IMG/VR virus record: IMGVR_UViG_3300042377_000359
Location: 1-64,000 of that record
Origin: a virus
Reading direction: 5' to 3' (one strand)
Length of the DNA stretch: 64,000 nt
The notes under the pieces are model-generated. The model did not search any database. It worked only from the letters and a program-made list of their open reading frames with translations, and was not told the origin of the DNA. Positions 1-64,000 of the stretch are shown piece after piece (within the stretch, counting starts at the first letter, position 1; every line of letters starts with the position of its first letter). The position numbers and the translations under genes were made by a program.

Positions 1-1541
1 GCAACTATGTTGGTGTAACAAATGACTATTGGTTAACCCTATATTGCGGAAGGGGTAACAATGCTAGAATAGACTTAACCGCAGGTAATGGTATTTTATT
101 TTCTGAACAAGGAACTGAAAGAATGCGTATTGCAGCAGGTGGTAATGTTCTTATAGGAACTACTACCAACGCAGGCTTTAAGTTAGATGTAAACGGAAAT
201 GTATCTTTTGAATCAGGAAAAATATACACCGTAAATAATGCTAATGGAAATTCATTAGATATATATAATCATGCAGGTACAGGAGCTAATGCTTGGAGGC
301 ATATTTATGGTGGGTCTGGGACTGGGTATGGTGTTGGAGTAGGAGGATATGGCATATATTACAATGGGAATTCAGGCTATAATCAAATAAACTTTCCAAA
401 TGGGGATGTTTATTTTGGGTATAACGTAGGTATTGGAACTAATAGTCCTTCAAATAAATTAGTAGTTACTAGTGATGCTAGCCCAACTAATGAAAATACT
501 TATGCTATTGCTGCTGCTTCAGCTTCAGATCCTGCATACAAAACAATAATTGGTTACGACTATACTAATGATATTGGATTAATAGCGGCTGTAAGAACAG
601 GTATTGGTTGGAGAAATTTATCTATTCCACAGGGGAATTTACTAATCGGCACAATAACTAACGCAGGGTATAAACTTTATGTTAACGGAGATGCATATTT
701 AGGGGCAGCATATTTTTCAGGTACATATTCTACATTTAATAGTTCATACTTTACAGTTAATTCAAGTGAGTCTGTTATAGGTAATAATACCTCTGATATA
801 GTTGGTATTGCAGGAAATACAATGTATTTTCCGGGTAATAGTTTAGTAGGTATTGGAACTACTAACCCTTTAGCTAAATTACATATTGTAGGTGAAATAA
901 GAAATTCTTTTGGTAGTGGGGTTGGAGGTTCTAATTATTTTAATATTATTGATGGTGTTAGCAATGGATTTAGGACAACAATTACAACAGGTAATGCTAT
1001 AACATATACATTTCATAATGGGGCAAATTCGATAGTTTTAAATATAGTAGAATCAGGTGCCGCAACCTTTGCTTCATCAGTTACCGCTACCAACTTCATA
1101 GTACCCGGTGGAACATCAGCACAATTCTTAAAAGCAGATGGCTCATTAGATTCAAATGTATACCTTACTTCTACAAGTAGCACATTCAGTTATACTTCAA
1201 GTGTAACTTTAACTACATCATTCCAAAACACAGGCGTGAGTAGTGCAAACTTAGGTACAGGTGCTTATCTTGTAACTTGTTATGTTAATGATTACGCTGT
1301 AGGTGGACAATATAGTTGCACCTATGCAGGGATTATGTATTTTGATGCAGGAGGAACAAATTCATCAAATGCAAATGAGATTGTATTACACCATTCAGGT
1401 CATGCTGATGAGGGAAGATATATTTATTTAAGAACATTGAGTACTTATAATTCAGATGGTAAAACATATTTACAGATAAGTGGAAACGGAACAAATTCAG
1501 GAGCATCAAACTACCAATTTACATTTAAAAAATTATTATAA
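1..1541 (+). CDS. Tail fibre / receptor-binding protein, 5'-truncated by the window
   Basis: The frame is open from base 3 without a stop, so the gene starts outside the window; the ATG at 123 is only an internal Met. The protein is built of short repeats of the form GNVLIGTTTNAGFKLDVNG and VGIGTNxP..KL, separated by Gly/Ser/Asn/Thr-rich beta segments. Near the end comes a block with ATFASSVTA and GGTSAQFLKADGS that recurs almost unchanged in the next gene, followed by a distinct C-terminal domain of about 120 residues. Such repeats are typical of trimeric beta-helical fibres of Bacteroidota phages. The role (host-surface binding) is inferred from composition and position. The next gene starts 1 nt after the stop. 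Confidence 0.75.
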   Translation, partial: NYVGVTNDYWLTLYCGRGNNARIDLTAGNGILFSEQGTERMRIAAGGNVLIGTTTNAGFKLDVNGNVSFESGKIYTVNNANGNSLDIYNHAGTGANAWRHIYGGSGTGYGVGVGGYGIYYNGNSGYNQINFPNGDVYFGYNVGIGTNSPSNKLVVTSDASPTNENTYAIAAASASDPAYKTIIGYDYTNDIGLIAAVRTGIGWRNLSIPQGNLLIGTITNAGYKLYVNGDAYLGAAYFSGTYSTFNSSYFTVNSSESVIGNNTSDIVGIAGNTMYFPGNSLVGIGTTNPLAKLHIVGEIRNSFGSGVGGSNYFNIIDGVSNGFRTTITTGNAITYTFHNGANSIVLNIVESGAATFASSVTATNFIVPGGTSAQFLKADGSLDSNVYLTSTSSTFSYTSSVTLTTSFQNTGVSSANLGTGAYLVTCYVNDYAVGGQYSCTYAGIMYFDAGGTNSSNANEIVLHHSGHADEGRYIYLRTLSTYNSDGKTYLQISGNGTNSGASNYQFTFKKLL

Positions 1542-4500
1542 TATGTCAGTAAAAATATCAAGCCTAAATACAGCTTCAACAATTTCTTCAGGGGATGACA
1601 TTAACATTGCTGGAAACAACCCACTAACATTTAGTGATTGGGGTGGCGGATGGTATATGACGGATTCAGCTTGGATAAGGTCATATAACTCAAAGTCATT
1701 GTGGATTGGTGCAGGGGTTATTGGTGGGGATGGTGGTTTAACTATAGGATATGGTGGTACAAGTTATGGTACAAATAATGCTATTATAGCAGGTAATGTA
1801 GGTATCGGAACTGCTAGTCCCATAGCAAAATTGACTGTTAATGAACTTCCGGTTGCAGAATTAGGGTCTACATCTTATGGGTCAGCAGTTATTCATGGAA
1901 CAAATTATAATTTAAGCAATACTCAAAGAGGAATTGTTGATATAAATTACATAGATGTTGCAGCTCAAGATAATGGTTCAACCTTGACATTTACTAATAA
2001 TGCTGGTATGTTTGGGTATGGATATTCTTATGTTGGAGTTGGACTAAAAGCTGGTAAAGAAAACTCTACCAATCAAAATAAAGCTACATATTTTGCAATT
2101 TCAACAAATAACAATAGTGCACTTACCGAACAATTTAGAATCACATCAGCAGGGTTAGTGGGTATTGGGACAAGTAGTCCTTCTGAAAAACTGCACGTTG
2201 CGGGTGTTGGGAGATTTGATAATGTTATCCAATCTTTTGGTAATTGGTCAACTTCATATCCAATCTTACAATTATTAGACACTAAGTCGGGGGGCAAAAT
2301 TTGGAACATAGAAAACGGTAGAAACTCAAACAATTTAGAGTTTCATGCAAGTGATGTAGGTACAGTATTTTCTATACAACAGTCTAGCGGCAACGTAGGT
2401 ATTGGAACTACGAGTCCTGGTTACAAACTAGACGTTGTAGGAGAAGCTAGATTTGGAAGTAACTATAAAGCAATTATAGGTAATGATGGAACATATGGTG
2501 CATACTCCACTATAGGGTTTGGCGGTACCTCAAATGGATATAATAGAGTTTTCGGACAAGACGGAACAGCAGACGGCCTATACCTAGCTTCAGCAACAGG
2601 ACGTGGAATTGCATTTAGAGTAAATGGAGGTACCACAGATAATATGCTCATTAACTCAAACGGTAATGTTTTAATCGGCACAACCACAGACGCAGGATAT
2701 AAATTAAATGTAAATGGAGATATTAGAACATCTCAAGGATTATACGGTGCAGGTTTATTAGAATTTACAGGAGGATGGTCTGCAAGTCCATATAATTCTT
2801 CTTCTTGGATTAGGGCGGCATCAGGAACAGGTTTATTTTTAGTCAATAATGGAATTACAAAATGGGCAGGATTTAAACCTAATGACGATTTTGTAGTTAA
2901 TAATGCTGATTTATATATTAGTGCTTCTTCTGGTAATGTTTTAATAGGCACTACCACAGATTCAGGATATAAATTTTATGTAAATGGAACAGGTAGGTTT
3001 AGTAATGATTTAATAGGAGTAAATGGTATTTCAGATTCATTATATTCTAGAATTACAAGTCCGGGGGGAGGTGCATCTCTTAATAATGCCCCAATAACAG
3101 CTGCAATTAAAATAGCATTACCAGCAGACGGTTCTTTTTTAAATACAATGATTAGTTTTACTATTCATATATATACCTATTCAACAGGAAAATCTAGAAC
3201 AATAAAAGTAGGTGGCTATAGTTACTATGATACAAGTTGGTATAATGTATTTACTTACCAATCTGGGGGGTCGCAAATTGATGATATTAATATAAGATTT
3301 GGTACAGAAGGTGGATGTGCTTGTGTATGGGTTGGCGAAACAACATCATATTGGGATTATCCAAATATATTTATAACAGACGTACAGGTTGGACATAGTC
3401 AAAGCCCTAATTTAACTAAAGGGTGGAATGTATCTTTAGTTTCAAGTTTTGGTACTGTGCAAAGTACATATGTTGCATATAAAAATATTACTACTTATAA
3501 CATTGGTTCACAATCTGTAAGCTACGCAACTACAGCTGGAGCACTAACAAGTATGCTTATATCTCAATTCACTAACGATAGTGGGTATGTTACATCAGGA
3601 GCTTTAGCTGCATACCTTCCTTTAGCAGGTGGAACTTTAACAGGTAACTTAATTGGTACAAGTGCAAGATTTATATCAAATGGAAATGCTTTAATATTAA
3701 GCAGAGCTACAGGTTCATTAGGTGGTTTAATTGCTTTTACAGACCAATTTAATAGTATAAATGCAAGGATTGGTATAGAAGATAATAATAATGATTTTAT
3801 TATTGAAGATGGTGCAAATAATAGAAGGCTTATAATTTCTAACACAACAGGTGCAGCAACTTTTAGTTCAAGCGTAACGGCAAGTTCATTAATTAAAAGT
3901 GGCGGAACATCTACCCAATATTTAATGGCGGATGGTTCTGTTTCAACTTTAACAAATCCAGTTACAGGCACAGGAACTACTAATTACTTACCAAAGTTTA
4001 CAGGAGCAAGTGCTTTAGGGAACTCAAATTTAGTTAGTGATGCAAGTGGTAATTTAGGATTAGGCGTTACACCAAGTACGTGGACAGCAGGAGGTCAAAA
4101 TATTGAGTTTGGTTCTGCTGGTAATATCATTCAAGGACAAGCATCTCAAATTGCAGTAATTCAAAACGCAACTTTTAATGTTGGGTGGAAGTATTCGGCT
4201 AATGGTTTTGCATCTTTTGCTTTACAAACAAGCGGTCAACATCAATGGTTTAACGCTCCAAGTGGAACTACTGGTAATGCAATAACATTTACTCAAGCGA
4301 TGACTTTGGATGCAAGTGGTCAATTAGGAATAGGAACTACTACTCCTGCGGTTAAACTACAAGTAGATAATAATAGCCATAACTATTTTCTATTAAATAG
4401 TACAGTTGCTAATTTTCAAACTGCAATATCTGCACAAAATACATCATCAAATAAAAGAATTAGTTTATCTTGGGAAGATGGAACAAGAGGTGATTATGGT

Positions 4501-5345
4501 GAATTGTATTCTTCAACATATTTAGCAATAACTACTTCGTCATCTGAGAAAATACGTATCACTACAGGCGGTAATGTTTTAATCGGCACAACCACAGATG
4601 CAGGCTACAAGTTAGATGTAAATGGAAGTATCAAATCACAAGGTATACTATTTGAAAAATCTCCATATGAAACAAGGAGTATTGGATTAGATACATATGG
4701 TTGGTATTTTTATAATAATACAGACAGCCGTTATGATATGCTTATTGATGCATCAGGTAATGTAGGTATAGGAACTACTAGTCCGGGGGCTAAACTTGAA
4801 GTAAATGGTAATATAAAATTAAGTGGTGCTGCTGGTGCTACCTCAACTCCAAGTTATATTTGGTTAGGTAATGACTATAGTAACGGTGTAACTAGAGATA
4901 AATTAAAAATATACTTATATAATTCAGGTGTAGAACAATATGGTTTTACTGTAGGTTCAATTGGTGATGTACAATATCACTCAAATGCATTTCATGATTT
5001 TTATACTAATAACTCACTTTCTTTAAGAATTAACAGTAGTGGTAATGTAGGAATAGGAACGACTATACCTAATGGTAAGTTAAATGTTGTAGATACTTTA
5101 AATAATGGTACTTATGGTGCTGTTAATATCACAAATAATGTGGCGAATGTTTCTTATGGACATGGTCTTATTGTTAATGTACCTAATTTTGCTGTGGGAT
5201 GGGGAGGTAATACAAACTACTCATTGGCAAAATTTATGGATGCGGGAGGGGATGCAGCGTGGATAGGAGGTGCACAATCATATTTTAGAGGTAATGTTGG
5301 TATTGGGACTACTACACCGGGCTACAAGTTAGATGTAAATGGTAC
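140..5345 (+). repeat. Coding tandem-like repeats of tail fibre units
   Basis: DNA words such as GGTATTGGAACTAC and GGTAATGTTTTAATCGGCAC recur across both fibre genes, for example near 2,665 and 4,570, where the copies are almost identical over more than 40 bases. They encode the VGIGTTxP/KLxVNG units. Long open frames on the opposite strand here are shadows of these repeats. Confidence 0.8.
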
Positions 5346-6324
5346 TACGAGACTAAATAGTAATGTTACAATAGGTAATGGTACAACCACAACAAGTAAA
5401 TTAACTATATTAGCTACAACAGGAGTAGCTGCTCCAGGCTCACCAACTTTGGGTATATATGATGAGGCAAGTCCTAGTTTTGGTTTTGACTTTGATTTAG
5501 AAGGTGTTGTAACAGGAGATTTATATTTATCAAGATTAGTAGCAGGCACAAGAACTTCAGTATTACAAATAGCAAGGGCAACAGGTGCAGCAACCTTTTC
5601 AAATAGAATTGATGCTACAGGTGCTACATTTACAGAAGCGGGTTCATCAATTTTAATTGTACGTAGTACTTCTAATAGTGGTTATGCAACTACTGATTAT
5701 TATAATAGTAGTAATTCTCAAGTTGCATCTTTTGGATATGGGAATGCATCTGTTCCTGCATCGGCAGTTCAAAATGCAGCATATATTTACACTGCTGCAG
5801 GAGTTGATTTTGTGGGGTATATGGGTGGTGCCGAAAGATTTAGAATAGCTTCAACAGGTGCAGCAACTTTTAATGATAGCGTAACTTTATCTTCTACTGC
5901 AAGTTCATTTATTGTTTTAAATAATACAACACCAACAACTGGCAAAGGATGGAGAACAAGTTCAGCGGGTAATGGTAATTTTTATATAACTCAAGTTGGA
6001 GTTGTAGATGCTATAACATTATCACCTACAACTGGTGCAGCAACTTTTTCTTCTTCGGTAACGGCAGGTTCATTTATAAAATCAGGTGGTACTTCTGCAC
6101 AATTTTTAAAGGCAGATGGTAGTATTGATTCAAATACCTATGCAACAACATCGGCATTAGCTGCTTACTTACCATTATCAGGTGGCACAATTACAGGCGA
6201 TTTAACGGTAAATAACAAGGTTTATGTAGGAACACATGGCTGCTACTTTGAAGAGGTTTTAATAGGCTCTACATACGAATTAAGGGTAGTAGATTCAGCA
6301 GGTAACATGACGGTATTATCATAA
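1543..6324 (+). CDS. Large repeat-built tail fibre protein
   Basis: About 1,593 residues from ATG 1543, placed one base after the upstream stop; an earlier in-frame ATG at 1480 lies inside the upstream gene and is less likely. The protein carries about eleven copies of a GNVGIGTTSPGYKLDVNG-like unit, several TGAATFSSSVTA units, and two ALAAYLPLxGGTxTG collars (near 3,600 and 6,150), a motif common in tail fibre C-terminal parts. The last 40 residues form a separate cap ending MTVLS. No intramolecular chaperone (S74) catalytic motif was recognised. It is probably a trimeric fibre whose repeats allow recombination. The stop overlaps the next start as TAATG. Confidence 0.78.
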   Translation: MSVKISSLNTASTISSGDDINIAGNNPLTFSDWGGGWYMTDSAWIRSYNSKSLWIGAGVIGGDGGLTIGYGGTSYGTNNAIIAGNVGIGTASPIAKLTVNELPVAELGSTSYGSAVIHGTNYNLSNTQRGIVDINYIDVAAQDNGSTLTFTNNAGMFGYGYSYVGVGLKAGKENSTNQNKATYFAISTNNNSALTEQFRITSAGLVGIGTSSPSEKLHVAGVGRFDNVIQSFGNWSTSYPILQLLDTKSGGKIWNIENGRNSNNLEFHASDVGTVFSIQQSSGNVGIGTTSPGYKLDVVGEARFGSNYKAIIGNDGTYGAYSTIGFGGTSNGYNRVFGQDGTADGLYLASATGRGIAFRVNGGTTDNMLINSNGNVLIGTTTDAGYKLNVNGDIRTSQGLYGAGLLEFTGGWSASPYNSSSWIRAASGTGLFLVNNGITKWAGFKPNDDFVVNNADLYISASSGNVLIGTTTDSGYKFYVNGTGRFSNDLIGVNGISDSLYSRITSPGGGASLNNAPITAAIKIALPADGSFLNTMISFTIHIYTYSTGKSRTIKVGGYSYYDTSWYNVFTYQSGGSQIDDINIRFGTEGGCACVWVGETTSYWDYPNIFITDVQVGHSQSPNLTKGWNVSLVSSFGTVQSTYVAYKNITTYNIGSQSVSYATTAGALTSMLISQFTNDSGYVTSGALAAYLPLAGGTLTGNLIGTSARFISNGNALILSRATGSLGGLIAFTDQFNSINARIGIEDNNNDFIIEDGANNRRLIISNTTGAATFSSSVTASSLIKSGGTSTQYLMADGSVSTLTNPVTGTGTTNYLPKFTGASALGNSNLVSDASGNLGLGVTPSTWTAGGQNIEFGSAGNIIQGQASQIAVIQNATFNVGWKYSANGFASFALQTSGQHQWFNAPSGTTGNAITFTQAMTLDASGQLGIGTTTPAVKLQVDNNSHNYFLLNSTVANFQTAISAQNTSSNKRISLSWEDGTRGDYGELYSSTYLAITTSSSEKIRITTGGNVLIGTTTDAGYKLDVNGSIKSQGILFEKSPYETRSIGLDTYGWYFYNNTDSRYDMLIDASGNVGIGTTSPGAKLEVNGNIKLSGAAGATSTPSYIWLGNDYSNGVTRDKLKIYLYNSGVEQYGFTVGSIGDVQYHSNAFHDFYTNNSLSLRINSSGNVGIGTTIPNGKLNVVDTLNNGTYGAVNITNNVANVSYGHGLIVNVPNFAVGWGGNTNYSLAKFMDAGGDAAWIGGAQSYFRGNVGIGTTTPGYKLDVNGTTRLNSNVTIGNGTTTTSKLTILATTGVAAPGSPTLGIYDEASPSFGFDFDLEGVVTGDLYLSRLVAGTRTSVLQIARATGAATFSNRIDATGATFTEAGSSILIVRSTSNSGYATTDYYNSSNSQVASFGYGNASVPASAVQNAAYIYTAAGVDFVGYMGGAERFRIASTGAATFNDSVTLSSTASSFIVLNNTTPTTGKGWRTSSAGNGNFYITQVGVVDAITLSPTTGAATFSSSVTAGSFIKSGGTSAQFLKADGSIDSNTYATTSALAAYLPLSGGTITGDLTVNNKVYVGTHGCYFEEVLIGSTYELRVVDSAGNMTVLS

Positions 6325-6806
6325 TGGGATTATCAACGACATATAAATTAAATACCGAAAGGCAGACTTGGGAGGACAATAATGTCACCGAAGATGCTGA
6401 CCATAATGTAGGGACATTTTTTGTATCAAAATATAATAATCAATCAGGGCAATACCCAATGACTACCTTTAAGATAACTGTTGCCTATAAGGACACAGCT
6501 AATAGCATCGTTGATGCGGAGTTATATGTAGTGGTTATAGATTTAAATACAACTATAGAGTTTTTACCTGAAGGGGATACTGTACAAAACTTTTTCCCTT
6601 TAACCGCACCTACAGATTGGACAAAATATGGGCATTTGATAGCTACACATATTTCTAATGTAGAAGATTTTTTCTCTATTACATTGTCTTATAATACTAC
6701 TACTGGAGAAGGGCACCTTTATGATGTTATTGTACATACGCCAAGATTAATAAGTGGTACAGCAACAATGATTGCAGATGTTTATACTTATACATTGATA
6801 CAATAA
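6324..6806 (+). CDS. Small tail-tip-like protein, unknown
   Basis: 160 residues, rich in beta-forming Thr/Tyr/Val, without signal peptide or membrane segment. It is coupled to the fibre gene by a TAATG overlap and to the next gene in the same way. It ends in an aromatic strand (YTYTLIQ) like the endings of the next two proteins, which hints at a shared jelly-roll-like fold. Family not recognised. Position suggests a fibre-associated or receptor-tip protein; this is inference. Confidence 0.55.
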   Translation: MGLSTTYKLNTERQTWEDNNVTEDADHNVGTFFVSKYNNQSGQYPMTTFKITVAYKDTANSIVDAELYVVVIDLNTTIEFLPEGDTVQNFFPLTAPTDWTKYGHLIATHISNVEDFFSITLSYNTTTGEGHLYDVIVHTPRLISGTATMIADVYTYTLIQ

Positions 6807-7162
6807 TGGCTACAAAATTAATAAGATACGATGGGGTTAATGACCCACAACAGAATATAGTGACAATAGATTTATCAGCTATTACAAGTTCGAATTGTTT
6901 TACGATAGATATACTATATTCATGTAGAAATTTAACTAATTCAACTATGGAGGAAGCTGGATTATATAGATATATTAATACTTATGCTAAATACGGATCA
7001 AGTAGTTATGCTGTTTTAGATGAGCGTTTAATTTTAGAGTTTTATTTGGGTACACTCCAATATAATATGACATCTAATATTTCGGGTAATACTTTATATT
7101 TAGATTTATCAAGCACCAACACAGATTCAACTGTTTTATTTGACTGTAAATTAGAATATTAA
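6806..7162 (+). CDS. Small tail-tip-like protein, unknown
   Basis: 118 residues; the first 20 include RYDGVNDPQQNIVTIDLS, and the protein is beta-rich with no membrane segment. It overlaps both neighbours by one base (TAATG), so translation is probably coupled. It ends LFDCKLEY, resembling the terminal strands of its neighbours. Function unknown; likely part of the tail-fibre tip set. Confidence 0.5.
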   Translation: MATKLIRYDGVNDPQQNIVTIDLSAITSSNCFTIDILYSCRNLTNSTMEEAGLYRYINTYAKYGSSSYAVLDERLILEFYLGTLQYNMTSNISGNTLYLDLSSTNTDSTVLFDCKLEY

Positions 7163-7548
7163 TGTATACCTACAGAAAGAAAATACAATTATCTCATTCA
7201 GCTACAGCAAGTGGCTTTAGCGATATTAATGTATTAAGTTTATCAGGATTTGGCACAAATAAAATAGCGGATGTTGAGGTAAAGGTAACTGCATATGATG
7301 TAGCTAACGCAAAATCTTCTATAGTATATTATAGAAATGTTGAAGTTATAGACTCAGCTGCTGCACCTTCGTACTATAATTCTAATGATTCTTCATTTTT
7401 TTATAGGGAGGATACTTCAACAGCCGCCTATGTTTATGATGTTGCATACAACCAAACTACTTCAAATATTGTTATTAGGGCTTCTAATCCAACCGCTACC
7501 ACATTAAATACTATTTGTATAATAGACTATAAAATCAATTTTTATTAA
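7162..7548 (+). CDS. Small tail-tip-like protein, unknown
   Basis: 128 residues, Ser/Ala/Thr-rich and beta-like, ending CIIDYKINFY. Third of three small genes joined by TAATG overlaps after the fibre gene. A promoter box follows at 7559, so this is likely the last gene of the fibre unit. No recognised family. Confidence 0.5.
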   Translation: MYTYRKKIQLSHSATASGFSDINVLSLSGFGTNKIADVEVKVTAYDVANAKSSIVYYRNVEVIDSAAAPSYYNSNDSSFFYREDTSTAAYVYDVAYNQTTSNIVIRASNPTATTLNTICIIDYKINFY

Positions 7549-7558
7549 AAAAAATACT

Positions 7559-7566
7559 TATATTTG
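7559..7566 (+). promoter_or_regulatory. Bacteroidota-type -7 box TATATTTG
   Basis: TATATTTG lies 17 nt before the ATG at 7584, after an A-rich stretch. No good TTTG -33 element sits at the usual spacing. It probably drives the small gene at 7584 and those beyond. Confidence 0.55.
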
Positions 7567-7583
7567 CTTAAATTAGAAAAAAA

Positions 7584-7862
7584 ATGGAACCAACACCAAT
7601 GACAAATGGCTTAAAGCCTATCGAACCAGTAGTAGTACCGACATTAGGAACAGCTACTCAATTGTATGTACAAGCTAATAGCTTCTCAGCTTCAGCTGTA
7701 AATTGTACATTATATTACTACTTAGCTGATGCTAATGGTATGCAATTATTACAAGGTAACGTACAGATGACTGACGAGCAATTCGCAACTTGGGGTACTG
7801 ATAACTCAGTATTGTACGAAATCGTTGCAGATGAAAAAGGCTTAGTCCTTATTGTAGAGTAA
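7584..7862 (+). CDS. Small phage protein, probably abundant, unknown
   Basis: 92 residues with a Pro/Thr-rich start and a compact beta-rich rest; no signal peptide. It has its own promoter box and uses C-ending codons (AAC, TTC) more than its neighbours, as the capsid gene does, which suggests high expression. Family not recognised. It could be a minor structural or decoration protein; that is inference. Confidence 0.5.
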   Translation: MEPTPMTNGLKPIEPVVVPTLGTATQLYVQANSFSASAVNCTLYYYLADANGMQLLQGNVQMTDEQFATWGTDNSVLYEIVADEKGLVLIVE

Positions 7863-7879
7863 TTTAAATTTAAATCTAT

Positions 7880-8338
7880 ATGAATCAAAAGAAGAAAGCT
7901 ACGCTAAAGCTATCTCAAATCATGTCTTTAGAGGCAGAGATAGGCGGTTTACAAAACCAACAAACAGGTGAATCGATTTTAAAAGGCTTATTAAGCCATA
8001 AAATGCCGATGATTGCCAAGTTTAAATTAAAAATGTTACTTAACGCTTTGTCAGCTATTAAGAAGGCAAATGATGAGTTAAGGGAAGAGTTAATTAAAGA
8101 GTATGGTACGGAAGGTGAGAATGGTTCTATTTCAATCCCTATGTATGTAGATGCAGAGGCAGAAGTAAAAGAGTTTAACCCTAAGTACGTTGAATTCGCT
8201 AACAAAATGGAAGAGCTTTTAGCTAAAGAAATTGAGTTTGAATTCGAAGAAGTTTCTATGGAAGAGTTGAAAGAACTTGAAACTGAGGAGTCATATCCTT
8301 CGTTCATGGACTTACTTATCTTAGTAATGGATAAATAG
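7880..8338 (+). CDS. Conserved small phage protein, helical, unknown
   Basis: 152 residues, mostly charged helices with a Glu-rich C-terminal third (EFEFEEVSMEELKELETEE). No membrane segment or known motif. It sits between a short probable structural gene and a strong terminator, so it closes a transcription unit. Acidic helical proteins at such a place may be assembly or chaperone factors; not shown here. Confidence 0.5.
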   Translation: MNQKKKATLKLSQIMSLEAEIGGLQNQQTGESILKGLLSHKMPMIAKFKLKMLLNALSAIKKANDELREELIKEYGTEGENGSISIPMYVDAEAEVKEFNPKYVEFANKMEELLAKEIEFEFEEVSMEELKELETEESYPSFMDLLILVMDK

Positions 8339-8361
8339 TAATACCCTCTCTACACAAACTA

Positions 8362-8388
8362 AGCCACGCAGAAATGTGTGGCTTTTTT
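8362..8388 (+). terminator. Rho-independent terminator
   Basis: AGCCAC pairs with GTGGCT around a short loop, followed by TTTTTTA. It lies 24 nt after the stop at 8338 and just before a new promoter box. Confidence 0.8.
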
Positions 8389-8390
8389 AT

Positions 8391-8398
8391 TATCTTTG
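8391..8398 (+). promoter_or_regulatory. -7 box TATCTTTG
   Basis: TATCTTTG fits TAnnTTTG and lies directly after the terminator, 20 nt before the ATG at 8419. The -33 element is weak. Confidence 0.5.
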
Positions 8399-8418
8399 TA
8401 ATATAAAATAATAGCTAT

Positions 8419-8688
8419 ATGGAATTCAAGAAAGTAAATTTAAATTTTGATTTAAAAGGATTAGATGGTGCTCCAATTAAGGATGCAAATGCCGCGAAAT
8501 TAATTGCTAATTTATTAGCTTCTTCAGTAGAAGGTGATGCTAGAAAATTATGGCCAATTGTATTGAAGCTTCAAGCTTGCGAGGAGTTAGAATTAAATGA
8601 AGAAGATGCAGTAGCATTAGAGGAATTTATTGCAACACATACCGGTTTGTCAATCCTTGCGAAAGGCCAGATATTGTCGGTAATATAA
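8419..8688 (+). CDS. Small protein, unknown
   Basis: 89 residues: a beta start (KKVNLNFDLKGLDG) and a helical Glu/Leu-rich rest with EELELNEEDAVALEEFI. No membrane segment. It has its own promoter and is followed by another, so it is transcribed at least partly alone, next to the lysis genes. Function unknown. Confidence 0.5.
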   Translation: MEFKKVNLNFDLKGLDGAPIKDANAAKLIANLLASSVEGDARKLWPIVLKLQACEELELNEEDAVALEEFIATHTGLSILAKGQILSVI

Positions 8689-8699
8689 TTTAAAATTAT

Positions 8700-8707
8700 T
8701 ATATTTG
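8700..8707 (+). promoter_or_regulatory. -7 box TATATTTG before the lysis genes
   Basis: TATATTTG with an ATTG element about 23 nt upstream. It lies 17 nt before the ATG at 8725 and probably drives the lysis genes to 12,461. Confidence 0.6.
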
Positions 8708-8724
8708 TATATGTTTTACCCATC

Positions 8725-8985
8725 ATGTCAAGCCTTGTAAAAAAAATGGATTTCTTTACTCAAGAGTTAAGAGAAAAGCCGATTATAGGCATCGTTAGCG
8801 GTGTAGGATCGTGGGCTATCTATCAAGTTAATCAAATACAAATGTCAACCTTTTTCGCAGATACAAATCCTTTTTGGAATCTAATTAGTAAGATGGGTAT
8901 TCTTATTGGTTTTACGATTGCGTTAATGACATTGATTTTAAAAGCTAGAGATTTTTACCATAAAATTATAAAGGATGATGAATAA
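8725..8985 (+). CDS. Small membrane protein, holin candidate
   Basis: 86 residues with two hydrophobic segments (about 20-36 and 53-71) and a basic/acidic tail. Size, two membrane segments and place upstream of the endolysin suit a holin or holin partner, but no family signature was recognised. Its end overlaps the next gene by 11 nt. Confidence 0.5.
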   Translation: MSSLVKKMDFFTQELREKPIIGIVSGVGSWAIYQVNQIQMSTFFADTNPFWNLISKMGILIGFTIALMTLILKARDFYHKIIKDDE

Positions 8986-9223
8986 TATTAAAACTTGGTT
9001 AAGTGGTCTTTTTAAAGATGAAAAAGGCACACCATCTTCTAAGCGTTTTGTAGGAATTCTATGTGCATTAACACTATGCATCACTATGTATTCTAATTCA
9101 TTCACAGAGGCTCATTTCGCCCCTTCTAAGGAGCTTGTAGATGCAGTAGCACTATTAGCCTTCGGATGTTTAGGTTTGGCTTCTGTAGACAAGATTTGGG
9201 GTAAAAAAACAACTGAGGAATAA
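8975..9223 (+). CDS. Holin-like two-helix membrane protein
   Basis: 82 residues. After a soluble start containing SSKRFVGILCA come two hydrophobic helices (about 24-42 and 55-72) and a charged end. This pattern is common in Bacteroidota phage holin-like proteins encoded near endolysins. It overlaps the previous gene by 11 nt and the next by 1 nt (TAATG), so a lysis operon is likely. Inner membrane placement is inferred. Confidence 0.55.
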   Translation: MMNNIKTWLSGLFKDEKGTPSSKRFVGILCALTLCITMYSNSFTEAHFAPSKELVDAVALLAFGCLGLASVDKIWGKKTTEE

Positions 9224-9510
9224 TGGCAATACCAAAAAAAACTGAGGTAAAAGTTCCTTCGGCAATGCCAATATCTTTTGAGCAGTTTAGCAAGGATCCA
9301 GTTAAAGGATTATTGTTTATTGTTCTAGCAGCTATTGGTTATTTATATATAGATGGTAAAATGAATTACACAAAACAGATAGATGCCTGTAACGTAGAGG
9401 TAGTTGTACTTAACGAAAAGATTGACAAATTAACGGAGCATATTAGAAGAAGCGATTCAACATTGGGGTATATGATTTCAAAAGTTGAGATGCTACAAAT
9501 ACTAAAATGA
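9223..9510 (+). CDS. Membrane-anchored coiled-coil protein, i-spanin candidate
   Basis: 95 residues: about 28 soluble residues, one membrane helix (GLLFIVLAAIGYLYI, about 29-44), then a coiled coil with regular hydrophobic spacing (NVEVVVLNEKIDKLTEHI). A single membrane segment followed by a periplasmic coiled coil is the usual architecture of inner-membrane spanins. The stop overlaps the next start (ATGA). Confidence 0.5.
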   Translation: MAIPKKTEVKVPSAMPISFEQFSKDPVKGLLFIVLAAIGYLYIDGKMNYTKQIDACNVEVVVLNEKIDKLTEHIRRSDSTLGYMISKVEMLQILK

Positions 9511-9833
9511 GGATAGTAATCTTACTTATATTTTGCATGACCATTGTTTTGGCACAATCGCCAAAGATGGTAGACCCTAAAGAAAAAGAGTTAGATGCCC
9601 TTATGGCAAAATCTCAAGATAGATTAAAAAAGATTAATGTGCTTACAAAGCAAATCGATCAGATGTCTTCAAGCAAGGTGAGTGGGATGAAGGAAAGTAT
9701 AGAAACATTACAGGAAGAAAAAATACAATTAAAAAATGAATTACAAGAAACTAAAGCAGCTATTGAGTTTAACTCTACTGATAAGTCTACCCCTTTTAAC
9801 CTTGAGCCAATCATATCCGACTCAACGAATTGA
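9507..9833 (+). CDS. Secreted coiled-coil protein, spanin-like
   Basis: 108 residues. Residues 1-16 look like a signal peptide (RIVILLIFCMTIVLA, then Q), followed by a Lys/Glu-rich coiled coil. Cys10 is not in a good lipobox, so lipid attachment is doubtful. The last 98 nt overlap, in another frame, the start of the next gene, as Rz and Rz1 genes do. Periplasmic location and a role in outer-membrane disruption are inferred. Confidence 0.45.
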   Translation: MRIVILLIFCMTIVLAQSPKMVDPKEKELDALMAKSQDRLKKINVLTKQIDQMSSSKVSGMKESIETLQEEKIQLKNELQETKAAIEFNSTDKSTPFNLEPIISDSTN

Positions 9834-10182
9834 GGGTAAGGATACCGTTGTTGTAATGACCAAGAAACAAGCGGAGAATATTAATATCGTATTTAAAAAT
9901 ACTAAAACTCAGATTGATAAACTCAAGATAGAAATCGATTCTATTACTAAAATCAAACCTACTACAGTCAGAGATACCATATACAAGCGTGGTTCTATTC
10001 TAATCCCTAACGGGAATTATTTACTATACAATTTTAATGAAGCAGAGAATAGGTATGAACTAGACCCCAATTCTGTTATAGCTGCTAAAGGTACAGACGA
10101 TGACGCTACTACTAAGAAAGATGTGATTATTACCACCATAGGATTTATTACCGTATTTAGTTTATTTATATTTTTATTATAA
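9736..10182 (+). CDS. Secreted protein with C-terminal membrane anchor, spanin-like
   Basis: 148 residues with a signal peptide (about 1-24, cleavage near TLS-QS), a middle part containing a short coiled coil, and a C-terminal membrane helix (IITTIGFITVFSLFIFLL). The start lies inside the preceding gene in a different frame. The endolysin gene begins 7 nt after the stop. A protein spanning the periplasm with its own anchor would suit a unimolecular spanin-like role, but no family was recognised. Confidence 0.45.
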   Translation: MNYKKLKQLLSLTLLISLPLLTLSQSYPTQRIEGKDTVVVMTKKQAENINIVFKNTKTQIDKLKIEIDSITKIKPTTVRDTIYKRGSILIPNGNYLLYNFNEAENRYELDPNSVIAAKGTDDDATTKKDVIITTIGFITVFSLFIFLL

Positions 10183-10188
10183 CAACTT

Positions 10189-10659
10189 ATGAAATTATCA
10201 GAGCATTTTACATTAGCAGAATTAACGCCATCATCAACAGCAAAGCGTTTAGGCATCAAGAATGAGCCAACTCCTGCACACCTAGAGTGTTTAAAAGGAT
10301 TAGCTACAAACGTATTAGACAAAGTGCGTGAGCATTTCGGTAAGCCAATTTGGGTATCTTCAGGATATCGTTCTAAGGCTTTAAACGATGTAACTCCCGG
10401 TTCTAGTGCTACATCACAGCATTGTTCTGGTGAAGCGGCTGATTTAGATCAGGATGGTAGAGGTACAGGTGTATCTAATAAAATGGTATTTGATTACATT
10501 AAGGATCACTTAAATTTCGATCAATTAATTTATGAGTATGGTACGGATGCTAACCCTGATTGGGTGCATGTAAGCTGGGAATCTACCGGTAAGCAAAGGA
10601 AACAAGTATTGCGTTGCACTAGAGTTAACGGAAAGCCTGTTTATACTCAATATAAATAA
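10189..10659 (+). CDS. Peptidase M15 endolysin
   Basis: 156 residues of the M15 zinc peptidase family (Peptidase_M15_3/4), which cut peptidoglycan cross-bridges or D-Ala ends. Visible motifs are SSGYRS (58-62), SQHCSGEAADLD with H78 and D85, and WVHVS with H127; these give the His-Asp-His zinc triad. There is no signal peptide, so release across the membrane must rely on the neighbouring holin-like genes. Length is usual for a single-domain phage endolysin. Confidence 0.88.
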   Translation: MKLSEHFTLAELTPSSTAKRLGIKNEPTPAHLECLKGLATNVLDKVREHFGKPIWVSSGYRSKALNDVTPGSSATSQHCSGEAADLDQDGRGTGVSNKMVFDYIKDHLNFDQLIYEYGTDANPDWVHVSWESTGKQRKQVLRCTRVNGKPVYTQYK

Positions 10660-10693
10660 AAATTATTGGCAAGGTTATTGCTAGATATAAAAT

Positions 10694-11911
10694 ATGAGCA
10701 AGTATAAAAAGTACATTGAGCCTAACATAGAAGCTTATGAAAGACTCCTTAGAAACAATGCAAATTTTGCTAGATTTCTAATAGAAGAATATCCAAAAGA
10801 ATTAAAAGGATTGTCAATAAATGGTATAAGAAAGGGAGTGGAAGCACATTTCCAAACTTTCCCTTTACCTGAAGCGCCAACGATTGAATTACCTCCGATT
10901 GATATCGCAAAAGTTATTGATGATGATCGTAAGAACAAAGCACTTACAGCGCAGTTAAATGATTTTAAACGCAAGAACCAGTATTTGCTAGAGAAATTAG
11001 AATCATCTGAAAAATCTTATTATGATTTATTAGCAATCAAAGATCCTACGGATACCTATGAAATTCCTATGGATGCATCTAAGACTTCAAAGAATAAGGG
11101 TGTTCCTATTATTTGTTTGTCTGACTGGCACATTGAAGAGAATGTTCGTAAAGGCCAAGTAAATGGGTTCAACGAATATAATCTAAAGATTGCTGAGAAA
11201 CGTTCACAGGCAATATTTCAAAATGCTATTAAATTAATTCAAAAGGAAGGTAAAGATGTTCAGATTACTGACACTATATTGTGGTTAGGAGGGGACTTTA
11301 TCTCAGGATATATTCACGATGAATTGATTGAATCAAATAACCTATCACCATTAGAAGCAATTCGTATGGCTAAAAAGTTATTGATGAATGGAATTGAATT
11401 CTTGTTGACAAAATCAAAGGTGAATTTAACTATCCCTTGCTCGGTGGGTAACCACGGCAGGAATACAAAGAAGATGCACATCTCTACTTCATCAGCAACA
11501 AACTATGAGTATATGATGTATTCAGATTTGCAGGATATTTTCAGAAATGAAAAGAGAGTGAAATTTCATATGCCTCAATCGGATGATTGTTATGTGAAAG
11601 CATTAGGCAGAAACATTAGATTCTTTCACGGAGAGGCTGTAAAATATGGTGGGGGAATCGGAGGTTTGACTGTACCTTTAATCAAATATTTGTTGAGAAA
11701 AGATGAGCAAAGAAAGGCAGACTTTACTTGCTTGGGTCATTTCCATCAATTGTTTTATCCAACAACTAGTTGCTGTGTGAATGGTTCATTGATTGGATTA
11801 TCTCCTTATGGACATAAGGCAGGATTCAAGCCAGAGAGACCAGCACAAGCATTTACATTGTTAGATGACAAGAGAGGGATTACTGTAAAAATTCCTATCT
11901 TTGCAGAATAA
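10694..11911 (+). CDS. Calcineurin-like metallophosphoesterase
   Basis: 405 residues. The first 130 are helical with a coiled coil (80-110). The catalytic domain follows with SDWHIE (D144, H146), GGDFISG (200-205), GNHGR (252-256), a His in FFHGE (H312) and GHFHQ (348-352), which are the metal-binding motifs of the calcineurin-like superfamily. The substrate cannot be read from sequence; family members cut phosphodiesters including DNA. It lies in the late operon directly after the endolysin, an odd place for a DNA enzyme. Confidence 0.82.
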   Translation: MSKYKKYIEPNIEAYERLLRNNANFARFLIEEYPKELKGLSINGIRKGVEAHFQTFPLPEAPTIELPPIDIAKVIDDDRKNKALTAQLNDFKRKNQYLLEKLESSEKSYYDLLAIKDPTDTYEIPMDASKTSKNKGVPIICLSDWHIEENVRKGQVNGFNEYNLKIAEKRSQAIFQNAIKLIQKEGKDVQITDTILWLGGDFISGYIHDELIESNNLSPLEAIRMAKKLLMNGIEFLLTKSKVNLTIPCSVGNHGRNTKKMHISTSSATNYEYMMYSDLQDIFRNEKRVKFHMPQSDDCYVKALGRNIRFFHGEAVKYGGGIGGLTVPLIKYLLRKDEQRKADFTCLGHFHQLFYPTTSCCVNGSLIGLSPYGHKAGFKPERPAQAFTLLDDKRGITVKIPIFAE

Positions 11912-11912
11912 T

Positions 11913-12461
11913 ATGAAAAAGATACACTATACAGGATGGGTAATTGCAGCAATGCTTGCCGTGATTTTATTGTTGACAAGAGGATGTGAGAAGCCTGTTA
12001 CTATACACGATAAGGTAGTGAAGACAGAGTATGTATACGATACAACAACTCGTTATATCAAGTATACTGATACTGTACATGCAACGTCAATTAAGTATTT
12101 GGAGATTCCTTCTGATGTAGATACCGGAACGGTATTAGAAGATTATTTTGCAGAGAGAACCTATGCAAGAGATCATGTAGATACTAATATTATTATTAGC
12201 ATTTATGATACAATAAGTAAAAATAGAATTAATAATTGGAGTCTTTCATACCAATGGAAGCAACCAAAAATAGTGAATACAATCCATCGCATTGAAGCAC
12301 CTAAAAGTTCGGTTTCCGTGGGGGTTAACCTGCATACTAATTTAGGGCTTGGAGTCGGAGGGACATTCATAAATAATAAGGGCATCATATTCGATGCCTC
12401 TTATTATTTGAAAGATAAGTCTGTTAATCTTGGGGCTAGAGTTCCTTTGATAAAGTATTAA
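11913..12461 (+). CDS. N-terminally anchored membrane protein, unknown
   Basis: 182 residues from ATG 11913, chosen because it follows the upstream stop by 1 nt. A membrane helix (about 8-24, VIAAMLAVILLL) precedes RGCEKP; Cys is present but the -2 Arg makes a poor lipobox. The rest is periplasmic-like with many Thr/Tyr/Asp, ending in beta strands with LGLGVGGTF and LGARVPLI, like small outer-membrane-type strands. Its 3' end overlaps the convergent gene by 26 nt. Function unknown. Confidence 0.5.
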   Translation: MKKIHYTGWVIAAMLAVILLLTRGCEKPVTIHDKVVKTEYVYDTTTRYIKYTDTVHATSIKYLEIPSDVDTGTVLEDYFAERTYARDHVDTNIIISIYDTISKNRINNWSLSYQWKQPKIVNTIHRIEAPKSSVSVGVNLHTNLGLGVGGTFINNKGIIFDASYYLKDKSVNLGARVPLIKY

Positions 12462-12942
12462 ATATTTCTAGAAACTTATACTTAGCTTTGAATGGGGTCA
12501 TTGATTCTACACCTTGATGTAAAACATACTGGTCCCATTCAAATTCTAAAGCTAATTTATCAGCAAGCTTTACGCCCGGTGACAAAGGATATTCAAATCC
12601 AAATTTCTTAGCTCCCACTTCCATAATAATTTCTTCCAAAGCTTTATACTCTGGTAATCTCTTTTTAATTGGGCTCGGCATATCTAATATGTAAGCTTCA
12701 GAAAGATCATGCAATAAAGCGCCCATATGGTCCGCTCTAGAAGAGAAATGATATGTATTGATGCAATGCTCGGCCACGGAAACAAATGCGTTTGTATGCC
12801 CTCCAAATCGCGGGATATGGGATAATGCATGCGCTATATCTACTATGTCAAAATCATCTGCCGACATATCAAATACATCTACATATCTTCCGGTTACTGT
12901 TCTAACGCAACCCTCTTTGTATAAGTTTTCAAACCTGCTCAT
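12436..12942 (-). CDS. HD-domain phosphohydrolase (YfbR-like nucleotidase)
   Basis: 168 residues. His49 in FGGHT, VAEHC with H59, and the HD pair in LLHDLSEA (H78, D79), plus DK near 127, form the HD metal site. Layout and length resemble YfbR-type 5'-deoxynucleotidases and other phage HD hydrolases acting on (d)NMPs or dNTPs. It is the last gene of the long minus-strand early region and overlaps both neighbours. A role in nucleotide pool control fits the second nucleotide enzyme at 16,359. Confidence 0.75.
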   Translation of the reverse strand: MSRFENLYKEGCVRTVTGRYVDVFDMSADDFDIVDIAHALSHIPRFGGHTNAFVSVAEHCINTYHFSSRADHMGALLHDLSEAYILDMPSPIKKRLPEYKALEEIIMEVGAKKFGFEYPLSPGVKLADKLALEFEWDQYVLHQGVESMTPFKAKYKFLEIFNTLSKEL

Positions 12943-13216
12943 TTTTTGGCGTAATTATAGGGTCAATCATATCGTGAACTGCAACAATCATATCTAATAC
13001 TTCCTCCTGCGCGCCTATATCAAATAGGTGGCGTTCAACTGGTTTCAGAAACTTTTTTACAGCGTCTTCAACTCCTTTGATTTTGTTGAACATATATCTA
13101 TCATTCTTATCAGCCGTAGCGTGATCAGATTTTATACAAGACAAATGGTTAAGCATCATATTGCCTGAAACATATGCCCCAATTAAATTGTAAAGTTCTT
13201 TATTGTCCTGATTCAT
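12929..13216 (-). CDS. Small helical protein, unknown
   Basis: 95 residues, helical, with IKGVEDAVKKFLKPVERHLFD in the middle and no membrane segment. It overlaps the HD gene by 14 nt and the upstream gene by 17 nt, so it belongs to the same operon. Family not recognised. Confidence 0.5.
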   Translation of the reverse strand: MNQDNKELYNLIGAYVSGNMMLNHLSCIKSDHATADKNDRYMFNKIKGVEDAVKKFLKPVERHLFDIGAQEEVLDMIVAVHDMIDPIITPKNEQV

Positions 13217-13382
13217 TTAAATCGATACTTAAAATTGCGTAAAATATTTGTTTAATTAATTCACCATTGCCGTGTTTTTCAGATAAAAAATCCACAGATT
13301 CATGTATGTTAGCTACGCCCAAACTTTCGAGCGTAGCTAAATACTGAAATTCAATAGATATGTCATCTAATAATTCTTTCAT
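13200..13382 (-). CDS. Small acidic protein, unknown
   Basis: 60 residues, acidic and helical (KELLDDISIEFQYLATLESL). It overlaps the next gene by 17 nt. The 127-bp gap upstream, to the SSB stop at 13510, holds only a possible promoter. No function can be assigned. Confidence 0.42.
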   Translation of the reverse strand: MKELLDDISIEFQYLATLESLGVANIHESVDFLSEKHGNGELIKQIFYAILSIDLNESGQ

Positions 13383-13474
13383 AATATCCTTATGTATTTT
13401 CTATTCGTTCCCTTTTTATACCATAACAATATTCCGTTCCTACCAAAATCAACGCTTGGTTGGAATTTAGCATA

Positions 13475-13482
13475 CAAAAGTA
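13475..13482 (-). promoter_or_regulatory. Possible minus-strand -7 box TACTTTTG
   Basis: Read on the minus strand, TACTTTTG fits TAnnTTTG and lies in the gap between SSB and the gene starting at 13382. No convincing -33 element. Confidence 0.3.
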
Positions 13483-13509
13483 TTAAAGTGATATATACTA
13501 TATGAATCA

Positions 13510-13902
13510 TTAGAATGGAAGGTCAGCAGGTTCTTGAGTATTTATTTCTGCTCTAGGCGTTGATGTTGTAGCGTCACCGGCAGCTTTGCCCAACAATTCA
13601 ATCTCGTTGACTTTAATCTCTAGAGAAGATTTTGCAACACCCTCTTTGTCTGTGTAAGCACTAGCACCTGGCTCGCCCTCTACATAAACTAGTGTACCCT
13701 TTTTTAAGTAATTAGGTAGCGTACTTTCGCCAATGTTCCACTTGGTGCATCTAGCCCAAATGGTCTTTTCAACCTTTTCACCTGTTTTCGTTTTGTACGA
13801 TCTATCAACGGCTACGTTGAATACCATAATCTTGTCACCGCTTGTTAGCGTCTTTACTTCGGCATCTGAGCCTAAGCGTCCTGTTAATTGAGTCTTAATC
13901 AT
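13510..13902 (-). CDS. ssb: Single-stranded DNA-binding protein
   Basis: 130 residues with the bacterial SSB OB-fold: GRLGSDAEVKTL near the start, FNVAVDRSYKT (28-38), WARCTKWN and LKKGTLVYVEGE. The C-terminal tail ends EPADLPF, a variant of the acidic DxPF tip that recruits partner proteins. It coats single-stranded DNA during phage replication. The gene follows the Gp3-like gene by 4 nt. Confidence 0.93.
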   Translation of the reverse strand: MIKTQLTGRLGSDAEVKTLTSGDKIMVFNVAVDRSYKTKTGEKVEKTIWARCTKWNIGESTLPNYLKKGTLVYVEGEPGASAYTDKEGVAKSSLEIKVNEIELLGKAAGDATTSTPRAEINTQEPADLPF

Positions 13903-13906
13903 ATAT

Positions 13907-14836
13907 TTATTTTGTAAATTTTTCCTTAACTTGTTCTTTTGCTTCTAAATATGTTGTTTCTTCCCATAAATGCTTATGGTTTTTCCAATGTACTGCGGCT
14001 TCAGTATAGCTCTCACAAGCCATTATCTCTCTGATTGCAATGTCTAACTCGGATTCGATATCTTCGTACTCTATATACTCTGATTTAACCTCTTCGGGAG
14101 ATTCTTCTATTACAATGATTTGTGCCGGAGGTAAAGATAACATCGCATCAATTTTCTGCGCACTTAAAATACCTCTAACTTTATTACCACTCTGTAAATA
14201 TTCATTCAACATCTCAATGTGTTGAGGTGATAAATTAGGCACTAAAGATACCACAGGATATTGTGATGCTACGCCTGGTTTTTGTGACTTAACTTTCTTT
14301 ACCGACAAGTCAAATGGGATACCAACGATGCTCCCTGCTTGTTGCTGAACATAATCAAATGTATCACGCAATTGAGGAATAGATGAAGCTTTAGCCATTG
14401 TCTCAAATCTCCATACACCTACTGCAGGAACTTTTGGGATCAAAAATCTTAATGTTAAAGTCAACTTCATAATACCTAACTTTTCAGCAAGCACTATATC
14501 CATTTCCTTAAACTCATAAGACTCTGTTTTAGCCTCGTAAACTTTCCAATTCTTACCATCGCCTGTAGCAACTAACTTGCCGGCTCTGTCTCTGATAACA
14601 TACTCTTCGTTACATACTGCATCAATATTATCTGATGGGAATATAACTGGTATGGTATCACACTTCTCTCCAAACTGCTCATAAAACATTGGAGCATACT
14701 TACCGGTAGCCCTAAAGAAATCCAAACTAATTGGATACTCTTTGCCCGATTTTGACAATGCTTTGTCTCCGATTTTAATCTTACCTAATTCCGGTAACTT
14801 CCCTGTGTTAGGGGTATCTCTGATTACTCTGCCCAT
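13907..14836 (-). CDS. Gp3-like / recombination directionality factor-like phage protein
   Basis: 309 residues. Features recalled from the Gp3-like family (PF18897, named after the phiC31 directionality factor) are LGKIKIG and YPISLDFFR near the start, the Cys-free DNIDAVCNEEYVIRD region, GDGKNWKVYE, and the conserved core SSIPQLRDTFDYVQQQAG and KSQKPGVASQYPVVSLVPNL. An acidic C-terminal extension of about 70 residues follows. Many phages carry this family next to SSB without any serine integrase, so a DNA-replication or recombination role is more likely here than excision. No integrase is in the window. Confidence 0.55.
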   Translation of the reverse strand: MGRVIRDTPNTGKLPELGKIKIGDKALSKSGKEYPISLDFFRATGKYAPMFYEQFGEKCDTIPVIFPSDNIDAVCNEEYVIRDRAGKLVATGDGKNWKVYEAKTESYEFKEMDIVLAEKLGIMKLTLTLRFLIPKVPAVGVWRFETMAKASSIPQLRDTFDYVQQQAGSIVGIPFDLSVKKVKSQKPGVASQYPVVSLVPNLSPQHIEMLNEYLQSGNKVRGILSAQKIDAMLSLPPAQIIVIEESPEEVKSEYIEYEDIESELDIAIREIMACESYTEAAVHWKNHKHLWEETTYLEAKEQVKEKFTK

Positions 14837-15162
14837 ATTTCTATACCTTTATTTCTTTTGTTAAATGCTGTGTATTGGTATTTGTATTCGCCTCTAGTGT
14901 ATCCAGTCATATTAATAACGCCTGTTTTAACTAATTCAATTTTTGTAATAACAATGTTATCACCTATTACCTGCCCAACATCATAAGCAGATGGGTTGCT
15001 TATCTCGTACAAACGCATATCAACCTGATCTTGAATGTCATTAAATTCTTTTCTTGTCATGAAGAATTTTGTATCGTAATCAACGCCTTTAAGCTTTTGA
15101 TTCATTTTATGAATTGCATACAGCAGAGATGCTGTTACGAGTAATAATGCTAGAATTTCCAT
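14824..15162 (-). CDS. Small N-terminally anchored protein, unknown
   Basis: 112 residues with a membrane helix at 2-17 (EILALLLVTASLLYAI) and a soluble cytoplasmic or periplasmic rest with GDNIVITKIELVK. It overlaps the Gp3-like gene by 13 nt and sits 1 nt from the nuclease gene. No recognised family. Confidence 0.5.
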   Translation of the reverse strand: MEILALLLVTASLLYAIHKMNQKLKGVDYDTKFFMTRKEFNDIQDQVDMRLYEISNPSAYDVGQVIGDNIVITKIELVKTGVINMTGYTRGEYKYQYTAFNKRNKGIEIWAE

Positions 15163-15163
15163 A

Positions 15164-16150
15164 CTATACTTTTTTAGATTTTATATATTCAACTATATTT
15201 ACTTTCTTATAATTAGAAGCAACATCCGTGCCAAACTCTCCAATTCCACCAATAATCATAGGATTTTTTGGCTTTATATTGTCGTTGTCAACTCTAATTT
15301 TATTCATTTGAATCAATGGTTCTAAAAGTTTTGCAACCCATTTATCAGTCTGCTCTTCTAGCTTATAAGTAGGGTTATCTCTCCAATCACTTGGGGCCCA
15401 GTTAAAGACTCTACTAATATTTAAATTAGGGAAGTTTTCATTCCATGTCTTCATATAGCCATGCAATTGTATCACATGTGCATCGTGGAATCCTTTCTTG
15501 CCGGATTTGAAATCAACAATGGCGCGCACTCTGCTAACTTTCTTACTTTCTTTAGGCTCACCTTTTTTCTCACCACTTTTGTAAACCTCACCAAAGAATC
15601 CTTTCTCTTCAATATTCATCTTACACACAAGGTCAATGGATCCGGCCGCACCACATTTAGATGCAAGCGCAATCTCAATTGCAAACGGTTCAAGATTTAC
15701 ATCAAATGCAAATTGTTGGAAAGACAATAAATCTTTTCTTAACTCCCAATACCAATTTTTGGTATTCATTCCTGTTTTGAACTGCCAGTCAAGCAATCGG
15801 TCCGGAAGCGTATCGTAATTAATTTTCTTTGCTATCATGAAATCACAAATCTCACTATGCATAAATGTACCATACGAAGCACGCTCATTTTTATAAGCCT
15901 CTGATTCTTCTTTACCAAGACCAATCATCCAATCAATCAAGAATTGATTTGTCGGCATGTTGTTATGGATTAAAGATGTCCAACTTGTATAAAATTTAGG
16001 ATCACCGGTTGTGTCATCAAGCGTATAATAAAATCTATTATCACCGCCATCCATTCGATATAGTTTATACGCAGGCTCTGTTAGGGCTTTGTCATCGAAA
16101 AACATTGCCTTTACCTGCTCTAGAGTTAACTCTGTTTTAATAGCATCCAT
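15164..16150 (-). CDS. PD-(D/E)XK nuclease, exonuclease-like
   Basis: 328 residues of the RecB/Cas4-like PD-(D/E)XK superfamily. Motifs: GTFMHSEI with H98, E159 in AIEIALAS, GSIDLV with D173, VDFKSGKKG with D213 and K215, and QLHGYM with Q228. These make the usual nuclease core of phage 5'-3' exonucleases. Together with SSB it could serve strand-annealing recombination or end processing; no annealase was recognised nearby. It overlaps the next upstream gene by 25 nt. Confidence 0.8.
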   Translation of the reverse strand: MDAIKTELTLEQVKAMFFDDKALTEPAYKLYRMDGGDNRFYYTLDDTTGDPKFYTSWTSLIHNNMPTNQFLIDWMIGLGKEESEAYKNERASYGTFMHSEICDFMIAKKINYDTLPDRLLDWQFKTGMNTKNWYWELRKDLLSFQQFAFDVNLEPFAIEIALASKCGAAGSIDLVCKMNIEEKGFFGEVYKSGEKKGEPKESKKVSRVRAIVDFKSGKKGFHDAHVIQLHGYMKTWNENFPNLNISRVFNWAPSDWRDNPTYKLEEQTDKWVAKLLEPLIQMNKIRVDNDNIKPKNPMIIGGIGEFGTDVASNYKKVNIVEYIKSKKV

Positions 16151-16362
16151 CTTTTTACAAATTCTTTAGTTATCATTTCATTTAATTCAAAAAACTCATC
16201 CATTTCATATACCTCATTATCACCGGTTATGTGATACTTATTAGGCACTATGTATGAGTCCCATATTGTATTTTTAAACACATAGTTTGTAAACCAGTGT
16301 CCCTTACGGAAGAATTCAACTGTGAATCCCATACCATCATAAGTAATTTTCTTTACGGTCAT
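16126..16362 (-). CDS. Small protein, unknown
   Basis: 78 residues, beta-rich with many aromatics (FRKGHWFTNYVFKNTIWDSY) and a helical end. It overlaps both neighbours slightly, so it is translationally coupled within the early operon. Function unknown. Confidence 0.45.
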   Translation of the reverse strand: MTVKKITYDGMGFTVEFFRKGHWFTNYVFKNTIWDSYIVPNKYHITGDNEVYEMDEFFELNEMITKEFVKRWMLLKQS

Positions 16363-16913
16363 ATTAACTCAGTTTTTTCGTGAATTTCTTTGTATGTTCC
16401 ATCCTCTTTGATGCAAGCAGTATGCAAAGCAGCAATAGCATTGAATGCAAGCGCAGTCAAATCTGCCTTACTCTTTGTCTTTTGATAGGTACAATAATGT
16501 CTCATTAAACTCGCCAAGCACTCTTCAATAGGAATGCCCAATAGATAATTAGTTGCCCCGAAATCATTTGAATTGTTTGCTAAATGTTGCCCTATAGCCT
16601 CTATAGCCCATACACTAACCCAGTCTGGTCGAGCCCTGCCGGTGTCATCAGAGCGTACAGCACCACTTGGAAATCTTCTTATTTTTTTAGAAGATTGGAT
16701 ATCAAATTTGATGCTAGGGGGCGTTGTTCTTATACCACCGGATCCGGCACTTGCCGCCTCAAAAATAGGCTCACAATGTGGTTTCAATATACCAACAATC
16801 TTATCATTATCTTTGATAAAATAATGCAACACAGCTTCTCTTTCGACCTCAAATTCTTTTCCAACATATCGTGGATAAGCCCCATCGATATCTAATACTT
16901 TAATTCTTTTCAT
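16359..16913 (-). CDS. dATP/dGTP diphosphohydrolase-family protein (DUF5664)
   Basis: 184 residues. An N-terminal segment of about 70 residues precedes the family core: FPSGAVRSDDTGRARPDW (81-98), a helix with AIEAIGQHL, FGATNYLLGIPIEECLASLMRH (118-139) and the closing ALAFNAIAALHT. This is the pattern of PF18909, formerly DUF5664, named dATP/dGTP diphosphohydrolase N-terminal domain. It may clean purine dNTPs. No PurZ-like gene accompanies it, so base-Z synthesis cannot be claimed. Confidence 0.65.
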   Translation of the reverse strand: MKRIKVLDIDGAYPRYVGKEFEVEREAVLHYFIKDNDKIVGILKPHCEPIFEAASAGSGGIRTTPPSIKFDIQSSKKIRRFPSGAVRSDDTGRARPDWVSVWAIEAIGQHLANNSNDFGATNYLLGIPIEECLASLMRHYCTYQKTKSKADLTALAFNAIAALHTACIKEDGTYKEIHEKTELI

Positions 16914-16923
16914 ACCTTTTGTT

Positions 16924-17301
16924 TTATTCGCCTAATAATGTTTGTGACAAAGCTAAATGTTTTTTATTAATTCCTGCTTTTATTTTGTTAAAATCTTTAA
17001 TGTATTCTGGGTATCCAATAGATAGATAATCAGTAAGTTGTTGCCTATAATACACGATTGTACTATGGTCTCGCTTGCCCATCATCCTGCCTAATTCTAC
17101 TGTCTTGCAGTTTTTTAAGAAATAAGCAACAAACATCCTTGCCCGTACATAGTGATGCTTCCTCACTTTAGAAAACAATTCCTCCCGCGTTATTGAGAAA
17201 TAATCAATAATAACATTAATGACAATTTCAATCTGATCCTCCTTTTCTAAATCCCCCATAGATACTAATCCTGCGTAAGAATATGGATGCATTATAATCA
17301 T
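16924..17301 (-). CDS. Free-standing DnaA DNA-binding domain
   Basis: 125 residues matching domain IV of DnaA (Bac_DnaA_C): a helix after VIIDYFSITREELFSKVR, the basic loop-helix HHYVRARMFVAYFL, then ELGRMMGKRDHSTIVYY with the DnaA signature around RDHST (77-81), which contacts the DnaA box. The AAA+ ATPase domain is absent, so it can bind DnaA boxes but not melt DNA by itself. It may recruit host DnaA to the phage origin, or block host initiation. A candidate origin with two DnaA-box-like sites lies at 28.36-28.41 kb. Confidence 0.82.
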   Translation of the reverse strand: MIIMHPYSYAGLVSMGDLEKEDQIEIVINVIIDYFSITREELFSKVRKHHYVRARMFVAYFLKNCKTVELGRMMGKRDHSTIVYYRQQLTDYLSIGYPEYIKDFNKIKAGINKKHLALSQTLLGE

Positions 17302-17612
17302 ATTATATATTCTACCTTTACCCTTGTTAATACTTTAACATCTCTAAGCTCATTGCTAATTACACCATCCTCATATACAAGCACCGTAGCAGTTTCATAC
17401 GGAATGCATTCAACCAAATCAAATGACGATGTTTGTACCGGAAGCTCAAATCTATTAGCCTCAAATGTAAACTTAAAATCTTTGGTCCATCGCGTGAAAA
17501 TCCATTCACCATCAATAAACATCTCCCCAACTACCGGAAACTCCTTGTCGCTAGCCTCTAATGTAAATAGCTTTACATCGTGACCACCTTTTGTTGTATA
17601 CTCTTTTTTCAT
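17298..17612 (-). CDS. Small conserved phage protein, unknown
   Basis: 104 residues, beta-rich, with TKGGHDVKLFTLEA and VVGEMFIDGEWIFTRWT near the start; such a beginning is common in small phage accessory proteins of unknown function. It overlaps the DnaA-domain gene as ATGA and sits 1 nt from the glucosaminidase gene. Confidence 0.5.
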   Translation of the reverse strand: MKKEYTTKGGHDVKLFTLEASDKEFPVVGEMFIDGEWIFTRWTKDFKFTFEANRFELPVQTSSFDLVECIPYETATVLVYEDGVISNELRDVKVLTRVKVEYII

Positions 17613-17613
17613 A

Positions 17614-18165
17614 TCAATTAATTATTTGTTTTATCTTCAATATATAATTTGAATCTTCAGCGTATACCTGCCCTAAATATTGCAAATACCCCTCACGATC
17701 TAATCTACTTAAGTACTTATTGTAATATAAAGCGTAGTCAATACAACAGTCACGCCAACTAGCGTAGACTGCATGCCCACCCTCTATGCCTATAGCCGTT
17801 GTTGCCCTTTGTGTAGCAAGCTTCATGCCAAAGCAGTTGTTATTCTCTTTAAATATTGGTGATTTAAACCCACCGGTCTCAAGCTTCGCCTGGGCAATCA
17901 CAATATCTACATTTTTTACATTTAATGCAACTAATTCTTTTCTAAAATTCTCTTCAGTAAACTGCTTGTCTTTAGCATTCATGAGAACAACTATACGATC
18001 CTCCATCCCCTGCAAGGCTTGCCTAACAGGCATTGAATAACCAATCAGTACTGCAATTAAGAGCGCCCAATATGGGAATAAAATTCTAGTTTTGCTAGAT
18101 AAATCTTCAATATTTATCGTTTGGTAGCAAAATAATTTTTCGATTTTCTTCTTTAATCTCAACAT
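17614..18165 (-). CDS. Membrane-anchored glucosaminidase
   Basis: 183 residues. A membrane helix at about 30-44 (FPYWALLIAVLIGYS) precedes a glucosaminidase domain (PF01832 type): VIAQAKLETGGFKSPIF with likely catalytic E96, NNNCFGMK, and YASWRDCCIDYALYY. The family cleaves the glycan strand of peptidoglycan. It lacks a cleavable signal and may act as a signal-anchor lysin. Its place in the early region far from the lysis operon is odd. It starts inside the upstream gene by 59 nt. Confidence 0.78.
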   Translation of the reverse strand: MLRLKKKIEKLFCYQTINIEDLSSKTRILFPYWALLIAVLIGYSMPVRQALQGMEDRIVVLMNAKDKQFTEENFRKELVALNVKNVDIVIAQAKLETGGFKSPIFKENNNCFGMKLATQRATTAIGIEGGHAVYASWRDCCIDYALYYNKYLSRLDREGYLQYLGQVYAEDSNYILKIKQIIN

Positions 18166-18382
18166 AAAATTTAATTAACTGTTTCTTACTAAACCTTTTA
18201 ATTCTACCATTTACTTGTATGTCATATGATTCTGTACAAGAAGGACCAGCACCAAAAGAAATAATCCGTTTGGTGTTTTTAATCCTACCAATAGCATCAA
18301 TATGCGACAACCGGTACAAGTGACCGTCATCAGCTACAAGGTAATCGGGGGCAAAACTTAATCTATACTTTTCCTTTAACAT
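18107..18382 (-). CDS. Small protein, possibly NUMOD4-like
   Basis: 91 residues: LSFAPDYLVADDGHLYRL resembles the YxVSxxGxVxSL start of NUMOD4-type segments found beside homing nucleases, but no HNH or GIY-YIG motif follows; the rest is basic (RIKRFSKKQLIKFYVEIK). It overlaps the glucosaminidase start by 59 nt and the upstream gene by 20 nt. Function uncertain. Confidence 0.42.
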   Translation of the reverse strand: MLKEKYRLSFAPDYLVADDGHLYRLSHIDAIGRIKNTKRIISFGAGPSCTESYDIQVNGRIKRFSKKQLIKFYVEIKEENRKIILLPNDKY

Positions 18383-18593
18383 TTCTACATAAATAAGCTA
18401 AATAACATATTAAATTCATATCGACTATAAAAACGTACAGTATTGCGTACACTATTAAGGACGTTATTTTTAAATCTACCACATAGAATAGTATGAGGCA
18501 TAATAATGTAATACTAAATCCTAACTGTGTCCTATTTATAGTACACAACCAAAATCCAATCAATGTAAATACTGCTAATAATATTCCTATCAT
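18363..18593 (-). CDS. Small integral membrane protein, unknown
   Basis: 76 residues, almost wholly hydrophobic, with three likely membrane helices (about 2-17, 25-43 and 46-66). It overlaps the next gene by 20 nt. No family recognised; in an early region it might alter the host membrane or superinfection, which is inference. Confidence 0.45.
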   Translation of the reverse strand: MIGILLAVFTLIGFWLCTINRTQLGFSITLLCLILFYVVDLKITSLIVYAILYVFIVDMNLICYLAYLCRNVKGKV

Positions 18594-18621
18594 AATTTTA
18601 TTTTTATACTTACCTTTCGCG

Positions 18622-18795
18622 TTAGTAATTTCTTAAACCATTAATTAGTTTCTCTCTAATATCGCCTGCATCTACCTGCTTCTTTAATAACATCTTCATC
18701 AAATAATAGCCTTGCATAACCTTGTTAGTCTGGCCATCTACAATTGCTTGGTTATACAATCGTCTTACTCTTTGGATTCTTTTATCGTAGTTCAT
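18622..18795 (-). CDS. 57-residue helical protein, unknown
   Basis: Read from the gap sequence: ATG at 18795, stop at 18622, 57 residues beginning MNYDKRIQRVRRLYNQA and ending INGLRNY. It is basic and helical. The start overlaps the upstream stop as ATGA (18792-18795), which supports real translation. No family recognised. Confidence 0.5.
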   Translation of the reverse strand: MNYDKRIQRVRRLYNQAIVDGQTNKVMQGYYLMKMLLKKQVDAGDIREKLINGLRNY

Positions 18796-19091
18796 AAAAT
18801 TTGTGCTAATTCGTGTTTGATAATTAAACTATCTAATTTGGTGAATGATCCTATATGGAAATCATAATAACAATCTAACTCCAATGGCGCTCCCTCTTTC
18901 CAATCATAAACCGTGCCAACGGATCCGTCATGTGCAATCACGCACCATTCCATATTTACCTTATCCTCACCATCATTGTTTATAGATGCCGGCTGACCCA
19001 GTACTTTGATTAATTTGTTTGGTGTGGTGTTAACAACGCAATGGTGAAACGATGTTCCCATTGTTTGAGATTCGTCATCTAATCTTTTCAT
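18792..19091 (-). CDS. Small protein, unknown
   Basis: 99 residues, mixed alpha/beta, with GTSFHHCVVNTTPNKLIKVLG near the start and WCVIAHDGSVGTVYDWKEG in the middle. The start resembles small phage proteins with a GTxF motif of unknown role. It overlaps both neighbours by 4 nt (ATGA), so coupling is tight. Confidence 0.5.
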   Translation of the reverse strand: MKRLDDESQTMGTSFHHCVVNTTPNKLIKVLGQPASINNDGEDKVNMEWCVIAHDGSVGTVYDWKEGAPLELDCYYDFHIGSFTKLDSLIIKHELAQIL

Positions 19092-19315
19092 AATGAATAT
19101 TTGTTTTTAAATTGTTCGTAAATACTAACTCTTTGTTCTAAATCGTAGCCACACCACTCGCTCCGGATCCCATCAAGCATCTCATCAACTGATGGCTCAA
19201 CCTTGTCAAGTAAATCAACACCAAAGATGTCATGCAATGCTACAAATGGTAAGTTTTTAAACCATAACATTAGATATTCCTCGATATCTAATATTTCATT
19301 TTCTAAATTTCTCAT
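19088..19315 (-). CDS. Small acidic protein, unknown
   Basis: 75 residues, acidic and helical, overlapping both neighbours by 4 nt. No motif recognised. It belongs to the chain of small early genes. Confidence 0.45.
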   Translation of the reverse strand: MRNLENEILDIEEYLMLWFKNLPFVALHDIFGVDLLDKVEPSVDEMLDGIRSEWCGYDLEQRVSIYEQFKNKYSL

Positions 19316-19758
19316 GCTTTTTTTATTTCTTCCTCTAATAATATATCTAAAATGTCATATTGAGATTCATATTCTTCACCTCTAAACTTATAAGTTCCTT
19401 CTTCTTCATCTTCTTCTATCTCTTCGAAATGTGAATCTTCAAGATCATATATGGAGATAAATTCTCCATCGAATATTGCACAACCATAAATCTCGCAACC
19501 AAGCTCTTCATAATAATATTCATATTTCAATCCAAACTTCAATGCAAGCGCATGTATTTGTAAAATGTCTGGCCCCCATTTAGTAATAAAATTAAGCCTT
19601 TCAGAGTCTGCATCTATATCAAAACAATATTTATCATACTCACCATCAAGTAAGAAAATATCATTACCATCTTCTTTTATGCGAGATTTAATAAATTCCA
19701 TACACTCTGATACTTTACCCCCTTGGAATAAAATACTATTGTTACAATCGTTTGCCAT
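19312..19758 (-). CDS. Api92/YubB-like ferredoxin-fold protein
   Basis: 148 residues. It opens MANDCNNSILFQGG, like the MPNWCSNxLTVTG start of Api92/DUF1281 proteins, and has LNFITKWGPDILQIHALALKFG followed by YEYYYEELGCEIYG, which matches the W-P-x-P-I ... Y-xE-x-G pattern of that family (PF18406). A very acidic tail follows. The family is common on phages and plasmids; its role is not settled. Confidence 0.6.
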   Translation of the reverse strand: MANDCNNSILFQGGKVSECMEFIKSRIKEDGNDIFLLDGEYDKYCFDIDADSERLNFITKWGPDILQIHALALKFGLKYEYYYEELGCEIYGCAIFDGEFISIYDLEDSHFEEIEEDEEEGTYKFRGEEYESQYDILDILLEEEIKKA

Positions 19759-19759
19759 A

Positions 19760-20161
19760 TTATTTCCATTGTGAAATTACACTATAATAATAATCATATA
19801 TCCCGTTAAATATGTCTTGAGCTTCTTCTGTATATGTGCTATTACCATCCATATCAAATTCATACATTAACGCTTCTTCTTCTTCTTCAAGAGAATCGTT
19901 ATCAAACATTTCTATCTTCGTTTGGTTGTCTGCAAGTTCCGATGCAAGCTCCACAATGTTAACGCACACCATTGAGTCATTTAGATCAGCCTCGTAGGTA
20001 TCGAACTCATAGATATTAGTATTGATCATGTCGCAGTTTATAGTGGTTATAAACCAATCTACCGACCAGACTAGACCATTGTCTTCTGCCCATTGTAATT
20101 TTTCTTCTTTTGTTTGCTCGTGCATTTTAAATGGCGATGCAAAGATTCTTTTTTCTTTCAT
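19760..20161 (-). CDS. Acidic protein, unknown
   Basis: 133 residues, strongly acidic, especially EIEMFDNDSLEEEEEALMYEFD. Acidic small early proteins are often DNA mimics, but nothing here proves that. It begins 4 nt after the stop of the upstream gene. Confidence 0.45.
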   Translation of the reverse strand: MKEKRIFASPFKMHEQTKEEKLQWAEDNGLVWSVDWFITTINCDMINTNIYEFDTYEADLNDSMVCVNIVELASELADNQTKIEMFDNDSLEEEEEALMYEFDMDGNSTYTEEAQDIFNGIYDYYYSVISQWK

Positions 20162-20165
20162 GTTA

Positions 20166-20588
20166 CTATTTATTTATTTTTTCTGAATAAATTGATTGAG
20201 AATATTCTCCAACTATATAAACGCAAATCTCATTATACTCTGCGCAGTAATGAATGTCAAAATTATCTTCACCAATCCAAAAATCGGGATCTATAATTTG
20301 GAACTTAAAGATGTGAGTAGCGTTGTTGTAAACAAATTTAATAGTTCTACTTTTTATTTCAAAAATATAACCAATTTGTTCCAACTCTGCTTTTAAATCT
20401 TTGTACTGGTCCTCGGTTGCATCGGGTAATTCATTCAATGCATCTATATGACATCCCGAATGCTGACCTATGTGCATATAAGAATCTACCATATCTTTAC
20501 CATGAAATTCCACATTATATAGGTTGTCGGGAAAGATTGCTAACACTTCATCGTCAAGAATTTTGAATACCACTTTTGTTGTTTCCAT
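20166..20588 (-). CDS. Small protein, unknown
   Basis: 140 residues. The start (TTKVVFKILDDEVLAIFPDN) and HIGQHSGCHIDALNELP are typical of a widespread small phage/plasmid family of unknown function. Mixed alpha/beta, acidic, no membrane segment. Spacing to neighbours is 2-4 nt. Confidence 0.48.
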   Translation of the reverse strand: METTKVVFKILDDEVLAIFPDNLYNVEFHGKDMVDSYMHIGQHSGCHIDALNELPDATEDQYKDLKAELEQIGYIFEIKSRTIKFVYNNATHIFKFQIIDPDFWIGEDNFDIHYCAEYNEICVYIVGEYSQSIYSEKINK

Positions 20589-20590
20589 AG

Positions 20591-20881
20591 TTATTTTGTT
20601 TTAGGTGAATAAGTTATTACTTGACATACAAATTCGATAGCATCGTTTATGATTTGATAAATCTCTTCTTCAGTTTTGTTATAGATAGGATTATTTGATA
20701 TCATTCGCATAAATGTTTCAGTAGTGTATGGGCATGGTTTAGAAAAATAATAATCTATATGCTCATCTTTTTCGGTAATACCTTGATGAAAATTCAATCC
20801 TACAATGTTGTCTTCTTCGTAGGTGATAAAGATGTACCTATCGTACTCTTCGCTTTTTAATACTTTTAAGATTTGTTCCAT
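20591..20881 (-). CDS. Small acidic protein, unknown
   Basis: 96 residues, alpha/beta, with FITYEEDNIVGLNFHQG and a helical end. No motif recognised; gaps of 2 nt on both sides place it in the early operon. Confidence 0.45.
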   Translation of the reverse strand: MEQILKVLKSEEYDRYIFITYEEDNIVGLNFHQGITEKDEHIDYYFSKPCPYTTETFMRMISNNPIYNKTEEEIYQIINDAIEFVCQVITYSPKTK

Positions 20882-20883
20882 AA

Positions 20884-21180
20884 CTACTGGTTGTTTTTAT
20901 ATTGGTTTATAACTTTTTCTATCTCAACTATTGATAAAATATCATCGTTTAATATACTTTGCACTTCGTTTATAAAACTTTCTTTTTTCTTATAATTTAA
21001 AAAAAGACAAATGCAGTCATATGTTGATTTATTAACATCGTTATAACGACTATTGATAAATTCATTATACAAAATAACAAATTCGGCAAATTGTACATCA
21101 TAAGGCTCTTCTAAAAGGTCCTTGCGTTTATATCTTGCTAACTCGCAAAATAGGAAAAAATCGTAATTTAATGTCTCCAT
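20884..21180 (-). CDS. Small helical protein, unknown
   Basis: 98 residues, helical, with FCELARYKRKDLLEEPYDVQF at the front. The start context is AAAGTTATG, which recurs before several genes of this block. Function unknown. Confidence 0.45.
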   Translation of the reverse strand: METLNYDFFLFCELARYKRKDLLEEPYDVQFAEFVILYNEFINSRYNDVNKSTYDCICLFLNYKKKESFINEVQSILNDDILSIVEIEKVINQYKNNQ

Positions 21181-21184
21181 AACT

Positions 21185-21691
21185 TTATAAATTGTTGTTT
21201 AAAATAAATTCGTTATCTAATAATTTAGCATTGATTTCTGATAGCTTTTGATTGAAAGCAAAATCACTATATACTGATTTAGAAATTTCAAGCATTGCAT
21301 ATCTATTCGTATTCAAATCACCCCACAAAATACCTTTTTTCATTTTAGATCCTAACTTCTTCTGCACTTCCATCAATTCGAATAAATAGTCGGCCATATT
21401 TGAGAAACGAATATCTTCAAATTTCCATACAAATGTTGTTGGATATGGACTAAAATTGTAATGCTGATGCGTTCTTTCTTTCCAACCGTTTTCTATCAAT
21501 ATTTTTTCTACCAATTCGGTATCAAACTGATAGTCGGCCCCACCTCCCCATCCATCATCGTTAACATAACCAATTTTCTTACCATCAACCCATACATCTG
21601 CGTAGAATCCTTGCAAATCATGACCAAACCCGTTTTTAATGTTTTTTAGCTTTATTCTCCTTGAGATATCAGCCGGAATTAATAATTTCAT
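21185..21691 (-). CDS. Small protein, unknown
   Basis: 169 residues from ATG 21691 (KLLIPADISRRIKLKN). A longer reading from 21748 would overlap the tiny frame upstream and adds a low-complexity start, so the shorter start is preferred. Contains YADVWVDGKKIGYVNDDGWGG, a beta-rich segment seen in small phage proteins. No function assigned. Confidence 0.48.
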   Translation of the reverse strand: MKLLIPADISRRIKLKNIKNGFGHDLQGFYADVWVDGKKIGYVNDDGWGGGADYQFDTELVEKILIENGWKERTHQHYNFSPYPTTFVWKFEDIRFSNMADYLFELMEVQKKLGSKMKKGILWGDLNTNRYAMLEISKSVYSDFAFNQKLSEINAKLLDNEFILNNNL

Positions 21692-21693
21692 TT

Positions 21694-21801
21694 TTATACT
21701 TGTTTTTGTAATACTACTACCCAAAGCCCCGTTTGGATTACTTTCCACCCCTGCGATTGTAATTTACTCAACTTCTTAAGCCCAGTATCACTATCAATCA
21801 T
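21694..21801 (-). CDS. Possible 35-residue protein
   Basis: Read from the gap: ATG 21801 to TAA 21694. The start, MIDSDTGLKKLSKLQSQGW, resembles DTDTGTKKLAKFI inside the next gene upstream, as if this were a duplicated fragment of it. It fills an otherwise empty gap with good spacing on both sides. Expression is unproven. Confidence 0.32.
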   Translation of the reverse strand: MIDSDTGLKKLSKLQSQGWKVIQTGLWVVVLQKQV

Positions 21802-21815
21802 TATTTGTTTATACT

Positions 21816-22103
21816 TTATTGACAACACAATTCCCAAGCCTCCATCTTCTTAATGGATCTACCATTTAAACCTAACTGCGCAACAATAAACTTCGCTAAC
21901 TTCTTTGTGCCGGTATCGGTATCTAATCGATTTGTACCAATTGCATTTACAACATCAGCAGGATCCATGCCTAATACCCTTGAGCAAAATTTAACATCTT
22001 GCCCTAAATAAAAGCTTTTCATTGTTGTTTTTGTCTCACATTGTAGCGTCCATTCGTGACCGAATCCGTAACTACCATCTATTACTATAATATTTGCTTT
22101 CAT
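21816..22103 (-). CDS. Small protein, unknown
   Basis: 95 residues, alpha/beta, with HEWTLQCETKTTMKSFYLGQD and RLDTDTGTKKLAKFI. Preceded by the recurrent AAAGTTATG start context. Function unknown; part of the small early genes. Confidence 0.45.
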   Translation of the reverse strand: MKANIIVIDGSYGFGHEWTLQCETKTTMKSFYLGQDVKFCSRVLGMDPADVVNAIGTNRLDTDTGTKKLAKFIVAQLGLNGRSIKKMEAWELCCQ

Positions 22104-22110
22104 AACTTTT

Positions 22111-22335
22111 TTAATTATTGTATAACTTATCTAACATTTCTTCTTCCAAATCCTCTAAATCCTCATCGCTGATACCTTCCCAACCACTTCTCCAACTGAA
22201 TTGGGTATAATACTCACTCCAAACTACTATAGCCGAAACTTCGCGTTCTTTATCATCAACAATTACCCAGCAGTATAGAACATAAACAGTTTCTACTGTT
22301 TTAATTTCTTTTGCAAAGTTTTTAATTTCTAACAT
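22111..22335 (-). CDS. Small acidic protein, unknown
   Basis: 74 residues from ATG 22335. This start is chosen because GGAGGG (22340-22345), a strong Shine-Dalgarno unusual for this phage, lies just before it; a longer frame to 22467 would run through the gene at 22349-22513. Sequence: LEIKNFAKEIKTVETVYVLY at the front, then an acidic tail. Function unknown. Confidence 0.5.
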   Translation of the reverse strand: MLEIKNFAKEIKTVETVYVLYCWVIVDDKEREVSAIVVWSEYYTQFSWRSGWEGISDEDLEDLEEEMLDKLYNN

Positions 22336-22348
22336 TTTGCCCTCCTTT

Positions 22349-22513
22349 TTAAAATTGATAATTTTCTGAATCAACCTCTTCCACATTTGAATAATGCGCC
22401 TCTGCAAATTCTTCTGCGTCTTCTTTTGTTTTGAATGATTGGATGTATGGCTCATATTCACCATCAACTAGCCTTTGATACCTAACTTCGTAGGTGATTA
22501 CTTTTTTCGCCAT
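22349..22513 (-). CDS. 54-residue protein, unknown
   Basis: Read from the sequence: ATG 22513 to TAA 22349, beginning MAKKVITYEVRYQRLVDGEY and containing SFKTKEDAEEFAEAHYS. The mix of a beta hairpin and an acidic helix looks like a true small protein. It overlaps the upstream gene by 32 nt and is followed after 13 nt by the next start with its own ribosome binding site. Confidence 0.5.
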   Translation of the reverse strand: MAKKVITYEVRYQRLVDGEYEPYIQSFKTKEDAEEFAEAHYSNVEEVDSENYQF

Positions 22514-22706
22514 TGTCTTTTAAATTAATTAACCATGTATTTACTTCTGCTGCTTTCTCATCAAAGGATCCCCAAAATAATGGGTAACCCTTTGATAATA
22601 ATTCAGATTGCTCATCGGATAATTCATACCAATGATTTGTCAACTCATCCATAGCTTTGGATAAATTCTCTACTAATTGAATAGTAGTAGGTGATAGTGC
22701 TTTCAT
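22482..22706 (-). CDS. Small helical protein, unknown
   Basis: 74 residues, helical, SPTTIQLVENLSKAMDELT at the front, then WGSFDEKAAEVNTWL. No recognised family. Overlaps the upstream gene by 4 nt and the downstream small gene by 32 nt. Confidence 0.45.
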   Translation of the reverse strand: MKALSPTTIQLVENLSKAMDELTNHWYELSDEQSELLSKGYPLFWGSFDEKAAEVNTWLINLKDNGEKSNHLRS

Positions 22707-23071
22707 TTTCTTTCTAATTGATAAAGCGCCAATTCAAATTCTTTTGTCATTTCCTCGAAATCGTAAACCCTTTTATTGTCGTCGTCTTCGTCTTCGTAGT
22801 AATAAATAGGAATATTTATATTATTTGAAGGGTTTAAGTAATTTAATAAATTAACTTCCATTATTAAATTTACATCTGCTCCCCACTCTTCGTTTAAGAA
22901 TACAATTACCGATTTTTCATCTTTTAAATCATGAATTTCCCAATCCGTATCCCATCCATCATCAATTTTTTCTTCTGCAAATGCTCTTAATTTTTCCCAT
23001 CCTTCAAAGAATCCCATGTTTTCATTAAATTCTCTTTCAATTACTTGATAAATTTTAATTTTTGTTTCCAT
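22703..23071 (-). CDS. Acidic protein, unknown
   Basis: 122 residues, strongly acidic (PIYYYEDEDDDNKRVYDFEE). It overlaps the Gp88-like gene by one base and the downstream gene by 4 nt. Function unknown; acidity alone does not establish a role. Confidence 0.45.
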   Translation of the reverse strand: METKIKIYQVIEREFNENMGFFEGWEKLRAFAEEKIDDGWDTDWEIHDLKDEKSVIVFLNEEWGADVNLIMEVNLLNYLNPSNNINIPIYYYEDEDDDNKRVYDFEEMTKEFELALYQLERK

Positions 23072-23886
23072 TATGCATATAGTCTATTGTCTTTTATATA
23101 TTGTCTTCTATTAGCTTTTTTGATTTCAGTTTGTAGCTGACTGATTGCACCCCTAACTACAAAACCAGTAGTATCTTTCTTTGCCTTACCTTTAGCTTTT
23201 AACCCTACAACACAATTCTTTTTGTGCAAGAATGTAAGGTCATGCTCATCACCATCAATAACCTCATAGCCCTCCCACTTTGTAGGCTTACCATCAAACA
23301 CTACTGCTACATTGAACCCTCGCTTTAAAGCCATCAACGCTTCTATGTGATTGTCTTCCGTCTCTTTGCGTGAGAATGTTAGATGTAAGTTACTCGGCAC
23401 ATTACCAAGCCTTTTGTATATTGCCGTATAGTCATAGAATTGAACATCGGGAAACATCTCGAATATATTATTATAGCCGTCAACTTTTATATGCTCGTAT
23501 GGTATGTCCGTAGTACCATTTAGCCTAATAGCTATATTCTCTTTTTTATTCTTGACTGCTCGCTTAATTTCCTTGACCATCATTTGCATGAATGCCTCTC
23601 TATCTCGCAAAAAGAATTCAGTTTTATTTAACCTCCCAATGATCACATTTTCTTGAAACCCACCTCTACCACTTGTAACAAGGCAAGCTTTCTTGCATCC
23701 CTCCGTAGCTTTGGCGCATAGGTTTTTGCCCATACTATTGATGTCAGCAGGCGTACCATAAAGTATAAATGTTTTATACCCTAATTTCTCGCCCTTGATT
23801 GTTTTAGCATTATCAACGCCAAACAATGTTGTAGGTTTTTTGTATTCCCAAAATAACCCTTTCAAATAATTCTTGAAATTACTCAT
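23071..23886 (-). CDS. Gp88-like phage protein
   Basis: 271 residues. LCAKATEGCKKACLVTSGRGG (56-76) with four Cys, then KTEFFLRDREAFMQMMVKEI, IAIRLNGTTDIPYE and YDYTAIYKR match the Gene-product-88 family (PF17338), found in many phages and plasmids. The four Cys may bind a metal or iron-sulfur cluster; biochemical role not established. The largest gene in this small-gene block. Confidence 0.6.
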   Translation of the reverse strand: MSNFKNYLKGLFWEYKKPTTLFGVDNAKTIKGEKLGYKTFILYGTPADINSMGKNLCAKATEGCKKACLVTSGRGGFQENVIIGRLNKTEFFLRDREAFMQMMVKEIKRAVKNKKENIAIRLNGTTDIPYEHIKVDGYNNIFEMFPDVQFYDYTAIYKRLGNVPSNLHLTFSRKETEDNHIEALMALKRGFNVAVVFDGKPTKWEGYEVIDGDEHDLTFLHKKNCVVGLKAKGKAKKDTTGFVVRGAISQLQTEIKKANRRQYIKDNRLYA

Positions 23887-23906
23887 ATGTATATATAATT
23901 AAATTG

Positions 23907-24266
23907 TTATAATTCTGCATCAAATCTGCAACTACCTTGCGCAATTATACAATCTCTAATTTGGATCCCAAGCTTAAGATCAGCATAGTCGGATAGCATT
24001 TCGTCGGTTAAACCAATATCTTTTAACATCTTCTCATTATAACCATTGATATATGCAAAAAATTCTTGAATCTTTTGTAGGTTATCTCCTAATGATGCTT
24101 GAATATTGTTAATTTCTTGCATCACGCCATCCAAATGGTCTTCGTCAAAATAATACTCAATATATTGGGGTTCATTTGCTTCCCCACCAAATCTACTTGC
24201 TGCGTCACTTGATTGTACTGCGAACCAAAATTTACCTTCGATGTCGCCCGTGTAATATCTACCCAT
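23907..24266 (-). CDS. Small protein, unknown
   Basis: 119 residues from ATG 24266 (GRYYTGDIEGKFWFAVQ). That start is chosen over 24320 because it has the recurrent AAAGTTATG context and the conserved-looking opening. It has an acidic helical middle. The 217-bp gap upstream has operator-like sequence. Function unknown. Confidence 0.5.
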   Translation of the reverse strand: MGRYYTGDIEGKFWFAVQSSDAASRFGGEANEPQYIEYYFDEDHLDGVMQEINNIQASLGDNLQKIQEFFAYINGYNEKMLKDIGLTDEMLSDYADLKLGIQIRDCIIAQGSCRFDAEL

Positions 24267-24382
24267 AACTTTATTTTTTGTTTTTAAATTGTTTATAAAA
24301 TAACACCCTAATTTATCCAACTTGCAGGTGTTTTGGCTGTCCCTATTTATAGGTTAGGAATAAACTTTTGGTAATAGATAGT

Positions 24383-24407
24383 CAATCTAAATAGAACCTT
24401 GTTCTAT
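24383..24407. promoter_or_regulatory. Operator-like palindrome in 217-bp gap
   Basis: ATAGAAC-CTT-GTTCTAT (24391-24407) is a perfect inverted repeat with 7-base arms. It overlaps CAATCTAAATAG (24383-24394), a 12-mer that recurs at 27797-27808 upstream of another minus-strand gene. No coding frame fills 24,267-24,483. Confidence 0.5.
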
Positions 24408-24483
24408 CATCAAGCCCATATGGTTATCACACCATTTCTTATCGTATTGGGCATACTATTTGGTGATTAGCCAAATCGTTTCT

Positions 24484-24714
24484 TTATAGCTTACTGCTAA
24501 AATACATTTTTAACTCTTCTACATCTATGTTGCTAAAATAATCTTCAACATATCTAAAAAATTCTGCTTGTTGCCCTTGCATGCCCTCCTCTAAATCTTC
24601 AAACAAGATTTTAGCTTGTCTATGTTGACCGTTATTTTTGCTTTCAAGTATATACTCGAAATAGTCTTCAATCGTTTCCATTTGTAACGATTGTAATGTT
24701 AGTATTCCTACCAT
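24484..24714 (-). CDS. Small acidic protein, unknown
   Basis: 76 residues, acidic and helical; METIEDYFEYILESKN could be an alternative start 11 codons in. Start context is AAAGTTATG. Function unknown. Confidence 0.45.
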   Translation of the reverse strand: MVGILTLQSLQMETIEDYFEYILESKNNGQHRQAKILFEDLEEGMQGQQAEFFRYVEDYFSNIDVEELKMYFSSKL

Positions 24715-24726
24715 AACTTTGTTTTT

Positions 24727-24960
24727 TTAATTGTTTAACATTTGATTTAACTCTTTTTTAATTTCTCTTGCTTTTTCGCCTTTCCATGTTTGTGCATTGG
24801 CTAAAAAATACATGATAATTTCTCTTGCGTCATCTAAATAATATTTGTCGTTTATACTATTTAAACTGCCCATTGCCTCTAAATATGGTTCTGCCCCATA
24901 GTTTACTTTGGTCCAATCTGCGCGTATTTCTTTTGCGATTTGATAAATTAGTCTCTGCAT
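24727..24960 (-). CDS. Small helical protein, unknown
   Basis: 77 residues: QRLIYQIAKEIRADWTKVN then an AMGSLNSINDKYYLDDAREI helix, a pattern common in small phage proteins of about this length. Ends in a basic/acidic helix. Function unknown. Confidence 0.48.
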   Translation of the reverse strand: MQRLIYQIAKEIRADWTKVNYGAEPYLEAMGSLNSINDKYYLDDAREIIMYFLANAQTWKGEKAREIKKELNQMLNN

Positions 24961-24990
24961 GGTTTTTTATTTTTTTAAATTGTTTATAAT

Positions 24991-25218
24991 TTATATTTCT
25001 TCTTCTTCTTCTTGTATTCCTAAATTTTCAAATACCCATTCTGTATCAAACCATAAAATATCGTTTAGTTCTGTTTCAGATAGTCCAGATGGATATAGCT
25101 CTTCAATAAGAAAGTCAAATTCATTTTCTTTCTTATGTTTTAAAATCGTGTTTTTTGTGTCAATTGCCCCGCTCCATGCGTTGAATTCTACCAATGTGGT
25201 TTCGATGTAAATTTTCAT
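24991..25218 (-). CDS. Small acidic protein, unknown
   Basis: 75 residues, acidic, with LSETELNDILWFDTEWVFENL. It ends in EEEEEI. No family recognised. Confidence 0.45.
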   Translation of the reverse strand: MKIYIETTLVEFNAWSGAIDTKNTILKHKKENEFDFLIEELYPSGLSETELNDILWFDTEWVFENLGIQEEEEEI

Positions 25219-25236
25219 TGTTTTGTTTCTAAATTG

Positions 25237-25671
25237 TTATAAAATATCGTTCTCACTAAATGAATAATAACTTTCTTTCGTAAGGATCACATGATCTATT
25301 AGTTTGCATTCTAATAAATCAAGCACACTTTTTAATTTCTTTGTGATTTGTTTATCGGGTTCACTTGGATGCAACGACCCACTTGGGTGATTGTGCGCAA
25401 CCATGCAAGCACTTGCTAAACTATCAATCACATACTTTGCAATTATCTTGACATCTACAACCGTTCCCACTATACCACCTTGACTAATCTTAACATAGCC
25501 TATAGTTTGGTTTGCTCTATTTAATAGCACCAAAAAGAAGCTCTCATAAACCTCTATATCATCCCCCCAAAATTGTCGCATGTATCTTTGCGCATCGTGA
25601 GGGCTACCTATTTGTCGAACCTCTACATTTGTGGGTTCTTTCTTTAATGAATAATTTGAAATTGTCTCCAT
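25237..25671 (-). CDS. RadC-like JAB/MPN-domain protein
   Basis: 144 residues of the RadC JAB domain: Glu43 before the FFLVLLNRANQ strand, GGIVGTVVDVK, then the metal motif AHNHPSGSLHPSEPD (H93, H95, S97, D106) and KLIDHVILT. RadC-type proteins are frequent on mobile elements; the name suggests repair but the role is unsettled, and the fold is that of metal-dependent deubiquitinase-like peptidases. The N-terminal helix-hairpin-helix part of chromosomal RadC is missing. Confidence 0.85.
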   Translation of the reverse strand: METISNYSLKKEPTNVEVRQIGSPHDAQRYMRQFWGDDIEVYESFFLVLLNRANQTIGYVKISQGGIVGTVVDVKIIAKYVIDSLASACMVAHNHPSGSLHPSEPDKQITKKLKSVLDLLECKLIDHVILTKESYYSFSENDIL

Positions 25672-25673
25672 AA

Positions 25674-25838
25674 CTACATTGAATAATTTCTTTTAAAATA
25701 AATGTATGCTTCTTTTCGGGTCATACCTATCCGATACAAACTGCATTGCGCCCGATATTCGTTCGCTCCAGTCTTTATGACATTGTCAGATTTTAGCCAC
25801 CATAAAAAATTATGGTAATTTGTTAAATCTCTTTTCAT
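25674..25838 (-). CDS. 54-residue protein, unknown
   Basis: Read from the gap: ATG 25838 to TAG 25674, starting MKRDLTNYHNFLWWLKSDN and ending RKEAYIYFKRNYSM. The start follows the upstream stop by 5 nt and the end lies 2 nt before the RadC-like start, as expected for an operon gene. No family recognised. Confidence 0.5.
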   Translation of the reverse strand: MKRDLTNYHNFLWWLKSDNVIKTGANEYRAQCSLYRIGMTRKEAYIYFKRNYSM

Positions 25839-25843
25839 CTTTT

Positions 25844-26098
25844 CTATTTTTTAAATGGGGTTACTACTGCATCTTGATATCCGTCATAAAATGCGTCTTC
25901 TATTAATTCCTTTTCCAATAATCTTGCCTTAAATAAAATCATTTCTATATCGTTATTATACGGGTTTTGAAATTCCGACAAATGCGCTATAAAAAAATCT
26001 ACTACTGATTTGTTTGGTCTTTTTAAATTTCCAACCTTGTTAGAATTTAACCATTTTATAAAATCTTCGCTCATTTGCTTAAGTACATTAATAACCAA
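25844..26098 (-). CDS. Small protein, unknown
   Basis: 84 residues, helical, with LKQMSEDFIKWLNSNKVG and SVVDFFIAHLSEF; the tail contains LIEDAFYDGYQDA. This ending resembles the AYxxGxxDG-type ends of small phage proteins. It overlaps the 39-residue membrane gene upstream by 28 nt. Confidence 0.45.
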   Translation of the reverse strand: MVINVLKQMSEDFIKWLNSNKVGNLKRPNKSVVDFFIAHLSEFQNPYNNDIEMILFKARLLEKELIEDAFYDGYQDAVVTPFKK

Positions 26099-26190
26099 CC
26101 ATAAAACCCTACAAAAAATAGGATCACAATTCCAAAGCCTAAAATTATCTCTATAATTTCGCGCTCGTCTTCCGTGTATTTTGTCTTCAT
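26071..26190 (-). CDS. 39-residue membrane protein
   Basis: Read from the sequence: ATG 26190 to TGA 26071. Twelve charged residues (KTKYTEDEREI) are followed by a single membrane helix (IILGFGIVILFFVGFYGWLL) and YLSK. The start follows the upstream stop by 1 nt. Single-pass microproteins of this kind are common in phage early regions; function unknown. Confidence 0.48.
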   Translation of the reverse strand: MKTKYTEDEREIIEIILGFGIVILFFVGFYGWLLMYLSK

Positions 26191-26191
26191 C

Positions 26192-26461
26192 TTACTTCTT
26201 TTTTGATTTGAAATATTCAAGTTCATCTGGCGCCAGCATATTTATATATGTCTCTATTTCTATCCCATTATCATAAACAATGCTATAAAGATTTGCGTTT
26301 TCATCATTATAAACGCTCTTAACAAAATCAACAATTTCATCCATCTCGTCAAACTCTTCACTTATAGAAAAATCTTTTGCTAATTGCTCCAAATCTTCTA
26401 AATTATCACTTGTGTATATCTCTTTATACAATGTGATTGAATACTTTTTTTCTTGTATCAT
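26192..26461 (-). CDS. Small acidic protein, unknown
   Basis: 89 residues, acidic, with EIYTSDNLEDLEQLAKDFS and an alternating charged C-terminal part. First gene of the small-gene block after the gap with stem-loops. Function unknown. Confidence 0.45.
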   Translation of the reverse strand: MIQEKKYSITLYKEIYTSDNLEDLEQLAKDFSISEEFDEMDEIVDFVKSVYNDENANLYSIVYDNGIEIETYINMLAPDELEYFKSKKK

Positions 26462-26485
26462 GTTTTTTTATTTATGTAAATTAGC

Positions 26486-26530
26486 CCCTCAAATGCAATT
26501 CGATTGCCTCCACTTTTATAGGTTTGAGGG
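26486..26530 (-). terminator. Stem-loop with nested hairpin
   Basis: CCCTCAAA (26486-26493) pairs with TTTGAGGG (26523-26530); inside, GCAAT-TCG-ATTGC (26495-26507) forms a second small hairpin. It lies just before the gene at 26461 on the minus strand, where it could attenuate or insulate transcription. No long U run follows. Confidence 0.4.
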
Positions 26531-26534
26531 TATT

Positions 26535-26565
26535 AAAAAAGCCCCATACAAATTGCATGGGGCTT
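26535..26565 (-). terminator. Strong rho-independent terminator, minus strand
   Basis: Read on the minus strand, AAGCCCCAT pairs perfectly with ATGGGGCTT (9 bp, 9-base loop) and is followed by a U run. It ends transcripts coming from 27,689 or from the RNA-like region 26,566-27,005. Confidence 0.85.
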
Positions 26566-27005
26566 GTTAGTTTATCACTTGTTTTAATTCACTACCTTAT
26601 TACTTTTGAGGCGCGCCAAGCCCCGCGTTTCTTGATACATTACATACCCTTACAAACGCACCGAAAAAATCTATACTTTTACAATAGATGCAAATTCGTG
26701 TTATCCCTTGCTTGAAAATAATTAAAACGCCTTACTAACATAACTCGTCGCTATGCCGTCCTATTAAATTAATAATAGATAAGCGCCCAAAGGCTTGATT
26801 TGTGATAAGCAAAGATACGCGTTTAAGCTACGAAAATAGTCGAGGGTGTTCAAGTCTCTTAATGCTAATATGGAGCGAATAGCGTCGCATAAACTATGCC
26901 TTTCGGCTTTTCTATTTTCAGCGCCCCTTTGCCGTATGCAAAGGGTAAAATTGAGGGCGTAATAGGTTGCGAGCCTATTTAATAACGCGTATACGCCCTA
27001 TTGTA
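26566..27005 (-). ncRNA. Non-coding, structured stretch, candidate RNA
   Basis: 440 bp without a convincing gene. A minus-strand TATCTTTG box (26810-26817) is followed by the terminator at 26535, giving a possible RNA of about 270 nt. Upstream of the box lie CCCTTTGC-CGTAT-GCAAAGGG (26925-26945) and GGGCGTA...TACGCCC (26955-26998) enclosing AATAGG...CCTATT. Base composition (many GCGC words) differs from the neighbouring genes. Alternatively the whole stretch is a structured 3' UTR of the gene at 27,006. Confidence 0.4.
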
Positions 27006-27689
27006 TTAATTTGAGCCTACAAAGGTAGTTAAGCCCAATTCCGCGCGTATAGCTTGATAATGAGCCTCGCGAGCCTCGCGCAATGATTTGCGTTCGAGGG
27101 CTTTCAATTCCGCTTGCGCGCTTGATAGGTTGCGCGCTTCGTATATTTTTTGACGCTCCTTTAAAGGCAAGGCATTAAAATTGGCTCTATTCAATTCGGC
27201 TTCAAGGCGTTTCTTTTCTTTTCTATCGGCTTCCGCTATGCAATGCGCGCCACCAATTTCTGACGGCTTCATAAGCCTATTTTCGTCAGTAATTTCTTGC
27301 GTTAATTCAAACAATGTCTGAGCCAATTCGCGCGCGCTTGTATAGTCATTATTCAAGCGAAAAGGAAAAGCGAATTTTTCAACGCCCCTAATTTCCGTTA
27401 TAAATTTTTCGGCTAATACTAAGCTATCAAATTTAAAAACGGCTTCCTCGCTTTCTATTGTTATATAGATATCTTTATTTGATTTTACGCCTAAATTGCG
27501 CCCATGCTTGCGCGCTATCTTATATAGCGTGTAAAACTTGTTAACAATACCGCCTATTAATTCTTCAAGGCTAATTTCATGCGCTTGTTTAGATACCTCG
27601 AAGTTTTTTAAGGTATACTCAAAGCTTGTGTTTTTTGCGTCGTCTAATTGATAAAAAGAAACCGCGAAATTTGTTGTTAATTTTTCCAT
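27006..27689 (-). CDS. Helical protein of unusual composition, unknown
   Basis: 227 residues from ATG 27689 (EKLTTNFAVSFYQLDD); a start at 27740 would include the palindrome of the leader. The C-terminal third is a long charged helix (Ala/Glu/Arg/Leu-rich, likely coiled coil). The gene uses GCG/CGC-rich codons unlike its neighbours, suggesting recent transfer. It is the first minus-strand gene beside the candidate origin. No family recognised. Confidence 0.5.
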   Translation of the reverse strand: MEKLTTNFAVSFYQLDDAKNTSFEYTLKNFEVSKQAHEISLEELIGGIVNKFYTLYKIARKHGRNLGVKSNKDIYITIESEEAVFKFDSLVLAEKFITEIRGVEKFAFPFRLNNDYTSARELAQTLFELTQEITDENRLMKPSEIGGAHCIAEADRKEKKRLEAELNRANFNALPLKERQKIYEARNLSSAQAELKALERKSLREAREAHYQAIRAELGLTTFVGSN

Positions 27690-27719
27690 GATATTTATAT
27701 ATATAAAATTGTTTAAATT

Positions 27720-27738
27720 GATTAGCACCGCGCTAATC
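27720..27738. promoter_or_regulatory. Palindrome in the leader of the 27,689 gene
   Basis: GATTAGC-ACCGC-GCTAATC is a perfect inverted repeat with 7-base arms, 31 nt before the chosen start codon. It could be an operator or a leader hairpin. Confidence 0.45.
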
Positions 27739-27788
27739 ATAAAACGAACATAATACTATATATTTAATTTTTATACCATACTACTTAA

Positions 27789-27871
27789 TTTAGAACCAAT
27801 CTAAATAGGCCAGAATCGCTGGAATAGCTATAAACACTACTATTTGAGGGCTTATTTAGAATTAATCTAAC
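27789..27871. promoter_or_regulatory. Two related operator-like inverted repeats
   Basis: TTTAGAACCAATCTAAA (27789-27805) and TTTAGAATTAATCTAAC (27855-27871) share the pattern TTTAGAAyyAATCTAA and are 66 bp apart. Their position upstream of the minus-strand early genes suits a repressor or activator site. The flanking gap (27,739-28,000) shows no coding frame. Confidence 0.5.
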
Positions 27872-28129
27872 TTTTATCCATACTATTAATAAAGCCTAAA
27901 TAAGTAAAAATATAGCTAAAATGTAGGTATATGCAGTAAAGGTATATTTATCGTTTTTGATAGTCAATAGAGAGTAAATTTAGGCGTAAAAAAATACCAC
28001 AAATTAAGCCCAAAAAAGAGACACAAAAGAGACAAAAAACAAGGGCAAAAAATAGCTTAAAAAAAAATAGCCGTTTGCCTGGTCAACTCTTTTGATCACA
28101 AAAATTATATATATATTTTTTACATGCAA

Positions 28130-28167
28130 GGGGAGGGGAGGGGCTATAGTATACCAAAAAAAAGGGG
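28130..28167 (+). other. G-rich tract
   Basis: GGGGAGGGGAGGGG (28130-28143) and a fourth GGGG at 28164-28167 could form a G-quadruplex. It is exceptional in this AT-rich gap and lies on the left flank of the candidate origin. Confidence 0.45.
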
Positions 28168-28292
28168 CGCGAAGTTCTACTTAACATAATGATAATTATA
28201 AGACAAAAGGAGCGCTTTGCCCTTTGCCCTATTAGCGCCAAAATTACAGGAGGGCTTGAAAAAAAATAAAGCGCTTAAAATAGGTGTACACG

Positions 28293-28647
28293 GGTAACGG
28301 GAATTTAATTCCCATACCGACGCGCCACCCCCCGATCAGGATGGATAATCCCCACCTCTACTATTCACAACTTTTTTAAAAATTTTTTAAAATTTAAAAT
28401 TGTGGAAAAACTCTACCGGTAACACGTGGTAACACAAAGTGCCCCTACATATATCTAAACCCAATATATACCAGTTACCATGTTACCAAGAAGAAAAGAG
28501 TTTTAATTTTTAATATATATAATATATATAATATAAGGGGTAATATAATAAGATATATCAAATCGCAAATTACCATGGTAACCTGGTAATTGTTGGAATG
28601 GAGCTTGGAAATGCGGATTGCGTTACCAGCAGTACCGGTCCGTTACC
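28293..28647. other. Candidate replication origin with GTTACC iterons
   Basis: GGTAAC/GTTACC (or a one-base variant) occurs at 28293, 28418, 28428, 28474, 28482, 28570, 28577, 28585, 28622 and 28642. Spacings of 10 (28418/28428) and 20 (28622/28642) keep copies on one helix face; TTACCATGGTAA (28570-28581) is a perfect palindrome. Between them a 30-bp almost pure AT tract (28371-28400) is flanked by CTATTCACA (28361-28369) and TGTGGAAAA (28401-28409), each one mismatch from a DnaA box. GGGAATTTAATTCCC (28299-28313) is a further palindrome. Early operons diverge from here. Confidence 0.6.
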
Positions 28648-28685
28648 AGGTGATAAAAAAATTTTATATTACTAATATTATTATA

Positions 28686-28693
28686 TATATTTG
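28686..28693 (+). promoter_or_regulatory. -7 box TATATTTG of the rightward early genes
   Basis: TATATTTG 24 nt before the ATG at 28718; AT-rich upstream sequence follows the last GTTACC iteron, so iteron binding could influence it. Confidence 0.6.
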
Positions 28694-28717
28694 TGCAATC
28701 ACTAATCAGGTTAAGGT

Positions 28718-29155
28718 ATGATTGACGAAGAAGTATACGAACATAAATCTAGGAAAGATCAGGTTCGAGAATATTATGAAAAGTTTGGTGCGAGCATACC
28801 GGATATGGTTCGCACATTTGGAATAAAGGAGCAGATGATTCGCATGCACTTGAAGGGGATATATAAATCTACTAGGAGTGTGGTGCGTAGTGAGGAGATT
28901 CTTGAGATGCACAAATTAGGGATGACGGATTATGCAATTGCAAAACACCTTGGGGTTACTAATCCAACGGTTAAATGGCACTTGGATAAACATTATGCTT
29001 TGATGGGGATTGCTAGACCGGTAGCGAAAAGGGCTTTTATTGAAGCTGCAAGGAGAGAGATAATTAATTCGGATATGGATATACAGGATAAAATGATACA
29101 AATTGCAGGATTAGAAAAAAAATATATAGACCAAATAAACTTATGTACACATTAA
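28718..29155 (+). CDS. Helix-turn-helix protein, putative regulator
   Basis: 145 residues. A first HTH-like segment (FGASIPDMVRTFGIKEQMIRMHL, about 23-45) and a clearer one (ILEMHKLGMTDYAIAKHLGV then VKWHLDKHY, about 61-92) suggest a DNA-binding protein of the resolvase/sigma-like HTH type. It is the first plus-strand gene after the origin and may regulate that region, or act in packaging recognition. It overlaps the next gene by 13 nt. Confidence 0.6.
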   Translation: MIDEEVYEHKSRKDQVREYYEKFGASIPDMVRTFGIKEQMIRMHLKGIYKSTRSVVRSEEILEMHKLGMTDYAIAKHLGVTNPTVKWHLDKHYALMGIARPVAKRAFIEAARREIINSDMDIQDKMIQIAGLEKKYIDQINLCTH

Positions 29156-29376
29156 GAGAAGTACCAAAGAGGGATCGCCTCACAAAAACGACAAATTTAT
29201 TTTTAGGGGACCGATATGCTGTTTTATGGCCGGGGAATGACGAGCATAAAAAACTTGCTGGAAATTGGGATGGCATGATAATTGTTTATGATGGGAATAC
29301 GGTTGTTAGACTTAACAAAGATTATAACTATTACATCATGACCCCAGGAGGGGTGACATTTGAAAAGGTGCAGTAA
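29143..29376 (+). CDS. Small protein, unknown
   Basis: 77 residues, beta-rich, with GDRYAVLWPGNDEHKKLAGNW and ending in TPGGVTFEKVQ. Overlaps the HTH gene by 13 nt. No family recognised. Confidence 0.48.
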   Translation: MYTLREVPKRDRLTKTTNLFLGDRYAVLWPGNDEHKKLAGNWDGMIIVYDGNTVVRLNKDYNYYIMTPGGVTFEKVQ

Positions 29377-29386
29377 AACTAAAAAT

Positions 29387-29590
29387 ATGACACCAACAGA
29401 AAAAGCATTAGAATTAGTAGAAAAATATTTTGATACTTGTCATAAGTCAAGCGACCTTGAATTAAGTTGGAAAGTATGCAAACAATGTGCATTAATAGCA
29501 GTAGATGAGATATTAGGTCAATTTAGATGGAGACCATCTGATGGCTTATCATATTGGGAAGAAGTTAAACAAGAAATTGATAACCTTTAA
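29387..29590 (+). CDS. Small helical protein, unknown
   Basis: 67 residues from ATG 29387 (TPTEKALELVEKYFDTC), preferred over an upstream TTG inside the previous gene. It resembles the small phage proteins beginning TPKEKAxELVxKF that carry Cys/His in the middle and WEEVKxEI at the end. Function unknown. Confidence 0.55.
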   Translation: MTPTEKALELVEKYFDTCHKSSDLELSWKVCKQCALIAVDEILGQFRWRPSDGLSYWEEVKQEIDNL

Positions 29591-29602
29591 ACAACAAACA
29601 AA

Positions 29603-29896
29603 ATGAAAGAATTAGAATATATTTATGTGAAGAATGTAACGCATAAGTTTGAGGACAGGACAACAACGCGTAACGAGATTAAAGATATTATTGATTGGGG
29701 TGGATATTATATTGTGATTTTATATAGAAGTGAACCAATTACTTATAGTAAATCAAGTTTAACACCTTGCTTAAATTATTATCGTTGTTATGGAAATCTT
29801 ACCCCACGCAATCCTGAAAAAGATGCCTTAAAGCAACAGATAGAGGAGAAAGAAAAAGAGTTAAAAGAATTAAAAGATAAATTAAACAAATTATAA
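29603..29896 (+). CDS. Small protein with coiled-coil end, unknown
   Basis: 97 residues: a beta-rich first part and a charged C-terminal coiled coil (QQIEEKEKELKELKDKLNKL). Preceded by the A-rich leader AACAACAAACAAAATG shared by the following genes. Confidence 0.5.
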   Translation: MKELEYIYVKNVTHKFEDRTTTRNEIKDIIDWGGYYIVILYRSEPITYSKSSLTPCLNYYRCYGNLTPRNPEKDALKQQIEEKEKELKELKDKLNKL

Positions 29897-29914
29897 ACTT
29901 AAACAACAAACAAA

Positions 29915-30133
29915 ATGAAAACAAAAGAAGAAATAATACAAATTATTGAAAGTAAAAAAGATGATAAATTATTTAAGCAGAAATGTAGAGAAAATTTGGT
30001 CTGCTATGTATGTGGAAATGATTTAGAGTATAAATTTGAAAAAATATCATTTTTTAATACTAACCATTATTTAATGTGTAAAGAAGATGCGGCACACTAT
30101 TTAGAATTAATAACTCCAGAAAGAAAAAAATAA
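29915..30133 (+). CDS. Small putative zinc-binding protein
   Basis: 72 residues. CYVCGNDLEY and a later MCKEDAAHY provide Cys/His pairs that could bind one zinc. The start is basic and helical. Leader AACAACAAACAAAATG. Function unknown. Confidence 0.5.
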   Translation: MKTKEEIIQIIESKKDDKLFKQKCRENLVCYVCGNDLEYKFEKISFFNTNHYLMCKEDAAHYLELITPERKK

Positions 30134-30154
30134 AACATTTAAAAAATAAACAAA

Positions 30155-30292
30155 ATGAGAAAAGTATCAGTAAATGGTAAAATAGGATTCACAACATCCG
30201 TAATACCACACAGAAGTGGTAAATATCCAATATGGTTTGAAAAGTCAGACGGGGTAGTATTTGTGCATAGCAATAAAGTTAAATTCTTATAA
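30155..30292 (+). CDS. 45-residue basic protein, unknown
   Basis: Read from the sequence: ATG 30155 to TAA 30290-30292, beginning MRKVSVNGKIGFTTSVIPHR and ending HSNKVKFL. It has the A-rich leader ending AAACAAAATG and fits exactly into the operon gap. No family recognised. Confidence 0.5.
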   Translation: MRKVSVNGKIGFTTSVIPHRSGKYPIWFEKSDGVVFVHSNKVKFL

Positions 30293-30301
30293 GTGGACAA
30301 A

Positions 30302-30571
30302 ATGGAAAAACAAACAGCAGTAGAATGGTTAATTGACCAAATATTAGTTGAATATGATACATATTTTAATGAAGAAGGAGATTTAGTTGATAAGCCAATT
30401 AATCAATTTTTTAATGCTTATAAAAGTAGTGTTAATTTAATAGAATATGTTAAACAAGCCAAAGAAATGGAGAAGCAACAAATCATCAATTGCTATAATC
30501 AATCGTGGCATTTTAGATATAAGCCATACGAAACAGCAGAAAAATACTACAACGAAACATTTGGAAAATAA
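30302..30571 (+). CDS. MEKQTA-family small phage protein, copy 1
   Basis: 89 residues from ATG 30302; a GTG at 30293 is possible but less likely. The start MEKQTAVEWLIDQ and the middle VKQAKEMEKQQIINCYNQ, ending YYNETFGK, are shared with the second half of the protein at 31223-31654. Proteins starting this way are frequent in Bacteroidota phages; function unknown. Its 3' end lies inside a DNA repeat copied at 31.7 kb. Confidence 0.6.
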   Translation: MEKQTAVEWLIDQILVEYDTYFNEEGDLVDKPINQFFNAYKSSVNLIEYVKQAKEMEKQQIINCYNQSWHFRYKPYETAEKYYNETFGK

Positions 30572-30641
30572 TTTCCAATTTTAGCGTTATGGTGGAAAAA
30601 ATAGGCGCAAAGCAAGAAAAATAGGCGCAATAGTGGAATAA
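30560..30641 (+). repeat. Direct repeat A, copy 1
   Basis: 82 bp from TTTGGAAAATAAT to GTGGAATAA, containing the word ATAGGCGCAA twice. A close copy of equal length lies at 31693-31774. It begins in the last codons of the MEKQTA gene. Confidence 0.75.
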
Positions 30642-30690
30642 ACGAAATGGTATAGGCGCAATAACTTCCATTTTTAATAGAACGCAAAAT

Positions 30691-30780
30691 AGTCAAGTGT
30701 TGGCAGTCTTATCTATCGGGGTTCGAATCCCACTAGAAACGGTGATAGAACGGATACAGGTTCGAGTCCTGTCTTGACTA
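30691..30780 (+). tRNA. tRNA-like element, possibly degenerate
   Basis: AGTCAAG (30691-30697) pairs perfectly with CTTGACT (30773-30779), followed by A. The T-arm ACAGG-TTCGAGT-CCTGT (30756-30772) is perfect. Total length 90 nt suits a class II tRNA. However, no normal D-arm or 5-bp/7-base anticodon arm can be folded; instead TCTATC/GATAGA encloses a T-arm-like GGGTTCGAATCCC. It may be a decayed or composite tRNA. No anticodon is assigned. Confidence 0.45.
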
Positions 30781-30819
30781 CAAATAAGGAAAGCAACGGG
30801 CAACCTTATAAAAAAATGT

Positions 30820-30904
30820 AGCCGTATTTATACGCATTTATACAAATAATAACCCTTTAAAAGGGATAATTATATGTGTTTTTGTGCTTTATATGACAAG
30901 TTAA
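30820..30904 (+). repeat. Direct repeat B, copy 1
   Basis: About 85 bp from AGCCGTATT to GACAAGTTAA with the small palindrome CCCTTTAAAAGGG; copy 2 is at 31798-31881. Between repeats A and B this copy carries a 178-bp segment with the tRNA-like element, absent from copy 2. The rest of 30,572-31,007 holds no gene apart from a possible 12-residue frame at 30874-30912. Confidence 0.7.
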
Positions 30905-31007
30905 GTGCATGAAACGTTACTAAAAAATTATGCAAACATTTAACAAGCACCAATAAAACATTTAACAAACCAAAACCTTTCGGTCTTAAGGTAAACCGAA
31001 TTAAATT

Positions 31008-31199
31008 ATGAATACAACTGAAACATTAACAACTAATTGCTTACCCAAGTTTAGAGAAACTAAACAAATAAAAGGATGGTATTGTTTATCAAGTAAGACA
31101 AAAAATAATTGTACTGCTTTTGCGACTTATAATAAGCCGAATTTTATTAAGAGATTTTTAATGAAAACATTATTAGATTTTTATTGGGTAAAAGAATAA
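31008..31199 (+). CDS. Small basic protein, unknown
   Basis: 63 residues, basic, with four Cys-free aromatic stretches and GWYCLSSKTKNN near the middle. No family recognised. The next gene follows after an A-rich 23-nt leader. Confidence 0.42.
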   Translation: MNTTETLTTNCLPKFRETKQIKGWYCLSSKTKNNCTAFATYNKPNFIKRFLMKTLLDFYWVKE

Positions 31200-31222
31200 C
31201 TTAAACGACAAACAAAAGGGAA

Positions 31223-31654
31223 ATGAAAACATTTAACACTAAAAGTAAAACAAGTCTAATGACAAGTCCATTATTAATATCAGAACAAAATGTTGTTTTT
31301 TTAAAAAATAATGGGACAAAAGAGCTTTTAAAACTTTGTGAAAACGGAGACATTTTTGTAAATGGCAAACTTGTAGAAAATGACAAAGAAGTTGTTGATG
31401 GTTTGCGAGAATTTTTAAAAGGGCAACAAACATTTAACAAAATGGAAAAACAAACGGCATTAGACTTTTTATTAACAGAATTAGATATAGATAAATTAAT
31501 AAGTAGGGAAAATTTAACAATTGCAGCAGAGGTTGTAAGACAAGCCAAAGAAATGGAGAAGGAGCAAATGAAAGATGCTTGGGATGATGGTTTATTTGGT
31601 AAAACAGATAATTTTAAACAATACTACAAAGAAATATTTGGAGGTAAGCTATAA
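31223..31654 (+). CDS. Fusion of a small phage protein with a MEKQTA-family protein
   Basis: 143 residues. Residues 1-70 hold a self-contained beta/helix unit (LLKLCENGDIFVNGKLVEN, VVDGLREFLKG) of a type common in these phages. Then QQTFNKMEKQTALDFLLTEL starts the second unit, homologous to the gene at 30302. The junction DNA (CAACAAACATTTAACAAAATGG) resembles the intergenic leader seen elsewhere, so a stop codon appears to have been lost; ATG 31442 could still start the second part alone. Confidence 0.6.
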   Translation: MKTFNTKSKTSLMTSPLLISEQNVVFLKNNGTKELLKLCENGDIFVNGKLVENDKEVVDGLREFLKGQQTFNKMEKQTALDFLLTELDIDKLISRENLTIAAEVVRQAKEMEKEQMKDAWDDGLFGKTDNFKQYYKEIFGGKL

Positions 31655-31692
31655 TATGACAAACAAAGAAAAATGTAAGCCTTTAGATTGAC

Positions 31693-31774
31693 TTTGGAAA
31701 ATAATATCTAATTTTAGGCTTATAGTGGAAAAAATAGGTGCAGAGCAAGAAAAATAGGCGCAATAGTGGAATAA
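31693..31774 (+). repeat. Direct repeat A, copy 2
   Basis: 82 bp matching 30560-30641 with a few substitutions, again downstream of a MEKQTA-type gene. Confidence 0.75.
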
Positions 31775-31776
31775 TA

Positions 31777-31784
31777 TATCTTTG
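31777..31784 (+). promoter_or_regulatory. -7 box TATCTTTG between the repeats
   Basis: TATCTTTG directly after repeat A copy 2; it would transcribe repeat B and the gene at 31911. Confidence 0.45.
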
Positions 31785-31797
31785 TAGCTCAAAAGTG

Positions 31798-31881
31798 AGC
31801 CGTATTGATACGCATTTATACGAATAATGAGCTTTAAAAGGGATAAATATATGCAATTAAGGTTGTTATATGACAAGTTAA
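31798..31881 (+). repeat. Direct repeat B, copy 2
   Basis: 84 bp matching 30820-30904. A 16-residue frame at 31851-31901 shares LYDKL with the 12-residue frame of copy 1. Confidence 0.7.
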
Positions 31882-31910
31882 TTTCCCAAAATGGGAACTA
31901 ATATAAAAAA

Positions 31911-32066
31911 ATGAAAGACGAACATAAAGAGGTACTTATCGCGGTCTTGATGGAGGTTTACAATAAGACTGAAAAAGAGATATTGAGAGAAATCAGGCTT
32001 GCTGGTGATGACTGCAGGGAGATGATGGTATTACAGATGTGTATGGAAAGAGTGGCTGAACTGTGA
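31911..32066 (+). CDS. 51-residue helical protein, unknown
   Basis: Read from the sequence: ATG 31911 to TGA 32064-32066, starting MKDEHKEVLIAVLMEVYNKT and ending MCMERVAEL. Amphipathic helices, acidic. It has a leader in which repeat B lies. Function unknown. Confidence 0.45.
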   Translation: MKDEHKEVLIAVLMEVYNKTEKEILREIRLAGDDCREMMVLQMCMERVAEL

Positions 32067-32075
32067 AAAAATCAT

Positions 32076-32083
32076 TATCTTTG
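32076..32083 (+). promoter_or_regulatory. -7 box TATCTTTG, nearly leaderless
   Basis: TATCTTTG ends only 5 nt before the ATG at 32089, so the transcript would begin at or very near the start codon. Confidence 0.5.
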
Positions 32084-32088
32084 CAAAA

Positions 32089-32409
32089 ATGAAAAAAATC
32101 GCCTCATATTTTTTGATTTTATTTAGAATTCACTATATTCCCAAAAAGGATAAGCTGAAAACTTATAAAATCATGAAGGGGATTTATAAAAGATGGGATT
32201 GTGAGCCGGTTGTGGGGATGTGCGCGATACTAAAGGTGCATGGTGATTTGAAGCACTATAAAGATATGTACTATTTATACCCTGAGCTATTTATCCACGA
32301 GCCAAAAAAACAATTTAAAAGGCAAGTTCATTGGTTTCACTTGTTTGGTAATGGAGTTAAGAAAAGAATTGAAATTTTAGAGAAAGCTATTAAAATTTTA
32401 CAAAAATGA
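32089..32409 (+). CDS. Small basic protein, unknown
   Basis: 106 residues, basic, with a hydrophobic start (IASYFLILFRI) and a charged helical end (KKRIEILEKAIKILQK). If the promoter box at 32076 is used, translation would be leaderless or begin at the Met at 32173. It overlaps the next gene by 4 nt. Confidence 0.48.
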   Translation: MKKIASYFLILFRIHYIPKKDKLKTYKIMKGIYKRWDCEPVVGMCAILKVHGDLKHYKDMYYLYPELFIHEPKKQFKRQVHWFHLFGNGVKKRIEILEKAIKILQK

Positions 32410-32567
32410 ACGAGAGATTAAGAAAAATAAAAGAGGAGCATGGAGTAGAATGCTCATGTTCTATTTGCAGAAGTCCGGAAGAGTCGGCTATCTATTGGAT
32501 AGAAAAGCTTGAGGACTTGCAAGCCGAGGCCGACTACGAGCATGATGATCATAGAAATTTTGAATAA
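32406..32567 (+). CDS. 53-residue protein with Cys cluster
   Basis: Read from the sequence: ATG 32406 (overlapping the upstream stop as ATGA) to TAA 32567, with CSCSIC in the middle and an acidic His-rich end (EHDDHRNFE). The Cys and His residues could bind a metal. Last gene before a convergent terminator. Confidence 0.5.
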   Translation: MNERLRKIKEEHGVECSCSICRSPEESAIYWIEKLEDLQAEADYEHDDHRNFE

Positions 32568-32570
32568 AAA

Positions 32571-32592
32571 AAACCCACTTGTTAGTGGGTTT
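32571..32592. terminator. Bidirectional terminator between convergent genes
   Basis: AAACCCAC pairs with GTGGGTTT around TTGTTA, with A and T runs on the two sides, so it can end transcripts from both directions (stops at 32567 and 32598). Confidence 0.85.
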
Positions 32593-32597
32593 TTTGT

Positions 32598-34967
32598 TTA
32601 GAAGTCTAATGGTTTCGGTTCTAATGCGTAGTTAATGGTCCCGGCTCTTTTGAGTACTACTCTATATACCCTAGGCTTAGTGCCATCTTTTTGCGTTACT
32701 CTCTGTTCGGAGAAGCCCAACTGTTTTAAAGCGCGGGGAACGTTTTTGATATCCAATCTGACACCTGATGCAGATAAAGTTGTTTGAACGTGCTCGGCAA
32801 TCCTTGATGCTGTTAAATGCACTTCTTCTAGATGAGGGTAATCCTTTGGATGACCAATGGCTTCCATTACAAATTCAAAGTCCGATGTTGTTGTTTCGTA
32901 TTTTTTGTTTTGTGAATCTCTGAATGCTTCTTCTTCTGGTGTTAATTGAAAATTGAATCCTAATTTGTAAAGAGCATATGCTTGAGACCACACTTTGTGG
33001 ATATCAATCTTTTGTACTCCTGTATGGAAGTTATTATATGAATGGTCAATCTCATCTATTTCAAAGCATAACCAACGAGTGTTTTCTGTATCGGTTAAGA
33101 ATTGAGTGGTATTGGTTGAACCCCAGAAAGAACATCTACGAGGTTGCTCCTCTTCATCTTCGGCATAGGCTTTACGCTGCTTGATGGCTTTCTTTGAGAT
33201 GATTGCTTTTAATGCATTAATTTCAAACCCACGCGCACCCGATAACTCTTCTAGGTTATAGATAAAGTTTTCTGATAGACGGATAATAGAATCTTTGTCA
33301 TCTTTTAATTTCTCATCGGTATAGTACTTGCTTCCAAATGGATTTAAAAATTTAATGAATGTTGACTTACCGGTGTTTTGTTTCTCTCCTACTAAAACCA
33401 TTACGATACGGTTTTCAAGATTTGATATCGAGCAAGGGATTGAACGTACTAATGCTTTCTTAAATTGATTAACAAAGAACTCTTGGTTATTTGTTTGGAT
33501 GTGATTTGCTAAATCTGCAATATGGTCCGTTACGCCATCCCATTTAGGAAGGGATTCAAAATACTCTCTGAATGGATCGTAATTTTGTACAAAGTCTGAA
33601 CGAAGGAGTGATTTGATTTTATCTAAAGGGTAGTTGAATCCTCTCTTGCACGCATCACGATAAATAGAATCGGCATTTACTTTAACAAACTCTACTTCCT
33701 TTTTTAATTTTACTTCTGATTTTTGGGTGATGATGTTTCTACGGAAATCATATTTAGCTTCGAGATACATCTCCATTTTTTCAATGGCTGGTTTTTTATC
33801 GTAGTTGAATAGTGCTTCGTACTTTTTGTATAGATATTCTACCTCTGCTTTAAGGGTATAATCATTTGCTCTTTTAGAACGCTCTGCTAGAAATTTATAT
33901 TCGTTCTCGGTAAAGTATAGACCTGCTTTTATTTTTGCCAAGACATATTCTTGGATTTCTTTTGAGACACTAATCTCTGGTGTTTCACTTTCCTGCTGTT
34001 GGGAGTTTTTTTTTCGAGGGGAGATATCTAAGCCACAATCCTTGGCTAGACCAAAAAATGTTTTATAGGTGATCGAATTTTCGAGCCCCCCGCGCTTCCC
34101 ATTTAAGCATCGGTCATATTGTAGGTCTGTATCTTTTACATCATATAAATCGTTGAACTGAGAGATGCGATGAAAATAATCTCTACCATCCTCGCCAAGA
34201 CCATCTGCTAATGCAAATCCAATATCTCTCCAATCTTTATATCCACAAGTAAGGTCTAATTTCGTTTCTTCAATTTGTCTAACAACATACTCAACATCGT
34301 GGGCAACATCGGTTGTGGGAGCAATAGTTTTAACATCGCGCTTGCGCTTACGATCAAGATACTGCTTAGTTGGCTTATAAGTTGGCCTATTATGAAAATC
34401 ATCAGGGTTAATTAAATATAAATCTTCGTCATAAGAAACAAACCTTAAACGAAGCTGGTCTCCTGTTCCTGTATCTATGGATACACTTAAATTTTCTTTT
34501 AATTCATTCTCTATAGAACGGAAACAATCCTCGTGCTGTTCAGGGTTTATTTTAACTACAAATGTTAAGCCTTCTCCTGATACTGATAAAAATGCGCAGA
34601 TAACTGCAGGAATTTGCGAGATTGATTTTTTAAGGGCAATGAAATCTTCTGTTGTGTTAAGATGGTCATTACCTTTAGAATCAATATCAATATTTAATAA
34701 CCCTGAGTGCTTGACAATATTTTCAGTCTTGCGGTAATCTCTCACTAATGCTGAGATTGTTAGCGCGGGTAAATTTTCAATTTTAAACCTGTCCCTATCT
34801 TTTTTGATTTCGATACTACGAACGGAATTTACAATTTCTTTGTATTTACCGTTTTTAATATTTAGCATCTCATCGAAGAAATCAACTTCGTAAGGGATAA
34901 CACCAGGAACCATCTGTTCCGTTTTTGAAGAATACTTTGGCTTGTAAGCCGAGATTTTTAGATTCAT
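32598..34967 (-). CDS. BT4734-type primase with VapE-like ATPase
   Basis: 789 residues in three parts: a BT4734/VirE N-terminal primase domain (about 1-190; catalytic Asp in LLNIDIDSKG, D94/D96), a PriCT-2 segment (about 222-310; YKDWRDIGFALADGLG), and a VapE-like superfamily 3 type ATPase (about 440-740) with Walker A GEKQNTGKST (527-536), an acidic Walker B-like NLEELS (571-576) and FWGSTNTTQFL. It would lay primers and unwind DNA. It is the main replication enzyme of this phage; no replicative polymerase is in the window. Confidence 0.85.
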   Translation of the reverse strand: MNLKISAYKPKYSSKTEQMVPGVIPYEVDFFDEMLNIKNGKYKEIVNSVRSIEIKKDRDRFKIENLPALTISALVRDYRKTENIVKHSGLLNIDIDSKGNDHLNTTEDFIALKKSISQIPAVICAFLSVSGEGLTFVVKINPEQHEDCFRSIENELKENLSVSIDTGTGDQLRLRFVSYDEDLYLINPDDFHNRPTYKPTKQYLDRKRKRDVKTIAPTTDVAHDVEYVVRQIEETKLDLTCGYKDWRDIGFALADGLGEDGRDYFHRISQFNDLYDVKDTDLQYDRCLNGKRGGLENSITYKTFFGLAKDCGLDISPRKKNSQQQESETPEISVSKEIQEYVLAKIKAGLYFTENEYKFLAERSKRANDYTLKAEVEYLYKKYEALFNYDKKPAIEKMEMYLEAKYDFRRNIITQKSEVKLKKEVEFVKVNADSIYRDACKRGFNYPLDKIKSLLRSDFVQNYDPFREYFESLPKWDGVTDHIADLANHIQTNNQEFFVNQFKKALVRSIPCSISNLENRIVMVLVGEKQNTGKSTFIKFLNPFGSKYYTDEKLKDDKDSIIRLSENFIYNLEELSGARGFEINALKAIISKKAIKQRKAYAEDEEEQPRRCSFWGSTNTTQFLTDTENTRWLCFEIDEIDHSYNNFHTGVQKIDIHKVWSQAYALYKLGFNFQLTPEEEAFRDSQNKKYETTTSDFEFVMEAIGHPKDYPHLEEVHLTASRIAEHVQTTLSASGVRLDIKNVPRALKQLGFSEQRVTQKDGTKPRVYRVVLKRAGTINYALEPKPLDF

Positions 34968-34980
34968 ATATATATTTATT

Positions 34981-35190
34981 TTATTCGAGGGGCTGTAAAA
35001 GTACTAATTCATTTTGACATCTGAAAACTATTTTGCCGGATTTTAATTCCACACTATAATATTTCATTCCACAGGGGAATATTTCTATTTCGATAATCTT
35101 GCCCGGTGCTGATTGCTTTGGGTTTTCTTTATCAAAAATTTTTGCTTTAACTTCGTCTCCGATGTTTAAGATAATGTTGCTGCCAGCCAT
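34981..35190 (-). CDS. Small beta-rich protein, unknown
   Basis: 69 residues, likely an SH3/Tudor-like barrel: LNIGDEVKAKIFD, APGKIIEIEIF, KYYSVELKSGKIVF. Starts 44 nt inside the helicase gene and precedes the primase by 13 nt, so it may be an adaptor to one of them. Inference only. Confidence 0.5.
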   Translation of the reverse strand: MAGSNIILNIGDEVKAKIFDKENPKQSAPGKIIEIEIFPCGMKYYSVELKSGKIVFRCQNELVLLQPLE

Positions 35191-36589
35191 GTTGGTATCC
35201 TTTTAATTTTCCATATTGATTAAACGCTTCGGTCCCTCTTTCTAATAATTGGTGAACCATCCAACCTATTTTATATTCTTTTATTGTTCTAATTAATTCT
35301 AATTCTTCGATGGTCATTTGTGAAAATCTTTTATTGAGTAACTCTTGAGGAATCTCAGGAAGTTTCTCTTTAATGATTTCTACAATACCTTCGCTCGTTG
35401 CTAACTTCTCTCTGTCTGTTGGGAATTCAAACCCGCAGAACTTGCATACTTTACTTACGGCAGGAATTAAACATCCACACGCAGGGTTCAAACATTCTTT
35501 AATAGGGGCTAATCCTTTTTTACCTGAACCCTTCTTTTGAGGGGTAAGAGTCCATTCTCTCACATCGTCATACCATCCGTGCTCTAGGATGTTTGACCCC
35601 ATGTCAATTATATTAAAGAACTCTTTGTTTGGAAGCGGTCTAGAACCACGACCAATCATTTGCAAATATAATGCTAGGGATTTAGTTTTCCTATTTAGTA
35701 TAACTGTCTGAATTCCGGGGAAATCATAACCTTTTGTTACAATACCTTGGTTAACTAAAATCATGGCATCACCTCTTTCGAATTGTTCAAATGCATCACG
35801 ACGTTCTTGCTCAGAACATAATGAGGTATCGGATACCACGAATACTGCTTTGATACCTCTTTCATTAAATTCTCTAGCTGTTCGGATAGTGTGATCAACA
35901 TTGATACAAAAACAAATAGCTTTTGTATTTGGGGTATGCTCTTGGTAGGCATCAATCATTCCGGCATACATTGTTTTCTTGTCAAACTTTTGAAATAGTT
36001 CATCGGCATCGTAATCATCTCCTCGCGTCTTTAGTTTGCCGAAATTTTCCCAAGCGCCAAAATACTTTGCGTTAACTAAGAATCCTTTGTCGATAAGTTC
36101 ATTGATTTCTATTACCTCAACCATATCGTGATAAAACTCGGATAGGTTAAATTTAGATGTGGAGATAGGGGTAGCTGTTAAGCCTACTACAAATGAGTTA
36201 TCATAAATGTGATTATTTAATACTCTGCTAAATGCATTAATATGTGCTTCGTCAATAATCACTAAATCTGCTTCAGGCATATTCCTGCGATTTAATGTTT
36301 GGATGGATGCTACATAGCAAGGGGCAATCTGACCTTTCCAATTAGGGTTAATCATCATTGGATTAATGCCGTTCCTTTTTAAATGGGTTTGTGCTTGAGT
36401 CATTAACTCCCAGCGGTCTGCGATGATTAGGACACTTCGTCCTCTTTTTATGGCTTCTACGGCCATATAGGTAAATACTACTGATTTCCCCCCACCTGTG
36501 CTTAGTCTAAATACTACTCTTTTTTTGCCTTCTTTAAACTTTTCTTTGATACGGACAATTGCCGTTGATTGATATTCTCTTAATTTCAT
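35147..36589 (-). CDS. SF2 DEAD/DEAH-box helicase
   Basis: 480 residues from ATG 36589 (KLREYQSTAIVRIKEKF); an upstream frame would cross the promoter. Motifs: Q-like LREYQ, Walker A STGGGKS, DEAH in VIIDEAHIN, GLTATP, and motif VI QMIGRGSR. After the helicase core comes a zinc ribbon with CLNPACGC and CKFCGF. The family includes RecQ/UvrB-type translocases of phages. Role in replication or repair is inferred from the neighbouring primase. Confidence 0.88.
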   Translation of the reverse strand: MKLREYQSTAIVRIKEKFKEGKKRVVFRLSTGGGKSVVFTYMAVEAIKRGRSVLIIADRWELMTQAQTHLKRNGINPMMINPNWKGQIAPCYVASIQTLNRRNMPEADLVIIDEAHINAFSRVLNNHIYDNSFVVGLTATPISTSKFNLSEFYHDMVEVIEINELIDKGFLVNAKYFGAWENFGKLKTRGDDYDADELFQKFDKKTMYAGMIDAYQEHTPNTKAICFCINVDHTIRTAREFNERGIKAVFVVSDTSLCSEQERRDAFEQFERGDAMILVNQGIVTKGYDFPGIQTVILNRKTKSLALYLQMIGRGSRPLPNKEFFNIIDMGSNILEHGWYDDVREWTLTPQKKGSGKKGLAPIKECLNPACGCLIPAVSKVCKFCGFEFPTDREKLATSEGIVEIIKEKLPEIPQELLNKRFSQMTIEELELIRTIKEYKIGWMVHQLLERGTEAFNQYGKLKGYQHGWQQHYLKHRRRS

Positions 36590-36591
36590 AC

Positions 36592-36616
36592 GGCACAATA
36601 ATACAAATTTTGTGCC
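36592..36616. promoter_or_regulatory. Operator-like palindrome in divergent promoter
   Basis: GGCACAA (36592-36598) and TTGTGCC (36610-36616) form a perfect inverted repeat with 11-bp spacer, between the divergent starts at 36589 and 36646. The right arm overlaps the TTTG -33 element. Confidence 0.6.
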
Positions 36617-36639
36617 AATAATAAAATATGTTATATTTG
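36609..36639 (+). promoter_or_regulatory. Full Bacteroidota promoter
   Basis: TTTG (36609-36612), 19 nt, TATATTTG (36632-36639): the textbook arrangement. The ATG at 36646 follows after 6 nt, so the transcript is almost leaderless. Confidence 0.8.
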
Positions 36640-36645
36640 TAATGT

Positions 36646-37242
36646 ATGGAAACTGGCGTATTAGCATTTATGAATCACGTTAAAAAAGAATGTGAAGCCT
36701 ATGAGGTTCAACTCTGTATCCGTAAGGGCAAGTATGTTGTCCTAAATAAAAAAAACCAATGTAGCGGATATTTTGATCCTGAAGAAGGGAAAGAAAGATT
36801 AGTCGTTGCAAGTAATCGAAAAGATTTCCTATCCATTTTAGTCCACGAATATGCACATCTGACACAATGGGCTGATAACTGCTATGAGTGGTATAACTAT
36901 GGCGAATCCTATAATTTAGTGGATGAATGGTTAGGTGGGGAAGATGTTCACAATATCGGAAGGCATTTAAAAAGGGCTATGCTAATCGAGCTTGATAATG
37001 AGAAGAGATCAGTAGCATTGATTAAAAAATTCAAATTACCTATAGACATTGATGATTATATCCGAAAGGCTAATTCGTATATGTTTTTTTGGTTATACTT
37101 AAAGTACACGAGGTCTTGGTCTAAAGCCAGCAATAGTCCTTATAATAATAAAACAATCATATCTAAAATGCCAAAGCGTTTTTTGAAAGAGTATAAAATG
37201 ACAGAGCGAATAAAACAATTATATTTCAATGAAGGCATCTGA
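36646..37242 (+). CDS. HExxH zinc metallopeptidase-like protein
   Basis: 198 residues with SILVHEYAHLTQW (H67, E68, H71), the zincin motif, preceded by a short beta-rich domain. No signal peptide or membrane helix, so it acts in the cytoplasm. Family not identified with certainty; the third zinc ligand may be E94 in VDEWLGG. Possible targets are host or repressor proteins, which is speculation. Overlaps the nuclease gene by 14 nt. Confidence 0.65.
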   Translation: METGVLAFMNHVKKECEAYEVQLCIRKGKYVVLNKKNQCSGYFDPEEGKERLVVASNRKDFLSILVHEYAHLTQWADNCYEWYNYGESYNLVDEWLGGEDVHNIGRHLKRAMLIELDNEKRSVALIKKFKLPIDIDDYIRKANSYMFFWLYLKYTRSWSKASNSPYNNKTIISKMPKRFLKEYKMTERIKQLYFNEGI

Positions 37243-37612
37243 GTTAAACCTGCAAGGGACTTGTTATCAATGGGCATACAATACATATCAGGAAGTTAGA
37301 GGTATATTGCACCATATCCCAAATGGGGGTAAGAGGTCAATAGTCGAGGCTGCTCAATTAAAAGCTAGTGGAGTTGTTATGGGAGTTTGCGATTTATTTT
37401 TACCTTTGGCGCGAAGGAGCGCTCATGGCTTATATATTGAGATGAAGCTACCGGGCGAAAAGCTTAGAGCGGAGCAGGTAATGTTTGCTGACAAAGTTTC
37501 CAAAAATGGATACTTTGTGTATCGTATTGATAATGTAGAAGAGTTTAAAGGATTAATAGAGTGGTATTTAGGTCACCATGAAATAGAACCTAGTCAATGT
37601 AAATTTTTATAA
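37229..37612 (+). CDS. VRR-NUC domain nuclease
   Basis: 127 residues: HHIPNGGKRS near the front, then ASGVVMGVCDLFLPLAR with D64 and GLYIEMKLPG with E80 and K82, closing with the QVMFADKVSKNGYF helix. This is the PD-(D/E)XK core of VRR-NUC nucleases, often structure-specific resolvases in phages. Overlaps the metallopeptidase gene by 14 nt. Confidence 0.82.
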   Translation: MKASELNLQGTCYQWAYNTYQEVRGILHHIPNGGKRSIVEAAQLKASGVVMGVCDLFLPLARRSAHGLYIEMKLPGEKLRAEQVMFADKVSKNGYFVYRIDNVEEFKGLIEWYLGHHEIEPSQCKFL

Positions 37613-37613
37613 T

Positions 37614-37865
37614 ATGGTAAAGAAAATGTTTAATGAGTACCTTTTAATCAGAAGAGATGAAGGGGTCAAACAAATTGGAACAATTGAATTATTGGACACT
37701 ACAGTAGAGCGTCCTTTTTCTGGGACAGTAGTGTCTTCTTTTGATGAATCTGAAGTTGCAATTGATATTAGGATTGCATACCAAAGAAATGCTGGTACTC
37801 CTATCTTTGTTGAAGGAGAAGAGTATTGGGTAGTTAGAAAGGTTGATATTATCTGTGAACTATAA
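37614..37865 (+). CDS. Small beta-rich protein, GroES-like candidate
   Basis: 83 residues, beta-rich, with YLLIRRDEGVKQIGTIELLD and FVEGEEYWVVRKVDIICEL at the end. The outline (short beta barrel closing with REVDI-like strand) loosely resembles small GroES-type folds, but the match is weak. ATG at 37626 is an alternative start. Overlaps the next gene by 1 nt. Confidence 0.42.
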   Translation: MVKKMFNEYLLIRRDEGVKQIGTIELLDTTVERPFSGTVVSSFDESEVAIDIRIAYQRNAGTPIFVEGEEYWVVRKVDIICEL

Positions 37866-38074
37866 TGCCTTATATAGCAGATTTGACTATACTAAAATCA
37901 GGTAAACTTCAAGGCGTAGTGAATGTAATAGTTTCTTCAGATGACATTAATGTTATCCGAAAGGACAACCTAACGAGAGCGGTTAGGAGATTTACTACTG
38001 CCAAGAAGGTATCTGATTTCAATGGTTACACAATAGGCGAAATAAAAAGCATCCGACAGGTGGTTGGATTATAA
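37865..38074 (+). CDS. Small protein, unknown
   Basis: 69 residues, alpha/beta, with DLTILKSGKLQGVVNVIVSSDD and a basic helix with KDNLTRAVRRFTTAKK. Coupled to the previous gene by TAATG and followed after 9 nt by the tmRNA. Confidence 0.48.
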   Translation: MPYIADLTILKSGKLQGVVNVIVSSDDINVIRKDNLTRAVRRFTTAKKVSDFNGYTIGEIKSIRQVVGL

Positions 38075-38083
38075 TTGACATAT

Positions 38084-38374
38084 GGGCCTGACTGGAATCG
38101 ATCGGGCAAGTAAGTATTATAGACAGGGAGTGGTGACAAGCTTTTGTTACAAACAATTAAATGGCAAACCTGAATTATCGAGTGTAGGTATCGAGGATAT
38201 CCTTGCTCACGTTGAAGCTAATACTGTAGAATACAAGTTAGCAGCCTAATTTTGAGTTTCTTGGAACTTTAAACCAAGTGGTGGAGCGGTTGTTCTAAGC
38301 AACCCCAATAACCTTGTAAAAACTCTATAATATAGATGTGCATCGACACGAGAGTTCGAATCTCTCCAGGTCCA
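38084..38374 (+). ncRNA. ssrA: tmRNA, tag ANTVEYKLAA
   Basis: The 5' end GGGCCTGACTGGAATCGA matches the tmRNA start. GGGCCTG (38084-38090) pairs with CAGGTCC (38367-38373), giving a G3-U70 wobble, the alanine identity element; A follows, then CTA. The T-arm is GAGAG-TTCGAAT-CTCTC (38350-38366). The tag frame GCT AAT ACT ... GCC TAA (38217-38249) reads ANTVEYKLAA and stops, ending in the LAA degradation signal typical of tmRNA tags. At about 291 nt it is short but complete. It would rescue stalled ribosomes late in infection. Confidence 0.9.
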
Positions 38375-38395
38375 CTAATGATTTGGATTTGTTTT

Positions 38396-38408
38396 TTTCG
38401 TATATTTG
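38396..38408 (+). promoter_or_regulatory. Late promoter word TTTCGTATATTTG
   Basis: TTTCGTATATTTG after a T run, shared exactly with 45311-45323 and 56756-56768. The ATG at 38412 follows after 3 nt, so the product would be leaderless from this promoter. Confidence 0.65.
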
Positions 38409-38411
38409 TAT

Positions 38412-38540
38412 ATGGCAAAAGTAAAATCATCAGCGAAAGCTGCAAAGGCAGAAAAGGTAAACTTTGGAAAGAGAAAAACCGGCCGTGCTGCTAAGGCTAA
38501 GAATAAGCAGCAGAAACCTTATAATAGACAAGGAAGATAA
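38412..38540 (+). CDS. 42-residue Lys/Ala-rich basic protein
   Basis: Read from the sequence: ATG 38412 to TAA 38538-38540, beginning MAKVKSSAKAAKAEKVNF. It is strongly basic, like a histone tail. Coupled to the next gene by TAATG. Likely nucleic-acid binding. Confidence 0.55.
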   Translation: MAKVKSSAKAAKAEKVNFGKRKTGRAAKAKNKQQKPYNRQGR

Positions 38541-38812
38541 TGGCAAAGCAAGTTGAAAAATCTAAAATGAAGTGTAACTCTCCAAAGAGTACACCATCTC
38601 ATCCAAAGAAATCTCACGTTGTAAAAGCTTGTTCTGCAGGCAAGGAAAAAGTGATTAGATTTGGTCAGCAAGGTGTAAGTGGCTCTCCTAAAAAAGCAGG
38701 AGAATCTGAAGCATCTAAGAATAGAAGAGAATCGTTTAAAGCTCGTCACGGGGCAAATATTGCTAAGGGTAAAATGTCTGCGAGCTGGTGGAGTAATAAA
38801 GTTAAATGGTAA
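38540..38812 (+). CDS. Small basic conserved protein
   Basis: 90 residues: KMKCNSPKSTPSHPKKSHVV, VIRFGQQGV, then RRESFKARHGANIAKGKMSA and WWSNKVKW. The ESFKARHxxNIAKGKMSxxYWxxxVKW type end is a recurrent small family in large phages, including crAss-like ones (I recall it as DUF5872). The charge suggests DNA or RNA binding, maybe virion-internal. Confidence 0.6.
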   Translation: MAKQVEKSKMKCNSPKSTPSHPKKSHVVKACSAGKEKVIRFGQQGVSGSPKKAGESEASKNRRESFKARHGANIAKGKMSASWWSNKVKW

Positions 38813-38818
38813 AAGAAA

Positions 38819-39508
38819 ATGGCAATTAAAAGGAAAACATTATTAGTTGAAAACACTCCTGCTAAAGCAGCCGCTAAAGCCGCTGTAAAAGCAGCCGCTT
38901 TAAAAGCTGCTGCTAGAGATGTTTCTAAAGGTGTAGAGGCTACACCTATTGAAGTGTCAGACCCTAAAGATCCAAGGTTAAAAAGATATAGCGATAGTTT
39001 AGATGTTTACAATACAGGTAATCGTGTAAAAGGTGAGTTTATGAATTATCATAATAGTTTACCAAAATCTTCAAAATCAGATAATAAAGAAAAATCAACA
39101 TATAATGTTGTAAGTATTAGTGAAAAGGATTATCGTAGTAAATATGCCCCATTGAGAAATAAATATACAAGTTATGTAAAAAAACTATCAGAAGGTAATA
39201 TAAAAGCAATACCAAATACTAATGATAGAATTGGTATAAGAGTAAAGAGAGCAAATGGAACAGGTGATAGGGGATCAGGATATTTATATGATTTTAAAAA
39301 ACCTACACAACCAATAAAATTAAAAAAACCTATAGTTAAAAGACCAGGTGAAAGAATAGTTGCAGATAATGCTTCAGGGGGTGGATATCCTAATATAGAC
39401 AATGTTTATATTAATAATAGACTTGATTCAATTCAAAACCAAGCTGGGGAAAGATTGAAGTATGGTACAAAGTTTACAAGAGAGTGGCAATACAGAAAGA
39501 AAAAATAA
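38819..39508 (+). CDS. Lys-rich basic protein, unknown
   Basis: 229 residues. It starts with an Ala/Lys repeat helix (AKAAAKAAVKAAALKAAA) like a histone H1 tail, followed by a low-complexity basic body rich in Lys/Asn/Tyr. No fold recognised. Third gene of the basic cluster behind the tmRNA. Confidence 0.5.
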   Translation: MAIKRKTLLVENTPAKAAAKAAVKAAALKAAARDVSKGVEATPIEVSDPKDPRLKRYSDSLDVYNTGNRVKGEFMNYHNSLPKSSKSDNKEKSTYNVVSISEKDYRSKYAPLRNKYTSYVKKLSEGNIKAIPNTNDRIGIRVKRANGTGDRGSGYLYDFKKPTQPIKLKKPIVKRPGERIVADNASGGGYPNIDNVYINNRLDSIQNQAGERLKYGTKFTREWQYRKKK

Positions 39509-39524
39509 TTTAAAAAACAATAAA

Positions 39525-40007
39525 ATGGCAATATTTAAAAAGACAACTGCAACTAAAGCTGCAGAAATGTCTAAGAAAACAGGAAAGCCTGTTCAAATGA
39601 TTAGGTCTAAAGGTGTAAAGACTATTGTAACAAAACCTAAGTCACTTACAGTTGATTCTATCCCATCTAAAAAGCAAGTCCCAATGACTGTTAAAACTTT
39701 CAAAGAAGGCAAGATGGTACAAAAGGAAAAGGCTAGTAAAAATTTATTTCTTAACCCTACTACAAAACTAAAGCAAAAGTCAGCTGATGGATCTAGTTTA
39801 AAAATTTCAAGAGTATTAAAACCTTCAGATACTCTTGATGTTAGAAAATATAAGACTACAAAATCTGCAAGTGGCGTGAAAAATAAATACGAAAATGGAG
39901 AAGTATTGTATAAGTTTGGTAAAGAAGATTTAAAGGCTATTGGTACAGGGATGGCTGCAGTTGGGGCATTATCTAAAATCCCACGTTTAATTACTGGTAA
40001 AAAATAA
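39525..40007 (+). CDS. Lys-rich basic protein with MAI-KK start
   Basis: 160 residues from ATG 39525 (AIFKKTTATKAAEMSKK). The start is preferred over 39462 because it follows the AACAATAAAATG leader seen before the next gene too. Lys/Thr/Ser-rich, with a small hydrophobic helix near the end (GTGMAAVGALSKI). Minus-strand frames here are Lys-codon shadows. Confidence 0.52.
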   Translation: MAIFKKTTATKAAEMSKKTGKPVQMIRSKGVKTIVTKPKSLTVDSIPSKKQVPMTVKTFKEGKMVQKEKASKNLFLNPTTKLKQKSADGSSLKISRVLKPSDTLDVRKYKTTKSASGVKNKYENGEVLYKFGKEDLKAIGTGMAAVGALSKIPRLITGKK

Positions 40008-40028
40008 ACAATTTTTAAAAACAATAAA

Positions 40029-40448
40029 ATGGCAATCGTAAAAAAAACAACAACCGTAGTAGCAAAGCCTGCTGCAAAACCTATGATGAAAAGGTCCCCT
40101 ATTGTAGCTAAGTCTACTACCATGGAAAAAATTGGCGGAGCTGATTGGAAAAAAGATTCTACTAAATTTATGAAAGCAAGTGCTGTTTTGGACTCAAATT
40201 CATTTAGAGCATTAGCAAAAAAACCTGTTGTAAAAGGACCTAGAATAGATGCTGCTAAAAAAACTGTTTCTGATATTTCTAGTAAATATGACAAGAATAT
40301 GGATAAATCAATGAAGTTGAAATCTCCTGCTTTTGAAGCAAACAACAAACTTGCTAATTCTAATTTTGTTAAAAATAAATTAAAAGTAAAATTCATAGAT
40401 TTCTACGGTACTGATTATCCTAAAATGCCAAAGTCAAAGAAAAAATAA
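40029..40448 (+). CDS. Lys-rich basic protein with MAI-KK start
   Basis: 139 residues starting AIVKKTTTVVAKPAAKP, like the start of the preceding protein, so the two are probably diverged copies or share an assembly signal. Ends in KMPKSKKK. Function unknown; likely DNA-associated. Confidence 0.52.
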   Translation: MAIVKKTTTVVAKPAAKPMMKRSPIVAKSTTMEKIGGADWKKDSTKFMKASAVLDSNSFRALAKKPVVKGPRIDAAKKTVSDISSKYDKNMDKSMKLKSPAFEANNKLANSNFVKNKLKVKFIDFYGTDYPKMPKSKKK

Positions 40449-40511
40449 GTAGTAAAAATACTACCTTTTATGAGTAATATATTATTAGTCAAGTATTATT
40501 ATTATAGTTTA

Positions 40512-40535
40512 ATGAGAGCGTCTAGGCGCTCTCAT
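40512..40535 (+). other. Perfect hairpin without U run
   Basis: ATGAGAGCG (40512-40520) pairs with CGCTCTCAT (40527-40535) around TCTAGG. No T run follows, so it is not a usual terminator. It lies 19 nt before the ATG at 40555. Confidence 0.5.
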
Positions 40536-40554
40536 ATTATAAACAACACCTTAT

Positions 40555-40854
40555 ATGACAGAATCAACCCAGAGTTTGAATGATTTTGTAGTTTCTGAAG
40601 CTTACTTTAGAAAGAACATTGATCCGGAAGGAGATGCTATTTTAAAAGAACTTGGGTTGCCTACAAAGGAAGCATCGTACGAAGAGACTTGGGTTAGATA
40701 TGCTATTCGTAAAGAAGAGATATGCGAGTTTAGGGAGTATGTTCTAAAGGAGAATTGTACTCTTGTGATGTTGTATTCTGGTCGGGATATTGTTCTTCGA
40801 ATTCCTTTTGATAGTTTTCTTCAAGCTGTTTCGCAAAGCGGTTCTTTCGTTTAG
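40555..40854 (+). CDS. Small acidic protein, unknown
   Basis: 99 residues, helical, with VRYAIRKEEICEFREYVLKE. It converges with and overlaps the minus-strand gene below by 125 nt. Function unknown. Confidence 0.48.
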   Translation: MTESTQSLNDFVVSEAYFRKNIDPEGDAILKELGLPTKEASYEETWVRYAIRKEEICEFREYVLKENCTLVMLYSGRDIVLRIPFDSFLQAVSQSGSFV

Positions 40855-41329
40855 TAATTGTCCATTTTATATTTTCCAACCTTGGGGCATAGGCCTGTTG
40901 CCCATCTACTTCTACTATTTGTGCAAGAAGCTTTTTGGGGTCTTTAATTCTAAATTTGTTTTTATGAGGTACTTTATATCGCACATTGTGGTTAATAAGC
41001 ATTCTCATTTTGGAAGCATTCCATATATCTGCATCAAATAGGGGATGGTTTTCTACATACTCATATGCGCCTTCTGGTTTGATGTGGTCGAATGACCGGC
41101 AAATTGAACGGTCTGTAAAGAATTGTTTATTGTAAGAAAACTCTCTTCCATAATCCATTGGTATATACCTAGATACCTTCTCCTTGCCTACTTTTGTAAT
41201 TGTACACAATCTAAATTCATGCGGAGTGCAGGCAAAGCATTTGTAGTATTTTTCGGTTATATTAAAAACAATATAAGGGGGAGCTAATGTCTTTTTCCTA
41301 CAGAGAATATCACCTACGCTAATTTTCAT
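40730..41329 (-). CDS. Protein of unknown function
   Basis: 199 residues. The start KISVGDILCRKKTL with GDxxxxK suggests a small beta barrel; the C-terminal part is charged. It has a minus-strand TAACTTTG box 27 nt upstream (41357-41364), which supports it. Its last 42 codons overlap the opposite gene. No family recognised. Confidence 0.5.
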   Translation of the reverse strand: MKISVGDILCRKKTLAPPYIVFNITEKYYKCFACTPHEFRLCTITKVGKEKVSRYIPMDYGREFSYNKQFFTDRSICRSFDHIKPEGAYEYVENHPLFDADIWNASKMRMLINHNVRYKVPHKNKFRIKDPKKLLAQIVEVDGQQAYAPRLENIKWTITKRKNRFAKQLEENYQKEFEEQYPDQNTTSQEYNSPLEHTP

Positions 41330-41340
41330 ACTATTATTTG

Positions 41341-41364
41341 TATATTTGTATTATTACAAAGTTA
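41341..41364. promoter_or_regulatory. Overlapping divergent promoter boxes
   Basis: TATATTTG (41341-41348, plus) and TAACTTTG (41357-41364 read on the minus strand) lie 8 bp apart between divergent starts at 41371 and 41329, so use of one may hinder the other. Confidence 0.55.
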
Positions 41365-41370
41365 ATTAAA

Positions 41371-41685
41371 ATGTTCGATAAGATAAAAGAGGCATTTGGT
41401 ATAAAAGAAAAAAAGCAAGCCTCGCAGAAAATTTACTTTCATGGAGTGTCAGCTATTAAGGCTGTCCCGTTTATGGAAGGGGAAGAAAAGTTGATTATGT
41501 CAGGATATGTTCCTGATATGATTGTTTGGTTGCAAACTAATTGCACATATGACGGATGGATTAACATCAATATTGTCCCTAAAAAAGATAAGACTGAAAC
41601 GAGATCACACGTTGCGTATTTAAATGAGAGATTAACAAAGAATGAAAAAACTGATAAAGCCGAGAAGACCGACGTTCCCGCTTGA
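41371..41685 (+). CDS. Small protein, unknown
   Basis: 104 residues from ATG 41371 (FDKIKEAFGIKEKK). Mixed alpha/beta with MIVWLQTNCTYDGWININIV, then a charged tail. Overlaps the next gene by 44 nt. Start of the packaging gene group. Confidence 0.5.
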   Translation: MFDKIKEAFGIKEKKQASQKIYFHGVSAIKAVPFMEGEEKLIMSGYVPDMIVWLQTNCTYDGWININIVPKKDKTETRSHVAYLNERLTKNEKTDKAEKTDVPA

Positions 41686-42481
41686 GTTCCCTGATGTATT
41701 TAGGGAGTATATAAACAAGTTAGATAAATATGTTGAAGCCGTAGAGCAAAGAAAATACGAGCCAACTATTTTGATGAAGAAGGAAAACGAGAAGTTAAAG
41801 AAAATCATTAAACTCAATAGAATGGGTATTAATGTTCCTGAAGGGAAAGAAAATAGGCTACATATTCCTAAGCCTCAAATAAAAATCCTAAGACCATTAG
41901 ACTTTGTAATCAAGCAAGAAACATTCGATTTACTATCTTTTGATAGCTTCTTTTCTAAAAAACTAAAAATAGTTCATGTTAGGGATTTGCATCGAATGTT
42001 AAAGATGGCTAAGATGTTTATGTCTCCGGACAATAAATATGACTACCCATCTACGATATTGATGTTGTATGCTTTGTCATTGGAATACTTTACTAGGGAT
42101 GGTGTTCGTGCTCTTTTAGCTCATTGTGTGAGTGAGAATAAGTCCGACAGGATATTATCTTTTTTAGTAAAGAATGAATACATTGCTTACAATTATGATT
42201 ATCGGGTTAAAAGAAAATTGTTTTTTATTACAACAAAAGGGAAAGAGGCAACGACTAATTTTTTCAAAGCATATAAAGAATACGAATTAAATATAAATTT
42301 TTATGAACCTAATTTCAGATGGGCTTTTAGTAAAGCCGAAGGACCTAAACGAGAAAAGTACACATTCGCTAGGCAGTACAAGCATTTATATGGCAAGCCA
42401 TTTCAGGCACAATTTGAGCGAACGAAATCCGTCAACAGCTATCATCGTGAACGCGCCTCAACAGAATCCTCTGAATCTTAA
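41642..42481 (+). CDS. Winged-helix-like protein, unknown
   Basis: 279 residues, basic. A middle helical part (IVHVRDLHRMLKMAKMF) and a segment with SFLVKNEYIAYNYDYR then KRKLFFITTKGKEA looks like a winged helix (recognition helix, wing, end strand). Its place a few genes before the large terminase allows a packaging-recognition role. Overlaps both neighbours. Confidence 0.5.
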   Translation: MKKLIKPRRPTFPLEFPDVFREYINKLDKYVEAVEQRKYEPTILMKKENEKLKKIIKLNRMGINVPEGKENRLHIPKPQIKILRPLDFVIKQETFDLLSFDSFFSKKLKIVHVRDLHRMLKMAKMFMSPDNKYDYPSTILMLYALSLEYFTRDGVRALLAHCVSENKSDRILSFLVKNEYIAYNYDYRVKRKLFFITTKGKEATTNFFKAYKEYELNINFYEPNFRWAFSKAEGPKREKYTFARQYKHLYGKPFQAQFERTKSVNSYHRERASTESSES

Positions 42482-42884
42482 AGATGGGGATGAGGTAATT
42501 GTACATTACCTTACATTTTTTGACCATAGTTATGAGATGCATAGAGGTATTATGTTTGGCGAAGAAAGGTTGTGGCCGATATCTTATTATGATGTATTTG
42601 CTGTAATTAGAGATGGTGAGTTGCATTCTGTTGGGGAATATGTTATAGGAGAGCAAGTTTTTGAAAAAGAATTTACATCAAGTTTTTTAATACTTCCTGA
42701 TGGAGTTGGTGATAAAGTTAATGAAAGGCAGGCTGTTGTTTTGCATCCTGCGGATGGAAATAAAATTGGATTAGAGAGGGGTGATAAAGTATTATTGCTA
42801 CCTTATTCAAATTATAAAATAGAATACGATGGTAAGGTATACCTTCGATTTAGAGAAAGTGAGGTTATTGCATTATGTCGTTAA
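42390..42884 (+). CDS. Tandem GroES-like protein
   Basis: 164 residues from ATG 42390 (start uncertain; TTG 42417 also possible). Two similar halves: STAIIVNAPQ...DGDEVIVHYLTF (about 15-43) and ERQAVVLHPAD...GDKVLLLPYSNY (about 112-142), the second ending RESEVIALC, close to the RExDIlA end of co-chaperonin GroES. A tandem co-chaperonin-like barrel could assist capsid folding with host GroEL. Overlaps the upstream gene by 92 nt. Confidence 0.55.
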   Translation: MASHFRHNLSERNPSTAIIVNAPQQNPLNLKDGDEVIVHYLTFFDHSYEMHRGIMFGEERLWPISYYDVFAVIRDGELHSVGEYVIGEQVFEKEFTSSFLILPDGVGDKVNERQAVVLHPADGNKIGLERGDKVLLLPYSNYKIEYDGKVYLRFRESEVIALCR

Positions 42885-43261
42885 TAGATAAAAATATACG
42901 TTCAGGAGATAAAACAGTTGATGATTATATTGAGAGGTTAGAAACAATGTTTAACTTTTCTAATTTGTATCGATTTATTATGGCTGCTAATGAAGTGGCC
43001 GGAGTGATGGCAGACGATATGAGTAAGATTGCTCAAGGCAAGAAAGATAAGTTAAAAATATTATCTGACGATAAGGACGATAAGTTTACTGAAAGGCTTA
43101 CAACTATTTTAAAACAAGTAGACGTAATTAAGAAAATATCAGCTGAAGCCGATTTGTTAATTGCCGCTGGTAAGGTTGAAGACCCTAAGAAAATAAAATT
43201 AGAAAGTGATTCTCCTGCTATAGAGCAGTTGATGCAGCATGCTAAGAAAAATAAATTTTAA
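42875..43261 (+). CDS. Helical protein next to terminase, small-terminase candidate
   Basis: 128 residues, helical and charged. It ends one base into the large terminase start (TAATG). Position suggests a small terminase or packaging cofactor, but no helix-turn-helix is clear. Confidence is in the gene, not in the role. Confidence 0.5.
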   Translation: MSLIDKNIRSGDKTVDDYIERLETMFNFSNLYRFIMAANEVAGVMADDMSKIAQGKKDKLKILSDDKDDKFTERLTTILKQVDVIKKISAEADLLIAAGKVEDPKKIKLESDSPAIEQLMQHAKKNKF

Positions 43262-45300
43262 TGATTCCAAAGTCAGTCACAGTTAATGGATTAATTCTTA
43301 ATTTCCCTGAATATAAACAGGGAGAAGAGATTTTATTTAAAGACAAATCTATTGAAAATCAAATATGGGAGAGACAACCTGTGCCGGAACATTTCGAAGA
43401 TGGTTGGTGGGAATCTCCAAATGACGAACAAGTTCAATGGTTCTTAAAAGAATTAGATAGAATTTTAAATGGGGTGTGGATTAGTGTTAATGGTGAAGTA
43501 TTGTGGCTTACAGGGATTAATTATTTTTATCTTAACTATTGGATTTTAGATACAGGTGAATACCCTAGATACAGGATGTCCGATGTTCGGTTCTATTGGT
43601 GGTGGGCTATTTGCGAAGCTAATCCTAGATGCCTTGGTACAATCTTTACAAAGTTTCGTCGACAAGGCGCATCGTCTAGAGGTGCATGCATTAATATATA
43701 TTACGCGATTACTGAATCAAATATAAATTGTGGTATTGTTTCTAAAACAGGAGATGACGCGAAATCTATTTTCACAGATATGGTTGTAAATGGATTTAAG
43801 CAATTAGAGGACTTCTTAAAGCCTCAATCTGCAGGTACGGATAAGTCGGCCAAGGAACTTGTTATAGCAAAGCAGGGAGAGCGTATGACTAAAACAAGAC
43901 GTATTGTTGGTAAGCAGGGAGGTTTGAATAATAGAATAGATTTTAAACCTACGGCAATCAACTCGTATGACGGTAAGAGATTACGATTCTTATTTGCTGA
44001 CGAGACTGGTAAGTTCCCAAAAGATGTTCCATTCGATAAATATTGGTCCGTGGTTCGAAGGTGTTTGGTAGAGGGTGTTCGTAGAAGAGGTATGGCTTAT
44101 GTTCCATCAACTGTCAATGAGATGGATAAGGGAGGAGAATCTTTTAAGAAGGTTTGGGATGCATCAAATCATTTAGTAAAGGAATGGGAAGAGATTACTG
44201 CATCAGGTTTGTTAAAGTATTTTCAACCTGCTTTTGATGGATTTGAAGGTTATATCGGAAAGTATGGAGAATCTATTATTGATACGCCAACTCCTGATCA
44301 ATCACAATATTTAAAAGAAATTGGATGCCCCGACCCAAAAATAGGAGCAAAAGAATATCAAACAAAAGAAAGAAAAAGATTAATGAATATGGGTGATGAG
44401 GAAGCTTTGTCGGAGTATATCCGTCAGTTCCCGCATGTTGAGCGCGAAGCTTTTTATAAAGTAGCGTCTGACTCGCATTTCAATCCAATGCATATTAATC
44501 AGCAATTAGAAACAATTGAAGAGGTTAAGATGAAACCTAGAAGGGTTAATTTTATTAGAGATACTGTTACACAAAAAGTAAAGATAATGGAAGCTCACGA
44601 TGGCAGGTGGCTTGTTGTTTGGGATTTTCCAAGCTCTAATCTATCTAATAACTGTTCTAATAGAAGAGGGATGCTTGAGCCTTTAAATACAAGAGACTTT
44701 GCGATGGGTTGTGACCCATTCTCTCATACCATTACATCAGGTAAGGGCTCTATGGCTGCGGCATTTATACACAGAAAGTTTACTCCGCTAGATGTAGCAA
44801 ATTCTGACATGCCGGTTGCTATGTATTGGGCTCGTCCAAAAGGTAAGCATACTGTTTTCTCTGATTGGGCTCTTGCCGCTGAATATTATGGGTGTAAAAT
44901 AGGTGTCGAGGAAATTAACGATGAGTATTATTCTTGGTTTACAGAAAACCAATTAGATAAGTTTTTGATTTGGACTCCGATGGCATTGTCAAGAACAAAC
45001 CAAAATAAAGCAATTAAACCAAGACCAGGTATCCCTGCAACTTCTCAAAAGGCTATTGAATACCATTTAACCATAATGGTTGAGTATATGCAACAAAATC
45101 ATAGTAAAGTTTGGTTTAAGGAATTATTAGAGGATATGATGGATTTTGATGTTGAGAATAGAACCATATTTGACTTAACTATGGCATTTGGATATTCGCT
45201 AATTTCAGCAAAAGAGATGGATGCGCGCCCGGTTGCAGAGGCAAAATCATTACAAGCTTTGATACCAACTTATAAATTAGATGGGGGCAGTAGGTTTTGA
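43261..45300 (+). CDS. terL: Terminase large subunit
   Basis: 679 residues. The ATPase part has the Walker A-like FRRQGASSRG (132-141), a coupling region, and Walker B LRFLFADETG (241-250; D247, E248). The nuclease part begins near GCDPFSHT (about 483). Layout and length fit TerL of Bacteroidota podovirus-like phages. It cuts and pumps DNA into the prohead through the portal encoded next. Confidence 0.9.
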   Translation: MIPKSVTVNGLILNFPEYKQGEEILFKDKSIENQIWERQPVPEHFEDGWWESPNDEQVQWFLKELDRILNGVWISVNGEVLWLTGINYFYLNYWILDTGEYPRYRMSDVRFYWWWAICEANPRCLGTIFTKFRRQGASSRGACINIYYAITESNINCGIVSKTGDDAKSIFTDMVVNGFKQLEDFLKPQSAGTDKSAKELVIAKQGERMTKTRRIVGKQGGLNNRIDFKPTAINSYDGKRLRFLFADETGKFPKDVPFDKYWSVVRRCLVEGVRRRGMAYVPSTVNEMDKGGESFKKVWDASNHLVKEWEEITASGLLKYFQPAFDGFEGYIGKYGESIIDTPTPDQSQYLKEIGCPDPKIGAKEYQTKERKRLMNMGDEEALSEYIRQFPHVEREAFYKVASDSHFNPMHINQQLETIEEVKMKPRRVNFIRDTVTQKVKIMEAHDGRWLVVWDFPSSNLSNNCSNRRGMLEPLNTRDFAMGCDPFSHTITSGKGSMAAAFIHRKFTPLDVANSDMPVAMYWARPKGKHTVFSDWALAAEYYGCKIGVEEINDEYYSWFTENQLDKFLIWTPMALSRTNQNKAIKPRPGIPATSQKAIEYHLTIMVEYMQQNHSKVWFKELLEDMMDFDVENRTIFDLTMAFGYSLISAKEMDARPVAEAKSLQALIPTYKLDGGSRF

Positions 45301-45310
45301 TATTATTTTT

Positions 45311-45323
45311 TTTCGTATATTTG
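45311..45323 (+). promoter_or_regulatory. Late promoter word TTTCGTATATTTG
   Basis: Identical 13-mer to those at 38396 and 56756, 50 nt before the portal start, after a T run. Confidence 0.6.
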
Positions 45324-45337
45324 CTTACGACTCATAC

Positions 45338-45368
45338 TTTGATTTAGTCTAAATAAAAACTATATTTG
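45338..45368 (+). promoter_or_regulatory. Full promoter before the portal gene
   Basis: TTTG (45338-45341), 19 nt, TATATTTG (45361-45368), with the ATG at 45373 after 4 nt. Leaderless start likely. GTCTAAATA in the spacer resembles the CAATCTAAATAG word found in early gaps. Confidence 0.75.
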
Positions 45369-45372
45369 TTGC

Positions 45373-47733
45373 ATGGATTATTCAGCAAGGGCTTTTCCAA
45401 GTCCAATTGAACCAGATGAAGTAAAGAAAACGAATGAATACGGTGTTCGTGTGGCTAAGGCTGCGTATGCTCCATTTGACTTATCTAATCAATATATCAT
45501 TGCCAGAAACTTACGTTTTATGGAAAATGATTTATTTTTTCAAGGTAATCAGCCGTTAGCACCATATTTAAAGTTACTTGATACTGATGGTAAGGATAGT
45601 TTCTTAAATATAGATTTTTACCCAACTCCTATTGTAAAGAAGTATGGAAAGATTGTAATCAATGGTTACATGAATTCCGTTGAAAAGGTTGTTGCTACCT
45701 CTATGAATAAACTTGTTCAAGAGCGTAAAACAAAAAAGAAATTAGAGGCTCAGTTTAGAATGGATGAGAAAGATTTCATCGCAGCAGCAGAGCAAGAAAC
45801 TGGAATGCAATTAGAAGATCCAAAAGCATTTACTCCTGAATCAAAAGAGGAATTAGATATTTGGTCTGAAATGAATGATAAAGAACGTGAAGAGTTATTG
45901 ATGCAAGAAGCTTTACGCTTTGCATTTAATGATAATAACGTTTTAGACCAGCTTAAAGAAAGAATTTTAACAGACGGATTTAAGAAATCTTTAGCTGCTA
46001 CATTTACTTATGTAGATGATAACGGTAAGGTAAAAGTTAAATTTATCCGTCCGGAATATTTTATATATGGCCATTCAGATAGAAATGATTTAACTGATTG
46101 TAATTATTTTGGTCACTACGAATTGATGAGTATTTCAGAAGCTCGTTTAAGATTTAAAACAGATGAGAAATTTCTTTATAGTATTGCTAAATCATTTGGT
46201 GGTATTTATGGTAACTCTGCAGTAAATTACGAATGGAACAATGGTTGGTACAGTTCAGCTGTAAGACCTTATGATGATTTCGTGGTTAAGGTAATGCACG
46301 TTTGGTTTAAGGCCGTTAAGAATATTAATTATGTTGTAGGTAAAACTAGTAAAGGTCGTAGCTTCTTTGATTTGATGAACAAAGAGACTAATCCTACTAA
46401 TCCTGAAAAAAGAGCAGGCAAGAAAGAAGTAATGACTGCTTACGAAGGTTGGTGGTATGTTGGAACTAATACAATGGCCGAGTGGGGTGAATCTAAAAAC
46501 CAAATTCGTCGTAATCCTAATTTAGAGGAAGTGTATAGTCCTTATGTTTCATATATGTGGGATAACGATGGTAACATGAGACCTACTTCACATGTTGATA
46601 ATATCAAGTCTGAAGTAAGAGGAATGGATTTAGCTAAGATTAAAATCCAACAAATTATGGCAAAAGCTGCTCCTGATGGATTTTATATTGACATTGATGG
46701 GTTATATGATATTGAATTAAGCAAAGGTGCAGGTGTTGTTACTCCTATGAAATTAGTAAGTATTGCTCAACAAACGGGTAATGTTTATTACAGAAGTAAT
46801 AATATGAGTGGTGACCCTAATAACTCAAGAAGACCTATCGAGCCAAACCAAACTTCATTTGGAAGTAAATTAACTGAATTAATTAATATTTATAACTTCC
46901 ATTTAAATAACGTTAGAGATTATTTAGGTGTAAACGAATACAGAGAAGGTAGCGCAGTTAACCCTAAGTTAGGTCTTGGAGTTATGCAACAGGCTATTTC
47001 AGCTTCTAATAACGCTACTGCAGATTTATATGCAGGTTGGTTGAATATGGGTTCTAGAATTGCTACAAACGTAGGTCAATTAATCTGGGACTCTTTGAAA
47101 TACGGAACTGATTATCAAGGTTATAAAAGAATATTAGGTGAAGAAAATGTTGCTTTTCTTAAAGAAGCTAAAGAAATTACTGATAGTAATTATGATTTAA
47201 AACTTGAAGTAAAAGCTGATCCTTTCGAAAAACAAAAAATAGAACAAGATATAAATGCAGCATTAGCAGGTGGATTAATTGAGATGGAAGATGCTATTTA
47301 TATTAAAAATATTGACGATGTAAAACTTGGATACCGATATATGGTATACATGCAAAAGAAACGTCGCAAAGAAAAGATGGAAGAGGCACAAATGAATTCT
47401 GAACAAAACGCACAGATTCAACAAGCTTCTATGCAAGGTAAGGCTCAGGCTGATATGGCTGTATCACAAGCTAAAGCTCAGTCTGAAGTTATTGTAATGA
47501 CATCTAAATTAAAAGGTGAATTAGAAGTAGATAAGCGTAAATTCTTATATCAAATGCAATTAGAAGCATTTAAAATAGGAAAGGCTGTAGAGCCACAAAT
47601 TCAAGCTCAAATTGACGAAATGTTAATGGATGATGAGCAAGCAAGACAAATGGACGAGGAATTATTAAACCAACAATATGGAAACGAATCAGAATCAGGA
47701 ATTGAACAGCCAAGCGGGGATCAACCCGTTTGA
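45373..47733 (+). CDS. Portal protein
   Basis: 786 residues. The outline is that of large podovirus-type portals: an N-terminal part with an acidic helical insert (EELDIWSEMNDKEREELLMQ), the IRPEYFIYGHSD region, a long middle, and a C-terminal helical stretch rich in Gln/Ala/Lys (MNSEQNAQIQQASMQGKAQA) forming the barrel/crown. Position between terminase and scaffold-like gene supports the call. It overlaps the next gene by 56 nt. Confidence 0.82.
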   Translation: MDYSARAFPSPIEPDEVKKTNEYGVRVAKAAYAPFDLSNQYIIARNLRFMENDLFFQGNQPLAPYLKLLDTDGKDSFLNIDFYPTPIVKKYGKIVINGYMNSVEKVVATSMNKLVQERKTKKKLEAQFRMDEKDFIAAAEQETGMQLEDPKAFTPESKEELDIWSEMNDKEREELLMQEALRFAFNDNNVLDQLKERILTDGFKKSLAATFTYVDDNGKVKVKFIRPEYFIYGHSDRNDLTDCNYFGHYELMSISEARLRFKTDEKFLYSIAKSFGGIYGNSAVNYEWNNGWYSSAVRPYDDFVVKVMHVWFKAVKNINYVVGKTSKGRSFFDLMNKETNPTNPEKRAGKKEVMTAYEGWWYVGTNTMAEWGESKNQIRRNPNLEEVYSPYVSYMWDNDGNMRPTSHVDNIKSEVRGMDLAKIKIQQIMAKAAPDGFYIDIDGLYDIELSKGAGVVTPMKLVSIAQQTGNVYYRSNNMSGDPNNSRRPIEPNQTSFGSKLTELINIYNFHLNNVRDYLGVNEYREGSAVNPKLGLGVMQQAISASNNATADLYAGWLNMGSRIATNVGQLIWDSLKYGTDYQGYKRILGEENVAFLKEAKEITDSNYDLKLEVKADPFEKQKIEQDINAALAGGLIEMEDAIYIKNIDDVKLGYRYMVYMQKKRRKEKMEEAQMNSEQNAQIQQASMQGKAQADMAVSQAKAQSEVIVMTSKLKGELEVDKRKFLYQMQLEAFKIGKAVEPQIQAQIDEMLMDDEQARQMDEELLNQQYGNESESGIEQPSGDQPV

Positions 47734-48751
47734 GAGTGATGAATCTTTAGCAGCCTTTATTGGCGGTCAAAGAGGGGAATCACAACAATTTACAGAGACT
47801 CAAGAAGAGACTGTAGTTGAAACACAACAAACAGAAGAGACTAGTGCTCCTGTAGAACCACAAATAACTGATGAGTTATTTAATAAATGGTTAGAGCAAA
47901 AAACAGATGGTAAGTTTAAGCAATTAAACGAAATCCCTGTTGCTGATTTATCAGATGAATCAAGAGAGCTTTATGAGCTTTTGAAAGAAGGTAAAACCGA
48001 TGAGGTATACGATTATATCGTAAAGTCAAAAGTTAATTACAAAGAATGGGACCAAACGGATTTGCTAGTTGAAAAGATTAGAAAAGAAAATCCCGGTCTT
48101 GAAGATTCTGATATTGAAGATATCTTACTTCACGATTATAAGTTGTATGACTTAACTGAAGAGGAGAAAGATAATTTGACTTCTAGTGAGCTTGCTCGTT
48201 GGGAAGCAGATAAAAAAAGAGCCAATATTAATGCTAAACGCGATGCTGAGTCAATGCGTGCAGAATTAGAGGCTTCTAGAAAAGAAATAGTATTACCAAA
48301 GATAGAGAAAATCACACCGGTTGAAACCAAGGATCCAAACGAGATTACACCTGAACAAATTCAGGCAGCTCAGGAAGCTTGGGATCAAGAAGTTGATAGC
48401 ACCTTACCACAAGTGAAGGACTTATCTTTTGATTTTAAAATTGGCGAAGAAGGGGAAAATTATTCGACCACATTTAAATTAGAAGGTGACCAAGAGCAAG
48501 CGGTAAAAAATGCGCTAAAAACATCTTACGAACCAGGAGATGAAAAACTTACCTTCCAACAGCTTGTTGAAAAACAAACTTTTAAGTTGTATGGTAAGCA
48601 AATTCTTAATGCTGCAATTAAAGACGCTGTTGCGAAAGCACAGGAGAGATTCGTTGAGAAGGAGTTGAAACGAGTTACACTTGAACCAGGGTCTAGAAGA
48701 GGAGCAGATTCGAATGACAAAAACATCTATCTTGATATGCTAAATCAATAA
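47678..48751 (+). CDS. Scaffold-like head protein
   Basis: 357 residues, acidic, Glu/Gln-rich and mostly helical, with a disordered start (QQFTETQEETVVETQQTEET). Between portal and capsid genes this suits a scaffolding protein. No protease motif is seen. Starts 56 nt inside the portal gene. Confidence 0.65.
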   Translation: METNQNQELNSQAGINPFESDESLAAFIGGQRGESQQFTETQEETVVETQQTEETSAPVEPQITDELFNKWLEQKTDGKFKQLNEIPVADLSDESRELYELLKEGKTDEVYDYIVKSKVNYKEWDQTDLLVEKIRKENPGLEDSDIEDILLHDYKLYDLTEEEKDNLTSSELARWEADKKRANINAKRDAESMRAELEASRKEIVLPKIEKITPVETKDPNEITPEQIQAAQEAWDQEVDSTLPQVKDLSFDFKIGEEGENYSTTFKLEGDQEQAVKNALKTSYEPGDEKLTFQQLVEKQTFKLYGKQILNAAIKDAVAKAQERFVEKELKRVTLEPGSRRGADSNDKNIYLDMLNQ

Positions 48752-48781
48752 ATGTTTAACAAATTCTAAATTCTAAAGAAA

Positions 48782-50143
48782 ATGAGTATTACAACTCCTA
48801 ATGCGTTCTCGAAATCAACGATGAACGTACAAACGATAACAGATTTATCGTTCTTAAACCCATTAACCTCTACTTACGATGGTTTCATTCAGAAATATCC
48901 ATTATTAAGCAAGAAGTCATACATTTTGATGACTGAGGCTGAAGGTAAAATTAAATTTACTGAAAACCGTAAATTCTACCACAATGAAAAAGTTGGTAAG
49001 GCTTTACCTGCTTTCGTTGCTGCTGCAAACGTTGCTGCTCCAGATCCAGTTACTGACCCTGTTGTTGTAACTTTAGGTACTGGTTCTTACCAAAATGCTG
49101 GTACTTTATCACCAGTTGCTGTTGGTCAAGTTTACCGTAACGAAGTTAATGGTAACAAATATGAGGTTACTGCTGTAAATAAAACTACTCCAAGTGCTCA
49201 TACTGCTACATTAAAGCCGTTATCTACTCCATCTGTTGCAACTGTAACTGCTGGTGCTAGTTTCGTATTCTTAGTTAACATCGTAGGAGAAGCTTCTACA
49301 ACTAAGGATGGTTTATATGTAAATCGTGAGCAAATCACCAATGAATTAGTTACAATCCGTTCTTTCCAAAAGTACACAGATTGGTCTAAACAAAACGTTA
49401 CAGAGATTAAAGATGCTCAAGGTAACTTCATGGGAATCGAGAAATTAAACGACCCTATGGAAATCGAGCGTTTCTTACAAATGCAAGAAGTTTACTTAAT
49501 GGACGCTGCTCCAGTAACTAACTCTTCTACATTAGGTAATGTTAACAAAGGTTTATTAGAATCAGTTACGGAAAGTTATACTTCAGCTACGACTGTTGAT
49601 GATGCCTTCTTTGCAGAATTAAGACGTAGAAGTGATGCAAATGGTTATACTAATAACTATGATATGCTTTACGATACTGAATTAATGATTAAAGTTTCTA
49701 ACTACATCAAATCTAGCTACCAAAATGGTGCTATCATTTATGTTGATGCTGCTAACTCTGGAAAACCAATGAGTGTTGCTGCAAACTTCCGTTCATATTC
49801 AATCTACGGATTGCAATTAAATATGATGGATTATGCATTCTTCAACTCAGCACAAGTTTGGGGTATCAACCCAGCTCAAGGTTTCTACAAAAACTTTGCA
49901 TTAATGGTTCCTCAAGGTTTAGGTTCAGACTTCCAAACAGGAGAAAGAATCCCTCACTTTGGTGTTCGTTATACAACTGTTGATGGTAAACCAGAAGGTG
50001 AAGTTATCAAGGTTATCAAAACTGGAGGTTTGGCACCAGTGCCTACTGACCAAGAGTTATCAGTAACTGTATCACATACGACTAACAAAGCTGTTCAAGT
50101 ATTTGCCGCTAACGGTTACTTGAAAATTGATTTGAATGCGTAA
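48782..50143 (+). CDS. Major capsid protein
   Basis: 453 residues, assigned by position and composition (HK97-like fold expected). An inserted Ala/Thr/Val-rich beta segment (about 78-160, PDPVTDPVVVTLGTGSYQNAG) precedes the core with FLQMQEVYLMD and VAANFRSYSIYGLQLNMMDY. Codons for Asn, Phe, Tyr and Ile are often C-ending, unlike most neighbours, which fits high expression. A 12-bp hairpin terminator follows directly. Confidence 0.8.
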   Translation: MSITTPNAFSKSTMNVQTITDLSFLNPLTSTYDGFIQKYPLLSKKSYILMTEAEGKIKFTENRKFYHNEKVGKALPAFVAAANVAAPDPVTDPVVVTLGTGSYQNAGTLSPVAVGQVYRNEVNGNKYEVTAVNKTTPSAHTATLKPLSTPSVATVTAGASFVFLVNIVGEASTTKDGLYVNREQITNELVTIRSFQKYTDWSKQNVTEIKDAQGNFMGIEKLNDPMEIERFLQMQEVYLMDAAPVTNSSTLGNVNKGLLESVTESYTSATTVDDAFFAELRRRSDANGYTNNYDMLYDTELMIKVSNYIKSSYQNGAIIYVDAANSGKPMSVAANFRSYSIYGLQLNMMDYAFFNSAQVWGINPAQGFYKNFALMVPQGLGSDFQTGERIPHFGVRYTTVDGKPEGEVIKVIKTGGLAPVPTDQELSVTVSHTTNKAVQVFAANGYLKIDLNA

Positions 50144-50152
50144 TTTTTTTCT

Positions 50153-50180
50153 AAAGGGGGTATCTTCGGATACTCCCTTT
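50153..50180 (+). terminator. 12-bp hairpin with TTCG loop
   Basis: AAAGGGGGTATC-TTCG-GATACTCCCTTT, one G-T pair, 10 nt after the capsid stop. Only a weak T run (ATTATTTTG) follows, so it may reduce rather than stop readthrough or protect the capsid mRNA. Confidence 0.7.
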
Positions 50181-50208
50181 ATTATTTTGAATTTAACTTA
50201 AATTATAT

Positions 50209-51057
50209 ATGGAAACAGAATTAATCAAAAAAAAAGGGTTTCAAAAAAAAGAACCTGTAAAAGATGAAGTAGTTGTAGAAACTATTCAAGAGCAAGAATT
50301 TGGGGTACAAATTGACCCTGATAAAACTTACAAATTTCAATTGATAGGTGATATCTCAAAAGGAACTTATGTTGGTATAAACAACATTTGTGAAGTTTTT
50401 GACCCATCTATTGGTAGAAGAAGAAAGATGCGCTATGTCCCACATTACGATAGTATTTGGATTGACGAGCAACCTGAAGAGCATATTGATTTAACTAACT
50501 ATCCTATCAATTTTTTTATGAGCGAGATGGTAGTTAGTGGTAAAGATAAAAACTTGATTTTATACCTTTTAAACCACGATAGGATTGAAGGTAAACAAAA
50601 TCAAATTTCTAGTAAAGGTCCATTATTCAGATTACAGGATAATGAATTGATTGCTAAAAAAGCATTAGCTAAAACACAATTAGAAAGAGATGCTGTAAAT
50701 AAAGCATTATCTTTAAGTGGTAGTGAGTTAGGTATGGTTACATTTGTATTGTTTGGTAAGGCATTTGAGTCTGAAACAGAAGCATTACAAGCAGTAGCTA
50801 ATTACGCTAAAAATAATCCTAAAGGATTAATTGACATTTGCGATGATCCGCGTACTCGACGTAAATATTTAATTAAGCAAGGTCTTGATAAAAATATTAT
50901 TAAGAGCAAATTTAGTATGTTGAAATGGGGAGCTTCTGAGACAGATATTGTTCAGTTGCCACCAGATAAAGACATGTTATCTTTTGTTACAGATTGGTCA
51001 TTATCAGATGATGGAAAAGACTTCATTGAAGTTTTGAAACGTCAGATGAATAAATAA
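50209..51057 (+). CDS. Head-associated protein, unknown
   Basis: 282 residues with a Lys-rich start containing two A runs (A9 and A8 in the DNA), a beta-rich N-terminal part (VGINNICEVFDPSIGRRRKM), and a helical, charged C-terminal half. It lies between capsid and connector-like genes and is followed by a terminator. Head completion or decoration role is inferred. Confidence 0.55.
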   Translation: METELIKKKGFQKKEPVKDEVVVETIQEQEFGVQIDPDKTYKFQLIGDISKGTYVGINNICEVFDPSIGRRRKMRYVPHYDSIWIDEQPEEHIDLTNYPINFFMSEMVVSGKDKNLILYLLNHDRIEGKQNQISSKGPLFRLQDNELIAKKALAKTQLERDAVNKALSLSGSELGMVTFVLFGKAFESETEALQAVANYAKNNPKGLIDICDDPRTRRKYLIKQGLDKNIIKSKFSMLKWGASETDIVQLPPDKDMLSFVTDWSLSDDGKDFIEVLKRQMNK

Positions 51058-51085
51058 GATAGTTTTTTGTTTTAGTTTTGGTTTG

Positions 51086-51121
51086 AGCACACTTGGATTT
51101 TTCTAAGTGTGCTTTTTTTTT
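51086..51121 (+). terminator. Rho-independent terminator
   Basis: AGCACACTT pairs with AAGTGTGCT (9 bp), followed by eight T. It lies 28 nt after the stop at 51057, directly before the next promoter box. Confidence 0.9.
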
Positions 51122-51131
51122 CATATATTTG
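51119..51131 (+). promoter_or_regulatory. Late promoter word, one mismatch
   Basis: TTTCATATATTTG with the -7 box TATATTTG at 51124-51131; the ATG at 51138 follows after 6 nt. Confidence 0.6.
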
Positions 51132-51137
51132 CTTACA

Positions 51138-51806
51138 ATGACACAGTCTATTAATGATACCTATCTATTTGTACAGGAGCTTATTAATAAGCAACAAAAT
51201 GGATATTTGCCGCCTGATGAATTTAATCGTTTGATTAACCAGGCTCAGTATGCTCGTTTTAATGAGTTGTATGGTAAACCTGAGCAATATGCTGCGGTGA
51301 ATATGCCGGTAGCTAAGATGGCTTATGCAAGGACTCAAGAGATTTCTGAGAAGCTTTCTCCATTTGTTACTGAGGTATCATTGCCGGTAACAGTAGGAGT
51401 GGCTACTGTACCTGTTAATTTAGTGCATGCTGTATCTATGAGATATGGAACTAGGGTAGTAAAGAGAGTTGAATACGATAGATTATCTTCATTCTTAAAC
51501 TCGGTTATTGATACTCCAAATGCTGATTTCCCTATCTATGTACAATTAGATGGTCAATATAAAATATACCCTACAACAGTTACTCCTGTTACATTAGATT
51601 ACTTAAGAGTACCTAATGAAGCAGTTTGGGGTTATACTGTAGTTAGTGGAAGACCTGTTTACAATTCAGGAACATCGACGGACTTAGAATGGGATGAAAC
51701 AGAAATTACCAATATTTGTATGAAGTTATTAAGTATGTTTGGTATATCTGTTAAAGACCAACAAATGGTTAATTACGCTGAACAACAAAAAGCACAAGGT
51801 AACTAA
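51138..51806 (+). CDS. Head-tail connector-like protein
   Basis: 222 residues from ATG 51138; a longer frame would cross the promoter and terminator. Contains FVQELINKQQNGYLPPDEFN, IQLDGQYKIYPTT-like beta strands, and LEWDETEITNICMKLLSMFG, a pattern seen in connector/ring proteins of crAss-like and other Bacteroidota podovirus-like phages. Assembly role inferred. Confidence 0.6.
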   Translation: MTQSINDTYLFVQELINKQQNGYLPPDEFNRLINQAQYARFNELYGKPEQYAAVNMPVAKMAYARTQEISEKLSPFVTEVSLPVTVGVATVPVNLVHAVSMRYGTRVVKRVEYDRLSSFLNSVIDTPNADFPIYVQLDGQYKIYPTTVTPVTLDYLRVPNEAVWGYTVVSGRPVYNSGTSTDLEWDETEITNICMKLLSMFGISVKDQQMVNYAEQQKAQGN

Positions 51807-51808
51807 AA

Positions 51809-52447
51809 ATGACAAAAAGAGAATTAGCTGAATCGATTATAGTTGACGTATATGGCGGACAGCCAGCGGAGTCTTCAGATATAACCCCTAGACAAGTAGG
51901 TCTTTTGATTAATAATGCTTTGGCCGAAATGGCTAAAAAGTCTTTTTATGAAAATTCAAACTTAGAAGGTGTAGCATATGCGAATGATGAATTTATTTGT
52001 ACATTTAGTAACATTGCTTTAAATAACTCAAACGGTCAAGATACTTCAGGTTATAAGTGGTTTGATATGCCAACGGCTCCGGTAGGATTACCAAAGTCAA
52101 GAGGTATTGTTTTTGTTGGTGCTAATAGAGGTGCTGAGAATCCATTTAGAAAAATACCTGCAAGTATGATTTCTGTATATTTAACTACAGTTATCCCTAA
52201 TACAGTTTACTATTGGGTTGAAGGTTCTAGAGGGTATGTTTGTGCTTCTGATAGAAACCAAGCATTACCATCAACATTAAGAGTAAAAACAATAGGAAGC
52301 GATGCTAATAACCTTGATGCGGAATTAAGCGCATCTTTAGACGCTATCTCAGAAATTCATAAAATGGTTGTTGCTCAATTAAGAATGCAACAACAATCGG
52401 GTAAAGATACAACAAACGATAATTTGGACATTAACGACGTTAGATAA
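51809..52447 (+). CDS. Structural connector-like protein
   Basis: 212 residues, alpha/beta, beginning TKRELAESIIVDVYGGQPAE and ending in helices with ISEIHKMVVAQLRMQQ. It sits in a tightly packed run (2-nt gaps) of probable neck proteins. No certain family. Confidence 0.55.
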   Translation: MTKRELAESIIVDVYGGQPAESSDITPRQVGLLINNALAEMAKKSFYENSNLEGVAYANDEFICTFSNIALNNSNGQDTSGYKWFDMPTAPVGLPKSRGIVFVGANRGAENPFRKIPASMISVYLTTVIPNTVYYWVEGSRGYVCASDRNQALPSTLRVKTIGSDANNLDAELSASLDAISEIHKMVVAQLRMQQQSGKDTTNDNLDINDVR

Positions 52448-52449
52448 TT

Positions 52450-53208
52450 ATGCAATCATTATACATTCCTCTTTCAGATGTAGTAAACAGCTATCTTAAC
52501 GAAGCTGAGTTATCTCCTGATGACAACTTTGTTAGATTCTATAAGGTAGCCTTAGAGGGATTTAAAAACGAATTAATGTCAGATTTTGCTGCTCCTGTAA
52601 AGACAGTTAATTTAACTGTGCTTGCTAATAAAACAGCATTGCTTCCATTGGATTATATTAACTATTCAAGAATAGGCGTTGTAAATGAAAATGGCGAAAT
52701 TGCTACATTATCTGAAAATGAAATATTAACATTTAATAGATCTATTAATGCAGATAGATTAGACCAACCTGAAGATTACCAAACAATTTTAAATGGAACT
52801 CAATATCTATATTGGGCTACTGCATCCCCTGTTGGAGTTCAGTATCAATCTTTATTTGGTATTGGGTCTCAAACAAATATTGGAGAATTTAGAATAGATA
52901 AATATGGTGGGCAGATTATATTTGATTTTAATTTTAACTATGATAGGGTTGTGCTTGAATATCTTGCGGTTGCTGGAATGGATGAAAACAACTATTATTG
53001 CGATGAGCAATTACAGGCCGCAATCAAAGCATACATCTACTGGGCTACTATGCGAACTAAGAAAAATTATTCTTTAGCTGACAAAGCAGAAGCTAAACGT
53101 AATTTCTATCGCGAGCGTAAGAATGCCGTTATGCGTATGAACCCAATTGACTTAACTCAAACTAATGAGAAGATTTTAAGAGGCACATATTTAGCAGCTA
53201 AACAATAA
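52450..53208 (+). CDS. Tail-tubular-A-like neck protein
   Basis: 252 residues; the arrangement of an N-terminal helix (FVRFYKVALEGFKNELMSD), a beta domain (VNLTVLANKTALLPLDYINY) and a C-terminal helical AAIKAYIYWATMR segment matches T7 gp11-type adaptor proteins of podoviruses in outline. Coupled to the next gene by TAATG. Confidence 0.6.
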   Translation: MQSLYIPLSDVVNSYLNEAELSPDDNFVRFYKVALEGFKNELMSDFAAPVKTVNLTVLANKTALLPLDYINYSRIGVVNENGEIATLSENEILTFNRSINADRLDQPEDYQTILNGTQYLYWATASPVGVQYQSLFGIGSQTNIGEFRIDKYGGQIIFDFNFNYDRVVLEYLAVAGMDENNYYCDEQLQAAIKAYIYWATMRTKKNYSLADKAEAKRNFYRERKNAVMRMNPIDLTQTNEKILRGTYLAAKQ

Positions 53209-56200
53209 TGATTGATAAGAAGATATTTGCCGGTGGCAAAATGAATAAGGACGATGATCAGCATTTGTTGCCTAAAAATGATTGGGTAGATGCTAGAAAC
53301 GTTCGTATTAACTCAACTGCTGATGGTTATTTAGGTTCATTCTCTAATATGAAGGGAATGGATTTATTGTACACACTTCCAGTTTCTATTGAGCCTAGCA
53401 CGGTTATTGGTGCTAAGGGATTTGATAATACTAATAAAATTTATTTCTTTGTTGCTGACCCTAATGGGAATAATAAAGTAATTGAATATAATGGTGCTAC
53501 AAATACCACAACTATTATTATAGAAGACTTAACAGATACAGGAGGAATTCCTGTATTAAATTTTAGTACATCTTATAGAATTAACCACATTGATTTATTA
53601 GACGGAAAATATTTATTATGGACCGATGGATTTAACCCACCTAGATATTATGATTTAAACAAAGATTATGGAGTGATAACTGAGCGTGATATATCAATGA
53701 TTAAATACGCTCCTAATACACCTCCCGCAAATCTTGCTGTTATTGATAACCCTTCTATTTTAGCTAATAAAATTAAAGATACAAATTATCAGTTTGCATA
53801 TAGATGGATTTATTGGGATAATAGTAAATCTACATTTTCCCCAATAAGTGATATTTCAAACCAAAACGGAAGAGCCAGCGGGGCTTTATCTAAAGGACTT
53901 CCTGAATGGTATTCTTCAAGTTTAACTTTTAATTATGAAGGTGGGGGAGATTTAGTAAAAGGCGTTGATATTATGTCTAGGATTGGGAATACTGGCGATT
54001 GGGCTATTATTAATTCTCTTGATTACGAAAAAGGAGATTTTAGGAATTCTTATGCACTTAATTTAGTTTTAGCCCCAACATCTACTAACTATTTAATTAG
54101 TGTTACTTATTTAGGAGTTACATACAATTTTGGGGGCACATATACTAGTTCAACAACAACAAATATTTATGGTAATTTAAAAACAAATTTTGATGCGCTA
54201 GGTTTAACAGGATTAATATGTACTGTTTATCAATCTGGAACAAATTATTTAAGTCAAGATCAATATTTAGTAATTACTTCAACTGCAAATGGAACTATTT
54301 TTACTATACAAACAACTACCCCGCAAACAGTAAATGCTGTTCAAACAAGTTATTTACAATCAAATGCACAAACAAACACTTATGTGTTTACTGATTTTCA
54401 GCCTGTAAATATTATAGACCAATCCGAGGCAAGTAGACCATTTGATTATGTCCCATTAAAAGCAGAAGCACAAGCTTTAGCTAATGGTAATCATGTTGTT
54501 TATGGTAATTATACTGAAGGGTACGATAATGTTGTAATTGATGCTTCTGCTAGGAAAGCTTTAATGTCATTAAATGCTGCTTCTGTAAATTTGACTGTTA
54601 CTCAAGAGAATTATACCTTTTCCGCAGAGCAATGGATTAAATTTACTTTTACTGGCACTCCTGTTCCCGGAGATGTATTTGTTATTACTAAATACAACCC
54701 AGTAGATAGTCAATACACATATTCTGTACCATATGAAAGCGGAGAAACTGAAACTGATTTTATTTATAGAATAGCATTTTTATTGGGAACTTATTTTGAA
54801 GGAATATCAAATGTTTACAGTGGTCCGATTATTGGGAATAGTTTTCTTATAAAAAAGAATGGAATTGATATAAAATATTTAATTGGAGTATTAAGTTCAA
54901 ATACAATTCAAGGGTTAAAAACATCAGATGAATATCAGTATGGATTAGTTTATATTGATGCTGCAGGAAGATACGGAGCTGTTAACACATCTCAATCATT
55001 AGTTGTTAATTCAAACCCTTTAGATAAATTTAATGGCGGATTGTGGACCTATGTAACGGGGCAAATAACTGTTAAATCAAGACCTCCTGTTTGGGCTGAT
55101 AAATATGCTTTTGTAAGAACTAAAAGAAAAAAAATAGATTTCTTTTTAGATGTTTTTGCAAATACTATTATTAAAACTGGTTCAATTGCTGCTGTTGATA
55201 TTCAAACAGCATTATTAGAAACTAACGAAAGGTATGGAACTAACTTGTCTTATTCTTGGGTTAAAGGGGATAGGATTAGGTTTATAAATAAAAGCGCGGT
55301 TAATACAAACGAATTTATCAGTCTTGATACAGAAATTACTTCTGTAAATGATGAGGGTAATTTAATCATTGCTGCTAATACTGCGCCTACGGATATGAGT
55401 GCATCCGGATATTATTATAGTTTCTTTTGTGAAATATATAGACCCTCTGCAGTAATTAATGATAATTTGTTTTGGGAAATTGCCGAATTTGGAGATGTTG
55501 GAAATAAAAGTCTTTCTAATCGTTATCATAAAAAAATATATAGTTCTCTTGGTAATCAAGACCAAAGTGCATCTTCCCCCTCAACTACCCCCTTAATACA
55601 TACATCGCAAACAGGAGATGTTTGGTATAAAAATAGATTTTTACCAGTATCAAATTCTGTTGAACCAATTATTGGGCAAGCTTATTACGAAGCTTGGTGT
55701 GAGTCACCGTCCTTCTCAGATTTTAATTGTGACACTTTTACTACAGATGCAGGAAGAGCTAATCAACAAAATGCTTTTGAAAAGCAAGTTACATACAATT
55801 CTACAGTTAGATTTGGTAATGGATATGTACCAGGAACTCAAATAAACAATATTAACTCATTCTCAAATGAATCTTACCAAGATTATAGTAATCTTTATGG
55901 ATCAATTCAAAAGTTAGATATTGATGGAAGTGTGATGATTGTTGGCCAAAAACTAAGACTTGGAAGGGTTCGTGTATTTGAAAAATTAATTATTGACAAA
56001 GTTGATGATACTTTAGTTTCAAATTCTGAAAATCTTCTAAACGGAATTGTTTATTATGATTTTGAAGCCGGCATTGGGGATTCACCTGAAGCATATGTTC
56101 GCGCTGGAAGTAAGGTTTATGGAGTAGATAAAAATAGAGGTATTGTTTGGAGATTAGCTCAAAATGGTATAACACCTATTTCTATTACTGCTAAAATGAA

Positions 56201-56816
56201 TACTTATTTTAGAGCTTATTTAAGAACTGCAACAGTTGTGCGTGGAGGTTTTGACCCTAAGAATCAGGAATATGTAATTTATTCTTTGGCAGGGGGTGGC
56301 TTATCTGGTACAGTAATATTCTCTGAAAATTCAGATGGATTTACTTCTTTCTTAGATATTGTTCCTAATTACTTTGCAACACTCAAGAATGACTTATACT
56401 CATTTGGGGGCGATAAATTTTATAGGCATAATGCAACTAATGCTTATGGTAATTTTTATGGAACAAATTACGACGCTACAGTTACTATTGTTTCAAACGA
56501 GTCTCCTGTAATAAAGAAATCATTTATAGCTATAAACGAAGTCACTAATGACACTTGGGACGCTACAGAGATAAACACTTCACTTAGTCAAACATCGTCA
56601 CTCTTAGAGTCTGATTTTGCTGTTTTGGAAGGGGAATCACACGCGGCATTCTTGAGAGATTCAAGAACTACTCCGGGAGTTACTTATCCATTAATTAATG
56701 GAGATCAGCTAAAGGGCAAATGGATTAAAGTCAAATTAAGAAATAATAGTACAAATTTCGTATATTTGTTATCGGTTGGAATAAAGTACGTTCAGTCACC
56801 TCAAACAGGATTATAA
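53208..56816 (+). CDS. Large tail-nozzle/stabilisation protein
   Basis: 1,202 residues. The start GGKMNKDDDQHLLPKNDWVD and ARNVRI...GSFSNMKG, followed by repeated beta strands with aromatic turns, is typical of the beta-propeller tail proteins (P22 gp10/T7 gp12 type; stabilisation protein of crAss-like phages). It is longer than those, with added beta-rich inserts (about 280-420). It would form the short tail with its N-terminal neighbour. Confidence 0.68.
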   Translation: MIDKKIFAGGKMNKDDDQHLLPKNDWVDARNVRINSTADGYLGSFSNMKGMDLLYTLPVSIEPSTVIGAKGFDNTNKIYFFVADPNGNNKVIEYNGATNTTTIIIEDLTDTGGIPVLNFSTSYRINHIDLLDGKYLLWTDGFNPPRYYDLNKDYGVITERDISMIKYAPNTPPANLAVIDNPSILANKIKDTNYQFAYRWIYWDNSKSTFSPISDISNQNGRASGALSKGLPEWYSSSLTFNYEGGGDLVKGVDIMSRIGNTGDWAIINSLDYEKGDFRNSYALNLVLAPTSTNYLISVTYLGVTYNFGGTYTSSTTTNIYGNLKTNFDALGLTGLICTVYQSGTNYLSQDQYLVITSTANGTIFTIQTTTPQTVNAVQTSYLQSNAQTNTYVFTDFQPVNIIDQSEASRPFDYVPLKAEAQALANGNHVVYGNYTEGYDNVVIDASARKALMSLNAASVNLTVTQENYTFSAEQWIKFTFTGTPVPGDVFVITKYNPVDSQYTYSVPYESGETETDFIYRIAFLLGTYFEGISNVYSGPIIGNSFLIKKNGIDIKYLIGVLSSNTIQGLKTSDEYQYGLVYIDAAGRYGAVNTSQSLVVNSNPLDKFNGGLWTYVTGQITVKSRPPVWADKYAFVRTKRKKIDFFLDVFANTIIKTGSIAAVDIQTALLETNERYGTNLSYSWVKGDRIRFINKSAVNTNEFISLDTEITSVNDEGNLIIAANTAPTDMSASGYYYSFFCEIYRPSAVINDNLFWEIAEFGDVGNKSLSNRYHKKIYSSLGNQDQSASSPSTTPLIHTSQTGDVWYKNRFLPVSNSVEPIIGQAYYEAWCESPSFSDFNCDTFTTDAGRANQQNAFEKQVTYNSTVRFGNGYVPGTQINNINSFSNESYQDYSNLYGSIQKLDIDGSVMIVGQKLRLGRVRVFEKLIIDKVDDTLVSNSENLLNGIVYYDFEAGIGDSPEAYVRAGSKVYGVDKNRGIVWRLAQNGITPISITAKMNTYFRAYLRTATVVRGGFDPKNQEYVIYSLAGGGLSGTVIFSENSDGFTSFLDIVPNYFATLKNDLYSFGGDKFYRHNATNAYGNFYGTNYDATVTIVSNESPVIKKSFIAINEVTNDTWDATEINTSLSQTSSLLESDFAVLEGESHAAFLRDSRTTPGVTYPLINGDQLKGKWIKVKLRNNSTNFVYLLSVGIKYVQSPQTGL
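56756..56768 (+). promoter_or_regulatory. Late promoter word inside a coding end
   Basis: TTTCGTATATTTG, the same 13-mer as at 38396 and 45311, in the last 60 nt of the large tail gene; it would start transcripts for the internal-virion genes from 56818. Confidence 0.55.
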
Positions 56817-56817
56817 T

Positions 56818-57450
56818 ATGTTAGGAGTTTTAATAGGAGCAGCAGTAGCAAAGGCTGCATTAGGCGGATACCAATACTATCAAGGCCGTAAAATGGAAAA
56901 AGGTAATAAGCTTGAGAACCAACAAGTAGGTTCTGAGTATACCAAAAATTTAGCTGCTTCTCAAAGAATGGCTGCTGAAGGTATGCCAGAACAAGCTTAT
57001 CAAAATCAAGCTAACCAAATTAACCAAAATATGGCATTTGGAGCTAGACAACTTCAGACAGGTAGAAATACTGCTGGTGCTTTAGCAGGAGTTGTTGGTG
57101 CTGGAAATAAAGGATATAATCAATTAAACGCGCAAGACGCTGTAGCCCGTCAACAAAATCAATTAAGAGTATTAAATGCAAGAGAAATTATTGCTCGTGC
57201 TAAACAAAGAAGTTACGACCAAACAGCTTCGGCTGCTGCTGCAATGAAGGGTGCAGGTATTCAGAATATAGGTGGCGCTGCAGATATGGGTGGTTATTAC
57301 GCTGCAACATTAGGAGGTGCAGGTAAAACAACTGGATCATCTAATTTAAATACAGGTTCTAGTTTTGCTTCTAATCCTAGTAATTCTGATTGGTCAAAAG
57401 CTACAATGAAAAGGTTGACTTCAAATAGCAATTACAAATTTAGAGATTAA
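56818..57450 (+). CDS. Internal virion-like protein, small
   Basis: 210 residues: an N-terminal hydrophobic helix (LIGAAVAKAALGGYQYY), then Ala/Gln/Asn-rich helices (YQNQANQINQNMAFGARQLQ). It resembles small T7 gp14-like internal core proteins in composition. It may be ejected into the cell envelope at infection. Joined to the next gene by a 1-nt overlap. Confidence 0.55.
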   Translation: MLGVLIGAAVAKAALGGYQYYQGRKMEKGNKLENQQVGSEYTKNLAASQRMAAEGMPEQAYQNQANQINQNMAFGARQLQTGRNTAGALAGVVGAGNKGYNQLNAQDAVARQQNQLRVLNAREIIARAKQRSYDQTASAAAAMKGAGIQNIGGAADMGGYYAATLGGAGKTTGSSNLNTGSSFASNPSNSDWSKATMKRLTSNSNYKFRD

Positions 57451-58880
57451 TGGAGAATATAGGATTAAGTACAGCACCTAGTGGTATTGGTTCAGGCGAA
57501 GCTCAAGTTATAAGTTTTGATAAAACTTTAGCTGGTCTAGCTGCTAAGCAAAAAGCGGAAGCTAAAGCTAAGGCTGATGCAGATAAAGACCTTAAAAATA
57601 GATTGGATAAAATTAGCATTGATGGTATTCATACTATGGATAATGAAGCTATTTCTGCTGCATATGAAAATGTATTAAAAACTTATGACAATCTTGAAAA
57701 TTCAAGAACTAGAGCAGAGAGAATAAAAGCTGCTGATGAACATAACCGTTCAAAAAAACAATTTGAAATAGATGTTAATGAATCTAAACAAAGGAATAAA
57801 GACCTTGTAGCAATTGGTTCTTCAATGATGGCTACAGGTAATGCTGGAAGATTTTCTACACAGCAAAAAATGGAATACACAAAAGCTTTAGATTCTCCAA
57901 CAAGTGGGTATAAATTATATCAAACTGATTTTATACCAAAGGCAAATGAAGAAGATATTGTTAAGACAGAAAAAGCTATTCTTGATGCTGCAACTGCAGA
58001 TATCCCAACTACATTTGCTCCTGCTGAAATAGATAAGAAAGATTATCTTGTTACTACAAATGGAAAGTATTTAAGCAAAAATATATTTACTCAGTATGTA
58101 GCAGATAAGGTAGCTAAATCTTCGGACTACTATGATTTTATGGTAGGTACTTATGGTCGAGGATGGGAAGAGTCTGGTAATAAAATTAGCGATGCTAACT
58201 TCTTAGATTATGCAATCGATAAAAGATTCCGTGACTTACAAGAGGTTACTAACGAAACAACTAAGAGTGCAAGCGGTAGTGGTATGATTTTCAATTTTGC
58301 AGGAGGGGGAGGTAAAGCAGCAATTAGCGATACCGGTATTAATCAACCTGTAGAATCTTATGTTACAGCTGAACAATTTGTTAAAGTAGGATCATCGAAA
58401 CGATATGTAAAATTTGATATTCCTGTTATTAAGAGCACCGCTATTAATATTGAATACCTTACTAATGCTCAAGACGGATTCTTTAAATTAGATGAAGGTA
58501 ATGGCATGAAAAAATCTCCAGACCCTATAAAGCTAAAAACTATCAGAATTGTTGCTGTACCTGTTGTTAAAAAAGGTAAAGATTCTTATTATTTAGCAAA
58601 TACAAGTGGATATTCAACTGATACAAAAAATGTTAAAATAGCTGGTAGTGAAAGGAAATTTAATTATACTCCAAAAGATTATGTGTATGTAAATATGCTT
58701 GAAGCTAGTGATGAAGATGGAAAGATATATCTTCAACCAATAGGGTCTTTACCTCAAGATAAGATTGCAAAAGCAGATCAACCTGCTATTAATGAATCTC
58801 AATCATGGGGATATAGTAATTATTTAGACCCAAGTACAGTTGTTGGTAATTCATTTAGTGGCTCAACCCCTAGACCATAA
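57450..58880 (+). CDS. Internal virion-like protein
   Basis: 476 residues: an N-terminal helical Ala/Lys part (LAGLAAKQKAEAKAKADADK), middle helices, and a C-terminal beta-containing part. No enzyme motif. Position between small membrane-active and large internal-virion-like genes supports a core or ejection protein. Confidence 0.5.
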   Translation: MENIGLSTAPSGIGSGEAQVISFDKTLAGLAAKQKAEAKAKADADKDLKNRLDKISIDGIHTMDNEAISAAYENVLKTYDNLENSRTRAERIKAADEHNRSKKQFEIDVNESKQRNKDLVAIGSSMMATGNAGRFSTQQKMEYTKALDSPTSGYKLYQTDFIPKANEEDIVKTEKAILDAATADIPTTFAPAEIDKKDYLVTTNGKYLSKNIFTQYVADKVAKSSDYYDFMVGTYGRGWEESGNKISDANFLDYAIDKRFRDLQEVTNETTKSASGSGMIFNFAGGGGKAAISDTGINQPVESYVTAEQFVKVGSSKRYVKFDIPVIKSTAINIEYLTNAQDGFFKLDEGNGMKKSPDPIKLKTIRIVAVPVVKKGKDSYYLANTSGYSTDTKNVKIAGSERKFNYTPKDYVYVNMLEASDEDGKIYLQPIGSLPQDKIAKADQPAINESQSWGYSNYLDPSTVVGNSFSGSTPRP

Positions 58881-58885
58881 TAGTA

Positions 58886-61156
58886 ATGATAGAGGATATT
58901 AAATATAAAGTCAGTAAGGATTTAATCAATAAAATCAGTACAGCGGTAGATGAAAATCCTAAAATAACAGATGAGGATTTATTCAAAACATTTCCTGATT
59001 TAAATAATGATGCTAAATTTTTAAAGGCTATAGGTGAATACAAAGCAACTAAAGCGAAATTTAAAGATGAAAAAATAGTTGATGCTAAATTCCCTGAGTT
59101 TGATTTTGTAACTGTTCAAGGAGCTACAAATGAAGGCTCTTCTCCCGATACTGCTTATACCATAAGTATTCCTGAAGGAGCAACTGTTTCTGCTGAAAGA
59201 GAAGCGCCTATTACTGAAGATAATCTTGCTAGAAATAATTGGTTAACCTACATTGCTGACCAAGCTTTATCTGGAACCGTAAAAGGTATAGCAAATACAG
59301 GTGCAGCTGCTCAAGATTTTAAAGAGTTTATTGCTGGAAAAATGATGGGAACTCCTGTTATTGAGGCAGGAGGAATGATGCTTCCTATTGATGAAAAAGC
59401 CAAAACTGCAATTAAGCAGGGTGTTGCAGCTGATATAGAAAAAGCAGCAGAAACTGTAGGTGGTATTTCAACAAAAGAATATAAAGAAAAAGTAAGAAAA
59501 AATACAGAAGAGAATTTATTTACTTGGGATGTTATTCCTGTAGGCGTAGGTATGGTAGCAGATGTGATAGCACAAAATGCTCCTACAGGTGGTGTAGGTA
59601 TGTACACTACAATGTTTGAATCTGCTAAGAATGATGCTCTTGCAAAAGGATTAAATGAGAATCAAGCATTTGCTTACGGTTCTACAATAGGTTTAGCTGT
59701 TGGGGCAATTAGCCATTATGGTATAAATAAAATGTTAAAGGGCTTACCTAAATCAGCTCAAGATAAAGTAACTAGATATATAGCAGATAAGGCTTTAGAT
59801 AATATTTCTAAAGCGGGTGGTAATATTACTCCGGAAATAATACAAAAAGAAATATCTTCTGTTGCTCAGTCATATGCAGGTAAAGTTGCATCGATGGGAA
59901 CAAAGGCAGCGTATAACGCAGCTACTCAAGGTACAGCAATGGTGGGTATAGAAGGGACAATGTATGGCACGGAACAAGCTACAAACAAAATATTAGATAA
60001 AGAGATTTTCAAAACGCCTGATGTTAAAATGAGGTTTGCAAAAGCTTTAGTTAATGGAGCAGTTGGAGGCGTAGCAGTTGGTGGAATTACAGGCGCATTC
60101 ACTAAAGGTGCAACTGATAATTATATTAACAAAAAGATACAGGAGACAATTAAAGATGATAATCAGTATAATGAATTTAGAACTCAGTTAGCAAATGATT
60201 TAACTAAGAATAAATTTACCGAACCTGATGTACAATCCGTTTTAGAAGGTATTGATTTAAAAAGAGAAAAGCTTAAGAAAATACCAAATTCTATTACTCC
60301 TGCAGCTCAATTAGAAACGTCAGATATTATTGATACAAGAGATCAATTAAAGCAAGAACTTGATGCTCTTGACCCTGAAAGCGTAGACCCTGCATTTAGA
60401 AGTGACATTGAAGCAAAGAGATTAATTATTGAAGAAAAAATAAAAGCTATAGAGGATTCTGCTAAAGCTGTTAACGATGGAACTAAAATAGTTTATCGTG
60501 CTACAGAAAAAGGATTTGAAAAAGATATTAATGGTAAGGTTGAACCTATTACAGAGGAGCAATTTGATTTTGCTAATGAATCTAAATTAAAAGGTATAAA
60601 AGTTGAAAACAAAGAGTTGTTTACCTACTATGAAAGAGATGGTAAATACTTTAAAAAGTTTGGTAAAGAAGGTAAAGAGCAGGCTATTACAAAAACTACT
60701 TATGATTTTGAAATAGGTAGACAGAAAAGAGATAAGCCTACGGGTGATGAAACAATTAAACCATTAGAAGATGCCACTAAAATCAACGAAGAGCCAATCA
60801 CCCAAGGCGGTGAACAAAGCAGTCAGCAGCAATATCCGCGAGCTGAAGAAGGACAACCTCAAGTCGGGGAGCCAGAAGGGCGCCCAGGGGAAACCCCGCA
60901 GCCAGAAGCAAATCGTGGCGATAGCAATATCGGCAGCGAAGCGAGGAAACAAGAAATAAATACTAAATTTGTAGAAGCTCAGGATTTATATACAGAAATG
61001 ATGGATACTGAAGGAGCTGCTAAAAAGAGAAGTATTAACAAACAAAGACAAAAAATGCTTGATGAAAATCCTAGTATTAAATTTGTCTTAGAGAATATGA
61101 AAGCTTTAGAGGAAGCTTTAGGAGATAGATTAAAGAAATCAGGCGATTGCCCTTAA
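58886..61156 (+). CDS. Large internal virion-like protein
   Basis: 756 residues. About 130-420 holds hydrophobic Ala/Gly-rich helices (AVGAISHYGINKML, GAVGGVAVGGITGAF) that look membrane-active; the rest is helical and charged. Residues about 629-691 are a Glu/Gln/Pro/Gly linker encoded by DNA much richer in GC than its surroundings, which in another frame encodes a DUF6496-like peptide. The ending (SIKFVLENMKALEEALGDRL) is helical. Confidence 0.6.
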   Translation: MIEDIKYKVSKDLINKISTAVDENPKITDEDLFKTFPDLNNDAKFLKAIGEYKATKAKFKDEKIVDAKFPEFDFVTVQGATNEGSSPDTAYTISIPEGATVSAEREAPITEDNLARNNWLTYIADQALSGTVKGIANTGAAAQDFKEFIAGKMMGTPVIEAGGMMLPIDEKAKTAIKQGVAADIEKAAETVGGISTKEYKEKVRKNTEENLFTWDVIPVGVGMVADVIAQNAPTGGVGMYTTMFESAKNDALAKGLNENQAFAYGSTIGLAVGAISHYGINKMLKGLPKSAQDKVTRYIADKALDNISKAGGNITPEIIQKEISSVAQSYAGKVASMGTKAAYNAATQGTAMVGIEGTMYGTEQATNKILDKEIFKTPDVKMRFAKALVNGAVGGVAVGGITGAFTKGATDNYINKKIQETIKDDNQYNEFRTQLANDLTKNKFTEPDVQSVLEGIDLKREKLKKIPNSITPAAQLETSDIIDTRDQLKQELDALDPESVDPAFRSDIEAKRLIIEEKIKAIEDSAKAVNDGTKIVYRATEKGFEKDINGKVEPITEEQFDFANESKLKGIKVENKELFTYYERDGKYFKKFGKEGKEQAITKTTYDFEIGRQKRDKPTGDETIKPLEDATKINEEPITQGGEQSSQQQYPRAEEGQPQVGEPEGRPGETPQPEANRGDSNIGSEARKQEINTKFVEAQDLYTEMMDTEGAAKKRSINKQRQKMLDENPSIKFVLENMKALEEALGDRLKKSGDCP
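60771..60959 (+). CDS. Nested DUF6496-like frame of foreign composition
   Basis: 62 residues in a different frame inside the preceding gene. ELKKDNLKSGSQKG, then KPRSQKQIVAIAISAAKRG, matches the SGSKKGxxVxxRKQAIAIALSEARK pattern of DUF6496. By my count 44 of 62 codons end in G or C, against a strong A/T preference elsewhere, so this frame looks like the original reading of a captured GC-rich gene. It may be translated, or be a relic now read as a linker. Confidence 0.55.
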   Translation: MPLKSTKSQSPKAVNKAVSSNIRELKKDNLKSGSQKGAQGKPRSQKQIVAIAISAAKRGNKK

Positions 61157-61165
61157 TAAATAATT

Positions 61166-61663
61166 ATGAAAAAACCAGAGAAATTACCTAAAGAAGTCGT
61201 AGACTTATTATTGCCTAGACTTAAAGATGAGTTTAACGCTGCTTACTTCTATCGTTCTGCATCAAATTGGTGTCAGAATGTTGGCTTTTTTAAAGCTGCT
61301 TCATTCTTTGCAAAAGAGAGTGAAGATGAATTTGGTCACGCAAAGCTTATTGAGAACTATATTGTTGATTGGAATGTAACTCCGGCTTTGCCTACTATTG
61401 AGAAACCCCAATTAGAATTTAAAAGTTTAGTAGAAGTTATAGAAAAGGCTTATGATATCGAATATGCTTTATATGAAGAATATGAAGATACGTCAATAAA
61501 GATTTTTAAGATTGGTGACTTATGTGTATTTGATTTCTTACAAGGATTCAGAAAGATTCAAAAGGATTCAGTTGCTGAATATAGCGACAAGTTGAATCTT
61601 TTAGATGGCGTTGTTGTAGGAGAGAAATTCCAGTTATTAATGTTAGAAGATAAATTGTTTTAA
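61166..61663 (+). CDS. Ferritin (FtnA-like)
   Basis: 165 residues, four-helix ferritin. Ferroxidase residues by alignment to E. coli FtnA: E22 (KDEFNAAYFY), Y28, D54/E55 and H58 (ESEDEFGHA), E99 (DIEYALYEEY) and Q132 (FRKIQKD). Sites A and B are kept, but FtnA site-C Glu126, Glu129 and Glu130 correspond to I131, D134 and S135. The protein would oxidise and store iron in a 24-mer shell. It lies 9 nt after an internal virion gene and 2 nt before the next, inside the late operon. Confidence 0.85.
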   Translation: MKKPEKLPKEVVDLLLPRLKDEFNAAYFYRSASNWCQNVGFFKAASFFAKESEDEFGHAKLIENYIVDWNVTPALPTIEKPQLEFKSLVEVIEKAYDIEYALYEEYEDTSIKIFKIGDLCVFDFLQGFRKIQKDSVAEYSDKLNLLDGVVVGEKFQLLMLEDKLF

Positions 61664-61665
61664 TC

Positions 61666-64000
61666 ATGGCTAAAAACCCTTGTATTGTAACTTTTGATGG
61701 GAAAGAATATTCATATGCAGATTTTGCTACTGAACTTCACAATGGACTATTAGATAATCTGATTGCAGATAAATCTGTAGACCCCGTGAAATTAAGTGGA
61801 ACTACTTCTATCTTGCAAGAAACCCCTGAAGGTACAAAAAGAGGCGTTATTAAATCCGCACAAGAATCCGAGGTTGTTGCTGAAAATGCTAAAGCAGAAG
61901 ATATCGTAATGGATTTGGATAAAGCAAAGACTAGTTACTATGAGCCTCAAAAGATTGTTGAAGCTCAAGAAGCTGTTGAGTCATTGTCTGAAGCAGAAAA
62001 ATTAGCCGAAGTAAGAGTTTTAAAAGAAGGGTTAGAAAAAGATTCAAAAAAGAATGTTGCTATATTAGCAGGTATTTCTTTGTTTAACGAATATTTAAAA
62101 ACAGGTCGTACAGAAGCAGCAAAAAAAGTTGCTGAAGATATGGCATCAATTGGTACTTCTGTTGGACAAATAATCCGTCAATTTGCAGAATTAAAATCTT
62201 CTACTCCAGAGTCATTTACATTTTTCTTTGAGGATTTCTTAAAGGGTAAAGGATTTAAATTAACAGAAATTCAAAAAGCTGACTTTGCAAAACTATTTGA
62301 TGCGCAACAAAAAGCACGAGAAGAGTTTTTAGAGGCTACAAAAGAGCATGCTAAAGAATTAACTCCTGAGACAGAAGCTGCTAGATTTGCTGCTGAAAAA
62401 AAATATGAAGATGCTAAGTTTGAAATGGGCAAAAAAATGCAAAGATTCTTGCCTAAGAAAATTTTTGAAACATTGGGTATGGGTACTCAAGGTAATATGC
62501 TTGGACCTTTATCTATATTAACTAACCCATATGCGAATATGATGTACAAGTTTGCATCTATTCCTGCAAAGGAAGTGGCTGCACTTACAGATTTTATTGC
62601 AAGTAAAGTTTTACCTAGTGAATTTGATAGAACAAGGCTTAGTAGATTAAATAAAACGCAAGCAAAAAAAATACTACCTTCAGTTTACAAAGGTATTAAA
62701 AGTGCAGTTAGAAAAGGGTTGAAAGGAAGTACTCCAAAAGACTTAGAAAAATATGACGTTCAAAGGCAATTAAATCCTATAGAAGCTTGGAAAGATATAT
62801 TTAGGCAATTTGGATTAAAAGGAGATGCTGAATTAGAATTACCATCAAAAGCAGATGGGTCATTTGATGTAGAACGTTTTTTATCAAATGCATATGAAGG
62901 AACTTTTGGTGTAGCTGGAAATATCATGCTTAGGTTATTGCCAATTGGTGATGATCCATTTTATGAACCAGTAAAAATGGCTAGCCTTATTGAGCAAGGA
63001 CAAATAAAAGGATTAAAAGGTAAAGATTTAGAATCTTTCTTGATTTCACCAGATGAAATTAGTTTGAAGATTGCAGAAAAAGAAGCACAAAACGCAACCT
63101 TTCAAGATGCAACAATGCTTTCTGATGCGTTTGTAAGGGTTAATAGAGAAATAGATGCTAAGTTAAGTGATAAAAATCCTCTTTTATCTGATGCTATTAA
63201 ATATTTTGTAGTAAAAATAAATGCTCCTTTTATTAAAACGCCTGCATCTGTTCTTGATAAATCACTTAACTATTCTGTTCCTCAATATTCTGCTGCAAAG
63301 GCATTATTACAAGGGTCTATGGCGAAGACATCTATGACGCGATATTTAAAATTAAAAAGTGAAATAGAAAAATCTAAAACAGTTGACCCTAAACAAGTAG
63401 AAAAATTAAAAGAATTAAAAGAAGATTTTGATAAACATAGAAGAGCCTTTGTTGATAATGTTGGCGTATTTACAATTGCAATGTCATTTAGACTATTAGC
63501 AATGTCTTTAGTTAGCAAGGGTTTAATCACTAAAAAATCTGAAGAAGATGATTCTTTAAAATATAAAAAATTAAAAGAAGTAACTGGAGGAGAAGATCAG
63601 TTAAATTACTCTGCATTAAAAAGAGGATTAGCTACAGGTGATTATTCTCCTAGAGCTGATGATGAAAAGAAAGATTTAAACAAAATGGGAATCCCTGGAG
63701 CAGCATTAATTATCAATGCTAACTCAATTAAAGATTCTGAAAAGAAATCTAAAAAACCATTATATGACACATCAGGCGATGAAATTCCAGAAGAAGAAGT
63801 TTTTTCTATGCTTAGTTCATTATCTGGATTAGAGGCTGCAAGTGCGGGGGCTAAGTTTGCTTTAGACCAAAGTTTCTATCAAGGAGCCAATGCTATTGCT
63901 AATGCAATAGTGAAAGGAGAATATGATAATTATGGTCAACAATATTTAAGATCACTATCAAGTGCATTTAGTCCTAACACAATTGATGCTTTTAGTAGAG
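61666..64000 (+). CDS. Very large internal virion-like protein, 3'-truncated
   Basis: Open from ATG 61666 to the window end (about 778 codons seen). It starts MAKNPCIVTFDGKEYSYADF. The body is helical, Lys/Glu-rich, with a more hydrophobic stretch (GVFTIAMSFRLLAMSLVSKG), and the last part, GANAIANAIVKGEYDNYG, resembles C-terminal large-polyvalent-protein associated segments of phage core proteins. No catalytic motif seen in the visible part. Likely ejected core protein. Confidence 0.6.
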   Translation, partial: MAKNPCIVTFDGKEYSYADFATELHNGLLDNLIADKSVDPVKLSGTTSILQETPEGTKRGVIKSAQESEVVAENAKAEDIVMDLDKAKTSYYEPQKIVEAQEAVESLSEAEKLAEVRVLKEGLEKDSKKNVAILAGISLFNEYLKTGRTEAAKKVAEDMASIGTSVGQIIRQFAELKSSTPESFTFFFEDFLKGKGFKLTEIQKADFAKLFDAQQKAREEFLEATKEHAKELTPETEAARFAAEKKYEDAKFEMGKKMQRFLPKKIFETLGMGTQGNMLGPLSILTNPYANMMYKFASIPAKEVAALTDFIASKVLPSEFDRTRLSRLNKTQAKKILPSVYKGIKSAVRKGLKGSTPKDLEKYDVQRQLNPIEAWKDIFRQFGLKGDAELELPSKADGSFDVERFLSNAYEGTFGVAGNIMLRLLPIGDDPFYEPVKMASLIEQGQIKGLKGKDLESFLISPDEISLKIAEKEAQNATFQDATMLSDAFVRVNREIDAKLSDKNPLLSDAIKYFVVKINAPFIKTPASVLDKSLNYSVPQYSAAKALLQGSMAKTSMTRYLKLKSEIEKSKTVDPKQVEKLKELKEDFDKHRRAFVDNVGVFTIAMSFRLLAMSLVSKGLITKKSEEDDSLKYKKLKEVTGGEDQLNYSALKRGLATGDYSPRADDEKKDLNKMGIPGAALIINANSIKDSEKKSKKPLYDTSGDEIPEEEVFSMLSSLSGLEAASAGAKFALDQSFYQGANAIANAIVKGEYDNYGQQYLRSLSSAFSPNTIDAFSR

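What the first reader, a model, noticed from the sequence alone, without database searches (positions are those of the whole stretch)
61166..61663. Ferritin inside the virion gene operon
A convincing FtnA-type ferritin (E22, E55xxH58, E99, Q132) sits between two internal-virion-like genes with 9- and 2-nt gaps. Late-operon placement suggests that it is made with, or packaged into, virions. It could load phage particles with iron, protect DNA from oxidative damage at lysis, or scavenge iron released in the dying cell. The loss of FtnA site-C glutamates hints at altered iron mineralisation.
Basis: partly seen in the sequence, partly recalled or inferred. Interest (0 to 1): 0.78.

Follow-up and report, generated by a model that had tools for sequence, protein, structure and literature searches.

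The report
Phage ferritin among virion-cargo genes
A group of bacterial viruses carries an intact-looking gene for ferritin, the iron-storage protein, always right after the gene for a giant protein that related viruses pack into their particles, which suggests these viruses handle iron while they are being built; whether the ferritin enters the particle is not known.

Summary
ORF 61166-61663 (165 aa) is a ferritin by Pfam, PDB sequence search and AlphaFold model (five helices including E; TM 0.87-0.9 to bacterial ferritins). The ferroxidase residues are invariant in 31 distinct phage relatives; dN/dS is about 0.01-0.11. The window is a 69.5-kb, apparently circular phage genome with crAss-like architecture (TerL, portal, rings, muzzle). 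I found 46 more ferritin loci in viral contigs. In 43 of the 44 family loci the ferritin visibly lies directly 3' of a giant ORF (the other is cut off); a divergent ferritin (G061) uses the same slot. In an isolated relative, Cellulophaga phage phi40:1, every protein from the muzzle to the giant at this place was found in virions by MS/MS. Ferritin is present in all 14 contigs of at least 58 kb in one TerL clade. It is absent from the window's nearest TerL relatives, where one giant ORF fills the slot, so the window probably acquired it sideways. Best reading: a late-made ferroxidase cage acting as iron/ROS sink during assembly and lysis. Packaging into virions is plausible but unproven. Phage ferritin-superfamily genes are not new; a core ferritin locked into the virion-cargo block appears to be an undescribed variant.

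The parts
61166..61663 (+). Ferritin, 165 aa (ferroxidase residues E22, Y29, E55, H58, E99, Q132; S135; helix E 154-164)
58886..61156 (+). Upstream cargo-type ORF, 756 aa; occupies part of the slot of the single giant ORF of ferritin-minus relatives
60932..61153 (+). Conserved C-terminal 'tail' of the upstream ORF, ending GDCP; relatives end G(N/D/E)CP
61666..64000 (+). Downstream cargo-type ORF, 948 aa (ends at 64512 in the 69,502-base record); N-terminal ~270 aa related to a DarB-like protein in a relative
61666..61785 (+). Conserved N-terminal 'head' of the downstream ORF (MAxxPCxIxxxGKxYSYxEF)
57450..58880 (+). Cargo-type ORF, 476 aa; same position as phi40:1 gp100 (virion, MS/MS)
56818..57450 (+). 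Cargo-type ORF, 210 aa; same position as phi40:1 gp99 (virion, MS/MS)
53208..56816 (+). Crassvirus-type muzzle protein
   Evidence: (PF25731 44.2 bits, cut-off 27)
52450..53208 (+). Ring-like tail protein conserved in relatives
51093..51806 (+). Ring-like tail protein conserved in relatives
48782..50143 (+). Major capsid protein candidate (iterated profile; aligned with the MCP-position structural protein of isolates)
45373..47733 (+). Portal protein
   Evidence: phrog_6547, 8.7e-89
43261..45300 (+). Terminase large subunit
   Evidence: phrog_6681, 3.2e-94

Best explanation
Shown: the gene encodes a bona fide non-haem ferritin with a complete, strongly conserved ferroxidase centre, placed in the virion-cargo block directly 3' of the giant cargo gene and within translational-coupling distance of it. 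It is a core gene of one clade of crAss-like-architecture phages and, in the window's lineage, was probably gained horizontally into the same slot. Inferred: subunits assemble into a 24-mer cage that oxidises Fe(II) with O2 or H2O2 and stores it as ferric mineral. Inferred and less certain: the cage is made late and in bulk with the ejection proteins and acts in the phage-producing cell as an iron and reactive-oxygen sink during assembly and lysis, when host iron proteins break down, sparing phage DNA and particles from Fenton damage. The confidence refers to this whole mechanism; that it is a ferritin is about 0.98.
For: Fold, helix E and ferroxidase ligands. dN/dS 0.013-0.11 in the 15 pairs where it could be computed. 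Late virion block on one strand in all 9 fully read ferritin+ genomes plus G061. Gaps of -10 to +34 nt to the giant ORF. Universal in 14 of 14 contigs of at least 58 kb in the main TerL clade. Acidic protein (pI 4.75; E. coli FtnA 4.77), so no sign of a Dps-like DNA-binding role. Precedent: Dps and Mn-catalase in many gut Bacteroidetes phages, read as oxidative-stress enzymes (PMC8008677). In the L008-L017 group the next gene is an endolysin relative in the one case tested, compatible with action towards lysis.
Against: No biochemical or expression data. A purely cytosolic iron sink does not need to sit beside the cargo giant, yet the slot is constant across lineages and after displacement by a divergent ferritin. 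Close relatives do without it.
Confidence: 0.48

Rival explanations
1. The ferritin is itself virion cargo: it is packed in the capsid with the giant ejection proteins, either staying as a cage that protects packaged DNA or entering the next host as unfolded subunits that reassemble and sequester iron at once.
For: In phi40:1 the muzzle and the four genes after it, up to the giant, are MS/MS-identified virion proteins. In crAss001 the cargo genes follow the muzzle and their products are in the virion (PMC10172136). The ferritin lies at the seam of the split giant. A downstream neighbour is DarB-like; P1 Dar proteins are head-packaged and injected (general knowledge). The crass capsid cargo zone is about 5 MDa, enough for a 0.5 MDa cage (general knowledge).
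Against: The ferritin has neither the 'head' nor the 'tail' shared by its neighbours. A 12-nm cage (general knowledge) could not pass tail constrictions under 50 A. No virion of a ferritin-bearing phage has been analysed; named phage records gave no match.
Confidence: 0.36
2. The cage serves as a structural scaffold or holdase for the giant cargo proteins and iron chemistry is incidental.
For: Constant adjacency and coupling to the giant gene.
Against: Ferroxidase ligands are invariant in every relative, including the 25-31% identical G061 ferritin by inspection of its sequence; a pure scaffold would not need them.
Confidence: 0.07
3. A passenger gene (moron) without a role in the phage cycle, kept briefly after host-to-phage transfer.
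For: Patchy presence among the window's nearest TerL relatives.
Against: Purifying selection, universal presence in one clade, over 40 relatives, same slot.
Confidence: 0.04

Closest known systems
Bacterial non-haem ferritin (E. coli FtnA, C. jejuni and H. pylori ferritin)
   Same: Fold, five helices including E, di-iron ligands E17/E50/H53/E94/Q127 equivalents
   Different: E126 and E130 replaced; family-specific invariants (R30, E51, Y103, E104, Y106, E107, E138); only 47.5 bits to the FtnA equivalog model (cut-off 178); encoded in a phage virion block
Dps and Mn-catalase genes of Gratiaviridae and other gut phages (Benler 2021, PMC8008677); Lactobacillus phage Dps
   Same: Ferritin-superfamily iron/oxidative-stress genes carried by phages, in the first case of Bacteroidetes
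   Different: Those are Dps or catalase; here an FtnA-type ferritin, clade-core and fixed in the cargo slot
Database phage ferritins: A0A6J5MFB8 'Ftn Ferritin-like protein' (uncultured Caudovirales phage), A0A8D9C9X5 (uncultured marine phage), PHROG 16594
   Same: Ferritin fold in phages; A0A6J5MFB8 is 45% identical to the window's protein
   Different: Annotated one by one; I found no description of the slot, clade-wide presence or selection
Crassvirus cargo proteins (crAss001 gp45-47, gp49, gp50) and Callevirus phi40:1 gp98-gp101
   Same: Position directly after the muzzle; giant cargo protein in the same place
   Different: No ferritin in those blocks (as annotated for crAss001 and phi40:1; by profile search for elemo, Panino and MW202828)
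Encapsulins with ferritin-like cargo (from general knowledge)
   Same: HK97-type shell and ferritin-superfamily protein encoded together
   Different: No cargo-loading peptide was sought or shown here; this is a DNA phage

Membership tests
Ferritin (PF00210) | Profile score above the curated cut-off | tested here: met
   78 bits against 24.5
Ferritin (PF00210) | Four-helix bundle plus helix E | tested here: met
   Model pLDDT 90.9, helices 9-39, 42-68, 88-116, 119-145, 154-164; TM about 0.87-0.9 to solved ferritins
Ferritin (PF00210) | Di-iron ferroxidase ligands | tested here: met
   E22, E55, H58, E99, Q132 invariant
Ferritin (PF00210) | 24-mer cage and iron storage | not testable with these tools
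   Only helix E, which ferritin cages use, is predicted
FtnA equivalog (PRK10304) | Score above the equivalog cut-off | tested here: not met
   47.5 bits against 178
FtnA equivalog (PRK10304) | Third iron site (E49, E126, E129, E130 in E. coli) | tested here: not met
   D54; I/G/F/L131; variable 134; S/A135
Bacterioferritin | Profile cut-off; haem-binding Met next to the ExxH glutamate | tested here: not met
   15.5 bits against 125.55; the window and relatives have F or L there (DEFGH, DELxH)
Dps | Dodecamer lacking helix E, often with a basic DNA-binding N-terminus | tested here: not met
   Helix E present, pI 4.75, short N-terminus
Virion cargo protein | Gene in the cargo block after the muzzle | tested here: met
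Virion cargo protein | Protein detected in virions | not testable with these tools
   No proteome of a ferritin+ phage
crAss-like phage architecture | Muzzle protein (PF25731) above cut-off with collinear TerL, portal and rings | tested here: met
   44.2 bits against 27; gene order
Order Crassvirales | Crassvirus-type virion RNA polymerase subunits | not tested
   Not searched for in this genome

The most novel reading that the evidence does not exclude
The phage packs ferritin subunits or iron-loaded cages inside its capsid beside the giant ejection proteins, an analogue in a DNA phage of ferritin-in-encapsulin, so that virions carry or deliver an iron-handling device.
Probability: 0.33. Interest if true: 0.88.

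Novelty: new variant of a known kind. Interest (0 to 1): 0.62.

Why it matters
Most iron or oxidative-stress genes in phages are treated as optional extras. Here a ferritin with an intact active site is a core gene of a phage clade and keeps one slot in the block encoding proteins that travel in the particle. If it is packaged, phages carry iron-handling protein cages, which would give the idea of iron in phage particles a concrete carrier; if not, iron control during late infection is important enough to be fixed in the virion operon. Both are directly testable by virion proteomics and iron measurement.

Tried and rejected
Chance ORF or assembly artefact: rejected (46 further contigs, synonymous-biased divergence). 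A tail/head pair specific to ferritin as a docking tag: first suggested by the conserved CP tail and PC head, weakened because G023 has a tail/head junction without ferritin between its two upstream ORFs and G006 has a ferritin without either. Searches for tail and head alone returned only ferritin+ contigs but missed most known cases, so they prove little. Cellular origin: two peptide-pattern scans of genome contigs found no relative, weak evidence of absence. Named phage records: no match to the window's ferritin at E 1e-3; an E. coli FtnA query hits only unannotated fecal fragments and Staphylococcus records that may be host contamination. One clade with a single gain: the TerL data reject all ferritin+ rows as one clade (p-AU 0.014; 0.011 with G025 left free), but I named the group after seeing the tree, and the ferritin tree cannot resolve the donor (p 0.19); ancestral presence with losses is not formally excluded. 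Promoter/terminator scan uninformative. The literature search found no description of a virion-block phage ferritin, but only open-access papers are held.

Full report
WHAT IS THERE. ORF 61166-61663 on the + strand (165 aa) starts 9 nt after one ORF and ends 2 nt before the next. It scores 78 bits on Pfam Ferritin (cut-off 24.5), matches solved bacterial ferritins (best 4e-15), and a PHROG of unknown function (phrog_16594, 2e-12). An AlphaFold2 model from 25 relatives has pLDDT 90.9 and the five ferritin helices including the short helix E; Foldseek finds C. jejuni, V. cholerae and E. coli ferritins at TM 0.87-0.9. It falls far below the FtnA and bacterioferritin equivalog cut-offs, so it is a ferritin but not an FtnA orthologue by that standard.

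ACTIVE SITE. Aligned with E. coli FtnA, E22, Y29, E55, H58, E99 and Q132 are invariant in all 31 distinct family members, and also in two outlying ferritins. From general knowledge of ferritins, this leaves an H-chain-type di-iron centre rather than a defective one. Close pairs show dN/dS of 0.013-0.11.

GENOME. The window is part of a 69,502-base virus record whose ends overlap by about 127 bases (the last 25 bases recur at position 102), so it is probably a complete circular map. It encodes TerL, portal, an MCP candidate, ring proteins and a crassvirus-type muzzle on one strand, then 210-, 476- and 756-aa ORFs, the ferritin, a 948-aa ORF and tail-fibre-like genes.

THE SLOT IN RELATIVES. Viral-contig scans gave 46 further ferritin loci. 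With the window that makes 47: 34 have upstream ORFs ending in a conserved ~75-aa tail (...CP-stop) and, in nearly all, downstream ORFs opening with a conserved head (MAxxPCxIxxxGKxYSYxEF); 10 (L008-L017) lack that tail, have a giant ORF upstream where it can be read and, in most, a ~184-aa ORF downstream, an endolysin relative in the one tested (L010's genome); 3 (L044, L047, L048) lie elsewhere. One of the 44 family loci (L009) is cut off just upstream, so all 43 readable cases follow a large ORF. Ten genomes read in whole or large part, G061 included, share the collinear late block. G061 carries a ferritin only 25-31% identical to the others, yet in the same place between a giant and a large ORF with a similar opening.

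WHAT THE NEIGHBOURS ARE. In Cellulophaga phage phi40:1, an isolate whose near-identical sister phi38:1 shares portal and muzzle homology with the window, muzzle gp97 and gp98-gp101 (giant, 1691 aa) are annotated from MS/MS virion proteomics. The Elemovirus giant gp18 is also labelled structural and is homologous to giants of ferritin+ phages. In crAss001, proteins encoded after the muzzle are in the virion and must unfold to pass constrictions under 50 A (PMC10172136). One downstream ORF hits DarB-like antirestriction proteins (phrog_10089, 5e-14) and one upstream giant has a large-polyvalent-protein domain, LPD23. In ferritin-minus near relatives (G035, G043, G046) one giant ORF of 2277-2651 aa fills the place taken in the window by the 756-aa ORF, ferritin and the 948-aa ORF; in G006 one 3844-aa ORF contains the region that in G061 lies downstream of the ferritin. 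Ferritin thus sits at the seam of a split giant cargo gene, or just after the unsplit one.

DISTRIBUTION AND HISTORY. In one TerL clade all 14 contigs of at least 58 kb carry ferritin; the shorter contigs without it mostly or all appear too short to reach the slot, about 30 kb downstream of TerL (I checked five by coordinates). The window's closest TerL relatives lack any ferritin. Ferritin identity (median 63%) does not track backbone identity (TerL median 31%, Spearman -0.09), and in close pairs ferritin is less conserved than TerL (74% against 94%), so extreme constraint does not explain the pattern. The TerL tree puts the window outside the main ferritin+ clade and rejects one ferritin+ clade (p-AU 0.014). 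Horizontal movement into the same slot is the simplest reading; ancestral presence with losses is not excluded.

MECHANISM. Shown: identity, active-site conservation, selection, position, slot constancy. Inferred: late expression (position; crassvirus structural and most cargo genes are late), translational coupling to the giant gene (gaps of -10 to +34 nt), 24-mer cage and ferroxidase activity. I favour an iron/ROS sink in the producing cell (0.48) over packaged cargo (0.36). Phage precedents for the first are Dps and Mn-catalase (PMC8008677). For the second the position is suggestive, but the ferritin lacks the termini shared by its neighbours and a cage could not be ejected intact. Structure search of viral proteins also listed long uncultured-phage proteins named prohead protease or Dps with a ferritin-like match (weak E-values), a lead that I did not follow.

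NOVELTY. Single phage ferritins are already in databases (one 45% identical) and phage Dps is known. The clade-core status and fixed place in the virion-cargo block were not found in the papers searched; only open-access papers are held. I call it a new variant of a known kind.

Noticed in passing
window 38084-38377, +: A phage tmRNA gene (Rfam RF00023, 49.4 bits against 47; ARAGORN) with an unusually long predicted tag, GKPELSSVGIEDILAHVEANTVEYKLAA. The related Maribacter phage Panino also has an annotated tmRNA.
   Followed up: partly
G023 (loci L094-L095), ORFs at 38279-43366, 43376-46024 and 46544-50308: The conserved C-terminal tail and N-terminal head, each with a conserved Cys next to Pro in most cases, also flank a junction without ferritin. 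They look like paired end-marks of successive cargo proteins in phages with a split giant gene; function unknown.
   Followed up: partly
L044 (322-kb viral contig), around 10001-10474: A 40% identical ferritin in a jumbo-size contig, outside the cargo context.
   Followed up: no
BFVD entries A0A6J7WPK9, A0A6J7WIS1, A0A6J7XDU5: Uncultured-phage proteins named prohead protease show weak structural matches to ferritin, possibly ferritin/Dps-like domains fused to head-maturation proteins.
   Followed up: no
window 13907-14836, -: Protein with a recombination-directionality-factor-like domain (PF18897, 7.6e-31) in a phage with no integrase identified among the ten proteins scanned.
   Followed up: no
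L083 (genome G018) giant ORF and L095 (genome G023) 882-aa ORF: An 82% identical ~125-aa domain (DLFRAVHDAFGHGLEGAGFRARGEENAW...) shared by otherwise unrelated cargo proteins: domain swapping between cargo giants.
   Followed up: no
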